Assembly: GCA_946807835.1 (NCBI GenBank) | Contig: OX327683.1 | Coordinates: 7,631,001-7,695,000, forward strand | Direction of reading: 5' to 3' | Length of the DNA stretch: 64,000 bases | DNA from: Ailanthus altissimus | Taxonomy: Eukaryota > Streptophyta > Magnoliopsida > Sapindales > Simaroubaceae | Part shown: piece after piece, positions 1-64,000 of the stretch | How positions within the stretch are numbered: position 1 is the first letter of the stretch | Layout of the letters: each line of letters starts with the position of its first letter | The notes under the pieces: generated by a model | The model's input: only the letters and a program-made list of their open reading frames with translations | Databases searched by the model: none | Told to the model about the DNA's origin: nothing | Made by a program: the position numbers and the translations under genes

Positions 1-296
1 AACGAAGTTACATATCAACAATGATGTCATGAATTATATAAAAAAGAAAAAAATAGTTTTTTTAATTAAAAAAAAGTATTTTAACTTATGTATTTATATA
101 CTTTAATACCTTAAAATTTTATTATAAAGCTTATTTTTTTAAAGGCTCAACACGACTCAAGAACTTCAAACTCATATCTATTAACTCTTTTATTTAATTT
201 AAAAGATAAAAATTCTTTAAATTTATATTTCTTTTATCATATGATACCTAAATATTTTAATATTTTTAAAGGTGAGAGTATTTTTAATTTTTTAAA

Positions 297-545
297 ATAA
301 ATAAAAGGATGAGAATATAATTAAAATTAAATCTGTTATTAAAGTGTAATTCATGTAAACCTTAGGGTGCGACGGTGTTAACCCCCCTTATAATTGAGGC
401 GGCGGTTTTTCTTCTAGCTTTTGCACACACTTCAATTCAATCTTAAAAGAGAAGGGATATTAACACTGTTACCCCCCTAAGGTTGGTATAAATTATATTT
501 TAATGATAACTTTAGTTTTAATTATACTATTACTCCTTTATTTAA
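297..545. mobile_element. MITE-like fold-back element
   Basis: The left arm (about 297-395) and right arm (about 455-545) are imperfect inverted repeats. Each contains an AT-rich outer part (attaaaattaaa against tttagttttaatt) and an inner GC-rich core (gttaacccccc against gttacccccctaa). There is no coding capacity and the length is about 250 bp, which fits a miniature inverted-repeat element. No clear target-site duplication was identified, so the exact ends and superfamily are uncertain. Confidence 0.5.
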
Positions 546-599
546 TTAAAAAAATAAAAATGCACTCATTTTTTAAGAATATTTTAATAATTTATGTGA

Positions 600-730
600 C
601 AAAATTATAACTGTATTTTCATCTTTTGAATTAAGTAGAAAAGGTGATAGTGTAATTAAAATTAAAACTGTTATCAAAGAGTAATTTGTACCAACTTCAG
701 GGGGTAACAGTGTTAATACCCCTAAAAGAG
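600..730. repeat. Extra arm of the same fold-back family
   Basis: This segment repeats one arm of the neighbouring MITE-like element. The core at 688-716 is the reverse complement of 461-488, and the flank at 640-690 resembles 315-350. It is either a second, half-deleted copy or part of a larger fold-back structure. Confidence 0.45.
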
Positions 731-1617
731 AATTATTGACATCATTTGCAAAATAAAAAAAATAAATAAATAAGAATGAATTTTAAAATACTTTTAAAAT
801 CATAATACAGATGTCTTTTTTATTTACAAAATATCTAAAATAAAATTAAAAATTATTATTATCTTTATTAACCACATTGTTTTCAAAACATGGACATTTA
901 GAATGTTATGGTTTCTAATTTATAGCTATTACGACATTAAATCACTACCTTTTTTTTTTATAACATTTAACTGTTATTTTTTTATATTAGAGACTTTAAG
1001 AATTATTTTTGAAGAGTGTTAGCATTAATTGTTACTTTTAAATCAATCAAATATATATATATTATATTGTGTTAATAAGATTATAGTGAATATAACTCAA
1101 CAAAAGAGGTGAATAATTTAAAAATATTAACGAAAAGAATAGCACATGATGCTCATTATTTTTTATAAAGATTTGATGTTTATATTATGTTAAAATGCAT
1201 ATATTTAATGTAAAATATGTTTGTAACTAAACATATTTTAAAAAGAATGATATGCCCAAGAAACACAATAGAACAAGAGTGCTCACAATTTTGACTTCTT
1301 TCTTTTGAATGTCCAATTTGGATCGTTTTAATTTGTTGACCAAAAGAATTAACAAATATATTAGTTATGTAACAATTTCACATTGTCACCTAACACCTAA
1401 AGAGAAAATAAAATTAAATAATCTACAATTTTTAAATAATATTTAAAAATATTTTTATTGATGTGTTAAATAATTATTAAATGATAAAATAGTGTAATTA
1501 ATAATTTTAAAATACTACTCAATAATTATTTGATACATTAATTTAAAATAAAAAATTTTAAATATCAATAACTAAATGTAACATTACTCAATTAAGATTA
1601 TATTTATATTAATACAG
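731..1617. other. AT-rich spacer
   Basis: No gene, RNA or clear mobile element was recognised here. The stretch is very AT-rich, with short homopolymers and a TA run near 1,050. Confidence 0.5.
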
Positions 1618-2640
1618 CTAATTACTATAAGATTGCAACCAATTGATCTCCATCAATAAATGACATATTGAGGAACATAGAAGCCTGAGTGTCATTGAAT
1701 CTCTCAACATAGGGTGCCCTCGTTGTCATATCAGATCCTGCTCCTGAGCAATTGTACTCTCCATAGAAAATTGTCCTGCATCAAATTTGAATTTCACAAC
1801 AATAATTAGAAATTTATTATAAAAAAGAATTAAATTAGAATTTTATACTTATTTGACCTTAAGTGAACGTATATATATTTTCGCTATATATTCTTTTTTG
1901 TTTAATTAATTATCAATCAGAAATATGTTGCGATCCTTACTGGTCTCTAGTAGGATCGTTGAAGTCATTCCAACCCTCTAAGGCGATTATATCAGTCATG
2001 GAGGTGAATGCAAACACGACACGAGAGAATGGCCGCCATGCTCGGCCGAGCCATATTCTTCCGGTTCCTCCAACGGTGCAGTTGACAAATGCAAAGCCAC
2101 TGTTCTCATCTTTGGAACCTCTATCTTGTGCTGTAACAGCTCCATTTATAACCTTTGATCCTGGAGCTACCGGATTCGCCATCGAAATCAGTTGACAATT
2201 CTGTAGCAAATGAAAGAGAGAGATAAATTTAAGATCAGTTTCTATATATATTGCAAATAGCAAGTCAATCACTAAGTAGTTTGTATTATTCCAAGGAAAA
2301 GTTTAGATTAAGAGAGGATTTTGATCCAATAATTGCTGGCTTTGTAACAGCAACTTTCGGTAACTAATGAGAAAGGTACTATGCCTTTTTTATTATTATT
2401 ATTATTCATTTTGTTTCACATATCATATGTATATTAGTTAAGCTTTGTGGGTTATGTGAAGATTGCTTGAAAGCTAAAAATAATTTACCTCATAGAGTGA
2501 CCTAGCGTTGCCAAATATGAAATCAATGGAGCCTTGGATATAGAAATCTTTGAAGTAATGGCGACCTTTATCATCATGAATAGTGTCTTGAGCTCCAAAG
2601 AATCCACAACCCCAAAAAAGCAGCTTGATCTCCTGATATT
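1618..2640 (-). pseudogene. Pectinesterase (pectin methylesterase) 3' fragment, two frameshifts
   Basis: Pectin methylesterases de-esterify cell-wall homogalacturonan in the apoplast. Three 3' exons are readable at 2,489-2,640, 1,941-2,200 and 1,618-1,775, with GT/AG borders that join in frame. They encode the active-site stretch FFGAQDT, the signature GSIDFIFG with its catalytic Asp, and LGRAWRPFS with the conserved Arg and Trp. Two single-T insertions break the frame: one in the TTTTTT run near 2,620, and one at about 1,650 that converts the usual DGDQWLQSY ending into DGDQLVAIL. Without the second shift the stop would be 1,618-1,620. The 5' half was not found. A possible upstream exon piece at 2,760-2,810 (APSPAGPAA) is too weak to include. 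Both breaks are single bases at short T runs, so sequencing error is an alternative to true decay. Confidence 0.85.
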
Positions 2641-4881
2641 CTTATTACTACTAGTAAGTTAATAAATAAATCTATTCCAAATTCGTTTTCAAAGCATAGT
2701 ATGTCATATTGAATCTTATATATCACTATTGTAAAGAAATAACCTAAATGTCGCTTTTCAAAGCTGCTGGTCCAGCTGGAGAAGGTGCTCTGTAAGTGTC
2801 CTTGATCTCTTAAGATTGATTTCACTTAGGCGCTAATGAAACTACTAAAAGGATGGTACTAGTTATGGAAAATGTATGTTTATTCCAAATTAAAAACAAA
2901 AAGGATGAGTCCAGGCGCATCTTTAATCCCTTTGTCAGATTAAAATAAAAGTGAAAAATAAGAAATAATCTAGTATTCTTTCGAGGCATTGTAATAGTTT
3001 CTTTTACATAGCTTTTACATGAGCACAATAATATCAATCTTTTTCAAGTTACTTTCTACTTTCATCCAAGTGTCTACAGATAACCCTCATGGTTCGTACT
3101 GATACTGGTTTGCATATTAATGTCATTGGCTTTGTAAATCAGTTGCATGCTTGGATCTTTGCACATTCCTTAAATCTGAAAAATTATTCCGGTTAAAATG
3201 GTTTTCTTATGTCAAATTGACCATTGAATATCTTTGTTAAGTAATATATGGTTTACCTCTTTGTTAATAAACGATTGTTTCTGCTTAACCTTTAACCAAA
3301 TTATATCAAAATTATGTTAAGAAGATTTTTATCCTCTTAAAAAGATTGTCATGGTTATGAATTTATCAGCTGTTTAGTAAGTCCATAATTTGGTTTTTTG
3401 CAGTTTTTCTTGGGCACAAAAACGGCAAGATGCGGTGTTCCTCCCAGGTATGATAGTAATGAAATTTCTCACTACAGGTTCTACTTGGCCAAACTTCAAA
3501 AGAAAACTAGGTTTTGCATTTAATTTTTAAAGTCATACCCAGGGTTGTTTGCTTTACTAAACACTGAAATTAAGTAATTTATATCTAAATAAGAATAAGT
3601 TAAAGATTTTGATTTGATGCTCAAGTCTGAATGTCCGAATAGATTATTAAGTTTTAACTCTCAAAATTTAGACTTATGTCATTTGCTTCCAAGGAAGGGT
3701 GCGTTTATTGATAAATGAGATGTCTTTTTCATGACAGAGATTTAAGATTTGGGTTTGGCTTTCTCTATTATCTTCCCCAAGTGGCATAGATTTCCGTTCA
3801 CATGCCTATTTCATGATCTGTGTCCAATAGCAAAATGTCATTTTGTTCCACTTAATCTCTATTTCATGGCCACATATCTTTCTAGTTAAGTAATGGAAAA
3901 TCTTTCTCCTGTTACATGAATCCAATTTTCATTTCATCTGAGAAACAGACTAACAATGATCTGTTCAAAATGAATTTAAGTTAATTAGTATTTACTAGGA
4001 TACGAAAGCTAGAGCAATAAGAATAAGATTTAATGTGGCTTGTCATTTGTTAAATAATTCTTGTTTGTTTTACGCACAATTTCAGCACTGGTAAGATATA
4101 CAAAGTCATCGAAGCATGGTCTTTATATATTATTATCTTTGTATTGCTCTCTGAATCATATTCATAATCATGTGAAGTGTATTTTTGTGTTCATTTAAAA
4201 GCAAATGTGGAGCATATGGTTAAAAGCCAAGGGGCCTAGCAAAGAACTTAGAAGCTTAAATTTGAAGTGCAGTATTAATGACATTCAAACCTTTCCTTGT
4301 TGAATCCCGCCGCGCCAGTAGGTAAAGATGATGAAGATGAACCATTTTCTATTTCGTTTTCAGAACCAGAAAGCATCCGGCAATATTCATTCTTTCTTGA
4401 TGTTCAATATTTTATGCAATTAATTTTACAACTTTACAATGAGGATGATGTTGGTGTTAGTTTATATATATATATAAATACAACAAATCTACTCATATTT
4501 ACAATCAGATATCTATTAAAATTTACAGTGATGTTATCCGTTATAGTGCAATCCGTAAATTTAAACTTAACAAAAATTAAAGTTATTCTACTAAAATTAA
4601 AAAAATTTATCTTGAAAAAAACTACCACTATCTATTTAATAATAATTTATAAAAAAGCAAAACAAAAAAAACCACTCGAATACTATCAGACTTTCTACAT
4701 TCACTTATTATATCTATTACTAAATTTTGAAATTTTGAAACTTCACTTTTTCATACCTTTTCAAATATCAATTTATTCTCAACGAACTTCATCTTTACCC
4801 CAACACCAACAGTACTAGCTAAAAATTCTCTCTAATCAGCTTTTAAAATTTTATTATACTATTTATTTTTTTTACTTTATT
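2641..4881. other. Non-coding stretch with exon-like scraps of unknown origin
   Basis: No complete gene was found. Two plus-strand scraps look exonic. Positions 3,404-3,450 are preceded by a pyrimidine tract with AG and followed by gtatga, and read SWAQKRQDAVFLPG in one frame. Positions 4,297-4,400 encode an acidic segment, GKDDEDEPFSISFSEPES. I do not recognise either, and they could be relics of a second gene fragment. The rest is AT-rich with a TA run at 4,465. Confidence 0.3.
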
Positions 4882-5845
4882 TATTAAAATTAATGATTTA
4901 ATAATTATGTATGAGTATGAATTAAGATAAATACTAAAAAGAGAGTCATTATGAAGTTAAGTAGATGTTAGGTGTATAAGGGAAGAGTAAAATAAAAGAC
5001 CAAAAAAATAAGTACTATTCAAACGGTGGTACTATTTATGGGAGTACTGTTTATGTGGACTGTTTACGTGCTTACTATTCACTTAATAACTTACAGGTAT
5101 TTTCTATTTTGGCTCAATTGACTTTTTTAAGTAAGATTTAGACTCTTTTAAGTAAAAACTCTTATTTCAATTGGGTTTAGAGTTTTTAAAGACTTTGTAC
5201 TTACTATATAAATCCTTAGAGATAGTCAAACATCTAAACTATTATGATATAAACATAAGAGAGAATAAAAAAATTAGGTAGACACTAAGTGTGGGATGTA
5301 CTAGGATATAAATTTTGAAGGTGTCTTTTTCTTTTAGTGAAAAAAATGAGCACCATAGATCTTTTTGGGATAGGTCATTTTTGTGTTCCTTGGTTGAAAT
5401 CTTTTATGGGGTAGGAGATACTTTGAGGTCTTGTAAAGATTATAGTGATCTAGAGAGATATTTAAAGGTCTACAATGTGAGATACTAATAGGTCTTATAT
5501 GATTATGGTGATGTAAGGAAATACTTAATGATCTGATCAATAAAAAATATTGGATCATGATTTCCTATGGACGTAGGTGTTTTTAGTTGAACCGCGTATA
5601 TCTTATATCTTATGGTGTGTTTTTTTTTATATCTTTATTGGTGTGTTAATCTTGTGTGTTATTAATTATTTATGGGTTATATCTTTCGCACGCGCATAGG
5701 GTAAAAGGGTATTAGCACAAAAGGCTAATCTCATGGAGAGATTGGTATTGAGGTTGATTTTTTCTCAATAAACTGGTATCAAAGCTACAACTTAGTCGAT
5801 GCCAAAGTGGTCTTAAACTGAAGGGCATAGATTGATACAATAACA
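4882..5845 (+). repeat. 5' LTR of the non-coding LTR element
   Basis: It aligns with 6,960-7,803 over nearly its whole length. About 85 bases near 5,010-5,095 (repeats resembling tactatttatg and actgtttatg) are absent from the other LTR. The first 14 bases differ from the partner LTR only by G-to-A changes, so the canonical TG start is now TA. Confidence 0.75.
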
Positions 5846-5848
5846 AAC

Positions 5849-5860
5849 TGGTATCAGAAC
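5849..5860 (+). other. Primer-binding site, initiator tRNA-Met type
   Basis: TGGTATCAGAAC closely matches TGGTATCAGAGC, the complement of the 3' end of initiator tRNA-Met used by plant copia elements. It lies three bases after the LTR end. Confidence 0.65.
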
Positions 5861-6942
5861 AAGGTTGAGGTCTAGATTGAGGAACATAGTGGCAGAGTCT
5901 GATTGTAGAGTAAAAGTGTCAACTAGGGGGGACTCGCAAATAAAAGAAAAAAATCGATGGGAAGATAATTATCTATAAGAGAAAAAGATGAAGGCCTTAC
6001 TAGGGAGTTTTTAGCTAGAGACCACTCTTAAAGAGACTACCAAAAAGACGTTGTCATCTAGATTAAAGTCAGAATAATCATTCAAATTGGACTTAAAATA
6101 AAGAATAAAAAAGAAGAACAATCAAAATTAAAGGGCGGATCAAAAACTGTGCCTAAGGCATTTAATAATGGATAATCTCAAGTGAAAACCAAGATAAATG
6201 GAAGGTAGATTTGCAAGTTTATTGGATGACTAAGTAAAGACCTTGATAGTATGAGAGCTTCTTTTAGAGGAACCGTGTTTGATGAATGAACTATTTTGGT
6301 TCTAGAGTATTGATTCAAAATGAGTCATAGAGAATCATTATTTATCAATGGTAGATCCATTGAGGGTTGAGATATAGCATTTGCTAAGTTATAGGAGATT
6401 AGTAATATAAGATTGAGACTACTTGATGGAAAACTAAGGGAGTGACTAAGTATAAGATTTTGTTCCTAATCTCATAAAAACTTAGTGGACTTTGGACTGC
6501 TAGAATAAGTAGAAATATTTATGGAAGGCAAAAGAAATGAATACTAAAAGAGGATGTAAAAGGATCAAAAGGTGAGAAGCACAGAGAGATGCTATATATT
6601 TGAAGAAAAGTATTTGTATGGGTCCATATATTGTTGTTGATATGATACAGACCATAAAGTAGCTTTTAAATTATCTTACATTATGGTAGTGGTCGAAAGA
6701 GAATGTGTGGGAAGGATAGTAATGACAAGAATAGATTTTTAGCCATTAAAAAATTATTGTCATAGTGTCTGAAATATATGGGAGATTGCAACATAAGAGC
6801 TATTCTAAATGATCAATGTTTAGGAATCTTTGGAGGCTATAGTCACAAGCCTTAATTAAGTTTAAGACTTGACTAGAGACAATGCTAGAGAGCATTAGTT
6901 AAAGAGAGGATAATGTTGGTTAGCTTCTTGCAGAGAAATTTT

Positions 6943-6959
6943 GAATCAAGAGGGGGGGT
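6943..6959 (+). other. Polypurine tract of the non-coding LTR element
   Basis: AATCAAGAGGGGGGGT directly precedes the TG of the 3' LTR. This is the expected place for the plus-strand primer. Confidence 0.65.
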
Positions 6960-7803
6960 TGTTGGAATTGGTGATTCAACAATTATATATGAGCATGAAT
7001 TAAGATGGATACAAAGAAGAGAGTCATTATGAAGTCAAGTATGTGTTGGGTATACAATGGAGGAACAAAATAAAAAGCTAGAAGAATGGATACTCTTATA
7101 AGTAAGCACTTTTATTTTAACCAGGTTTAAGGTTTTTAGGGACTTTGTACTCATTATATAAACCCCTTGTAAACCTTTAAAGATAACCAAACATCTAAAT
7201 CAAGATAAAAATATAAGAGAGAATAGAGGAGCTAAATAGGCACTAAGCGCGGGATGCACTATAGTGTAATCTTTGAGGGTGTCTTTGTTCTTGAGTGTAT
7301 AAAAAAAGTACCATAGTTTCTTTTGGGAGAGACTTGGGCTATTCTTGTGTTCCTTGGTTAAAATCTCTTATGGAGTGGGTGATACCGAGAGGTCCTATAA
7401 AAATCATAGTGATCTAAGGAGATACTGAGAGGTCTACAATGAGAAATACTAAGAGGTTATGTATGATCCTGATGATGTAAGAAAATACTTAGTAATCTGA
7501 TCAATAAAAGAAGCTAGATCATGGATTACCTATGGACGTAGGTGTTTTTGGCTAAACCACATATATATTATCTTGTTGTTTATTTCTTAATCTTTATTGG
7601 TGTGTTAATATTGTGTATTCTTGATTATTTATGAGTTATATCTTCCGCACGCGCATAGGGTAAAAGGGTATTAGCGCAAAAGGCTAATCTCGTGGAGAGA
7701 TTAGTGTTAAGATTGATTTTCCTCAATAAACTAATATAAAAAATGTGAGTTAGTTAATACCAAAGTGGTGTCAAACTGAAAAGCATAACTTGGTACCATA
7801 ACA
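6960..7803 (+). repeat. 3' LTR of the non-coding LTR element
   Basis: It begins TGTTGGAATTGG and ends in CATAACA. It is the better preserved of the two LTRs. Confidence 0.75.
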
Positions 7804-8862
7804 TTGCCAAATTTCTAAGTCTACATTCATTAGTTTGTAGTATATAGGGACTTGTATAAAACTTGAAATGAAACTATACATTCACTTGAATGGCATAAGC
7901 TCTTGGTCTTAGGGTTAACATTGTGGGATTTAATTTGTTTAGGATTCAAATTTGAAATTTATTCAGTACCATTGGTTTAGATTTAAATCAAACTAATCTA
8001 ATTCACTGAAAGTGTACAAATTAATCTAATTTAATTTAATGGATTAATTTAATTTAATGTCATCAATCTGTATAAATTTGGATTACATGTCGGCCTAAGC
8101 CGAAAGCCAAGTTAAAATTTTAAAGTGAAAAAGATATTTAGGCTCCAAAATTTAATTCAAATAATAGTTTCATCAATGTTTTTAGAATTACTTAAAAATA
8201 TCTCTTTTTGTTAAAATTTTTAGTTTTCTCATCAGTTTTTACTTTTTCTAATACTTTTTTGAATAAAATAATACTATCATCATATAAATCACAAAATTTT
8301 TAATATGATAGTACTAATAATAAGTCAAAATCTTATTGTCATTATTGTAAATAGATTTTTTTGAATAATTTTAAAAACAAAGAGTTTAAGTCAAATTTTG
8401 AGAATTTAAATATCTTTATCCCAATTTTAAATTAAACCATTTTAAAGGCCTAAAAAATCATCTTTATATGTTTTCTTTTTGTTATAGTTTTGCTTATTTA
8501 TGAAATTGACATTGTATCTCTAAGTTTACTTGTACTCCTTTTCAATCACTAATTATATGTTGTCACATCTTTAAAATGAGTAAATTAAATTTAACTAGAT
8601 CAGTTTAATTTTCTTTAATTTCATGAAAATCAAATCAACATGCGTTGGTTTGACATTTTTAAATTAAAAACTGTTGGTTTAGATCGGTTTGGTTAAAATA
8701 TGTCTATTCTTAATAATAAGTTCAATTCCTTCATTTCTTATTTTTGTCATTCTTTGATATTCCATTGATCAAAATAATAACACGATTTATATAAATTAAA
8801 AAATTTAGTGTCTAATCCTACAAGCTACAACAAAGTATTTTGCTTGACATTGCTAATGACCT
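7804..8862. other. AT-rich non-coding tail of unit A
   Basis: This resumes unit A after the LTR element and is paralogous to 9,975-10,711. No gene or RNA was recognised. Confidence 0.5.
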
Positions 8863-10711
8863 CAAACAAAGTTACATACCAATAATGATGTTATGAGTTA
8901 TATAAAAAATTTAAAAAAAATGGTTTTTTTAGCTAAAAAATCAGCATTAAGTGGAATATGTCTGGGTTGTGTACCCTTCTCTAAGAATCTATAGTGACTC
9001 GGCCCTCCTAGTAGGTGAAAAAATAAAGTTGAAGGAAGGCAGAATGGGGAGTAAGAGCGAGAATAGCATGAATGAAAGCCAAACAAGTACTATCCACTGA
9101 CTTCGAAGACAAGAATGGGCAAACCAACAAAAAACCTTTGATGTGATATTTCACAGCTATGAAGCCAAAGGTGAGAAATGTATTTTAACTTATGTATTTA
9201 TATACTTTAATACTTTGAAATTTCAGCTCAAAGTGTGTTTTTAGAAGCTTAACACGACCCATGAACCTCAAACTCAAACCTAGATATTTTTTAATATCTT
9301 GGCTTACCATGACTTGGCTCATCATGCATAGTATTATAAAAAAAAACTATGATTTTTTTATCGGGATAAAAATAATTTTATAACTTTACTTCAGTTAGAG
9401 ATAAAATATTTAATTTTGATATAATCTATTAACTTTTATCATTAATTTTAATGATGAAAGAGTAAAAAAATAATATAATCACATAATTAAATTAAAATTT
9501 GAACAAATGGCACAATTTAAATCATATAGTGTATTTGAATACGTGTCATAATATGATTAGTTAAAATAACACGTATCATTATATAATTTGTTATATTTTA
9601 AAAATATATAAATTAAATAATAAATAACTTAAATTTAGGCTTTAGTTTTAATTATACTATTAACTCTTCTATTTAATTTAAAAGATAAAAATTCTTTAAA
9701 TTTATATTTCTTTTACCATATAATACTCAAATATTTTAATATTTTTGAAAAGTGAGAGTATTTTTTTTAAATTTAATAAAAGGATGAGAATTTTTACATT
9801 TACTTATTATATCTATCACTAAATTTTGAAAAATTGAAACCTTACTTTTTAATACCTTTTCAAACATGAAAAGTTATTCTCAATGAACTTCATCTTTACC
9901 CGAACGCCAACAATATCAATACACCGGCTAAAAATTCTCTCCCTAATCAGCCCTCTCAAAACTTTCCTTTACGATTTTTTCCAAATTTCTAAATCTACTT
10001 TCGTTGGTTTGTAGTGTATATATTCCTTTAAAATTTCCTTACAATTGAAAATTTAAAGTGAAAATGTAAACAAAGTAAACTAAGGGGACTTATATGAAAC
10101 TATACATTCACTTGAATTGCATAGGTCGGTGAGCATTGTTAGTTTTAATCTCGTTGGATTCAAATTTGAAATCTTTTCAGTACTATTAGTTGAAAGCCAA
10201 GTTAAAATTTTAAATTAAACCATTTTTATATGTTTTCTTTTTGTTATATTTTTGCTTGAAATTGATATTGTATCACCAAGTTTATGTGCACTCTTTTTTC
10301 AATCACCAATTATATGTTGTCACATGTTTAAAATGAGAAAATTAAATTTAATTGAATTAGTTTGGTTTTTTTGGTTAATTTCATGAAAACTAAATCAATA
10401 GTCATTGGTTTGACATTTTTAAATCCAAAACTGTTGATTTGGATCGGTTCAGTTAAAATGTGTCCACTCTTACTAGCCAATCCAATTCTTTTATTTGTTA
10501 TTTTTGGTTATTTTTCGATGTTAATAATAACATCATGTACATAAATTAAGAAATTTAAAGTCTAAACCTACAATTAAATATTTTGTTCGATGCAATTGCT
10601 TAAATAATCTAATGATAAAAAATTTGCAGTGTAAATCTCATGTTCAATTCTCTCCTCTCCAAAATAAAAAAAAAAAAAAAATTTGTATTTTGCCTACATT
10701 GCTAATGACCA
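8863..10711. repeat. Unit B of the tandem duplication
   Basis: This shorter partner of unit A joins the sequence equivalent to unit A position about 311 directly to the equivalent of about 4,693. It therefore lacks roughly 4.4 kb that includes the pectinesterase remnant. It also has stretches of its own: about 230 bases at 8,940-9,175 that are less AT-rich than their surroundings, and about 360 bases at 9,280-9,640. No protein-coding gene was found in it. A run of 19 A lies near 10,660. Confidence 0.6.
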
Positions 10712-11349
10712 TTGGAGTGGCAGTAGTAGTTTAGTAATATTTATTTTATTATATTAAAAGGTTTTGATTAAAAACAATGTAAGAAAATAAGTATTTAAGG
10801 TTCTATAAATAAGTATCATGTCTCCTAACAACTAGGGGAGAGAAATGAGAACTCTTCTACCCGGCCTCTTGAAGGAATGAAAACTTTTTTTATCAAGCCT
10901 CCTAATAATTAGATGAATGAAAATTCTTTGGTCTTTATCAAAATTTAAACCTTTTAACTTAAATAAAAAGTTATACAAATTTTATTGTTGGAGCAAGTAT
11001 CTGTGCAATAATTTTTTTTACTTTTAAGAGCATCTTATTTCACTGTCTTTCCTTTACCCTTTCGAGAAACAAGATCCCACGTCATAAATGTAGAGTTTGA
11101 TACTGCAAAAAGATAATTTATTTAATTATATATTCTTTTTGTCCTTAATACATCATATATGAACCTTTGAATGTCCAAACTCGAGAAGGTTATGAATACT
11201 TTATTATCTACACCAATGATCGCCAAAGGTTTAGTCCACTATGAGTCTCCTTTAATAAAGAAAATAAAAATCAAATTAGTACTAAAGCTCTTCATTCCAA
11301 CAAAGGTGACAAATACTTTCTTTTAAAAGAATTTATGTTAAACTAACTG
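10712..11349. other. AT-rich spacer downstream of unit B
   Basis: No gene or RNA was recognised. It may include unreadable 3' sequence of the LINE relic that follows. Confidence 0.4.
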
Positions 11350-11830
11350 CAAATAGGAGGATGCATGTCCACGATACAAGATATTGAAGGCACAACCATA
11401 TCAAATTACATTTGACTCTAAAGTAACAGAATATTTTGCTAACTCATGAGCTATCCTATTTAAAGAATTAGGAGTATATAAGATTTTATATAATATATTA
11501 AATTATATTTTAAAATATAATATATCAAATAAATATTAAATAATAAAAATTTTAAAATGCTAAAGTTGTCATTGCAAAGATGACCTTAACAATTGATTCC
11601 TTCAATGTCAACATCACGCAGGCCCAGTTGTTTAGCCAATGAAAGACCTTTACAAATGGCCATAGCCTCATCAATGTTAACTTGATATATGAATTTCATC
11701 TAAATAACAACTGCCAACGTTACCGCACCATAGAAGTCTCGAGTGATCATTCCCAAGCCTGTCTTGCCGCGAGCTACATCTAACGCTGCATCAGTGTTGA
11801 CTTTCACCTTGCCACACGTTGGAGCTTACG
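11350..11830 (-). pseudogene. LINE RNase H-like (RVT_3) relic
   Basis: The minus strand reads KVNTDAALD and TGLGMITRDFYGAV, then MAICKGLSLAKQLGL, and finally NSLNRIAHELAKYSV. This is the order of the RNase H-like domain at the C-terminus of plant L1-type LINE polyproteins. An in-frame stop follows AVVI. About 115 AT-rich bases (11,470-11,585) interrupt the domain and include a perfect 20-bp palindrome at 11,502-11,521. No reverse transcriptase remains nearby, so this is an isolated 3' scrap. Confidence 0.75.
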
Positions 11831-12384
11831 GCGAAGAAGAAGGATGAATTTAAATATTAATATAAATATCAAAGACAATGTTATTTGAGCTCACGTCGGC
11901 ACAACACCCACCATCTTACGCGTCTATTTGACTTTTATCAGTCCGACTCTTTATAAAGGTGTAGAAATATCCAATACTCGAATTTGAGGTCACAAAATCT
12001 TTTAACAAAATTGCAATAAGCAAAAATCAAGAATCAATCGAGTTAAATCTACCAAGCATTCAACAAACAGCAAACATATATCATCTCGGAAGTGCATGAT
12101 TATTTAATATCTGTCACAAACACCTGAATGCATTTTATATGTCTAGTCAGTTCTATATTGGAAGACAGGCATCAAACTGGTTCGGATAGCAAGTAATCAA
12201 AGACCCACAAACAAAACAGCCGCAACTCAGTTACAAATCAAACCAGAAGTCTCATCCCAAATGAACTTTTTTAAGTCCAGCCAGCAGGCACCAGAACCTG
12301 ACCACCGATATTAAACTAAATCATCAACATTAATGAAGCAACAAAAGTTTCAAACGAGTTCATACATTTGACAAACAGCAGCCT
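11831..12384 (-). other. Probable GAMYB 3' UTR and downstream region
   Basis: No other coding sequence was seen between the GAMYB stop and the LINE relic. The GAMYB 3' UTR must lie here, but no polyadenylation site could be fixed by eye. Confidence 0.4.
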
Positions 12385-15300
12385 TCAGGGGAGTTCAGAC
12401 ATTTGACAGACCGGAGGCATATTATTCCATGCACAAGAATCAAACCCCCACGTCTGACTTGATGCAGAAGTTCCAGCTGATATCTGCTTATATTCACCGC
12501 CCAAATCATCACCAAGAAGAGTTGCTATGGCATCAGTCATGACTGTTTGGTCCTTAACATAGGCAGAACCCTGCTCAAGCCAATCAGAAGCTAGTAAAGC
12601 ATCAGGCTGACTAACATACAGGTTACTGGTCTCCTTTGCTCTATCCAGAGTCCATGTCTGGTCAACTGGTTCTGATTTCACCATGCATCCTACAGAAATA
12701 ATTAAATGCAAGTTGAGAAACAGTCACCCGACTATTTGACTTGTGCAACCCACTAATCACACAGGGAGACAATAAATAAATAAATGGTTTCAAACCAAGA
12801 AAATAAACAAAAATCTGAAACAGAAAATAGTTTATATTTGAGGAAAGTAATTTGGAATAAATCAAAATTTTTGAAGATTATTGAAATAGCTCCTATTCTC
12901 AAGTTTCTTTGATTTGGGGAGTTTGAAGATTTCACCTAAAGGTTGGTGCAAAAGTTCCTGGAGAACATTTCAGAGATAATCGAGATTCACTATTCATAAA
13001 CCAAAAAAGTACGATGCTTACCAACAAATGTCTCAATAGGTGCTTGTTCATCCAAGGAACTTCCACTGCCACTAAGGGGGGTGCACTCACTGAAGAGAGA
13101 GGTTGTGGAATGACCCAACGGAGAAAGGGTATCACCATAGTCTTCCCATTCTGTTTCACAGATATTCAGGGTGCTACTATCAGCTATATCAGCAGGAGTG
13201 GTTGAAGACGAATCTGAACTCTTGTCAGAGGAACGATTCTTTGCACAGCCCAGAGTCTTGGCCTCATGGAGTAAAGCATCAAGCAGGCCACTGTTACGTG
13301 GTGAAGGACAATCTGAATCAACTGTCCCAGTTGGCGGTGGAGACTGTATAAAAGCATCGACTGTCTCAAGTAAAGGTTGTGGGGAAGAGGATGGTCCCCA
13401 GCTAATTAAATCAGTTTCAGTATATTGGAGTGAAGGGAGCTCCAACTTCACAGCCCCTGTAGTGGGCTTAGAAGCAGAGATATTGCCATTTGAGAGGGTG
13501 TGGCTACCCTGTAATAACCCAAAAGAATCTGGGGTCTTGGGAGTAGGATCCGGACCAAGCAGAAAGGATATCCCAAAAGGTCGAACAATCTTATCATTGT
13601 GAAACTGGTCAAATGAGAACTCATTTTTTACCCTTCCACTGTAACCAGAGAACACCGGCATTGATTCTCGAAGACGCTTCTGGCGATGCACTGTTGGCGT
13701 CATGAAGCTACAATATTGAGAACCCAGACCCTTCATCAGCATGCTGCTTGCAGCAATATCAGGAAGTTCGGGGACATACGGTAAGACATTGTCACTGGTC
13801 TTTAGACTGTCAAATACAACATCAGGTATCTCAAAACTATTGGTCTGCAGAAGATCATGATGGCCTTTATCCCCACCATTAATTCCATTAATGTTCTGGC
13901 TTTGACTCTCCTGCAATGCTTGGAAAGACACTTCAGGAGGATAAAGAGGTAAACCAGCACGTTGACGTCTCTTAATTCGGGTATTCCAGTAATTTTTTAT
14001 CTCATTATCTGTACGACCAGGCAACTGAAAATAAAAAAAAGACAACATATTATATTAGACAAAGATATAAAAATCTAGAACATTCAACTTTACAGCACAA
14101 ATTTGTGGGTCATGACAATTGCCAAGAAGAGCTTCATTTAATCCCTTGGGATATATTATTTGTTGACATTAAGCATATGCTAACAAGCACCCTTTTTCAT
14201 GAGTTAATAACATCCCATAAATTCACCAATTATCAAGGCAAGTAAATACCAGTACCCATTTCAGATTTTCATCTCACATATACAACAAAATTCCAAGAGC
14301 AGTCAATAAACAATAAATGATTTGCTTAAAGTTCTTAACATTAGCATAGTCAACTACAGCCATAAATTTCATGTAACATTAATACATGTATCAATCAGAA
14401 CTCAAAAAAACTGTTATTATTGAAAATCTTTCCATTAAAGCCCCATGGAGCAGTCCAAGATAACAGAGATCATCTGCTCAATTTTGAAGCTTCCCAGCAC
14501 CAATGAGAACAAGCTTTTAATCTTGAAGCTTGTTACCCTTGCTATAGTGAGAGAATAAAAAATTTATTTCCTAGCATTTAGTTATTTCATTTTGTTCAAT
14601 TTTTATGAATATGCTGAGGAAGGTGGAAATACTCACAGAAAAAAAAGGGTAACTAGCAGAAGTGGTTAAGCCAACTCATGACCATCTCAGTTTGAAATTA
14701 TTATGAAGATTGCAATATTAACAATCCCAGTTTGAAGAGACATTCAAATGAACTACTGAACTGAAAGTACAAAAGAATCAAATTGTGGAAATTATTTCAT
14801 TCATAGAATTCTATAATCAATAAGTTTTAATATTTACACAATGAAAATAAAATTAAGAACAAATTTTCGTTACTGCAAAAGGTGTGAATAAAAATTATCA
14901 TGCACAAATAGTAACACTTCTAATATTTATAAAGATAATAATGAAAATAATAATTACATAACACGACATTCTTGTGATACTTTTGAGTGTGGCATTACAC
15001 TTAGTTCATGATACAACATTCTCATGCCAAACTCCTCAATATAACAATAAGAACTTGATTCTGACCTCTTAATTTCTAAAAGGAGTTTACCAAGATCTAT
15101 ATCCAATTCAATTCACCTCTAGTAGAATATAAATATTTCTGAATGGTTAGATCTATCCTGATTGGACTACTATACAATTGCTATATATTCTTCTGAAGAT
15201 TTTTTAAGTATAAAAGTTCAGCCCCCCAATGAAGAAAATTCTAAATCCGCCACCGACAGTCACAATATTGTAATCTTATTAGCTCTTATCAAAAAGACAA

Positions 15301-15970
15301 TTTCCAATTAACTAGTCATTGACTCATTCAACAGATAGAGATCTAAAAACATGGCTTTTCCCTAATACAAAAGAGAAATAAGTGGTTTTTATTTTCTATT
15401 AGAAACAAAAGGTTGATTCATACTAAAGAAATACACACAACATGACAATAACAAATTACCATACAGAAATTGAGCAAATGAAAGAAGAACAAGCCATAAT
15501 TTTTGTTGTTATAGTTAACTACAAAACGTAGAATTAATTTACCAAAAGCCTTTTCCACTTCAATTAATGTATCTATTTTCACCACATCCAAAAGATATAA
15601 ACTAAAAACTTACATGTGCAGCCATTCGTGCCCATTTGTTTCCCATTTTGGCATGGAGCTCAACAATCAGCTGTTCTTCTTCTTGAGTAAATGCCCCCTT
15701 CTTTAAGTTTGGCCTCAGGTGATTTGCCCATCTCAATCGACAGCTTTTGCCACACCGGAACAGCCCTGAGTTCTTCTGAACAGCATTCCAGTTCCCCTCC
15801 CCATGCTTCTTAACATAGTCAATCAAGATTGCATCTTCAGCAGATGTCCATGGTCCTTTCTTTAGTGTAATTCCCAGAGATATACCCCCTCCGCCTTCAT
15901 CAATTAATGGAGAATCACTCAGATCCTTAGAGAGCACTCTATCATTGCTCTCATTTGTGGCACAACTCAT
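12385..15970 (-). CDS. GAMYB: GAMYB-type R2R3-MYB transcription factor
   Basis: This is a nuclear DNA-binding activator. Family members (MYB33/MYB65/GAMYB) mediate gibberellin responses and anther/tapetum development. Coding exons are 15,614-15,970, 13,022-14,024 and 12,385-12,689, with GT/AG introns. They join to 1,665 nt, or 554 residues, the usual family length. The R2 repeat is about residues 37-88 and R3 about 89-140. The first intron falls inside R3 after RMAAH, and translation resumes at LPGRTDNEIKNYW, followed by the GAMYB linker RIKRRQRAGLPLYPPEV. The C-terminal half has family-typical stretches (DSFGLLQ, KLELPSLQY) and ends CQMSELP. The ATG at 15,968-15,970 gives MSCATNES, as in other GAMYBs. 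The frame is intact, and a miR159 site lies in exon 2. It is the only host gene here that looks functional. Confidence 0.96.
13424..13444 (-). promoter_or_regulatory. miR159 target site in GAMYB exon 2
   Basis: The transcript strand reads GGAGCTCCCTTCACTCCAA within this 21-nt interval, coding for the LELPSLQ segment. This is the conserved miR159 complementary site of GAMYB-like mRNAs. In the family, miR159 cleaves or represses the transcript here and restricts expression mainly to anthers and seeds. Cleavage itself is inferred. Confidence 0.92.
14025..15613 (-). other. Large GAMYB intron splitting the R3 repeat
   Basis: This 1.6-kb intron has a GTAAGT donor and a TTTTCAG acceptor. No nested gene or recognisable transposon was seen in it. 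Confidence 0.85.
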
Positions 15971-16035
15971 CTTTTGCCAGAATTACACTTATCCCTTGCC
16001 GGAGCCAAGCACCATTCAATCAGCAGGGTGAAGTC
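15971..16035 (-). other. GAMYB 5' UTR, exon segment next to the ATG
   Basis: The stretch before the ATG has an acceptor-like TTCAG at 16,036-16,040. The 5' UTR therefore probably continues across an intron. Confidence 0.6.
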
Positions 16036-16689
16036 CTGAAGCATAAAGTAGAAAAAGAAACTTAAAATACAAATTTTACCAACTCCCAAGGTTTTTTTTT
16101 TTTATTTTCCCAATATGCTCTCTCATTGAATTTGCAAACCACAAGCAAATTGAAATTGGCACTAAATAATAGGAAATATTCCTTCACACATTAATCTAGA
16201 AGCCCAAAGCATGACAACATAGATAAGTTAAAAAATAAATAAATAATTGGAAACCAAAGTAAGTGATAATCTCAAGAAAATTGTAGGCAGCCATTCAGAA
16301 AATTTGTATGTATACCAAGTAGAGAAGTGAGATAGTATAAGAAACAACTTAGACATGAGTAGCTAACAGTCAAAAGCACAGATCTCTCGAACCCAAATAG
16401 AGATACAGTGATTAAAATACCCATATTGAATTCAATTCTAATATCCAATATGCAAGCCAAAAAAAAAAACCAAAAAGACCCTCATAATTTTAAATTAAAG
16501 CAGAATTGATTTCTTTCTAACATTAATAATTATGCACATAATAAACTCAACAGTGAGCAAGAAAGCTAGTTAACAGCAAAATACGGAAAAATAAAAAGGA
16601 ACCCAAAAAATGGAAACTTAGTAGCTCAATAATCCAAAATCGTACAAAATCCAGTTAAAAAACAAAGAAAAAGAAAAAGGGAAATATAC

Positions 16690-16793
16690 CTGGATCAGAC
16701 AGAATTAATAGAATCCTAAAAGAAAACGGGCTCTTAACTCAGTTAAGGCGCCGGAATGAGCTAAGAGCTGAGATGAAGGTCAAAATGGAGCAC
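16690..16793 (-). other. Probable second GAMYB 5' UTR exon
   Basis: This 104-nt segment is less AT-rich than its surroundings. It has a TTTTCAG acceptor on one side and a GATCCAG|GTATAT donor on the other. Spliced leaders are usual for GAMYB genes. No coding potential was seen. Confidence 0.55.
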
Positions 16794-17049
16794 CTGAAAA
16801 CAATCAAATTACTCAGTAATCACAGCAAATCATATAGCTAAAAAAATTAGCCCCAAACAGAGCTAGGATTAATAATAGATACACAAACCCTAAATTATTT
16901 TCCAAATGGAGAGAAAAATCAAAGCTCAAAACTTTTAAGTATTTCTTGAACAAAAAAAAATGACCCAGAAAAGAAAAAAAAATCTTAGATCCAAATGAAG
17001 AGAAACCCTAGCCCAACAAGAGCAGAAAAGGAAAAATGACTGAGGAAGA

Positions 17050-17410
17050 AAATCAAGCTAAAAAAAAAATCTGACCGGAAATTGTAAATGAGTAGCGACA
17101 GGATCCGAGCATAGAAAGAGTAAAACATTGAGATCTGGAGAATAAAAGCTAGAAAGAGACAGTCGGAGTTGTTAAAAATATGAAAAACCAAAAAAAAAAA
17201 AAAGAGAGAGAGAGAGAAAGCGAGATTGATTTGATTGTAATCGAAGAGATGGCAGAATAAGAGACAAATCAGGATAGAAAAAGGGAGAGTGGGTACCAGC
17301 TTTTTTGTTTTTCAGAAACAAAATGCAGCTTTATTAATTTTGTTTTTATTTGTTTTTGAAGGGAAAGAATTCTCTACGACCAGCGACTCAAGAGGCATCT
17401 GTATCCGTAG
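17050..17410 (-). other. Probable first GAMYB 5' UTR exon region with CT tract
   Basis: On the transcript strand this region is pyrimidine-rich and contains a CT microsatellite (plus-strand GA run at 17,203-17,218), typical of plant leaders. Its start and donor are not certain. A GT follows ACAATTTCCG at about 17,077. Confidence 0.4.
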
Positions 17411-17440
17411 CATATTTTGTTAAGCCATGGATAATTTACT

Positions 17441-17457
17441 TTTTATATTTTTATTGG
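17441..17457 (-). promoter_or_regulatory. Candidate GAMYB core promoter (TATA and CCAAT)
   Basis: The minus strand has TATAAAA at 17,441-17,447, about 30-40 bases upstream of the leader-like sequence, with CCAAT at 17,453-17,457. Such motifs are common in AT-rich DNA. The gap between the TATA box and the start of the inverted-repeat element is only about 12 bases. Confidence 0.3.
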
Positions 17458-17458
17458 A

Positions 17459-18560
17459 GATTTTTTTTATATTTTTAGGTAATACTTTTTTTAATTATAA
17501 TTGTAGGAGTTAATTTTTTTATAGTTAAAAAATAAATATTTAAATAATTATGTCTTTTGAGTTATATTTTTTTCTCTTTTTTAAATATTTAAACTCTTTC
17601 TCTTTAAAAATTAAAAGTTTAAAATTTTTTGTATTTATTTTATAAATGAATCACATCGAAGTATAATGTAGTGAAATATAGAAAAAAAAATATAATGAAT
17701 TAAAAAGAAATAAAATAAATTAAAAGAAAACTCAACTCTAAAAAAATTTGAAAATTGAAATTCACGGACTTTGTCACGCCGTGCATTAAAGAAATACACT
17801 CATTGTGCTCGTCCTACAGAAACCTAAGTGCAAAATTTTTTTACTTTGTTTATTTATTTAAAAATTTTAAATATGAATACTTACATTTTAAAAAAAAAAT
17901 TTGTTAAATATTTAATTAATCTTGCATAATTTATCAATTAATTATTTTTAGTAAATTATTTAACTAATTGTTATTTATTTAAATAATATTTTAAATTAAA
18001 TTTATTTATACTTAAATTATTTAATTATTTTTATTTATTTATTTATTATAATTGCATTAAAAAGAAAAAATTATAAAAAATTAGTTGTTATTTATTATTT
18101 AATTACTAAATTAAAAGAAAGTAAAGGAATTAGTAAATTAAAATAAATTAAATTAATTAAAAAAAATGAAATGGCTATATCCATACCCTTATTCACCCAC
18201 CCGCAAATGAGGCTCGTGAATCTCAATTCTCAAATTTTCTTGAGTTGAGTTTTTTATTTTTTCAATTCACCCTATTTCTTTTAAATTCATTATATTTCTT
18301 TTAGATTCACCTTATTTCTTAAACATTTCATCACATTATACTTCACATGCTTATTCATTTACAAAACAAACATAAAATCTTTTAAACTTTCAAATTTTTT
18401 AGAGAGATAGTTTAAACGTTAGGAAGAGAAAAAAAAAATATAATTCAATGGCATAATTGTTCAACTATCTATTTCTTAACTATAATAGATTAACTTTTAC
18501 ATTTATAGCTAAAAATAATATTACTTAAAATATGGGTCATTTATAAAAAAAATTTCAATT
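17459..18560. mobile_element. Element with about 330-bp terminal inverted repeats
   Basis: Positions 17,459-17,770 are an imperfect inverted copy of 18,205-18,560. Matching words include gtccgtgaatttcaatt (reverse strand of the left arm) against gctcgtgaatctcaatt, and gagttgagtttt in both. The roughly 430-bp middle is very AT-rich and non-coding. Long inverted repeats without coding sequence suggest a non-autonomous Mutator-like or fold-back DNA transposon. No convincing target-site duplication was found. Confidence 0.65.
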
Positions 18561-18599
18561 TTATATGAGTTAAAATTTTCTAAGCAACCACAAATGTCT

Positions 18600-19300
18600 T
18601 TAATAATAATACCAAGTTCAAATGTCACATGAGATTTAGATAACAAATTATTTATAGCAGCTGCAACATTCAACTCAATCTCTACAAAAGAGTATCCTTG
18701 ATGCTAAATTACTAATAATCCTTTTAAAATGGCTATAGCTTCTGCAACTAGTACCGTGTAAAGAACATGCACCTTTTTAGCATCATCAAATACTACTTCT
18801 TCATTGGATTACGTGCAACAAACCCAATACTTCTTTTATATTTCATTATCCAAAGCCACATTCGAGTTTAATTTAACTATATCATGACTCATTGGTATTC
18901 ATTTGACTATTTTGTCTGTTCCAGTAACTCGTAAATGGTCTTAGGTAGCTTTGAACTCAGCTAAATAATCCCTCACCCAAGCCATAATGGTTCCATTACC
19001 GTATTCCGCTTTGGCATGAAGTGTTAGGTTTCGCATATACCAAACCCCACACAAGATAACATGAAAGCGATCTAAATCATCCCCCAACCAACGAGTGCAT
19101 ATAGGAAATAAGGAATTCACAAATAGTCATTTGATGTGAGAAAAAAAAATTGAGTTCATAAAGTCACATGACTACCTTATTGATTTGAAAAACCTACAGA
19201 GCCACAACACATGAATTGTATTCTCTACTTCACAACTTCACTTTGGACATGTCTCTTTATCGGAACATGGTGGTATTTTAAATTGAATTTGTTGGAATCT
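18600..19300 (-). pseudogene. LINE zinc-binding segment and RNase H-like domain
   Basis: The minus strand gives TCPKCSCEVENTIHVLWLC, a zf-RVT-like Cys/His stretch. It is followed by GVWYMRNL and AWVRDYLAEFKAT, then VKLNSNVALDNE, the start of an RVT_3 RNase H-like domain. Multiple stops interrupt it. Confidence 0.65.
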
Positions 19301-20299
19301 AATTATGTAAAGCATATCATAGGAACATCTTTACCTTTGGCAATACTCTTAGTTTCAGTAATTTTTGCCACCATGCATGTACCTCAGATTGATAAGAACT
19401 ACTAACTATACCTCGGAGATGGACAGCAAGCCAGTAGTCACTTTTAACTAAGTATTGGCCAAGTCTATTAAAATTCCACATTAAGTTATCCTTTTGGTTT
19501 AGACTTTGTTAAGAAAAATGGAAGCTTAAAATTGCTTACATCTCCTCTTCTGTAAAACAGTTTTAAATAAGCTCCTTATTTCATTCTTCTGTGGCTATAA
19601 TAAGTGTTAATACAATAGTATGTTTTGGAAGCTTACAAAGATATAATAGTTTGAAGGAGAGAGGTTGAGAAGTCTATCTATCATAGTAATAGACACAGTA
19701 GTATTGTCCCTAACTCTCTATCTAGAGCCTTGCACAAGTAGTTCACATCTCTAAAGAATATTTTTTCATATAAAAGAAGTGGTGAATTTTTGTTTTGCCT
19801 ATAAAAAAGACAAATTTGCGAAATAAAAACCTTGAAGGACTTACATCATAAGAGAGTCCAAATTGTTCATAATTCACCATCCTTGCTTAGTAAGCATGAC
19901 TTTATTAAAAATGAATGGATTTCTAAACCCCAAACCCCCACTCTTCTTATTTTGCATAAATTCTTCCATGTACACCAATATAATTTCCTTTGCTCTTCAT
20001 TCCCTCTACAAAAATCTTGCACCTGCTTTGTGCAAATCATGAATTAGAGATGCCGGGAGGCGAAATAGGTTCATTGCATAGGTAGAGATAACTTAAATAA
20101 TAACTTTAATTAAGATCTCACAACTTACCAATGAGAAAAGTTTAGCTTTTCATCTCTTTGATTTACTTCATATCCTATCTCTGAGTAATGCAAAGAGATT
20201 CTTTTTGCTTCTACCATAGATATTCGACAACTTGAGATAATTCTCAAGATAAACTACCTTTTGAACTCTAAGATATCCAACAACATCCCCTACCATATT

Positions 20300-21300
20300 A
20301 TCCGGAACCCTTGACCCAAAATAAATTGTAGATTTATCAAAGTTCACCTACTAGCCCGGGGCTTTTGCTTACTGATCCAGAATCCTCTTAATTGTTTGGC
20401 AATTTGTCAAAATAGCTTTTGAAAAAAAAAGGCTATTATCTGCAAAGAATAGGTAAGAGATAAAGGGGCCCTACTTACTACACTGCACTCCGTTGAAATT
20501 GCCTTTTAAGTTCTACCTTCCTAAAAAGAGAAAATAACTCTTCGACACACATAATGAATAAATACGAAGATGATGGGTCACCTTGGCACAATCTGCATTA
20601 AAGGTTTAGGGAACCACACTACTCACCATTAATAAATATTGAATAAGAGAAAAAAGTTACATGTTCTTTTGGCACCATTGCTCCGAGAAGCTGAATTTCC
20701 TCATAATGGCTTTCAAGAAAACCCACCTAACTTGATCATATGCTTTTGACATATCAAATTTCAAACTCAAATGACCTTCAGCTGATTTTCTTTGGTGCTT
20801 AAGGAAGTAGATACATTCGAACCTTATAATTATGTTATCATTGATTAGACGCCTGAGAATAAAAGCGCTCTGTGATTCTGAAATAATTTCCCCAAGAACG
20901 TAGTTTGGCCTATTGGTAATAGCCTTTGATATAATTTTATATATCATATTGCAAAGACTAATTAGTTTGTAGTCAACTAGATAAGTTAAGGCTTCACATT
21001 TCAGAATTAAAGTGATTAAGGTTTCATTAAGCATTGCGAGGCCTATATCCCTATTAAGAAACTCCAAACAACACCCCATGCACCTTCCCCTATTGTATCC
21101 CAATATCTTTGGAAAAATAAAGCTGGCATTCCATCTTTTTCCGATGCCTTTTTAGGATACATCTAAAATAAAGCATTATGAAATTCTTCTTTAGTGAATG
21201 AAACATCAAGAGATCGTGTACTTACCTCTGAAAGATGCAAATCCACACTTCTAACACTATATTGACATCTTGTTCTGACATCTTGTTCCAAAGGCTGAAA
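20300..21300 (-). pseudogene. LINE reverse transcriptase
   Basis: A 148-residue open stretch at 20,657-21,103 contains hallmark non-LTR reverse transcriptase blocks: LNETLITLI, ISLCNMIYKIISKAI, ISESQSAFI, and LSLKFDMSKAYDQV with the first catalytic Asp. Further on, at about 20,430-20,460, the catalytic FADD block reads FADNSLFF, so the second Asp is lost. It is inactive. Confidence 0.85.
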
Positions 21301-21949
21301 AGATATAAGAATATGATTAAAATGATTAATAAGAATTGGCAATAGCTGATGTCACTCATGCTGTGATTAGTTATTATCGCTTTCATCAATTAGAAGCTTT
21401 CATATGGAAATATTTTGAATTATAATCCCTGCTCTTTAACTATGAAACTCAAGCCATTTGCCACTAGTTAATTTTATATTTATACATCAATACCTTAAGT
21501 TTCTTCTTCATTTTATAAATTTCTGCTCAAGCTAAGCCAGATATGTGTTGATTAAGAGAAGACAAAATCTTTCAAGTATGACTAATATCATTAAATAATC
21601 TCTTGTAGCACTGTTTGTTCCATTATTGTAGCTTGGCTTCAACCTTAGCCAAATTAGCCTAAACTGCAGAGAGATTGTTACCCATATTACACCACCCTTT
21701 CTTAATAATTTCCTCATACTTATCATCATTTACCCATGCCTCTTTGAAGTGAAATTGCTTATGAAATTTTGCATGTGATCCAGAATTATTTAAGTTTGAG
21801 ACAACATTTACCTTTATTAATAATTATTTGTGATTGGAGCCTTAGAAATTCAAATGATAAATCTGGGAGCGTGAGAAAAGCTCATCCGACTCTAAAGTAC
21901 GAACCATTCTATCTAGCTGTTCTTGAATAAAATCTCATTCCTTCTGACC

Positions 21950-22500
21950 ATTACACTAAGTAAACATTAGCCCTATAAAACAAAATCCATATATCCATAA
22001 TTATTTAGGACCTTTCAAAAGTTATCAAGTAAGTAATTTGGTATTTGGACACTCCCATCTTCTTCATATAAGGTAAAATTTCATTAAAATGCCCTCGACA
22101 TAACCATGGTCGTGAAGAAAAAGTGCTTAACTGCAATAGAAGTGTCTATGTATAAATTTTTTGTGACGTCTTAGGATAGTCATAAAGCTTGTCAATCACC
22201 AAAACTTTCCTTGATGAGACTCAATCCAAATATCAATATGAAATCTTGAGAAATATAATCCCTGAACAGCAACACTCTCTAACCAAAGTAAAGCTAGGCC
22301 ACCATTGCACTCACTTTCTCCATAACGAATTTACCTACAAACTGAAGGTGAACTCTTTTTTATTTGATTTTTGTAGGCAAGTATTTCATTTAGAAATATC
22401 AAATTAGAGAAATTCTCCTATACCTTTTTGCACATGACTTGGAATGTTTGGGTATTACCCAATCCTTGAACATTCTGGTATAATATTTTAATAGTAATCG
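21950..22500 (-). pseudogene. LINE apurinic-type endonuclease relic
   Basis: NVQGLGNTQTF near 22,440-22,490 matches the start of plant L1 endonucleases (WNCQGLG). SRPWLCRGHFNEI near 22,080-22,115 matches the PWLCIGDFNEI block, with the conserved Asp replaced by His. Stops lie between them. Confidence 0.7.
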
Positions 22501-22888
22501 GTAGCCTTGCACTTCAGTAGATGCCATCCTTGAAAGAGAATGAAAAACATCGCCATTAGTATTGCCCATATTTTCATTCCCACTTTATTTCTCAATAGTT
22601 TAACTATCATCCACAAAATCAAACTCTATAACCCTCTTTCCCCGCTCCTATCCATAGCCTCTTTTCTCATTAATCTCATACAACAAAGAGTTTTTGTTCT
22701 TTCTTTTTGAGAACTTCTACATAGAGATAGCTAGTGCAAGCATAGAGAAAAGTTTTTTGGGACTCCTATAAAGACTCTTTTGCAACCCCTTTTGTTTCTT
22801 AGGACTTGTTCATGATTTTGACCCATTTCTCATTGATTTACCACTAGCATGTACAGGAAGCATATACGAGGTCTGAAATTTAAATGAG

Positions 22889-24374
22889 TGATGCGATATT
22901 TCTATATCATAAATTAAGTACAAGTATACACTATCGTATCCAAGTAATAAAGAGACTAATTAGTCGAATGTCGAACCCACAGGGATAATTTCTTCTTATT
23001 AACCAATTACTAAAATTATGTCTTCCTAATAATTATTCAGAAAAATAAAAATCTAAGAATGCATGTAGAAAATATAAAAGTAAAAACACAATGCAAAGAG
23101 AATAGGAAGATAGCAATGTAGAGAAAACCTAGGATTAATATTATCCCTCAATATGTTTCTAATGATTAATCATCTAATATTTAACTCACTTAGTCTTTAT
23201 TATTGATCAAGACACTAATATATTCACAAGCCTCTTCCAAGGTCGTGCAAGTATACCTTAATTTACCAAATACCTATATTCTTATGGTACTTGTAATAAA
23301 TTAAGATTCATTAAGATTAGGTCTTATTGATCATACATGCCAATTAGGTATATTCCTATCCTAAATTGAAACTTACATATGCAACATTGAATGTTACTCT
23401 ACAATCATGCATCAAATTACCTTGGTCTAAATATTATGATTTCTCTTTCGAGTTTATCAATAATATTACCAATTCATTCACCATATATTGGCCAGATATA
23501 TTGAAGCATTAAACACAAGTAATTTAAATAATAAAGGACTAAGTTTATTAAATACTAAAAGATATGGCAATTTAAGTGCACATATTGAGTTCAAATATTA
23601 ACCTTAGAAAATAAGTTAGCTCATGGCTACAAGAGAACAGCAGTAAAAATAATTATAAATCATGATACAATTATTAGCAAACCGATATAGACGTCGAATT
23701 GCTCTTAATTGCGCTGCCTAGGAACTCTTGATGCCGAAGAACGTCTTGTATCTCTCTCTAAAGTTGCTTCAATTAAGCTCCTATTGCTTTTCAAGACTCG
23801 TGCTCTGTATTCTTGGTGCTCTTGGGTCGTCTTGGATTGATTCTTGAAGGTTGGGAACGAGTGACTTTTTATACGGATTGATATGAGCTTGAAAATCTCA
23901 ATTCTCGTCGGACTAGGACTCGTACTACCGCTAGCGCTATGCATCTGTCGGTGGGGCGACGCGTGAAAAAGCTATTACCACATGAAGCGGTGGGATCTTG
24001 GCGCTGGGGCGCTGCATGAAAACGGCTTCACTGCTGGCGCGGTATGTTGATAGCGCTGGGGCGATGGAGCGTCGCTGGCGCAGTGACTCTTCGGTGCTGG
24101 GGCGCTAGACGCGACTTAAGCAGGTCGTTTTTCTTATTTCGATCACTATTTCAGCACTAGGGCGAAAATACTTGTGGCGCGGGGGCGCTGGACTCCTAAT
24201 TTGAAAACTTTGCATTTTAGTCCCTGTTTTCGCTCCTTTTGCGTTCTTTCTTTAAATTTCATTCAAGTCCCTATAAATAACAATAATGCACATAAATAGC
24301 CATCTATTCTCATAAAACCATAAAATATCAATAATAAAAACATGAAAAAATATGTGACAAATTTGCCCTTATCA
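22889..24374 (-). mobile_element. Solo LTR of a Ty3/gypsy-like element, 5-bp TSD
   Basis: The segment starts TGATGCG and ends CTTATCA, and is flanked on both sides by ATGAG (22,884-22,888 and 24,375-24,379). The words gtcgaacccacagggataa are typical of Tat/Athila-type LTRs. A minus-strand TATAAAAA at 23,866-23,873 suggests minus orientation. There is no internal region, so it arose by LTR-LTR recombination. Confidence 0.85.
23935..24195. repeat. GC-rich degenerate minisatellite in the solo LTR
   Basis: Variants of GCGCTGGGGCGCT and CTGGCGC recur at irregular spacing (for example near 24,000, 24,050, 24,100 and 24,180). This is an island of high GC in otherwise AT-rich DNA. Confidence 0.6.
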
Positions 24375-24939
24375 ATGAGTTATTGAGTTGAATATTTGAA
24401 AGGGGATTTTCTACTGCCATTAACCCTATTTATGTCATCTTAGCCATATTACACTCTCCTTCTACTGCATTGGGGGTTGGGGGGGTACCAAAGGATACCT
24501 TAACAAACAAATTAGGGTTAGGGTTATGGTTATGATTGCCAACTTGCAGTCTTGGTAGCCAAGCCCTACTGCCATTAACCTTCGCTTCTGAAACCAGCCT
24601 ATTACCACAATCTGCATCATTGTAAGACACCAAATTAAAAATGCAACACTAATCCCCAAAACAATATTCTTAGTCTCTGAACCTATTCTCTCCAGCCGAT
24701 GATTGAGAGTATCTTGACTATGACTTGAATCCTATGACACTTCAATAGTAGCTACTAATTCCTCTATCTTCCTGCCGTAGCACGTTTAAGACATCCTTAA
24801 CTATAAAATTATCCTCCAATTCTTCTATACTATGGATAAAAAGCCCTCGTAGCCTTTTTATATGTATTTTTGTTGGCCAGTTAGAAAATCCCTTTCATCT
24901 TTTGTATACTCCTTGATCAAATTAAAACAATGACTTAAC

Positions 24940-25500
24940 ATGAATCTAATCATTGTAAAATGTTCCATCCATGTGAGATCCTCATTCTTACTTTAAGGGA
25001 CAGTCTCTCTCAAGGTGATTATAATGGCCATACAAAAAAAGGTCTATAATATGTTCATACCTTTATAGGACCGTTATAACTCCATTGGTTCTACCCCACA
25101 ACCATTCTCTGCGTTAGTTTAAGAGGCTCCAAAATGATTATGTTTATTCTCACTTGGAAGTATTTGCCAATGCCTTCTTTAAATGTCTTTATATTAATAT
25201 ATTCTATCCTACAAATCAAAGAGCCTAAATACCATCCTACTTCAATGTTCATAAAGTTTAAAGAGAGGCTATAGAGATATATCCAGAACTAGACCCTATT
25301 AAAAGATAGGTTAAACCATTTTTAATTCCTAGACCATTAGGTTTGTCCAAAACAACCAAACAATTATTAGAAGTCCACCCCCGTTGCTAAAATTTATCTT
25401 CTATCAACTTTTGAGGAATGCCTTAACAACACCAAAGAACCCTACTTCTATTAGTCAGCTCGGTAAACAACCTTAGAAAAGGAAGTTCTCACAGAGGAAA
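24940..25500 (-). pseudogene. LINE ORF1-like segment with broken zinc knuckle
   Basis: GIGKYFQVRINI and EPLK fit the DUF4283-type ORF1 of plant LINEs. YGHYNHLERDCPLK is a CCHC zinc knuckle whose first cysteines are lost. In-frame stops are frequent. Confidence 0.6.
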
Positions 25501-25570
25501 CATAAGCCCAAGTAAACCCCTATTTGGGACTTTCTCAACAGACCTTAAATCCTACGGGAATAGTGATGAA

Positions 25571-26993
25571 TGGCACGTTCAAAATATAGGAGTTTATTCT
25601 CAAGTGCAGAAATATCGAAGTAATAAATAACCCGAGGAGAACGTGGTCGATCCACAGGGAAGTAGAATTAAGATTACAAACTATAAATACTTTAAAGACA
25701 ATTAATACAATATAAGATGTTTATAAATATTAATTCAATTAACCAATTCAAATAAAAATTAAGGTTAGGGGGATGCACTCTTAGCATAAGAAGTAAGAAT
25801 ATATTTAACTCTTTTTATAACTTAATTGGAATCTTCACACAAAGGAGGTTCCAACCGAAAAATATAACAATTAAAGTTCATTATCATTTATATATTAATT
25901 AGTATTTATTTCTTTCAATTATTATATACCAAATCTTATAAATGGGTTCGAGTATTTATATTGTCAATCTTTATATTTGTCTACCATAAATCAAGACTCC
26001 CACTTTATAAGAAAAGGTATATACGCCAAATCTTGTAAATGGTTTCAAGAATTTATTGTGCCAAGTATAAAGTTTGTCAATAATAAATCAAGATACACCA
26101 ATTAGAAGAAAGGGTATTAATATTATAAACAAAATAAATACATCATATATAATTTTTTATAACTTAAGAATAAAATATTAAATTCATAAATAAGAGTTAA
26201 GTATTACCTTGTCAAGAGTTTCACCCTTTCACCTTAGCATAAAGAAAATTACTTGGACATAATAAAACTAAAGAAAAAGAAAAGAAATGGAAGAAGAGAT
26301 AACATGACTTTATAATAGTAAACAAGAGAAATAATATTACAAAGAGATAATACAAAAGACAAGTATTTTGAACTAAAATCTAGCTCTCTAATTACATGTT
26401 TTAGGCATAAATATGTTACCTATTCATAGAAAAATATGAATAAATTGAGACAAATGAAGAGGGAACCATTTGGATGATAAAAGTTAGAATTATGGTAAAT
26501 AATTTACATTGATTATCATTAATGCACCCAGATGCTTATCCAATTTAGAATTGATGTGGTTCGAATTAGCTGTCACTCAAAACATCAAAGTTGTAGATAA
26601 GTCTCTTATCTTTCCAAATTGAATTGTCTCATACATATTAGATATGTATTTCTATATTTATAGGCCAAATACTGATGACTGTTCAGATTGGGCCTATATT
26701 ACAGATCAGTTTTGTTTTAAGCTATTTTTGCCTTCTAAACGCTCGAATTTCAAATGCCTTGTAAACTAAAATATGTTAGTCCATTGAATCAGCTCTTCAC
26801 AGAATCAAGAATCACTCCAATTTAATTCCTAGGTAGAAAGATATGCCCATTGTACCGTACCTACCACAAAATAGTTAAAAGCTAATTAAGTACAATATTG
26901 TAAACATACTTAGGTTAGGGGGGTTAAAAACACTAATAATACAAAACAATGATATAAAACCCTTATTAAATATGTAATTTCAAGTGTTCATCA
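25571..26993 (-). repeat. 3' LTR of the minus gypsy copy
   Basis: Read on the minus strand it starts TGATGAACACTTG and ends CGTGCCA. It matches 39,392-40,816 closely, including the words gatccacaggga and ccttattaaatat. Confidence 0.85.
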
Positions 26994-27005
26994 CACCCCC
27001 AACTA
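26994..27005 (-). other. Polypurine tract of the minus gypsy copy
   Basis: The minus strand AGTTGGGGGTG abuts the LTR start. The plus copy has AGTTGGGGAGTG in the same place (60,401-60,412). Confidence 0.7.
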
Positions 27006-28357
27006 GTTTATTGTTAGTCCTTAGTAATTCAAGCATAAATAAAATTTGAACACTACCTAAGTATTTCAAACAAAACATCAGTTCAAGATCACAATCGCTA
27101 TAAATCTTATTTCAATAATAACTTCCAAAATTGTGTGTGTGTGAATTAAACCGAAGCCTTCTTACCACAAACCACAACATATATAACCTTGAAAATTTTC
27201 TCCAAGTAAAGCCTCAACTCTATATCCTCACATATGAATAACTGTTTAATGGGTTAGGATTTCACTCATGAAGTTGGAAAACAGATAATCGCTCAAGAAA
27301 ATGTTACATTTAAGGACAGACACACAAACAAACATTGATCCAAAGATAGGAAAAATCAATTATTTAGAGTCAAACCATTCTTTCCACATGTTTGCTTCAG
27401 GACTTTAATTATTTTATGTGAATCGTACGATAAAGAGTCCGATGATAAAATTACTTCGTAATGGCTTTTGTTTTTTAGAATTAAACGAAGACTTTATTGA
27501 ACTGAATTGACTCTTTTTTTTATATATACTTTTTTTTGCTTTTTTTTTTATGTGTCTTTTTAAGACATAAAGAATCATTACAAAATATGAATAATTTCTC
27601 ATTATAATAATTTTTTTTTTATCCTTCAGCTAAACAACCAAATCATTCCTCATTCCAAATAATATTATTCCAAACAAAAATTAATCATTTCAAAACATCA
27701 ATGAAAGTTCGTAAGCTGTTATCTCAAGCCTCTATACATACTCACAAAAGATATGTGAGTTTTGAAAAGAATATATATACTTAAACATGGAAATTCTCTT
27801 GGCTATATATATTGAATCATCTATTTTACCACAAGGCTTAGTATTGTGCTCGAGAAATAATTTCGGAAGTTATTCTTTAGTAACCTAGATAGAAAAAGTG
27901 ATTTAAACTAAATAATTTTGAAATCATACCTCGATAATAAAGCAAACGTATTTACGCAAGAGTTACCAAAAACTTAAGCAACAAATAAATATACGTAAAA
28001 TGCATTAAAAATAAACAAATTAGAATGTGTTTCAAAAGTTCAGTAATATACCTTTTACTTTACCATTCTAGAACTAGAATGCGTCTTAAGAATGCATAAA
28101 TAAACCTTTTACTCATGTTATTCATGATGAAATGTTTTTTAGATAACAAAATGATAACGAAAAAATAAATAACACTAACATTATATATCAACTATTCTTT
28201 CCCCCCCAACCATATTAAGACATTGTCCTCAATGTCAAAATATAGAAAGAGTAAAGCATAGAAGATATCACTTAAAATATCTTTTTTTGAAAATTAAACC
28301 TGCAACAAAATAAAACAAACCACACAAAATGCTTAAAAATACATAAAAGTAGATAGG
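27006..28357 (-). other. Non-coding tail between the LOG-like gene and the 3' LTR
   Basis: About 1.35 kb without reading frames is conserved in the plus copy (58,827-60,412). It may hold the 3' part of captured sequence or normal element leader/tail sequence. Confidence 0.5.
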
Positions 28358-28997
28358 CTACAGACGAAGTGTCAAATCTATCTTGCGTTTCTTTTCACTG
28401 TCATCAGTATACCAATCTATCTGACTCATTGTTGGATTAAAAACTTGTAGTTCATCGAGTAATTAATCAACAGTTGAAGTAGAAATGAGGACCTGTCGTG
28501 CTGCAGATGAGACGAATTATTTTTTCATTGTATAGTCAAGAAAAGATAACAACCATTATGAAAACCAATAATTTTTAACAAACCAATGAGTTTTTTATGG
28601 ATTTGTAATTGTGCCCATGAGACAATTTGAAAAATTTCCTCCAATGTTCCGAAACCTCTAGGTAGAACTATGAAGACAAAAGCATTATGAAGCATAAAAG
28701 ACATTCGTTCATGCATTGATGATACCTGTAACTCATCCCCAATTATTTTTCCTACAATGTTTCTAACAGCTAGAGCTTTCGGTATGATACCCAAAACTCG
28801 ACTGCCTTTATTTTGTGCAGTGATTGCCACAAGTCCCATTAATCCAAGACTACCCCCCTATATACTAAATGAATATTTCACTTAGCTAACACCTTACAAA
28901 GGGTTTCTATTGCTTCTATAAACTCTTTAGTTTTTCCAGGGCTGAATCCACAAAAGACACAAAATTTTATGAATTTACGAGTTGATATTCCTTCCAT
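28358..28997 (-). pseudogene. LOG-like cytokinin-activating phosphoribohydrolase captured by the retrotransposon
   Basis: LOG enzymes release active cytokinin bases from riboside 5'-monophosphates in the cytosol. The 640 nt span a full LOG (about 213 residues): MEGISTRKF, CVFCGFSPGK, GGSLGLMGLV, RVLGIIPKALA, SSMHERM with the conserved Arg, LPRGFGTLEE with the conserved Glu, IVSWAQLQIH, then a C-terminal helix region ending at a stop at 28,358-28,360. The family motif PGGxGTxxE reads PRGFGTLEE. Two one-base losses (near 28,860 and 28,556) and three in-frame stops disable it. It is intronless, unlike typical plant LOG genes, which suggests capture of processed RNA. It lies between integrase and the 3' LTR, the site of env-like genes in Athila elements. 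The plus copy has the same gene in the same place. Confidence 0.9.
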
Positions 28998-29062
28998 TAT
29001 TACACTCATCCTCTCTCTTGAATGATTTTGAGTTTGTATAAAGATGTAAAAATTATGCAATG

Positions 29063-29070
29063 TATTTATA
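29063..29070 (-). promoter_or_regulatory. TATA box upstream of the LOG-like gene (minus copy)
   Basis: TATAAATA lies about 66 bases before the LOG ATG, followed by a short A/C-rich leader. The plus copy conserves it at 48,912-48,919. It suggests that the captured gene has, or had, its own promoter inside the element. Confidence 0.5.
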
Positions 29071-29318
29071 GAGTTAAAAGGTGTTGTAAAGTTAAGTCAC
29101 ATGAGCCGTTGACTTAAAATGCAAAAATTTTAACACTTTTTTACAAATTTTCAAATTGTTAGCTGGAAAAGTTACATGGGTGGTTGGTTGTTGGAAAAGA
29201 CGTTTGAGTTTGAAATGAAACATTTAAAAAAAATAGTTACAGTAAATATGTACAAGTAGTTGTAATTGTGGCTCACATTTTCCTCTGGATTTACATCCAG
29301 TAACGGCTTAAATGACCT

Positions 29319-29870
29319 CTATGGGTCGGGGATAGGCTTCTCATCCAATTTTCTTATAAATTGACAAATAGGGTCTTTTAAAGTCAGATTCTTGAGACTG
29401 CACCACTCATATTCTTTTAAGAATATGTCCCATAATTCATGAATTACAATATGCACATATTTACTAGGATGCGTCTCAAGAGTCGATAAGATATCATCTA
29501 AAGACTCCTTACTTAGGCCATCCTTAATGAACCTAATTTTATCTTCGCGATTTATAGACACTATTCCTAAAATGCGACAACGTGTGTTGCAAGTCATGCG
29601 TGCACACTTGTAACAAATGCTTAATCATTTTGCTTTTCATTTTTTGCAAAAGAGCTTTTACCTAAGTCAGGCATATAGAAAATTAATGAGTCTGAAGATT
29701 CACCTGTTAATCGAACTTTAGCTTCAATTAACCAACATAAGTCAACAGGTATATTCATAATCATTAATAACCTTAATCTTTCACATCTTACTTGGTAAAT
29801 TTTCTTTAAGGCATTTTGAGGCAATGAAGGAAAACGTTTTTTCAAATTCTTTAGAATGTCATCCAATTTT
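29319..29870 (-). pseudogene. Two unrecognised reading frames between integrase and LOG (minus copy)
   Basis: The first frame (29,621-29,866) begins MDDILKNLKKRFPSL and contains PVDLCWLIEAKVRL. The second (29,319-29,597) begins MTCNTRCRILGIVS and contains KESLDDILSTLETHP. They may be one frameshifted protein of about 180 residues. The plus copy keeps both, more damaged. I do not recognise a family. No signal peptide or clear transmembrane helix is visible, which argues against a typical env-like protein. The location suggests accessory or captured sequence. Confidence 0.5.
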
Positions 29871-30189
29871 TTTAAAAGGGGGAAGAAAAGAAGATATCAG
29901 TAATTATGGAAAACTAACAAAACCGACTTAAAATGTCATGGAGTACAGTTATCCGCCACTTAACCGAGGTGCAAAATAAAACTTCAACAAAAATACTAAA
30001 TTAACTTACAAGTAAAAACAAAAACAAAAGTTAGAAGAAGAATAAATATATATAAATATGTAAATATATAAATAAAGATTAATTGGTCTCGTAACAAGAG
30101 TCAGACAATGACAAATTCTTCATGCAAAACTTGATTTTCTAGAAATAGTTTGAGTTTTTGCCCATTTACCTTAAACTTATTTCCATTTC

Positions 30190-32270
30190 TAGGATTTTCA
30201 ATGTCCATTGTTCCATAAGGGTACACATGTTTCACAATAAAAGATCCATTCTGTCTTTATCTTAATTTTTCAGGGAATATGTGAAGTCGAGAATTATAAA
30301 GCAAAATCTTATGACCAGTATCAAATATTTTTCTTTGAATTCTTTTATCGTGAAAAGCTTTTATATTAGCTTTATGAATTTTTGAATTCTCATATGCATA
30401 ATTTCTCAATTCTATAAGTTCATTTATTTGTAATTTACGTATCTGTCCAGCGGAATCAAGATTTGTATTGAAAGTTTTAATAGCCCAGTAAGCTTTATGC
30501 TCAAGTTCCATTGGTAAATGATAAGGTTTTTCATAAACTATCCTATAAGGAGACATACTCAATAAAGTTTTAAAAACAGTTCTATAAGCTCATGGTGCAT
30601 CATTAAGTCTTTTTTTTTAAGAAAGTAGTATCATATCATTGCATATTATTAGGACATTACAATAAAGATCTTTGATGCATACGATCAAAGGATTACAGGA
30701 TAAGCATAGAGTACATCTTAAGACCACCTGAATGCGAACTCTTCCTTAGAAAAGTATAAACTATACCTATACTGGTACGGGTAATCCAACAGAAATTACT
30801 GACCTTTTCGAAAAAATAGAGAAATAGATCTCATAAACAAAAATTACTGACATTTTCGAAGAAAGGAAAAAACAGATCTCACAAACGAGAGAAATATTGA
30901 TCCTTTAAAAAATGGAGAAATTATTAAACCGATTTGTTCTAAAAAACAACTAAACTCAACCACAAACACCCAATAAGATAAAGTCAGCAATGAAAACCAA
31001 GCAAATGGTATAACTTTTCGGTGGTACCACAGTGGGCAAATAGACGGCCGTCAGAGAAAGATCGAAAACACTGACCAGAATGGACCTAACTGGCCAAGAG
31101 GCCATAACATGTTGGCAGGGTTGAGGAAGACCTAGGAAGGTGTCTTTGCCGGTGGTGGGGGTTGAGAGTGCACAAGGGAAATAAAAGGGACAGCAACCGG
31201 AGGGTGTTCGGCAAACGTCTGGTGAAGTTGACCGAAAAATGGCCAAGGGAGCAAAGGCCGAAGGAGGCGCGGCTAGTGTCGATCGGGACCAGTGAGACGC
31301 GGTGAAGATCACCCGGGATGAAAGCTGCCAACGAGAATAGGTCGGCAGCTACTACTCTGCGGGAGACCCCATCAGAAGCGGAGAAAGCCGAAGAAGGAGG
31401 GGCAGCGCATGAAGTTTAGAATCGGCATAATCCGGTCAGAAACCAACCACCTGAGCACCATTCGAATGCCAGGAACGCCAGCAGAGGTACCTTGAAGATT
31501 GACAGTTCCATGACCCAACGAAGAAGACAGTGCATCATTAAGTCTTAAAGACCAATCTTTGCGATTTAGGTTTACAGTTTTTTCTAAAATTTGTTTTCTC
31601 TCCCTATTTGCTAATTCAACTTGTCCACTTGTCTGAGGATGATAAGGGGTGGCAACTTTATGAGTAATACCATATTTTTTCATTAATGTTTCAAATGGAC
31701 TATTACAAAAATGCTTACCCCCATCACTTATAATGGCTCGAGGTATTCCAAATCGACTTAAGATATTTTCTTTCAAAAATTTCATAACTATTTTATGGTC
31801 ATTATGTCGACATGGAATAGCCTCAATTTATTTTGAGACATAATATTCTGCAACTAAGATATCCATAAATCTAAATGATAACGAAAATGATCCCATGAAA
31901 TCTATCCCCCGACAATCAAATATTTAAATAGTAAGAATGTGGTTCAAAGGCATCATGTTTCGTTTTGAAATTGATCCCAACTTTTGACAATTTTCACACG
32001 TTATACAAAATGTATGTGTATCTTAAATAAAGTGAGCCAATAAAATCTACACTGTAAGACTTTTGTAGTTGTTTTCTTTGATGAGAAATATCCCTACATG
32101 CTTCAGAACAAAAAAATTCAATAACTTTACTTACCTCATTATCGGGTATGCATCTTTAAAATATTTTGTCACAATAATATTTGAAGAGATAAGGATCATC
32201 CCAATAAAACTTTTTTACCTCAGTTAAAAATTTCTTTTTGTCTTGAGCATTCCATTAAGGTGGCATTTCT
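30190..32270 (-). pseudogene. Integrase of the minus gypsy copy, interrupted
   Basis: The core catalytic region survives: GIDFMGSFSLS, IISDGGKHFCN with the second catalytic Asp, and TPYHPQTSGQVELANRE with the Glu region. The C-terminal part reads MSPYRIVYEKPYHLP. A 918-bp insertion (30,612-31,529) lies after LNDA. Upstream stops disrupt the zinc-binding domain. Confidence 0.85.
30612..31529 (-). mobile_element. 918-bp LINE-like insertion with 17-bp target-site duplication
   Basis: The word gtgcatcattaagtctt occurs at 30,595-30,611 and again at 31,530-31,546. The plus-strand left end is a T run, so on the minus strand the insert ends in poly(A). This fits a 5'-truncated non-LTR element. Base composition at 31,080-31,500 is much richer in GC than the host element. 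It has an open minus-strand frame (30,956-31,312) of low complexity, with no recognised domain. The plus gypsy copy is uninterrupted at this site. Confidence 0.85.
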
Positions 32271-32389
32271 CCTGTTACAAGAAAATTAACAATATTAGCA
32301 TACCAAGGCATTGTAACAGTAGAAAATAAAAATTCATCGGAAAAAGAATCATTAATAAGTGTTTTTTCTGTTGATGAATCTGATGCGAG

Positions 32390-32830
32390 TCTTGATAAGT
32401 GATCTGCAACAACATTCTCAGCTCCATTTTTATCCTCGATATTGATAATAAATTCTTAAAGCAATAGAATCCATCGAATCAGTCTTGGTTTTGCATCCTG
32501 TTTTGACATTAAGTACCTTACAACAGTATGGTCAGTAAACACAACAGTTGAAGAACCAATTAAGTAAGAACAAAATTTGTCTAATGTAAATATTACAACA
32601 AGTAGTTCTTTTTTAGTTGTTGTGTAATTCATTTGTACACTGTTTAAAGTTCAACTTGCGTAATAAATTACATATGATTTACCTTCATTTCTTTGTCTCA
32701 ATACAGCACCAACAACGTAGTTACTAGCATCACACATGAGCTCAAAAGGTAAAGACCGGTCAGGAGATTGTATGATAGGAGCTGATGTTAAGAGACCAAT
32801 TAATTTTTCAAACAAATTTTGACACTCTTG
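32390..32830 (-). pseudogene. RNase H of the minus gypsy copy
   Basis: Fragments in shifting frames correspond to the intact plus-copy stretch at 46,157-46,477 ([13 protein letters not shown]). Stops are frequent. Confidence 0.7.
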
Positions 32831-32833
32831 AGT

Positions 32834-33950
32834 TCACTCAAATGATATATCATTTGCTAAAAGGTTACAAAGAGGTTTAGATATAACACTAAATTTTTTG
32901 ATGAACCTCTTATAGAATCCAGCATGTCCTAAAAAGGATCGGACTTTTCTGACTGTTTTTTGTGGAAAAAAATGTGTAATGAGTTTGACTTTTGCCTTAT
33001 CCACTTCAATTCCTTTAAAAGACACTACATGTCCAAAAAAAATTTCAGAAGTAACCATGTAATGACATTTTTCTCAATTCAACACAAGACGCCTTTCTTG
33101 ACATCTTTTTAAGACATTTTCTAAGTTTTCAAGACAATTATCAAAAGAATTTCTAAACACAGTTAAATCATTCATGAAAACTTCTAAATAATGCTTAACC
33201 ATGTCACTAAAAATGCTTAACATACATCTCTGAAATGTTGTTAGGGCATTACAAAGTCTAAAGGGCATTCTTTTAAAAGTAAAGGTCCTAAAAAGACATG
33301 TGAATATAGTTTTTCTTGGTCGTCTAGTGCTATAGAAATTTGATAATAGCCAGATTAACTATCTAAAAAGCAATAGTAAAGATGTCTTGTTACTCTTTCT
33401 ACAATTTGATCAAGGAATGGTAAGGAAAATAATTTTTTCTAGTGGCTGAGTTCAACTTCCTATAATCTATGCACATACTCCAACTAGATGAGACTCGAGT
33501 TAGTATTAATTCACCTTTTTTTATTTTCAATAACTGTGATTCCATATTGTTTTTGTATTACTTGAGTAGGACTTACCCACTTACTATTTGAGATATGATA
33601 GATTATTCTTACTTCAAATAATTTGAGAACTTCAATTCTCACTACCTCTTTCATATGTGGATTTAATCTCCTTTGAGGTTGTTAGAAAGTTTTGGCATTA
33701 TCTTTTAGGTGTATTCTATATGTGTAAATCAAATGATCAATGCCGTTTATGTCTTTTAAAGTCCACCCAATTGCATTTTTATGCATTTTCAATAATTTAA
33801 TTAACTTACCTTCTTGTTTGCTTATGAGTGTAGAATAGATTACCACCGGGTAAGTTTGTTTTTCTCCAAGAAATGTATATTTCAGTCTTTCAGGTAGAGG
33901 TTTCAACTACAACTTTGAAATTTTATTCTGTTTATCCTCATTTTCTCATA
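32834..33950 (-). pseudogene. Reverse transcriptase of the minus gypsy copy
   Basis: The blocks MPFRLCNALTTFQRCM and VSFKGIEVDKAKVK and the connection segment RKVRSFLGHAGFYKRFIKK identify a Ty3/gypsy reverse transcriptase. The catalytic FMDD is FMND here (near 33,165), a G-to-A type change that removes the first Asp. The frame is broken into several pieces. Confidence 0.88.
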
Positions 33951-34038
33951 ATTCTTCAAACTTTAGTTTCCATTATTTATTTTCAATCACCTGTGCACAG
34001 TCAAGTAAATAGCACATGTCAGAGATTTCTGGATTTAA

Positions 34039-34686
34039 TTATATATTTGACTCAAATGAATTTATTAAACATATTTCTAAGGGATCGGTAGAACTCACTT
34101 TTTGAATAAGATCCTCCACAATCGTTTCAATCATGTCGGCTTCTTTACTTTCATCCTCCCCCTCATGTGGTTGCTTACACATATTGAAAACATTGAACTT
34201 AAGTGTCATGTTTCCAAATGAAAGCTTTATTACTCTATTCCTGCAATTAATCAAAGTGTTAGAAGTTGCTAAAAATGTACAACCCAAAATAACAGGTATT
34301 GGATTACATCCTTTAACAAGTTTTGTGTCCAAGACAATAAAATCCACAGGATATATGAATTTATCAACTTGAACTAAAATATCTTCCATTGTCCTTCTTG
34401 GTACTTTTATTGATCTATCGGCAAGTAAAAGAGTTACAGAAGTTGATTTTAACTCACCAAGATGGAGTTGCTGATAAACCGAATACAGTAGTAAATTCAC
34501 ACTAGCACCAAAATCAGGTAAGGCTTGTTCAATTTTATGACTTCCAATAATACATGAAATTGTAAGACAACCAGGGTCTTTATATTTCAAAGCATTATTG
34601 TTTTGAAGAATAGCACTTACTTGTTCAGCTAAAAATGCTTTCTTTTTTACATTAAATTTTCTTTTTACTGTGCATAAATCTTTCAA
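34039..34686 (-). CDS. Aspartic protease segment of the minus gypsy copy
   Basis: This 215-residue open stretch contains the retropepsin-like active site (ALPDFGASVNLL, where DxGAS holds the catalytic Asp), then TLLLADRSIKVPRR and the flap/C-terminal part VILGCTFLATSNTLINC. It is part of the gag-pol polyprotein and has no start of its own. This is the least damaged coding segment of the copy. Activity is unlikely because the rest of pol is broken. Confidence 0.8.
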   Translation of the reverse strand: MKDLCTVKRKFNVKKKAFLAEQVSAILQNNNALKYKDPGCLTISCIIGSHKIEQALPDFGASVNLLLYSVYQQLHLGELKSTSVTLLLADRSIKVPRRTMEDILVQVDKFIYPVDFIVLDTKLVKGCNPIPVILGCTFLATSNTLINCRNRVIKLSFGNMTLKFNVFNMCKQPHEGEDESKEADMIETIVEDLIQKVSSTDPLEICLINSFESNI

Positions 34687-34707
34687 AAATTTTGTATAAA
34701 AGGGAAC

Positions 34708-37700
34708 CTATTTAATAGCATCCAATAAAAAAATATTAACTTTTATCTGTTTGAAGATTTTAAAATTTTCAGGATTGTGATTTATCTTCTTAGTATTACG
34801 TAATGCATGAGAAAATGGAGGTGGAGGTAAGGGTTTACTGTTTTCTTCATTAGGTGTAGGTTCAACGTTTTCCTTACCCTTAAAGATTGATTCATCGTTC
34901 TCATAAAGTTCAGGAATGTCATTTTCAACTATTTTACCATTCCGAAGAATGATAATTGCTTCCTGAACTACATGCATTTGAGTTATGTTGTCTTTTGAGG
35001 TTTGGTTGTGGTTGAGAAGAAAATTTTCCTTTCTCATGAATGTTCAGTGCGGATGTAAATTTAGCAAGAATATATTTCAAATCAGCAAAGTTTTGAGCAT
35101 TTTGAGAATTAACAGACTCTTAGTTTTCAATGAATGCATGCAAAGTTTCTTCAAGATTTTTCCTATGAGGTAAGACATATGGTGCATAACCTTGGTGGTT
35201 TTGAAATTTTGGTGTGGTTGGAAAGGTGGTTGTGAAGCCTGTGCTTGAGTGCCATTCCTACAACTAAAATTTGGATGATTTTGCCATCCAGGATTATAGT
35301 TTTGTGAATATGGGTTATTGTTTGACCGCTTGAATGTGTTTAGAACATTGGCTTGTTGATAGAGACATTCCCTAAATGCAGGCAAAGTTGGGCAATCATT
35401 AGTAGAGTGATCGTGGGTTTCATAAATATAGCACACAATTTATTGAATAGATTTTATTTGACCACTCATTTTCATTTCTAAGGTTTTGACTTTTCTAGTT
35501 AGGGATGCTAATTTGGCTTGAAGGTCATGATCTTCCCTAAGATGATAAAAACCCCCACTAGATGTAGTGGTTTGAGTTTTGCTAGATGCCTAACAGATAC
35601 CAGCAGTGTCCCAAATTTTGAGTATTTTCTACTAGTAAGTCTAAATAGTTTATTGCCTCTTCTGGGTCTTTGTCCTCAAATGTTCTATTACACATCATTT
35701 CTACCATTTGCTTACTTGAGGTGTTAAGCCCTCATAGAAATTTGAGACTATTCTTCGTGTTTCAAAGCCATGATGGGGACAGGTTGTAGTAACCACTTAT
35801 CCACAATCGAAAATAATAAATATTTATATATATGTATAATATTCATATTTTATTTATATGTGGATGATACGTAATTTTTGTATTGTTATTAGTATTGTTT
35901 GTATAGATTAAGGACATACTATTAGTATTGGGTTTATTTGCAAGACTTTAAATTTATTTTAGGGACCACATTATAATACTTTAAAAGTTTTGGGGGTTAC
36001 TTTGTAAATATTAAAAATTAGCCTCTTAGTATAAAAATACACATTTTAAATCATAATTTACTCATTTTTGGGTTAAGCCACCCCTTTAGAGAGAGAAAAG
36101 AGAGAAATAGAGGGGAGAGAAAGAGAAGAAGAAGAAGAAAAAGGAGAAGAAATTGGAATTTTGAGTTTTAAGAGGTATATCATAACTATTTCTCAATTTA
36201 TTGGTGTTAATTAAGTTAATTCATTTAAGTTTTAATTTCTAGAAATATAAAAAATTAGGGATTTGATGTGGATTATGTAAGATATATTAAGAATTGATGA
36301 TGATTATGTAGATAACTTGATAAATCATGATGAATTGCAGAATTTTTACTTGATAGTCTCTTGATCTGAGAATTTTATAAATTGTTGTACTTCGATTTTG
36401 GTTTTTTTCTTTGAAAATATAAAACTAGACATGTCTAGAATCGTTTGAGACTTTGAATCGATTGAAAATTCCAGATATTGAATTTGTAGTGAATTTACCA
36501 AAATGACCCTGAAATTCTAGAAATTTTGTGTTAACAGTATGATACAGTGACAAATAATTTTTAATCTGCTGAATGATCTTCACAAATTACAAATTTATGG
36601 AATATGATAAGTTTATATGTCTAATATGATATACTCATAATTGAGAATTTAGATAAATGTGGTTAAATTGTTATGATTTTCTAAAGTGTATCAGCTCATT
36701 GCAGTATTTGATTAACAGATTTTTAAAGCTATAGAATAAAATAGTTTTAAAATACTTTTGGTAGTGATTTTGAAGTAAAATATTTATCATGGATTGAGAT
36801 ATATGTCAAGAGTAATTCTGTTATATTTTTATAATTTTTGACTTAGTATATGATTTTATAAAATTAGAAGATTGAATACTATTCAATAAATATCTTGATC
36901 CTGTCAAGATAATAGTTTGGATTTGATGGTGTTTATGAAATGGATTGTGTAAGAATTATGATATAATATTCATATATAAGAAGGATATATGAGTCAAGAA
37001 TGATATATTCTAATTTTGGAGTAATTGGACATCATTTGATGTATAAGATAATTTTGTTAAATGTAAATGGTCAGAATGACAGGTTCAGAGAAACTAAGTA
37101 ATTAGACCAATTCGATGTGATAAGTGCAATATGTGTAATTTTGTAAGCTATTTAAAGTATTTTGTATGAATGTTGAGGCTTATAAAAGCATTAATCTCTA
37201 TTGATAGGTTAAAGAGAATTAAGTATCGTACCCGAAAATGTTAAGAGGTAAGTATACTAGACTTTTACTGAAATCACAATAAACATAGTAATTGTTTATG
37301 TATGATTTTGTAAATGTTCTTAGAAATATGTTTATGTTATACTAAAGTATATTTAACATAAAATGTGAAAGACATATGTTTATGAATGTGAGCATGGACA
37401 TACATGTGTTTATGAAAGTGAGCTTTCAAAATGAAATGTGTTTAACAAAGAAAGCTTTTGAAGTGAAAAATGTCCATGAGATACGTTTTGTGTTTTAAGA
37501 ATGTTTGAACTCACTATTTATTTAGTAGGCACCTTATGTGATTTATGGAGCCTTTATGTGTGATCTTTCCTTCGGGATTGGTATATGTTATATGTTCTGT
37601 ATGTAGGGAGGATCCTATTGGTACCTAAAGGAAGAGTGAGACATCACATTCGTGTGGTGGTGTATTGGTGTATGTGAGAAGACTCACCGATGATCAGGGT

Positions 37701-39040
37701 GAGGGTTTGGCTTTTACGTTCAGGCATGATCATTATATATGTGTAATTTAAACCTCAATTGTGTTATTCCTCTCATATGGTATATCACCTACGAGTGACA
37801 TTTGGCTCATTATGTGATATGTGATATAAAAGTCCTACTAAGTAGTAGTTGAGTAATGATATTCTTATTATATGTTTTGAAAGAATGTGTAAGCGCTTAC
37901 TTGACATATGATTTGATAAGATTATGATTTTAATTTATCATGGCATATGCATTATGTATATATGCATTGTGTATATATGTACATATGCATTGTGTACATA
38001 TATGTATTTCTATTTTGATATATGAAAAACTAGTATGCTTATTGAGTTTTATACTCATTATAATTTATGGTGATTTCAGGTAAATAAGGCACATGTGTGC
38101 TTAGTTGATTTGGCAAGGCTTCTGCTGTCCTTTGGGTTTCCTAAGTTGCTAGGTTGCTAAGTGTTTCATTTGTGGACACATAGTTTAAGATATTTGATTT
38201 GTCCCTATTGAATAAATGCTCATGTGTTAATTTATTAGGTGTGGTTGTATTTGGTTTATGTTTAACCAAGTATAGTTATGGATTGATTTTGCATTAAACT
38301 TACTAGCAACTTGATAAGGATTCCTATGTTGAATTCAAGTTTGAAATTTTATGCAATATTAATTATGAGTGTACATTATTGAATGAGTGTAAGTTATGTC
38401 ATGTTTGAGATCTTTTGGGTCTAGGGCGTGACACAGGTATTAAATAATTCTTTATACCTTTTCCAACATTGGTAAAGGGTCTCTCCTAATTTTTAGGCAA
38501 ATGTGGTAATTTGTCTTTTAAAAGAATTTGTCATATGGGAAGGAAATATATTTTTTAGGAATTGTTGTTGCATCTCATTCCATAAAGAAATAAATTCTAG
38601 CCTAAGGTTTTGTAGTCATGTTTTAGCTTTATCTTTTAAAGAAAAAGGAAAAAGCTTAAGTCGAATTGTGTTCATGCTACAATTTTGGTCATTATACGTG
38701 TTACACACTTCTTCAAATTCTCTTAGATGCAGATAAGGGTTATCTGCATCTAAGCCATGAAAAGTGGGTAAAAGTTAGATAATGCTTGACTTAAAATTAA
38801 AATGTGGTGCTTCTAGAGAAAAAAATTAAGCAAGATGGTGCACCGGTTCGTGTAGGGTTCATGTAATCTTTAAGTATCCTAGGTCAGTTATAGTCATTAT
38901 GTTGGGACTGATTGTCCACTAGGTCTATGAGTCCCTCAATTTAATTTTCGCTCATGGTGTTAATTGGTGAAAAATTAGAAGATGAAAGAGAATCTAGTGA
39001 ATTATCAAAGGAAGTTTCGAAATTACCTTTCACCAAACGA
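34708..39040 (-). pseudogene. gag of the minus gypsy copy, split by a solo LTR
   Basis: The capsid-like part lies at 38,434-39,040 and continues at 35,440-35,784. The nucleocapsid part near 35,395-35,436 reads CYIYETHDHSTNDC, a CCHC knuckle with its second Cys changed to Tyr. A linker (34,708-35,037) leads to protease. The solo LTR at 35,785-38,433 interrupts the frame. Confidence 0.8.
35785..38433 (+). mobile_element. 2,649-bp solo LTR with CAGGT target-site duplication
   Basis: It starts TGTAGTAACC and ends GGGCGTGACA, and is flanked by CAGGT at 35,780-35,784 and 38,434-38,438. A plus-strand TATAAAAA (36,030-36,037) followed by a GA-rich leader gives plus orientation. The terminal words resemble Ty3/gypsy chromovirus LTRs (inference). 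AT-rich short repeats of tgtatatatgcatt occur at 37,945-38,010. No coding sequence was found. Confidence 0.88.
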
Positions 39041-39367
39041 TGAGAATTAAGATCTCGAAACCAACCACTTATACAAAGAAATAAAATAAAATACAATAAC
39101 AATAAATATTACAAATAAGAAAATGAGAAATAAAAGAAATAAAATATTAAATAAAGATAAATAAAATAGGTAAAACTAACAATAAAATAAAAGTTAGATT
39201 AATCAATGTTAGATTATATAATAAAAAGTTAATAAATAAAGAGTAGGAGGTTTAGCCTTCCATGAAAATAAAAACGAATAATAAAGAAAATAAAGTAAGT
39301 TATGAAGCTTAGCCTTGCATGAAAATAAAATAAACAAACAAACAATAAAAAAAATGTTAATTTAACT

Positions 39368-39385
39368 TCCTCGACAACGGCGCCA
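39368..39385 (-). other. tRNA-Asp primer-binding site (minus copy)
   Basis: TGGCGCCGTTGTCGAGGA closely matches the complement of the 3' end of plant tRNA-Asp (TGGCGCCGTTGCCGGGGA). It lies about 6 bases after the LTR. Confidence 0.85.
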
Positions 39386-39391
39386 AAAACT

Positions 39392-40816
39392 TGACACATT
39401 TAGAATATAAGAGTTTATTCCTAAGTGTAAGATTGTCGAAGTAATAAATAACCCAGTAAGAACGTGGTCGATCCACAGGAAAATAGAATTAAGATTACAA
39501 ATTATAAATACTTTAAAGACAATTAATGCAGTATAAGATGTTTATAAATATTAATTTAATTAACCAATTCAAATAAAAACTAAGGTTAGGGGGATCCACT
39601 CTTGGCATAAGAAGTAAGAATATATTTAACTCTTTTTATAACTCAAGTGGAATCCTCACACAAAGGAGGTTCCAATTGAAAAATATAACAATTAAAGTTC
39701 ATCATCATTTATATATTAATTAGTATTTATTTATTTAATTATTTTACACCAAATCTTATAAATGAGTTCAAGTATTTATTATGCCAATCTTTATATTTGT
39801 TTACAATAAATCAAGACTCTTATTTTACAAGAAATGGTATATACGTCAAATCTTGTAAATGGTTTCAAGAATTTATTGTGCGAAGTATAAAGTTTGTCAA
39901 TAATAAATCAAGATACACCATTTAGAAGAAAGGGTATTAATATTATAAACAAAATAAATACATTATATATAAATTTTCATAACTTAAGAATAAAACATTA
40001 AATTCATGAATAAGAGTTAAGTATTACCTTATCAAGAGTTTCACCCTTTCACTTTAGCATAAAGAAAATTACTTAGACATAATAAAACTAAAGAAAAAGA
40101 AAAGAAATGGAAGAAGAGATAACATGACTTTACAATAGTAAACAAGAGAAATAATATTACAAAGAGATAATACAAAAGACAAGTATTTTGAACAAAAATC
40201 TAACTCTCTAATTACATGTTTAGGTATAACATGCTACCTATTTATAAAAAAATATGGATATATCGAGACAAATGAAGAGGGAACCATTTGGATGATAAAA
40301 GTTAAGAATGGTGGCAAATAATTTACATTGATTATCATTAATGTACCCAGATGCTTATCCAATTTGGAATTGATGTGGTTCGAATTAGCTATCATTCAAA
40401 ACATAAAAATTGTAGATAAGTCTCTTATCCTTCCAAATTGAGTTGTCTCATACATATTAGATATGTATTTATATATTTATGGGTCAAATACTGATAACTG
40501 TTTGGATTGGGTCTATATTGCAGATCAGTTCTGTTTTAAGCTATTTTCATCTTCTAAACACTCGAATTTCAAATGTCTTGTAAACAACACTACACTAGTC
40601 CATTGAGTTAGATCTTTACAGGATCAAGAATCACTCCAATTGAATTACTAGGTAGAAAGTTATACCCATTTTACGTACCTACCACAAAATAGTTAAAAGT
40701 GAATTAGGTACAATATTGTAAACATACTTAGGTTAGGGGGGTTAAAGACACTAGTAATATAAAACAATGATATAAAACCCTTATTAAATATTTAATTTCA
40801 TAAGTGTTTTATATCA
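39392..40816 (-). repeat. 5' LTR of the minus gypsy copy
   Basis: It ends (minus strand) in AAATGTGTCA next to the primer site. Its outer end is near 40,816, where the minus strand reads TGATATAAAACACTTATG. It overlaps the start of the plus copy's LTR at the head-to-head junction. Confidence 0.8.
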
Positions 40817-42177
40817 TTTTTTTGTATTACTAGTGTCTTTAACTCTCCCTAAATTAAGTATGTGTACAATATTGTACCTAGTTAGCTTTTAACTGTTTCG
40901 TAGTAGGTACGGTAAAATGAGCATAACTTTCTACCTAGGAATTCAATTGGAGTGATTCTTGATCTTGTGAAGAGTTGAATCAATAGGATAATATATTGTA
41001 TTTTATAAAGTATTTGAAATTCGAGCGATTAGAAGGTAAAAATGGCTTAAAATAGAACTGATTTGCAAAACAGACCCAATCCGTACAGTCATTAGTATTT
41101 GGCCCATAAATATACAAATACGTATCTAATACGTATGAGACAACTCAATTTGGAAAGATAAGAGACTTATCTACAACTTTATGCTTTGAGTGGAAGCTAA
41201 TTAGGATTAAATGATAGCAAATTAGTTGCCTCCCTTATTGACTTTTATCATTCAAGTGATTACTCCTCATTTGTCTTATATTATCCATGTTTTTTTTATA
41301 AATAAGTGGCCTTTTCTATAAATAGGTATCATATTTATGCCTAAAACATATAATTAGAGAGCTAAATTTTAGTATAAAATACTTGTCTTTGCATTATCTC
41401 TTTGTAGTAGTATTTCTTTCATTTATTATTTTAAAATTCATGTTATCTTTTCTTCCATATCTTTCCTTTAAGTTTATTATGTCCAAATAATTTTTATTTT
41501 TTAAGGTGAAAGGGTGAAACTCTTGATAAGGTAATGAGATATACTTCAACTCTTATTCTAGAATTTAATGTTCCATTCTTAAGATAAGCAAATTTATATA
41601 TTATGTATTTATGTTATTTTGAAATATTAATACCCTTTATTGTAAAGTGGTGTATCTTGATTTATTATAGACAATCTTTGTACTTGGCACAATGAATTCT
41701 TGAAACTATTTATAATATTTGGCGTAGATACTCTTTCTTATAAAGTGAGAGTCATGATTTATTGTAGAAAAATATAAAGATTGACATAATTAATACATGA
41801 ACCCATTTATAAGATTTTGTGTATAATAGTTAAAAGAAATAAATATAAGTTAATATATAAATGATGATGAACCTTAATTGTTATATATTTTGATTAAAAC
41901 CCCCTTTGTGTGAGGATTCCAACTTAGTTATTAAGAGAGTTGAATTTATTCTTATTTCATATGCCAAGAGTGGATCCCCCTAACCTTAGCATTCATTTTA
42001 ATTGGTTATTTAAATTATTATTTACAAACGTCTTATATTGTTTTATTTGTCTTTAGAGTATTTATAGTTTATAATTTTAATTTTACTTCCCTGTGGATCG
42101 ACCTCGTTCTCACTGGGTTATTTATTACTTTGACAATCCTACATTTTGGAATAAACTCCTATATTATAGATGTGTCA
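40804..42177 (+). repeat. 5' LTR of the plus gypsy copy, 5'-truncated
   Basis: It matches 60,413-61,826 from about the 35th base onward and ends GATGTGTCA before the primer site. The missing start coincides with the junction to the inverted minus copy. Confidence 0.8.
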
Positions 42178-42183
42178 AATTTT

Positions 42184-42202
42184 TGGCGCCGTTGCTGAGG
42201 AA
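42184..42202 (+). other. tRNA-Asp primer-binding site (plus copy)
   Basis: TGGCGCCGTTGCTGAGGAA fits the complement of the tRNA-Asp 3' end with few mismatches. Confidence 0.85.
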
Positions 42203-42509
42203 GTGAAATTAACTAATAATTTATTTTATTTTCATAGAAGGCTAAACCTCTTATCTTTGCTTTACTTTAATTATTCTTCGTTTGTTATTCTTGTTTTATT
42301 ATGGTTGGTTTTACTTAACCACCTACCTTTTGTTTACTAACTTTTTATTATCTTAATCTAACATTGACTAATCTAACTTCTAACTATTTCTCTAACTTTT
42401 ATTTTATTATTAGCCTTGCCCTTTTATTTGTTTATATTTAATTTTTTTTCTTATTTTGTTTTCTTATTTGTAATATTTATTGTTATCAGATTTTGTTTTA
42501 TTTTTTTGT

Positions 42510-44250
42510 ATGAGTGGTTGGTTTTGAGATCCTAAGTCTCATCGTTTGGTGAAAGGTTATTTCGAAATTTCCTTTGATAATTTGTTTGATTTTTTATTAT
42601 CTTCTCATTCTTCACCAAATAACACCATGACCGATAATAAAATTGAGGGACTTATAGACCCAAGAGACAACCAGTTCTAACATAATGATTATAATAGACC
42701 TAGGACACTTAGAGACTACATGAACCGCACATGAATCGGTGCATTATCTTACTTAGTTTTTTTTTTCAAGATGCAACACATTTTAATTTTAAGCCATAAG
42801 TTATCCAACTTTTACCCAATTTTTATGGCTTGGATGCAGAGAACCCTTACCTACATTTAAGAGAATTTGAAGAAGTGTGTAACACGTATAATGACCTAAA
42901 TTGTAGCATGAACATAATTTAACTTAAGCCTTTTCTTTAAAAGATAAAGCTAAAACATGGCTACAAAACCTTAGGCCGAGATCCATTTTCTTATGGGATG
43001 AGATGCAACAATAATTTCTTAAAAAATAATTTCCTCTTTATAGAATAAATTCTTTTAAAAGACAAATTACCACTTTCGCCCAAAAACCAGGAGAGACCCT
43101 TTACTAATGTTGGGAAAGGTATAAAGAATTACTTAATACCTGTCCTCATCATGGCTTTAAAACTTAGAGATTAATCTCAAATTTCTATGAGGGCTTAACA
43201 CCTCAAGTTAAGCAAATGGTAGAAATGATTTGTAATAGAACATTTGAGGATAAAGACCCAGAAGAGACGATGAACTACCTAGACTTACTAGCAAATAATT
43301 CTCAAAATTGGGACACTGTTGGTACATGTGAGGCATATAGCAAAATGCAAACCACTAAATCTAGTGAGGTATTTATCATCTTAGGGAGGACTATAACCTT
43401 CAAGCCAAATTAGCATCCCTAGCTAGAAAAGTCGAAACCTTAAAAATAAAAAAGAGTCGTCAATTAAAATTTGTTTGAGAAATTGTCTATCACATATGTG
43501 AAACCCATGATCACTCTACCAATGATTGCCCAACTTTAGATGCATTTAGAGAATGTCTTTATGAATAAGCCAATATTCTAAACTCATTTAAGTAGTCAAA
43601 CAATAAGCCATATTCACAAAACTACAATCTTAGTTAAAGAAATCACCTGAATTTTAGTTAAAGAAATGACACTCAAGCACAGGCTTTACAACCACCTTTT
43701 CAATCAAACCAAAAATTTCAAAACCCTCAAGGTTATGCACCATATGTCTCACCTCTTGAGAAAAATCTTAAAGAAACTTTTCATACATTCATTGAAAAGC
43801 AAATGTTTATTAATTCTCAAAATACTCAAACATTTGCTGGTTTGAAAGATACTCTTGCTAAATATGCATCTGTACTGAACATTCATGAGAAAGAAAATTT
43901 TCCTTCTCAACCACAATCAAACCCCAAAGGACAACATAACTCAAATGCATGTAGTTCTGGAAGCCAACACATAGATCAAGTTAAAGTGGTTATCACTTTT
44001 CGGAATGATAAGGTTGTTGAAAAACACATTCCTGAACTTCATGAGAACGATGAATTGATCTCTAAGGATAAGGAAAGCGTTAAACCTAAACATAGTAAAG
44101 AAAACACCGAACCCTCACCTGCACCCCATTTCCTCATGCATTATGTAATGCTAGGAAGTTGAATCACAATCCTGAAATTTTTAAAATTTTCAAATAGGTA
44201 AAAGTTAATATTCTTTTATTAGATGCTATTAAACAGATTCCCTCTTATGC
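42510..44250 (+). pseudogene. gag of the plus gypsy copy
   Basis: Pieces in all frames include MTDNKIEGLIDPRDNQ, VKQMVEMICNRTFEDKDPEE and a zinc knuckle YHICETHDHSTNDC (about 43,485-43,530), whose first Cys is Tyr. Open parts are 43,216-43,413 and 43,803-44,162. No solo LTR is present at the site equivalent to 35,785. Confidence 0.8.
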
Positions 44251-44905
44251 AAAACTTTTAAAGGATTTATGTATAGTAAAAAAAAAACTGAATGTGAACA
44301 AAAAAGTATTTTTATCTGAACAAGTATGTGATATTCTTTACAACAATAATACTTTGAAATACAAAGACCTTGGTTATCCCACAATTTCATGCATTATTGG
44401 AAGTTATAAAATTGAATAAGCCTTACTTGATCTTGGTGCTAGTGCGAATTTACTATTATATTTAGTTTATCAACAGCTCAATCTTGGTGAGTTAAAATCA
44501 ACTTCTGTAACTCTTTTGCTTAGTGATAGATCAATAAAAGTGTCAAGAAGAATAGTGGAAGATGTGTTAGTTCAACTAGATAAATTCATATATCTTGTAG
44601 ATTTTATTGTCTTGGATATAGAACCTGTTAAAGGATATAATATGATATCCGTTATTTTAAGTCATCCATTTTTAGAAACTTTTAACACTTTAATTAATTG
44701 CAATAATGGAGTAATGAAGCTTTCATTTGAAAACATGACACTTGAGCTCAATGTTTTTAATATATATAAGCAACTACATGAGGCAGAGGATGAAAGTGAA
44801 GAAACCAATATGATTGAAACAATTATGGAGGACCAAATTGAAAAAATGAGTTATACTGATCCCTTAAAAATTTGTTTAATGAATTCATTTGAGTCAAATA
44901 TGTAA
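44250..44905 (+). pseudogene. Aspartic protease of the plus gypsy copy
   Basis: LLDLGASANLL (near 44,427-44,460) holds the catalytic Asp. An open stretch at 44,516-44,905 continues with LSDRSIKVSRRIVED and MTLELNVFN. An upstream stop separates the two. Confidence 0.75.
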
Positions 44906-44989
44906 TTAGATCATGAAATCTCTAACATATATTCTTTACTTGATTGTGCACAAGTGACCGAAAATAAAGGATATAAATCAAAGTTTAAA

Positions 44990-46110
44990 GAATTTGGAGA
45001 AAATGAGGATAAGCAACACAAAATTCCAAAGTTGGAGTTGAAACCTTTACCTGAAGGGTTGAAATATACATTTCTTGGAGAGAAACAAACTTATCCAATG
45101 GTAATTTCTTCTACACTCACAAGCGAATAAGAACGTAAGTTACTTGAAGTATTAAAAATGCAATGGGGTGGACTTTAAAAGACATAAAAGACATTAATAA
45201 TTTAATTTGCACACGTAGAATACACATAGAGGATAATGCCAAAGCTTCCCAACAACCCCAAAAGAGATTAAATCCACATATGAAAGAGGTAATGAGAGCT
45301 GAAGTTCTCAAATTACTTGAGGTAGGAATCATATATCTTATCTCGGATAGTAAGTGAGTAAGTCCTACTTAGGTAGTACCAAACAATTTTGGAATCATGG
45401 TTATTGAAAATGATAAAGGTGAGTTAATACCAACTCAAGTCTCATTTACTGGGAAGATGTGCATAGATTATAGGAAGTTGAACTTTGCCACTAGAAAAGA
45501 CCATTTTCCATTACATTCATTGACCAAATTTTAGAAAGAGTAGCGAAACATCCTTACTATTGCTTTTCTAGATGGCTATTCTGACTATTATCAAATCCCC
45601 ATAACATTAGAGGACCAAGAAAAAACTACCTTCACATGCCCTTTTGGGACCTTTACTTTTAGAATGATGCTCTTTGGACTTTGTAATTTCCTCGCAACAT
45701 TTCAAAGATAAATTTTAAGCATTTTTAGTGACATGGTTGAGTATTATTTAGAAGTTTTCATGGATGATTTAACTGTGTTTGAAAATTCTCTTGATAATTG
45801 TCTTGAAAACTTAAGAATTATCTAAAAGATATAAAGAAAAAAGTCTTGTGTTGAATTGGAAAAATATCATTATATGGCCACTTCTAGAATTTTTTTGGGA
45901 CATGTAGTGTCTTCTAAAAGAATTAAAGTGGATAAGAAAAAATTTTGAACTTATTGCTTATTTGCCCCCACAAAAAATAATCAGAGAAGTATGATCTCTT
46001 TTAAGACATACTGGATTTTATAGGAGGTTCATAAAATATTTTAGTGCTATATCTAGACCTCTTTGTAACCTCTTAGCAAAAGATGTACCATTTGAGTAGA
46101 CTTAAGAATG
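44990..46110 (+). pseudogene. Reverse transcriptase of the plus gypsy copy
   Basis: The catalytic block EVFMDDLTVF (near 45,755) retains both Asp residues, unlike the minus copy. The N-terminal part MGWTLKDIKDINNLIC lies at 45,163-45,357. Stops and shifts occur throughout. Confidence 0.82.
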
Positions 46111-46156
46111 TTAAAATTCATTTAAAATATTAATTGGCCACTTAACATCTGCTCAT

Positions 46157-46575
46157 ATGATGCAATCTTTTGACCGGTCTTTATCTTTTGAGCTCATGGG
46201 TAATGCCAGTGATTATGTTATTAGTGCTGTATTGGGACAAAGAAAGGAAGGTAAACCTTATGTAATTTATTGCGCAAGTAGAACTTTAAACAGTGTACAA
46301 ATGAATTACACAAGAATTGAAAAAGAATTACTTTCTATAATATTTGCATTAGACAAATTTCACTCTTACTTAATTGATTCTTTAACTGTTGTGTTTACTG
46401 ACCATGCTACTGTAAGGTACTTAATGTCAAAACAGAATGCAAAACTAAGACTAATTCAATGGATTCTGTTGTTTTAAGAATTTAATATCATTACCAAGGA
46501 TAAGAAGCCATTTGAGAATGTTATTGTAGATCACTTATGAAGACTCGTATCAGATTTATCAACATAAATAACACT
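46157..46575 (+). pseudogene. RNase H of the plus gypsy copy
   Basis: An open 106-residue stretch contains [47 protein letters not shown] and [12 protein letters not shown], the order of gypsy RNase H. The frame ends early. Confidence 0.82.
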
Positions 46576-46679
46576 TATTAATGATTTGTTTTCTAGTGAA
46601 ATTTTATTTTCTGCTGTTACAATGTATTGATATGCTAATATTGTTAATTTTCTCTTGTAACAAGAGAAATGTCACCTCA

Positions 46680-47838
46680 ATAGAATAATCAAGATAATTT
46701 TTTTTTTAAACTAAGGTGAGAGTTTTATTAGGATGATCCTTATCTCTTTAAATATTGTCCTGACCTAATTTTTTGAAAATGCATACATGACAATGAGGTG
46801 AGTAGCGTTATTAAATTTTGTCATTCTGAAACTTGTAAGGGACATTTTTCATCAAAGAAAACAACTGTAAAAATCTTGCAGTGTAGATTTTATTGGCCCA
46901 CTTTATTTAAAGATACACATGTATTTTGTAAAATGTGTGAAAATTATCAAAAATTGGGATCCATTTCAAAATGAAACATGATGCCTTTAAACCCTATTCT
47001 TGTTATTGAAATCTTTAATTGTTGGGGGATAGATTTTATGGGACCATTTTCACTATTATTTGGATTTACATATATCTTAGTCGCAGTAGATTATATCTCA
47101 AAATAGATTGAGGTTATGCTATGTCGAAACAATGACCATAAAAAAGTCATGAAATTTTTGAAAGAAAATAGCTTGAATCGATTTGGAATTCCTCAATCCA
47201 TTATAAGTGACGGCGGTAAGCACTTTGTAACAGGACATTTGAAACATTAATGAAAAAATATGGTATTATACATAAAATTACCACCCCTTATCATCCTCAG
47301 ACAAGTGGATAAGTTGAACTAGCAAATAGGGAGATAAAATAAATTTTGAAAACAACTGTAAACATAAATCGTAAAGATTGGTTTTTAAGACTTAATGATG
47401 TACTTTAGGCTTATAGAATTGCTTTTAAAACTTTATTGGGTATGTCTCATTATAAGTTAGTTTATAGGAAACCTTGTTACTTACCTGCGGAACTTGAGCA
47501 TAAAGTCTATTAGGCCATAAAAGCTTTCAACACAAATCTTGATTATGTTGAACAGATATATAAATTACAAATAAATGAACTTGAAGAATTGAGAAATGAT
47601 GCATATGAGAATTCAAAAATTCATAAAGGTAAAATCAAAACTTTTCATGATAAAAAATTCAAAGAAAAATATTTGCTATTGGTTAAAGGTTTTACTTTAT
47701 AATTATCAGCTTCACATATTTTCTAAAAAATTAAGATTAAGATGGAGTGACCATTTTATTGTGAAACATATGTACCCTTATGGAGCAATTGACATTGGAA
47801 ATCCTAGAAATGACAATGTTTTTAAGATAAATGAGTAA
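46680..47838 (+). pseudogene. Integrase of the plus gypsy copy
   Basis: It contains a HHCC-like segment (about 46,820-46,960), ISDGGKHF with a catalytic Asp, PYHPQTSG, then MSHYKLVYRK and a C-terminal RWSDHFIVKHMYPYGA. It shows the uninterrupted target of the LINE-like insertion in the other copy. Confidence 0.8.
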
Positions 47839-48122
47839 AGACTTAAGTCGTTTCTAGAAAATCAAGCTTTTCAAGAAGAATTTGTGTCCCTATCTAACCC
47901 TTATTATAAGACTAATTGATCTTTGTTGTACATATTTAAATATATTTATTATTCTTCTAATTTTATTTGCTTTTCATACTTGTAGGTTAATTTAGTATTT
48001 TGAGTTAAAATTTTATTTTGCATTCCAGTAAATTGGCAGATAATAGTACTCTATAACATTTTAAGTTGGGTTTTTTAGTTTTCATAATTATTGATACATT
48101 CTCTTCTTCTTCTTTTTAAAAA

Positions 48123-48665
48123 AATGGATGATATTCTAATGAATTTGAAAAAATAATTTTCTCATTTCCTCAAAATGTCTTAAAGAAAATTTACCAAGTA
48201 AAATGTGAAATATTAAGGTTATTAATGATTATGAATATACCTGCTGATGTATATTGGTTAATTGAAATCAATGTTCGATTAGCAGGCCAGTTTTTAAGCT
48301 CATTAAATTTTTACATGCCTAACTTATGTAAAAGCTTTTTTTTTTAAAAAAGCGAAGGGCAAAAATATTAAGTGTTTATTATAAGTGTGCATGCATGACT
48401 TGTAACACACATTGTCGCTATTTAGAAATGGCGTTTGTAAATCGCAAAGATAAAATTAGGTTCATTAAGGATGACCTGAGTAAAAAGTCTTTAGATGATA
48501 TCTTATCGACTATTGAGATGCATCTTAGTGGATATGTGAATATTGTAATTCGTAAATTATGGGATATATTCCTAAAGGAACATAAGTGGTACAGTCTCGA
48601 GAATTTGACTTTAAAAGGCCCTATTTGCTAATTTATAAGAAATTTAGATAGGAAGCCTATCCTCG
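48123..48665 (+). pseudogene. Two unrecognised reading frames between integrase and LOG (plus copy)
   Basis: Homologous to 29,319-29,870. It starts MDDILMNLKK and is soon shifted. The second frame (48,395-48,631) begins MTCNTHCRYLEMAFV and contains SLDDILSTIEMH. Conservation in both copies shows that it belongs to the family. Confidence 0.5.
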
Positions 48666-48911
48666 ACCCATAAAAGGCATTTAAGCTATTTCTGAACATA
48701 AAACCAAAGGAAGTTGTAAGCCTCAATCACAACTACTTGTACATATTTACCGTAGTTGTTATTTTTAAATGTTTCATTACAACCTCAAACGTTTTCTCCA
48801 ACAACAACAACCAACTCACAGTCGATTTTAAAATTTTTGCATTTAAAGCTTAATCTTATGCATTAACAACCAACTACCCATATAACTTTACATTACAACA
48901 CCTTTTGGCTC

Positions 48912-48919
48912 TATAAATA
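48912..48919 (+). promoter_or_regulatory. TATA box upstream of the LOG-like gene (plus copy)
   Basis: TATAAATA lies 65 bases before the LOG ATG at 48,984, matching the minus copy's arrangement. Confidence 0.5.
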
Positions 48920-48983
48920 CATTGCATTATTTTTGCATTTTCATACAAACTCAAAATCATTTAAAGGATAGGGTGAGTGTAAC

Positions 48984-48995
48984 AATGGAGGAAAC
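48984..48995 (+). pseudogene. First four codons of the plus-copy LOG-like gene
   Basis: ATGGAGGAAAC (M-E-E-T) is cut by the copia element. The reading frame resumes at 58,191 as TSTRKF after the GAAAC duplication, matching EGISTRKF of the minus copy. Confidence 0.85.
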
Positions 48996-51065
48996 TATTA
49001 ACGTACTTTAGGGTATATGCATGTGATTGTGTACATGTTGAAAAAACTAAATACATGTATCATATACATGATTTACAGCATAATTAAATATATATTCAAT
49101 ATATACATATGTAATTTGAATCATTAACAGCTTAGGATTACAGAAACTTACATTTGAATAACTTTGGTGAAGATTTAAAATTTTTGGATAGTTGCAAGCT
49201 CTAAACCTTGAGCTCACTTTGAAGTGAATTCTTGTACAATAATAGTTAACAACAATTTGGTGGGATTATGAATCTAGAATGGCAACTACCAACTATTTCC
49301 AATAACAAGTTTTTATTTCTTGAAAGAAAGATGAGATGAATTATTTTTATTTTTCTCTTGTTCTTCTCATAACCGTTTGTTAAAAGAATATAGCTATAAG
49401 AAAACAAAAAACTCTCCCTTTATCTCTTTTCTTTCTCAACCATAGGTCTCATACACCCCATCAATCAATTAAACACTTTAATTTTTAGGTTTTGTCTAAA
49501 AATAATATTTAATGTAAGTGCTCCACCAAAATATCATTAAATGGCCTACTATAAAAACAAGTTTTGGTGGCCATTATTGATCAAAATAATGCACCATTAT
49601 TTCATGAATGGTGCTCCGTTAAATTAGGTATGTTTTTCACTGAATGGTGAAAACATAGCATGGCCTTTTTCATTAGATATGTCTCATATTAATAAATTAT
49701 TTATTTGTCAAATAAATAATAAAATAATAAATAGGTGATATTATGCTACTTCTCGCTATATCATTGGTCCATAACATTTGTTAATTAATTGATATACTGA
49801 ACTTTTTAAGACTGAACTGTTCACTCTAAAATGCTACCCCAGTGCACAACGAATACACTTCATATTGCGAGACTCTCTAAGTCCACATCGGCTTTTCAAT
49901 GGAACTCCTCAATAGGTTTATGAATGATGCCCCCTCCCCACACATTACGGATATTACAAAGCAACGAGTTAAACCATATAAGTTGAGATTATAATATATC
50001 CGTATAATCTCTCTATCATCTATATCCAAGTATAACAGAGATATAGATCAATGCCATCAAATCTCCATATGCTTAACTGTAAACTTATCTCCAAATTTTT
50101 ATTTCAATAAATAATATATGCAAACACTTTTGCGATAAATAATATCGCAAAAGTGTTTGCAGATATTATTTATCCCTATGGTAAAACTCTTTTCCCAAGT
50201 ATTATTGCTTATGGCCATAAGACTTTCTGAAACACAATCTTAGAGCATCATGATATATTACTCACAAAAATGAGCTGATGGATCTCATATCTATGCATAT
50301 CGAACTCCATGAGCATCAAACCATACCTAGCGATACCCAGTGGTCAGATTATGAAAGGTTTCTGACATGTGTGGAACCAAAGTATGGTGGATCACTCACA
50401 AGCTTACTGTGGCGCTCAAGTTAAAGGATCATGAATACTACTTAACTCCAAAGAGCCTCCACTGACGGCTTTATGAGATATCTATTAGAGGTTTTCGTGA
50501 GTCTGTTCAGTACCCAATCCTTATTAAATACATGTATCTCTATACGAGCTTTTACTAAACCCATAGTCTGTTAAGACTAACCATTTGGACCATCCATATA
50601 TAGATATACACTGATCTATATATATTTAATAAGGTATTTACTGACAGATCCGCATCAACGAAGATAGATCAGGAATATAGTATTTGAGAACATATATGTA
50701 TAATGATATTTCCTAGCAACATTTGCAACAATCTGAAATTATGTCATTACTAATATATTCTCAAGTCTTTGTCTAATTTCAGACAAGGCTCTAACTCCTA
50801 AGATTTCGCTAACTCTTATAACCTGCTAACTCTTATCAGTGCTAACTTTTAGTATTTATAACTCTCAGTGTTGTTAATTTTTAGCACTGATCTAAAATTT
50901 TAATAGATCAAATATAAACTCTTTTAAATCATACAATATTTAAAATGCTATAAGCATCTTACCAAATATAAAATATAATTAGCGATTTCATGAAATAATA
51001 ATAGTATAAATATGAAATAAATATTCATACATAAAAGGGATGACACGTAAGCACAAATCTCAACA
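48996..51065 (-). repeat. 3' LTR of the copia element
   Basis: 2,070 bp. The plus-strand left end is TATTAACG where the partner has TGTTAATG, a G-to-A change of the terminal dinucleotide. It contains an 18-bp perfect hairpin absent from the partner. Confidence 0.85.
50106..50172. repeat. Perfect hairpin in the left copia LTR
   Basis: GCAAACACTTTTGCGATA (50,120-50,137) is followed after 5 bases by its exact reverse complement (50,143-50,160). Imperfect pairing continues outward for about 12 bases. The other LTR (57,285-57,325) has only one arm. Confidence 0.85.
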
Positions 51066-51069
51066 ACTC

Positions 51070-51660
51070 TTACTTGCTTTAGTGCCATTCACGATGGTAT
51101 CTAAGGCCTATTGACTCTACATTTCTTTCAAATTTTTTGGAGTTAAGGCTTTAGTAAGTGGGTCTGCTATATTATTCATGGAGTCTACTCTACAAACTAT
51201 TACATCTCCTCTAACCAAGATTTCTATAATAATATGGTATTTGCTTTTCACATGGTTAGACTTTTTGTATGCTATTGGCTCTCTAGCTTGTGCAATGGCT
51301 CCATTGTTGTCACAAAATATGGTATAGGATCCATTGAACTTAAAACTATTCCAAGTTCAGCGATAAATTTGCATATCCATACTACTTCTTTTGTTGTTTC
51401 TGAGGCTACAATATATTTTGCCTATATTGGGAATTAGCTGTAGAAGACTATTTGTTGCCTTTTCAACTTACTGCAGCATCGTTGAGAATGAATATATACC
51501 CAAATGTAGACTTTCTATCATTTAGATCAGACTGAAAATCTAAATCTGTGTATCCTCTTACTTGTAAGTCACTTTCTCCATATATAAAAAATTTGTCCTT
51601 ATTACCCTTAATATATTTAAGAACATGTTTCACAGCTATCTAATGACCTTTACCTGGATC
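51070..51660 (-). pseudogene. RNase H of the copia element
   Basis: This stretch lies between the reverse transcriptase and the 3' LTR in the expected position. It has only short frame pieces and many stops. Confidence 0.55.
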
Positions 51661-51663
51661 AGA

Positions 51664-52770
51664 CTAATACCGACTTATAACACTTACGACCATACTAATG
51701 TCAGGTCTCATACATATCATGGCATATATCAAGCTTCGTACAACTAATATATATAGTATGTTAAACATTCTAACTTTTTTATCTTCACTCCGAGGACACA
51801 TTTTCCTCAAAAGATAAATGTCATATCTAAACGATATGTTAACTATCTTACAATTATTAAAATTGTACTTTTTCAAGACATTATCTATGTACAATAATTG
51901 AGAGAGTCCTATAAGCCTTATAACTTTATCTATATAAAGCTTTATACCCAGTATATAGGACACCTTTCCTAAATCCTTCATGGAGAAATTCTTACTAAAG
52001 TAGCTTTTGACTGACTATAACATACTAATATCATTTCTGATAATAAGTATGTCATCAACATAAAGAACCAAGAAGATTACTATGGTCTTACTACTCTTTT
52101 CATACACACATGATTCTTCTTCGTTCTTGATGAAACTAAATCCTCTGATTACCTTATCAAAACGAAGATTCCAATTTCTGAAAGCTTACTTAAGTCTATA
52201 AATTGACTTCTTCAGTTTTCATACTAGACCAGAAGTTTGGTTGGATGTAAAACCTTCAGGTTGTTCCATATAGATCTCTTCTTTAAGATATCCAATTAAG
52301 AACGTTATTTTTACATCCATTAGCTGACTTTTATAATCATAATATGTAGCAATTGCCAATAAAAATTGAATTGACTTAAGCATAACTACTAGCAAGAAGG
52401 TTTCCTCATAATTGACCCATATCACTGAGTATAACATTTCGCCACCAGACGGGCTTTAAAAGTCTTTACTTTTGCATTGGGCCCATGCTTTCGCTTGTAA
52501 ATCTATTTATAATCGATAGGAACAATTCCCTTAGGAAGCTTAATTAAGTCCTAGACTTGATTTTGATGCATTGAGTCAATTTTAGATTTTATGACTTCTT
52601 GCCATTTACCCGAATCGATGTCCAACATTATTTCTCTATAAGTTAAAAGATCATTTTTGTTAACCAAGAAAACACCAAGAGCACTTTTAAGTATTGAACC
52701 ATACCTCTTGGGTGGCTTTGATATCTTTTTCAATCTACGTGGAGGGTGTGTCAAAGGTATTTTGTTCAAT
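51664..52770 (-). pseudogene. Reverse transcriptase of the copia element
   Basis: Pieces in order are a segment ending DSGKWQEVIKSKIDSM (52,551-52,769), DVKITFLIGYLKEEIYMEQPEGF (52,219-52,437; conserved Asp near its start), the intact catalytic LYVDDILII near 52,030-52,060, then MKDLGKVSYILGIKL and MICMRPDISMVVSVISRY (51,664-51,981). These are diagnostic copia motifs. Confidence 0.88.
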
Positions 52771-52934
52771 TAAGCCTGAGGTTTCATCGTTAGTTCATTT
52801 ATATTCTAATTGAGTTCATCTAATTCAATATTTCTACAATCTCCACGATTAATGAGAAAATATTTCTTTAGAAATGTGGCATGTTGAGTAACAAACATAT
52901 TTTGTTCCTCAGGATCATAGAACTGGGTACCCCA

Positions 52935-53760
52935 TTAAATTCTTAGGATATTCAATGAACCAAAACTTGTACCCTTTAGGTGCAAGTTTATCCTGTTCGT
53001 AACTTTTATGTAAGTAGGATTGCCCCAAATATTAATATATTTAAGACTCAATTTTATTTCATTCCATATCTCATAAGATGTAGAAGAAATAGCTTTCGAT
53101 GAAACTTTATTCAACATACGAGCAGTAGTTTCTAAAGTATAACCTCATAGATATTCAAGAAGATCGGTGAAGCTAATCATTGAACAGACCATATCTAATA
53201 AAGTTTGATTCCTCCTCTCCGAAACACCATTGTATTGTGGAGTGCCTAGAGGACTATATTGAGCGATAATCCTATTCTCCTTTAAATAATCCAAAAATTC
53301 ACTACTTATATATTCACTGCCTCGATCTGATCAAAGGCATTTAATATACTTTCTGGTTTGTGTCTCTACTTCAAGTCGAAACTCTTTGAACTTTTCAAAA
53401 GTTTCTGACTTGTGTTTCATAAAAAACACGTATCCAAATTATAATAGATCATCGATAAATACAACGAAGTATCAACACCTACCATTATAGTGTGATTCAT
53501 TCGACCACATATATCACTATGTATAGGTTTTAATAAATCATTGGCGCGGTGTCCAACACCAGTGAATAGAGCTTTGGTCATTTTTTCTTAAATACAAGAT
53601 TCACAAACTGGATAAGGTTCTATGGTCAAATCAGGTATTTGACCATCCTTAACCAAACAAGATAAGCATCTCACACTTATATAACCTAATCTTATATGTC
53701 ACAATTTGGTCTCATTTAAAATTCTTGAGCTTTTTCTAGTATTTACTTGTATATTCATGA
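52935..53760 (-). pseudogene. Integrase of the copia element
   Basis: A GAG-pre-integrase stretch (HIRLGYISVRCLSCLVKDG, near 53,640-53,705), a zinc-binding remnant and core pieces such as KPIHSDICGRM precede SSKAISSTSYEIW at 52,935-53,117. Stops are frequent. Confidence 0.75.
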
Positions 53761-53989
53761 CATTTCCTATTGTATCCAACATATAATAGCCAGTAATCAA
53801 CTGACATTCAACTAATAAAATATTATCCAAATCATACAAATATAAGAAACGGTTCCGAACATACATATGATATCCCTCATTGTCCAATATAGGAATAGAG
53901 ATAATTTGTCAGATAATGTTTGGCACATAATAACAATTTTTCAATACTATAATTTTATTACAAGGAAGAAGTAAATCAAAACGTCCAAT

Positions 53990-55000
53990 AGCCTGACCTA
54001 CAGGAAATCATCATTCCTAACATGAACATGTACTTCTCTAAGCTGTAATAGTCTAACTTCTTTCAGATCCTACAATACATTGAAGATATGCGAAGGATAA
54101 TCAGTATCTAATACCCAGCTAGTACTAATATAAAATGCTAACGAAATGTCAATGATAAGTAAGTGCATACCTGATGGGGTATTCTTAATAATGGTAAGGT
54201 ATTTTGAGCAATTACACTTCCAATACCTATCCTTGTTGCAATGGAAACATTTTTCTTTTACTTTGTTCTTATATTGGTGCTGAGACGTGTTGCTTTTGAG
54301 GACCTATCTTCTTGTTCTTCCCTTTGAACTTCTTAGAAGTCTTCGGGGTAGAAAATGAAGCACTATGAACAAAGAGAGCCATACCCCATTTGTTCATGTC
54401 TCATTGAGCTATTTTTAGCATGTTATGCAGATCAGAATAAGTAATGGCCAATGATTGCATGGTGAAGTTTATGATGAGTTATGCAAATGACTCTAGAAGT
54501 GATTGGAGAATCAAATTATTCCCCAATGTATTGCTTAGTGAGATATACATAGTTTCTAGCCTCTCAATATGAGATATAATCTTAAGGACATTGGGACTCA
54601 CTGAATTGCCTTCGAGTAGTCTAGTTTAAAAGAGAGATTTGGTAACCTTATATACTTTAACTTGAGGCCAGTCACTAAATAACTCTTTCAGGTGGAGCAT
54701 TATACTCCCAGTATTGTCCATGTGGGCATACTCCATTTGAAGCTCCGTAGACATTGAGTTGAGGATGTACGATTTGACTTTCAAATTGTCATCCAACCAA
54801 TTTCGATATGTCTCATTTTCTTTTAGAGAAGCATCATCAGAAATAGCTCAAAGCAGACGCTGATCAATTACATACCCAACTTCTCAGAATTGATAACTAT
54901 TCTAAGATTCATAAGCCAATCAGCATAATTTTCTGCAGCTTTGAGTTGGTGCGCATCAAGAATACGAACTAGTGGGTTGCTTGAAAGCCATTTGATCTTC
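53990..55000 (-). pseudogene. gag and protease of the copia element
   Basis: gag begins near 55,000 (MAFKQPTS) and continues with AISDDASLKENETYRNW. The zinc knuckle near 54,225-54,260 reads CFHCNKDRYWKCNC, with its His replaced. The protease active site reads VLDTDYPSH (near 54,105), where DTG would be expected. Confidence 0.75.
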
Positions 55001-55800
55001 ACAAGACAAAAAAAAAGATGTTAGCAAAACATTTTAGATCATGGGTATAATTGTCATACATTTTTTAATCTCTCAAATGAAAAAATGATAGTTTTAATTT
55101 TTTACTATACAGTGAGAAGTGGACTCTATTGATATTTTACTCTAGCCTCACACTGTATCAATATTAACTTTTGTAAACCCAAAAGGTAGACAACTCTTGT
55201 TAATTGCATCTCATGCAGCTCTTACCACTGATCCTAAATACACCTTATCCGCACACTGTAACAATATTGGATAAGTGTATTCCATATTAACTTATCAATC
55301 ATCAAATATATGTTACCAGTATTACCTTCACGCTGTAGCAATATTAGATAATACGTTCGCATATATTTGCCTCATCTCATGTTTAACTGGCATAGCCCTA
55401 ATTAGGAAAGACCAGAGTGAACCGTTTAATACCGTATTAACAAGACGGATCATTGTATAATATTATTCAATTTGATTAAGATAAATATTTTTATTAATAA
55501 TTTTCAATAAATTTTAATATTTAATAATGATCTGATTTATAATCAGAATGTTTGTTTATACAAGCACAACTAGCCCCTACCAACAGGGCTCCTATTGTAA
55601 TTAATAGTATAAACAAATGTTTACAATATATAATACAATAATATAACAAGTATAATTGTATTAAATGAACCTTACATGCAAAAATTTTAAATTAGAGTGT
55701 TTTATTTAGAATGATCAACATTAAAAGTTTAACGTTACATCATTATACTATATAATACTCCGAAAAACAAATTTACTCTTTTTTTTGTCTTCAACCTAAA

Positions 55801-56003
55801 GCGCCCCAGTGTTCTGACTTACAAATACCTCGGTGTTCAATACTTGAACACCACAGCATTCTACCATTTGAACACCCTTGTGTTAAGCACTTTAACGCCC
55901 CAACGTTCTCATAATGAACGCCCTAGTGTTCAATGATGAACACCGCATCATTCATGTTAACACATGAATGCCCCACTGTTTGGTTTATAGAGCCGCTGCG
56001 TTC
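55801..56003. repeat. Degenerate minisatellite, about 23-bp unit, in the copia leader
   Basis: About nine imperfect units follow the pattern AACGCCCCAGTGTTC plus 6-9 variable bases. They lie between the primer site and gag. Confidence 0.7.
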
Positions 56004-56119
56004 TTTTGACAAAAACTATTTTTCTATACTTTAAACACTTCAAAAAGTAAATTTTACTATTTTCAAACATTCTAAATACTTTATATAACACTCTAACAAC
56101 TCAAAAACACAATAAACAT

Positions 56120-56131
56120 GCTCTGATACCA
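56120..56131 (-). other. Initiator tRNA-Met primer-binding site of the copia element
   Basis: The minus strand reads TGGTATCAGAGC two bases after the LTR end, an exact match to the usual copia primer site. Confidence 0.9.
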
Positions 56132-56133
56132 CT

Positions 56134-58185
56134 TGTTAATGTGTTTTAGGGTGTACGCATGTGATTATATACATATTAAAAAACAATGTATCATATACAC
56201 GATTTGCAGTGGAATTAAATATATATTCAACATATACATATATATCTGAATCATTAATATCTTAAGATTACAAAAACTTACCTTTGAAGAACTTTGGTGA
56301 AGATTTCAAATTTCTAGATAATTGCAAGCTCCAAACCTTGAGCTCATTTTGAAGTGAATTCTTGTACAATAATAGTTCACAATGATTTGGTAGGATTATG
56401 AATCTAGTATAGCAGCTACCAACTATTTTCAGCAACAATTTTTTATTTTTTAAAAGAAAAATGAGATGAATTATTTTTTTTTTCTCTTGTTCTTCTCACA
56501 ACCCTTTACTAAAACAAAATAGTAGTCAAAAACAAAAACTCTCCCTTTATCTCTTTTCTTTCTCACTTGTATGTCTCACACACCCCATCAATTAATTAAG
56601 CACTTCAATTTTTAGGTTTTGTCTAAAAATAATATTCAATGTAAGTGCTCCACCAAAATATAATTAAGTGGCTTACTATAAAAATAAGTTTTGATGGTCA
56701 TTATTGATAAAAATAATGCACTATTATTTTATGAATGGTGCTCCACCAAATTAGGTATATTTTTCACCGAATGGTGAAAACATAGTATGGCCTATTTCAT
56801 TAGGTATGTCTTCCATTAATAAATTATTTATTTATCAAATAAATAATAAAATAATAAAAGAGTTATATTATGCCACTTATCACTATATCATCGGTCAATA
56901 ATATTTGTTAATTAATTGATATACTCAACACTTAAGTTTTGACAACTGTGCATTCTGAGAGATCTTGAAATAATTTTTTGATTTGCTGAAATTTTTAGAA
57001 CAGAATTGTTCAATCCAAAATGTTGTTCCAATGCACAATGAGTACTCTTCATATTATAAGACTCTCTAGATCCACGCCTAATTTTTCATATGGAACTCCT
57101 CCATACGTCTGTGAATGATACCCTACACACACATTACGGATATTACAAAGTGGCACATTAGACAATACAAGTTGAGGTTATAACATATCCGTATAATCCA
57201 TTGGGTAGAGCAGAGATATAGATCAAAATTGTCAAATCTTCATATGCTCGACCGTAAATTTATCTCAAGATCTGTATTTTAATAAATAATATCCACAAAA
57301 ACTTTTGCGATATTATTTATCCCTAGGGTAAAATTTTTTTTCCGAGTATTACTGCTTATGGTCATAAGACTTTCTGAAAAATAATCTTGAAGCTGATGGA
57401 TCCCATATCTATACCCACTATGATCAGACCATGAAAGGTTTCTGACATATGTGAAACTAAAGTATAGTAGATTACTCACAAGTCCACTGTGGCGCCCAGG
57501 TCAAAGGATCACGAATTCAACTCAAAAGACCCTTAATTGACGACTTTATGGGATGTCTATTGGAGGTCTTCGTGAGTCTATTCAATATCCAATCCTTACT
57601 GAATACCTATATCTCTATACGAGCTTCCACTAAAATCATGATCACTAAGACTAACCATCTAAACTATCCAGATATAGATATACACTGATCTATATATATT
57701 TAATAAGGACTTCGCTGACAGACCCGGATCAGCGAAGATAGATCATAAATATAGTAATTGAGAATATATTTACATACTGACATTTTCTTGCACCATTTGA
57801 AACTCTCTGAAATTATATAATTACTAATATATTATTAGGTCTTTGTCCTATTTCAGACAAGACTCTAACTCCTTAGATTTTATTGACTCTTATAGCCTGC
57901 TAACTCTTAGTATTTATAACTCTCAGCATTGTTAATTCTTGGCACTGATCTAAATTCTTTTAGACCGAATTTAAACTCTTTCAGATCATAAAATATTTGA
58001 AATATTTCAAGCATCTTATCATACATAAAATATAATTAGCAATTTTGCTGTGATCAAGGAAGCAATACCAAATATGCCTCGAGAAAGAGCAGAAGTGATT
58101 AGAGCTTTAATGAAATAATAACAGTGTAAATATAAAATAAATATTCATATATAAAAGGGATGGCACGTAAGCACAAATCCTAACA
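56134..58185 (-). repeat. 5' LTR of the copia element
   Basis: 2,052 bp. On the minus strand it starts TGTTAGGATTTG and ends ACATTAACA. It has an extra segment of about 62 bp (58,046-58,108) that is absent from the other LTR. Confidence 0.88.
58046..58108 (+). other. Exon-like filler inside the 5' copia LTR
   Basis: Absent from the partner LTR (joined at about 50,985). It is open on the plus strand and reads IKEAIPNMPRERAEVIRAL, with higher GC than its flanks. The origin is unknown. Confidence 0.5.
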
Positions 58186-58826
58186 GAAACATCAACTCGT
58201 AAATTCACAAAAATTTATGTCTTTTGTTTATCTAGCCTTGGGAAAACTGAAGAGTTTGTAGAAGCAACAGAAACCCTTGGTAAGGTGTTAGCTGAGCAAT
58301 TTAGTATATAAGAAATGTAGTTTTGGATTAATAGGGCGTGTGTCAACAGTTGCACAAAATAAAGATAGTCAAGTTTTTGGTATCATACCGAAAGCTCTAG
58401 CTGTTAGAAATATTGTAGGAAACGTAATTGAGGATGAGTTGGAAGTATCGTCAATGCATGAGTGAATGTTTCTTATGCTTTGGAATGCTGATGCCTTCAT
58501 AGCTCTACCTAGATGTTACAAAACTTTAGAGAAAAATTTTCAAATTGTCTCATGGCCATAATTGCAAATCCACCAAAAATCCATTAGTTTGTTAAATGTT
58601 GATGGTTTTTATAATAAGTTGTTATCTTCTCTTGACTATGCGGTAAAAAAATAGTTCATCTCATCTATAGTATGATAGATCCTTATTTCTATTTTAACTG
58701 TTGATTAATTACTTGATGAATTATAAGCTTTTATACCTCTATTTGATCTAATAATGCATCAAATAGATTGGTATACTGATCACAGTGAAAAAAAAATGCA
58801 AGAAAGATTTAACTTTTCATCTGCAG
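58186..58826 (+). pseudogene. LOG-like gene of the plus gypsy copy, main part
   Basis: Continues from codons at 48,984-48,995. Recognisable blocks are VFCLSSLGKTEEF, VFGIIPKALAVRNIVG and SSMHE, followed by a stop where the minus copy has the conserved Arg. Then come LPRCYKTLEKNFQIVSW, where the PGGxGTxxE motif is destroyed, and LLNVDGFYNKLLSSLDYAV. Stops follow at the same positions as in the minus copy after VKK and after TVD. The final stop codon of the minus copy is CAG here, and the last codons run into a 232-bp tandem duplication. It is non-functional. Confidence 0.85.
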
Positions 58827-59266
58827 CCTCTCTACTTTTATGTATTTTTAAGCATTTTGTATGGCTTGTTTTATTTTATTGTAGGTTTTATTTTTAATAA
58901 AAGTTATTTTAGATGATATCGTGTATACTCTACTCTTTTTATATTTTGACATTAAGGACAATGTCTTAATCTGGTTGTGGGAGGGTAGTTGATATATAAT
59001 GTTAGTGTTAATTTTTGCTATAACTTTGTTCTTTAAAGATTTAACTTTTCATCTGCAGCCTCTCTACTTTTATGTATTTTTAAGCATTTTGTATGGCTTG
59101 TTTTATTTTATTGTAGGTTTTATTTTTAATAAAAGTTATTTTAGATGATATCGTGTATACTCTACTCTTTTTATATTTTGACATTAAGGACAATGTCTTA
59201 ATCTGGTTGTGGGAGGGTAGTTGATATATAATGTTAGTGTTAATTTTTGCTATAACTTTGTTCTTT
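58803..59266. repeat. Exact 232-bp tandem duplication
   Basis: 58,803-59,034 and 59,035-59,266 appear identical base for base. The unit includes the end of the LOG relic and tail sequence. The minus copy has one unit (around 28,150-28,380). Confidence 0.9.
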
Positions 59267-60400
59267 AAAAACATTCCATCATGAATGACGTGAGTAAAAG
59301 GTACATTTATGCACTCTTGAGACGCATTCTAGTTCTAGAATGATAGAGTAAAAAGTATATTATCGAACTTTTGAAACACATTCTAATTGATTTATTTTTA
59401 ATACATTTTATATACATTTGTTTGTCGCTTAAGTTCTTGGTAATGCTTGTGTAAATAAATTTGCTTTATTATTAAGGTATGATTTCAAAATTGTTTAGTT
59501 TAAATAACTTTTTTTATATAGGTTACTAAGGAAAAACTTCTGAAATTATTTCATAAGCACAATATTAAGCCTTGTGGTAAGATTGATGATTCAATATATA
59601 TAGCTAAAAGAATTTTTATGTTTGAGTATACATATTCTTTTCTAAACTTACACATCTTTTATGAGTGAGTAGAGAGGTTTGAGATAACATTATGAACTTT
59701 CATTGATATTTAGAAATAGTTAATTTTTGTTTGGAATGACATTGTTTGGAATTAGGAATGATTTGGTTGCCTTGTTGAAGGATGCTAAACAATTGTGAAA
59801 AAATATTGTAGTGAGAAATTGCTCTTATTTTATAATGATTCCTTATGTTTTTTAAAAAATAAAAAAAAAGTATAAAAAAAGAGAAAAGAAAAAAAGTCAA
59901 TTCAGTTCAATAAAGTCTTTGTTAAATTTTAGAAGACAAAAGTTATTAGAAAATAGTTTTATCACCAAAGTCTAGTCATAATATTCGCATAAGGTAATTA
60001 AAATTCTGAAGCTAGCATGTGGCAAGAATAGTTTGACTCTAAATAATTGATTTTTTTATCTTTGGATCAATGTTAGTTTATCTATCTATCCTCAAATATA
60101 ACATTTTCTTAAGCAATTATCTGTTTTTCAACTCCAATAATAAAATCCTAGCCCTTTAAACAGTTATTCACTTGTGAAGATATGGAGTTAAGACTTTTAC
60201 TTGGATGAACTTTTCAGGCTATATATGTTATAGTTTGTGGTAAGAAGGCTTCGGCTTAATTTACACACCCACAATTTTAGAAGTTATGATTGAAATAACC
60301 TTAAGAGCGATTGTGATCTTGAACTGATGTTTTGTTTGAAATACTTAGGTAGTATTCAAAATTTATTTATGCTTGAATTGCTAGGGACTAGCAATAAACT

Positions 60401-60412
60401 AGTTGGGGAGTG
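60401..60412 (+). other. Polypurine tract of the plus gypsy copy
   Basis: AGTTGGGGAGTG immediately precedes the TGATGAGC start of the 3' LTR. Confidence 0.75.
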
Positions 60413-61826
60413 TGATGAGCACTTGAAATAACATATTTAATAAAGGTTTTACATCATTGTTTTGTATTACTAGTGTTATCAACCTCCCTAACTTTAGTAT
60501 GTTTACAATATTTTACCAAATTAGCTTTTAACTATTTTGTGGTAGGTTTGGTAAAATGAGCATAACTTTATATCTAAGAATTTAATTGGAGTGATTCTTG
60601 ATCCTATGAAGAGCTGACTTAATATAATAAAATATTAGATTTTATAAGAAATTTGTAATTCGAGCATATGAAGGGTGCAAAATGGCCTAGCAAAGAACTG
60701 ATCTGCAGTACAGGTATCAGTATTTTGCCCATAACTAGATAAATACATATCTAATACATATGATACAACTCAATTGGAAAAGATAAGAGACTTATCTACA
60801 ACTTTGATGTTTTAAATGGAAGCTAATTCGGACCACATCAATTCAAAATTGGACAATTAAGTGAGTGCATTAATGATAATCAGTACAAATTAGTTGCCTC
60901 ACTTATGGACTTCTATCATCCAAGTGGTTTACTCCTCACTTGTCTTGTATTATCTATATTTTTTTTATAAATAGATGACATGATTATGCCCAAATCATGT
61001 AATGAGAGAGCTAAATTTTAGTTCAAAATACTTGTCTTTTGTCTTATCTCTTTGTAGTAGAATTTCTTTCATTTACTATTATTAAGTTTACGTTATCTCT
61101 TCTTCCATCTTTCCTTTAAGTTTATTATGTCCAAGTAATTTTTATTTTGCTAAGGTGAAATGGTGAAACTCTTGATAAGGTAATAAGATATACTTCAACT
61201 CTTATTTTAGAATTTAATGTTCCATTCTTAAGTTAAGTAAATTTATATATGATGTATTTATTTTGTTTTGCAATATTAATACAATTTCTTGCAAAGTGGT
61301 GTAGCTTGATTTATTATAGACAATCTTTATAGTTGGCACAATAAATTTTTGAAACCATTTATAAGATTTGACGTAGATGCCTTTTCTTATAAAATGGGAG
61401 TCATGATTTATTGTAGACAAATATAAAGATTGGCATAATAAATACTTGAACTTATTTTCAAGATTTGATGTATAATAATTAAAAGAAATAAATACAAGTT
61501 ACTATATAAATGATGATTAACCTTAATTGTTATATCTTTTGATTGAAACCTCATTTGTGTGAGGATTTTAATTGAGTTATAAAGAGAGTTGAATATATTT
61601 TTATTTTATACGCCAACAGTGGATCCCCCTAACCTTAGCATTCATTTTAATTTGTTATTTGAATTATTATTTGCAAACGTATTATATTGCTTCGTTAGTC
61701 TTTAGAGTGTTTATAGTTTATAATTTTAATTCTAATTCCTTGTGAATTAATCCCGTTCTCACCAGATTATTTATTACTTTGACAATCTTACAGTTAAGAA
61801 TAAACTCTTATATTCTGGACGTGTCA
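60413..61826 (+). repeat. 3' LTR of the plus gypsy copy
   Basis: 1,414 bp, starting TGATGAGCACTTG and ending GACGTGTCA. It is complete, unlike its 5' partner. Confidence 0.88.
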
Positions 61827-62329
61827 AATAGCCTTATGACAAATGAAAATTGGAAATAGAAATCTCTTTAAGGATAGTTAAAAAAAAATGTTTTGCTTGG
61901 GATTCACAACTTTAATCGAGAATTCATTTGTAGTTTTCCATAACATATGTATATTGGATATAAAGGTATATCGATTTACCAATCTGAAACTAAGGATTTT
62001 GCTTACTAAAGATGAAGAGATTCGCTTATCACCAAGAAGAGAAGCAAAAAGAGAAAGCCGTGATATTAAGATTTGCTATTAAACAGATCCAAATTTACGT
62101 AATAGGCAGTGATGTCTTCAAAAGCCATGTCCGTAACTCTAAAAACCTCAAAGGATGAAAAATTAACTTCTTTTTTAGAGTCCATTTTTTTTAATTTATT
62201 CATAATTTTGTATATCATATTAATTTTAGGGTTTTTTTTATAGGCTTTCATTGTCTCTCTTTTGATAATAAAACCCAAATTGTTATGTTGGTACAATTTA
62301 ATTTCCTCCGATTTTTTATTTTGATACTT
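61827..62329. other. Unassigned AT-rich stretch
   Basis: Short frames occur on both strands, but no recognised protein or element was found. Confidence 0.4.
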
Positions 62330-63300
62330 AGGTCTCTTCTCTCTCGAGTCTTGACCTATTTTGGTTGTTAAATTATTTAAAATGTGGCATGAGTTAGCTC
62401 TAAAATAAGGGCTAAATGTTGAGTTAAGTTAACTATGGTTCATTAAGCAACCCTTAAATGATTACTTAGGTATTATTAGTCTTTCAAACTTAATAACAAC
62501 TAGGGTCATGCTTTCTAATTCCAATAAATGGGTCAATCTTTTCTAAGCATTAAAACCTATAAATCAAGATCATATAATTCATTTTCTAATCAAATTAAAA
62601 GCATGAAGTCTAAAAAAGTATAAATGAATTACACAAGAATTAATTAACAATCAACTAAAATCATTCAAACATGATATTATAAAGCTATATTAAGGCCCTA
62701 GAACAAGAGTTTAGCAAACCATAACTAAAATAAAACAAGATAATCCAAAATTTTATGAGTGCAAACATGCTTAAAACAACAAAAGTCACAATTTTAAACT
62801 CCAAATCAAAAGATTAAGAAAAGGAGAAAAGAATAAACTAGGTTTGAGATGTCTTTTAGAGGCTGCAATCTTCACAAATCTTCAAGATTCTTTAAGATTT
62901 CAAGCTTCAAATTTTCTTTCTCTCTCTAAATTTTGTGCTCTATCTCTCTCTTTAAATGAGGCCTTTAGTCTTCTTTTTATAGGTTCTAAGTTAGGCTCCT
63001 AAAATTAGGGCACAAAAATCAAAGATGATTTGGCTGCCATCGGTGCCGTAACGCTACTTTACAGTTTATCTTTAGCTAAACTTGGAGCCACGGCCCCAAG
63101 TCTTGAATTTTGGGCACTATAGCACAAACTCTCAGGTTTGGCTCTTTAGCTTAGAGTAGTAAATGTTTGTTTTACCCTTTTTATTCAATTTTTTCCTTTC
63201 TTATTATGTTGTTTTGTTGAAACCTATAAAATAATAATACATGGATAAAAAGCTACATTTCATACTTAAAATGAGCAGATATCAAATTATGAGGGATAAA
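62330..63300 (-). repeat. LTR-like sequence, minus orientation
   Basis: On the minus strand, TATAAAAA (62,974-62,981) is followed by a GA-rich leader and long AT-rich sequence without coding capacity. This resembles Tat-type LTRs such as the solo LTR at 22,889. The right end near atatca (63,275-63,280) and the left end are guesses. No duplication was identified. Confidence 0.4.
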
Positions 63301-63329
63301 AAATCATATATAAATTGTGATTATCACTA

Positions 63330-64000
63330 GTGAACCTTTTGTACAAGCCATTAGAAGCACATTGAAGTTTATATGGATGACATGATCACCAACTCCTTGA
63401 ATTCCAAAGACCACGTAGAAGATCTCAAGAATACCTTTAAAGTTCTGAGAAAGCATAACATGAAATTAAACCCTAAAAAGTGCACGTTTAAGGTTGACTA
63501 AAAAGAGCACCTCAAATTTGTGGTTTTCCAGAGAGATCAAGGTCAATCCAAATAAAGTTAGGGCCATCCTTAAGATAAAGTCATTAATTACTGTCAAAGA
63601 AATCCAAAGGTTGATTGGTAAGGTTGTCGCATTAAACAGTTTCATTTTCAAAGCCATTGATAAGTGTTTTGAGTTTTTTAGGTGATCAAGAAAAGGATAA
63701 AAAATACAAGGTGGATGCCTTAGTGCTAAGAAGCTTTTCAATAGCTGAAGGCCTATTTGGCATAACCTACCAACCTTGTCATGCTCTAGATTGAAGATCA
63801 ATTGTTTGTGGACTTGAGAGTCTTAACTTGTGCTATGAGTTTATTACTATTCAAGGAGGAAAAATGTGCTTAAAGACCTGTCTACTTTACTAGTAAAGCA
63901 TTCACTGACCTTGAGAGCCAATACCTACTAACAGAGAAGTTAGCTCTCATGCTAGTGATATCAACACGAAAACTAAGGCCTTATTTCCATATGCACACGA
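63330..64000 (+). pseudogene. Ty3/gypsy reverse transcriptase and RNase H fragment
   Basis: Plus-strand pieces run VYMDDMITNS (catalytic DD present), MKLNPKKCTFKVD, REIKVNPNKVRAILKIK, TVKEIQRLIGKVVALNSF, then RNase H wording RPVYFTSKAFTDLESQYL and LRPYF at the window edge. The wording fits the Tat/Retand group and differs from the 25-62-kb family. Stops and shifts are present. It continues beyond the window. Confidence 0.85.

What the first reader, a model, noticed from the sequence alone, without database searches (positions are those of the whole stretch)
28358..28997. A LONELY GUY-type cytokinin gene captured inside a Ty3/gypsy retrotransposon family
A full-length, intronless LOG homologue lies between integrase and the 3' LTR in two separate copies of the same element. 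It spans CVFCGFSPGK, GLMGLV, IIPKALA, MHER and PRGFGTLEE to the C-terminus. Athila-type elements often carry an env-like frame there. A hormone-activating enzyme is unexpected, and I know of no described case. A retrotransposon carrying a cytokinin gene could influence host cell proliferation or meristem entry.
Basis: partly seen in the sequence, partly recalled or inferred. Interest (0 to 1): 0.93.

Follow-up and report, generated by a model that had tools for sequence, protein, structure and literature searches.

The report
Retrotransposons carrying a cytokinin-type enzyme gene
Jumping DNA in this tree genome carries, in many copies, a plant hormone-enzyme gene with what looks like its own promoter; the two copies in this window are dead, but elsewhere the gene is intact, shows signs of selection, and has a changed substrate pocket.

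Summary
A LOG (LONELY GUY) reading fills 28358-28997, on the minus strand, between integrase and 3' LTR of Ty3/gypsy copy A; a second lies in head-to-head copy B, split by a Copia insertion. Both are decayed. The host (Sapindales-like, 939 Mb) holds far more: two searches each scored 150 LOG matches, a capped number. In 20 of 20 copies mapped with 5 kb, LOG lies between integrase and 3' LTR; 27 of 67 copies read keep the 217-codon frame; three dated copies are young (LTR distance 0.004-0.014).
LOG-family domains in Gypsy elements of Citrus and Populus are already in print. Not found described: (1) a TATA box 68-73 nt before the LOG ATG in 30 of 30 copies checked, and the same TATA-to-AATAAA unit in a second, unrelated LTR element; (2) dN/dS between element types 0.30-0.37; (3) pocket residues Lys100 and Glu125 both replaced in 184 of 197 relatives while catalytic Arg99 and Glu122 are mostly kept; (4) the neighbouring ORF2 matches Pfam Viral_NABP. 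LOG is probably a selected, self-promoted element gene with changed specificity; hormone manipulation is unproven.

The parts
28358..28997 (-). LOG gene of copy A, decayed: 3 in-frame stops, 2 frame changes, PRG for PGG, Met at Lys100, Gln at Glu125
29063..29070 (-). TATA box (TATAAATA) 73 nt before the LOG ATG of copy A
29319..29869 (-). ORF2 remnants of copy A (two pieces); intact relatives match Pfam Viral_NABP
31529..34000 (-). pol of copy A (RT, RNase H, integrase fragments)
25571..26993 (-). 3' LTR of copy A; 91% identical to its 5' LTR (K2P 0.092)
39392..40794 (-). 5' LTR of copy A, truncated at the palindromic junction with B; tRNA-Asp-type PBS just below, about 39372-39385
40795..42177 (+). 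5' LTR of copy B, truncated at its start; tRNA-Asp-type PBS about 42184-42195
48132..48631 (+). ORF2 remnants of copy B
48912..48919 (+). TATA box (TATAAATA) 73 nt before the LOG ATG of copy B
48985..48995 (+). first bases of the LOG gene of copy B, left of the Copia insertion (TSD GAAAC at 48991-48995)
48996..58185 (-). Copia element nested in LOG of copy B; LTRs about 48996-51066 and 56134-58185
58186..58820 (+). rest of the LOG gene of copy B, decayed
60413..61826 (+). 3' LTR of copy B
35785..38433 (.). solo LTR (2649 bp, TSD CAGGT) of the second LOG-carrying element family, inserted in the gag region of copy A

Best explanation
LOG is a resident gene of a Ty3/gypsy, Athila-like LTR retrotransposon family. 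It was acquired as an intronless plant LOG and is carried as what looks like a complete transcription unit: TATA box, short leader, 217-codon frame, AATAAA signal. It is inferred to be transcribed from that internal promoter and not only from the LTR. The protein keeps the LOG fold, the nucleotide-binding motif and the catalytic Arg/Glu pair. Its base/prenyl pocket has changed, so it most likely cleaves or binds a nucleotide other than the cytokinin precursor, to the element's benefit. Selection kept it over the divergence of two element types, and the same unit sits in a second LTR element. The window holds two dead copies. Shown: location, copy abundance, intact frames, TATA/AATAAA conservation, dN/dS between types, pocket residues. 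Inferred: capture route, transcription from that promoter, changed specificity, benefit to the element.
For: LOG between integrase and 3' LTR in 20 of 20 loci L017-L036. 150 of 150 scored matches at E<=5.2e-46, from 4771 candidates. Intact 217-codon frame in 27 of 67 copies; the 67 were taken from the scored rows, not at random. LTR K2P 0.0056, 0.0042 and 0.0141 in the three copies whose two LTRs were fetched, each with a 5-bp TSD. TATAAATA 68-73 nt before ATG in 27 of 27 copies of the first type, 2 of 2 window copies and the one copy of the second type checked. Between element types 80% identity from TATA to ATG against 52% upstream, where 20 shuffles reach at most 51%; AATAAA downstream in both. 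dN/dS 0.30-0.37 in 10 of 10 pairs between types, bootstrap 0.21-0.49 for one pair; stop-free copies were compared. Model of a relative (P0001, pLDDT 82) fits AtLOG3 with TM 0.96 normalised by the target. Of 197 relatives Lys100 and Glu125 are both kept in 11, both replaced in 184, and in 2 Lys100 is replaced and Glu125 falls in a gap; of those of 185 residues or more, 11 and 143 of 154. Arg99 kept in 176 and Glu122 in 187 of 197. Element-type rows form one clade (97/93), rows lacking Lys100 one clade within it (99/99).
Against: In the young family 18 of 67 copies share a stop at codon 161, and missense:silent is not significantly lower among shared than among single variants (12:6 vs 106:35, p 0.41), so selection is not detectable there. 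A young copy gives LOG dN/dS 2.33 against window A, with only 5 silent changes, and 0.90 against B; the first is unexplained beside about 14% divergence of the flanks. No transcript or activity was tested. Element membership of most foreign relatives among the 197 is inferred from the tree, not from their DNA context. Only three host-type plant LOGs are in the tree, so a single capture is not proven.
Confidence: 0.6

Rival explanations
1. The element LOG is still a true cytokinin-activating enzyme and raises active cytokinin in host cells.
For: LOG fold and catalytic residues kept; sequence and fold closest to AtLOG3/AtLOG8; early-branching relatives P0040, P0291 and P0018 keep Lys100 and Glu125. 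NCBI's cytokinin-LOG model scores element proteins (110-133 bits) like AtLOG3 and AtLOG8 (133.6, 116.6), all below its cut-off of 300, so it does not tell them apart.
Against: Lys100 (adenine and proposed prenyl site) and Glu125 (proposed prenyl site) are both replaced in 184 of 197. In CgLOG, alanine substitution of the AMP-binding residues, with one exception (Ser19), nearly abolished activity (PMC4979012 section 6; the figure itself not seen).
Confidence: 0.27
2. LOG is a passenger: a captured gene copied along by the element without function.
For: 40 of 67 copies lack the intact 217-codon frame; young-family variants show no sign of selection; the window copies decayed nearly neutrally (A-B dN/dS 0.89 over 99 codons).
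Against: dN/dS 0.30-0.37 between two element types; conserved TATA box; one clade over several plant orders with the catalytic motif mostly kept.
Confidence: 0.1
3. Ordinary multi-copy host LOG genes that happen to lie beside retrotransposons, or a segmental duplication of one gene.
For: Some plant annotations name relatives LOGL10.
Against: LOG between integrase and 3' LTR in 20 of 20 mapped copies; TSDs and LTR pairs around three copies; intronless frame; copies on many contigs; no match of 150 nt or more between the outer flanks of A and B.
Confidence: 0.02

Closest known systems
YgdH/LOG-domain Ty3/Gypsy elements of Citrus sinensis, C. clementina and Populus trichocarpa (PMC9289625; it cites Steinbauerova et al. 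2011, not held, not seen)
   Same: LOG-family domain inside Gypsy LTR elements; Citrus is of the same plant order as the host's nearest named relatives (order from my own knowledge)
   Different: The passages and the one section seen mention only presence of the domain, nothing on promoter, second element, selection, pocket residues or the neighbouring ORF; supplements not read
Arabidopsis LOG3 (At2g37210, 2A33) and LOG8 (At5g11950, 1YDH)
   Same: Fold, PGGxGTxxE motif, catalytic Arg and Glu
   Different: Host proteins; keep the pocket Lys and Glu that most of the element clade has lost
Orchid Gypsy elements with an AlkB-type (m6A demethylase) domain (PMC9289625)
   Same: An enzyme gene fixed as an extra ORF in a Gypsy family
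   Different: Different enzyme and plant group
Viral nucleic acid-binding proteins (Pfam PF05515, PF01623 of carlaviruses)
   Same: ORF2 beside LOG scores above the PF05515 gathering cut-off
   Different: Weak, domain-level match; ORF2 lies in a retrotransposon; function untested

Membership tests
Ty3/gypsy LTR retrotransposon, Athila-like | LTRs TG..CA with 5-bp target duplication | tested here: met
   3 of 4 copies fetched with 20 kb showed both LTRs, each with a 5-bp duplication; the fourth showed no 5' LTR in the stretch; window copies have decayed or truncated outer ends
Ty3/gypsy LTR retrotransposon, Athila-like | gag, protease, RT-RNaseH, then integrase | tested here: met
   Pfam hits and their order in L009/L010
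Ty3/gypsy LTR retrotransposon, Athila-like | primer site matching tRNA-Asp | tested here: inconclusive
   TGGCGCCGTTG in A, B and a young copy; assignment to tRNA-Asp is recalled, no tRNA was compared
Ty3/gypsy LTR retrotransposon, Athila-like | no additional archaeal-type RNase H (separates Athila from Tat, passage of PMC6317226) | tested here: inconclusive
   Pfam found no second RNase H in the pol pieces; no RT tree was made
LOG phosphoribohydrolase | LOG fold and family profile | tested here: met
   PF03641; TIGR00730 cut-off met by 7 of 8, the window fragment falls short; TM 0.96 to AtLOG3 for the model of P0001
LOG phosphoribohydrolase | PGGxGTxxE motif and catalytic Arg99 | tested here: met
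   both intact in 136 of 197 relatives; motif intact in 53 of 67 host copies; motif not met in either window copy
Cytokinin-specific LOG | Lys100 and Glu125 of the adenine/prenyl pocket | tested here: not met
   both replaced in 184 of 197 relatives and, as Ile/Gln or Met/Gln, in 67 of 67 host copies of the first type
Cytokinin-specific LOG | NCBIfam equivalog NF058542 cut-off (300 bits) | tested here: inconclusive
   missed by 8 of 8 element-type proteins, but also by AtLOG3, AtLOG8 and a Thalictrum LOG (3 of 3), so not discriminating
Cytokinin-specific LOG | release of free cytokinin | not testable with these tools
   needs a bench assay
Viral nucleic acid-binding protein (ORF2) | PF05515 above gathering score | tested here: met
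   31.7 bits against 23 for the first row; 11 of 15 rows match at E<=0.01, the output does not say which, and 4 of the 15 are window fragments; fold model unusable, pLDDT 42

The most novel reading that the evidence does not exclude
A LOG enzyme has become a self-promoted mobile cassette of plant LTR retrotransposons: it moves between unrelated elements, has exchanged its cytokinin pocket for another nucleotide substrate, is kept by selection, and works with a virus-like nucleic acid-binding ORF2 to favour the element, for example by acting on signalling or defence nucleotides in the cells where the element moves.
Probability: 0.3. Interest if true: 0.88.

Novelty: new variant of a known kind. 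Interest (0 to 1): 0.68.

Why it matters
Enzyme genes fixed in plant retrotransposons are uncommon, and their use to the element is usually unknown. Here one genome offers many copies, two element types, a candidate promoter, and a pocket change that predicts a specific, cheap enzyme assay. It also warns that plant gene models named LOG or LOGL10 may in part be transposon genes, which could mislead cytokinin studies.

Tried and rejected
Rejected: (1) 'A and B share an ancestral premature stop'. I first thought so, because both have stops at codons 161 and 179. Host copies have CAA at codon 161 in 49 of 67 and TAA in 18 of 67, so recurrent C-to-T change or subfamily sharing explains it equally. 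(2) Segmental duplication: no matching flanks of 150 nt or more. (3) Homology to another Rossmann family: LOG structures rank first. (4) The NCBIfam equivalog cut-off as evidence against cytokinin activity: a control showed AtLOG3 and AtLOG8 also miss it. I dropped it and moved the odds slightly (best explanation 0.62 to 0.60, cytokinin rival 0.25 to 0.27). (5) A compound A+B insertion: both outer flanks hold AATAG, but 7 extra bases lie on the A side and LTR distances differ (0.092 vs 0.155); left open.

Led nowhere: viral-contig scans with the LOG alignment, ORF2 and the 407-aa ORF of L082 found no relative. The ORF2 model was poor. The frequency-class selection test was uninformative. A search of the host genome for ordinary LOG genes (Arabidopsis LOG3 query) did not complete, so the donor gene is not identified.

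Full report
WHAT IS IN THE WINDOW. Two old Ty3/gypsy copies lie head to head. Copy A is on the minus strand (3' LTR 25571-26993; 5' LTR 39392-40794). Copy B is on the plus strand (5' LTR 40795-42177; 3' LTR 60413-61826). Both 5' LTRs are truncated where they meet. LTR distances are 0.092 for A and 0.155 for B; the parts of A and B compared differ by 0.17-0.21. LOG lies at 28358-28997 on the minus strand in A. In B it starts at 48985, is split by a nested Copia with the target duplication GAAAC, and ends near 58820. Both LOGs are broken, and between them dN/dS is 0.89 over 99 codons, as expected of decay after insertion.

IT IS LOG. The open core hits PF03641 and the Arabidopsis LOG structures. 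The fold model of a close relative (P0001) matches AtLOG3 with rmsd 1.0.

HOST. A GAMYB-like frame at 12990-14054 is 79% identical to Pistacia and Acer proteins, the best named hits, so the plant is probably of the Sapindales (the order is from my own knowledge). The genome held is 939 Mb in 37 contigs.

COPIES IN THE HOST. The LOG core query returned 150 scored matches of 4771 candidates, all at E<=5.2e-46: the window's own copy and 149 others at 78-82% identity. Only 150 candidates are scored, so the true number is unknown. A second query (P0018) returned 150 rows of 6146 candidates; judged by the part of the query covered, 98 of them (my count) are a second LOG type, of which five were fetched and read. 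I read 67 copies of the first type, taken from the scored rows and not at random. 27 of 67 keep the whole 217-codon frame, 9 have only the stop at codon 161, 31 have other damage. In 20 of 20 loci fetched with about 5 kb (L017-L036, taken in rank order) the order is integrase, ORF2 region, LOG, 3' LTR; L018 has an extra LOG fragment in between. Of the shorter loci, L003 is rearranged below LOG. Four copies were fetched with 20 kb; three show both LTRs, with distances of 0.0056, 0.0042 and 0.0141 and target duplications ATGAG, CACTA and GTAAG; the fourth shows no 5' LTR in the stretch. The family has therefore moved recently.

OWN PROMOTER. Every copy checked has TATAAATA 68-73 nt before the LOG ATG: 27 of 27 of the first type, both window copies, and one copy of the second type. 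The word occurs about 0.27 times per kb, both strands counted, in six sampled 10-kb stretches. Between the two types similarity begins at the TATA box (80% over 71 nt). The 200 nt upstream are 52% identical, close to the best of 20 shuffles (51%). An AATAAA follows the stop in both, at +97 and +49. So the shared unit looks like a complete gene. Transcription from it is not shown.

A SECOND CARRIER. The second LOG type was read in context in one tandem unit only (L082, period 6449). It shares no detectable pol with the first element, only the LOG unit. It contains a stretch that recurs in window copy A as a 2649-bp solo LTR with the target duplication CAGGT (35785-38433). A TGGTATCAGAGC primer-like site close to that LTR lies on the strand opposite to LOG, so LOG seems antisense in this apparently non-autonomous element.

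SELECTION. Between the two types dN/dS is 0.30-0.37 in 10 of 10 pairs (2 by 5 copies, stop-free ones); bootstrap for one pair 0.21-0.49. Within the young family no selection is detectable. A young copy against window A gives an odd result for LOG: 5 silent and 39 replacement changes (dN/dS 2.33), although the flanking non-coding parts differ by about 14%; against B it is 0.90. A mosaic origin of A or chance are possible; I cannot explain it. Against A, gag-pro and ORF2 give 0.34 each and the pol parts 0.51 and 0.70; against B, gag-pro 0.44, RT 0.31, the other pol part 0.57 and ORF2 0.76.

CHANGED POCKET. In Corynebacterium LOG, Met96, Lys100 and Glu121 form the adenine site, Arg99 and Glu122 are the proposed catalytic pair, and Met96, His97, Lys100, Glu125 and Trp129 are proposed to form the prenyl site (PMC4979012, section 6 read). 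Of 206 proteins I set aside 9 (8 that look bacterial and one Thalictrum host-type LOG) and counted 197. Lys100 and Glu125 are both kept in 11 (five of them double-LOG gene models of Xanthoceras), both replaced in 184, and in 2 Lys100 is replaced while Glu125 falls in a gap; no row keeps one and replaces the other. Among rows of 185 residues or more the counts are 11 kept and 143 replaced of 154. Lys100 became Met, Leu or Ile (Thr once) and Glu125 mostly Gln or His. Arg99 is kept in 176 and Glu122 in 187. The host copies of the first type are Ile/Gln in 64 and Met/Gln in 3 of 67. In the tree (49 rows; representatives at about 82% identity; five double-LOG gene models and proteins under 185 residues dropped) the element-type rows form one clade (97/93), early branches keep Lys100, and one clade lacks it (99/99). 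This fits one change of pocket after capture, but only three host-type plant LOGs were available. NCBI's cytokinin-LOG model does not help: element proteins, AtLOG3 and AtLOG8 all fall below its cut-off. Two Xanthoceras gene models that keep Lys100 (P0002, P0239) contain a stretch matching the gag-protease linker of the window elements (54-71% identity, E 3e-10 to 6e-9), so the unchanged form appears to sit in related elements too.

ORF2. Between integrase and LOG lies a 182-codon frame that matches Pfam Viral_NABP at 31.7 bits (cut-off 23) and, below cut-off, carlavirus Carla_C4. It is described only; its function is untested.

WHAT IS KNOWN. PMC9289625 (passages and section 12 read) reports the YgdH domain, found in the LOG family, in Gypsy consensus sequences of two Citrus species and, with a filter off, Populus, in line with a 2011 paper that is not held. 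My ten paper searches listed no paper that I recognised from title, abstract start or passages as describing the promoter, the second carrier, the pocket change or selection; only 20 of 1,092 and only 20 of 27 were listed. Supplements were not readable, and most subscription papers are not held.

VERDICT. Real and abundant; the basic fact is already in print; the apparently self-promoted, shared and selected cassette with a changed pocket is the new part.

Noticed in passing
window 29319-29869 (-), 48132-48631 (+); L010:2271-2816: ORF2 of 182 codons between integrase and LOG matches Pfam Viral_NABP above cut-off and carlavirus Carla_C4 below it.
   Followed up: partly
window 35785-38433: Solo LTR of 2649 bp, target duplication CAGGT, of the second LOG-carrying element family, inserted in copy A.
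   Followed up: yes
window about 30612-31528: Insert in copy A with a 16-bp target duplication and a poly-A end, likely a 5'-truncated LINE or other retroposed sequence, in the integrase region.
   Followed up: partly
window 40794/40795: Palindromic junction of two truncated 5' LTRs; outer flanks of A and B both hold AATAG, with 7 extra bases on the A side.
   Followed up: partly
window 58803-59269: Exact tandem duplication (period 232) just below LOG of copy B; recent event or assembly artefact.
   Followed up: no
G000: Seven pairs of second-type LOG copies lie 6.4-6.7 kb apart on the same strand, as if the elements stand in tandem sharing LTRs; one pair was read (L082).
   Followed up: partly
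window 12385-15982 (-): Host GAMYB/MYB33-like transcription factor gene.
   Followed up: partly
window 1937-2302 (-): Reading that looks like a pectinesterase exon (recalled, not tested).
   Followed up: no
L082:3814-4383 and 4014-5234: A 407-codon open frame without Pfam match and a short stretch that resembles an RNase H tail (recalled) in the second LOG-carrying element.
   Followed up: partly
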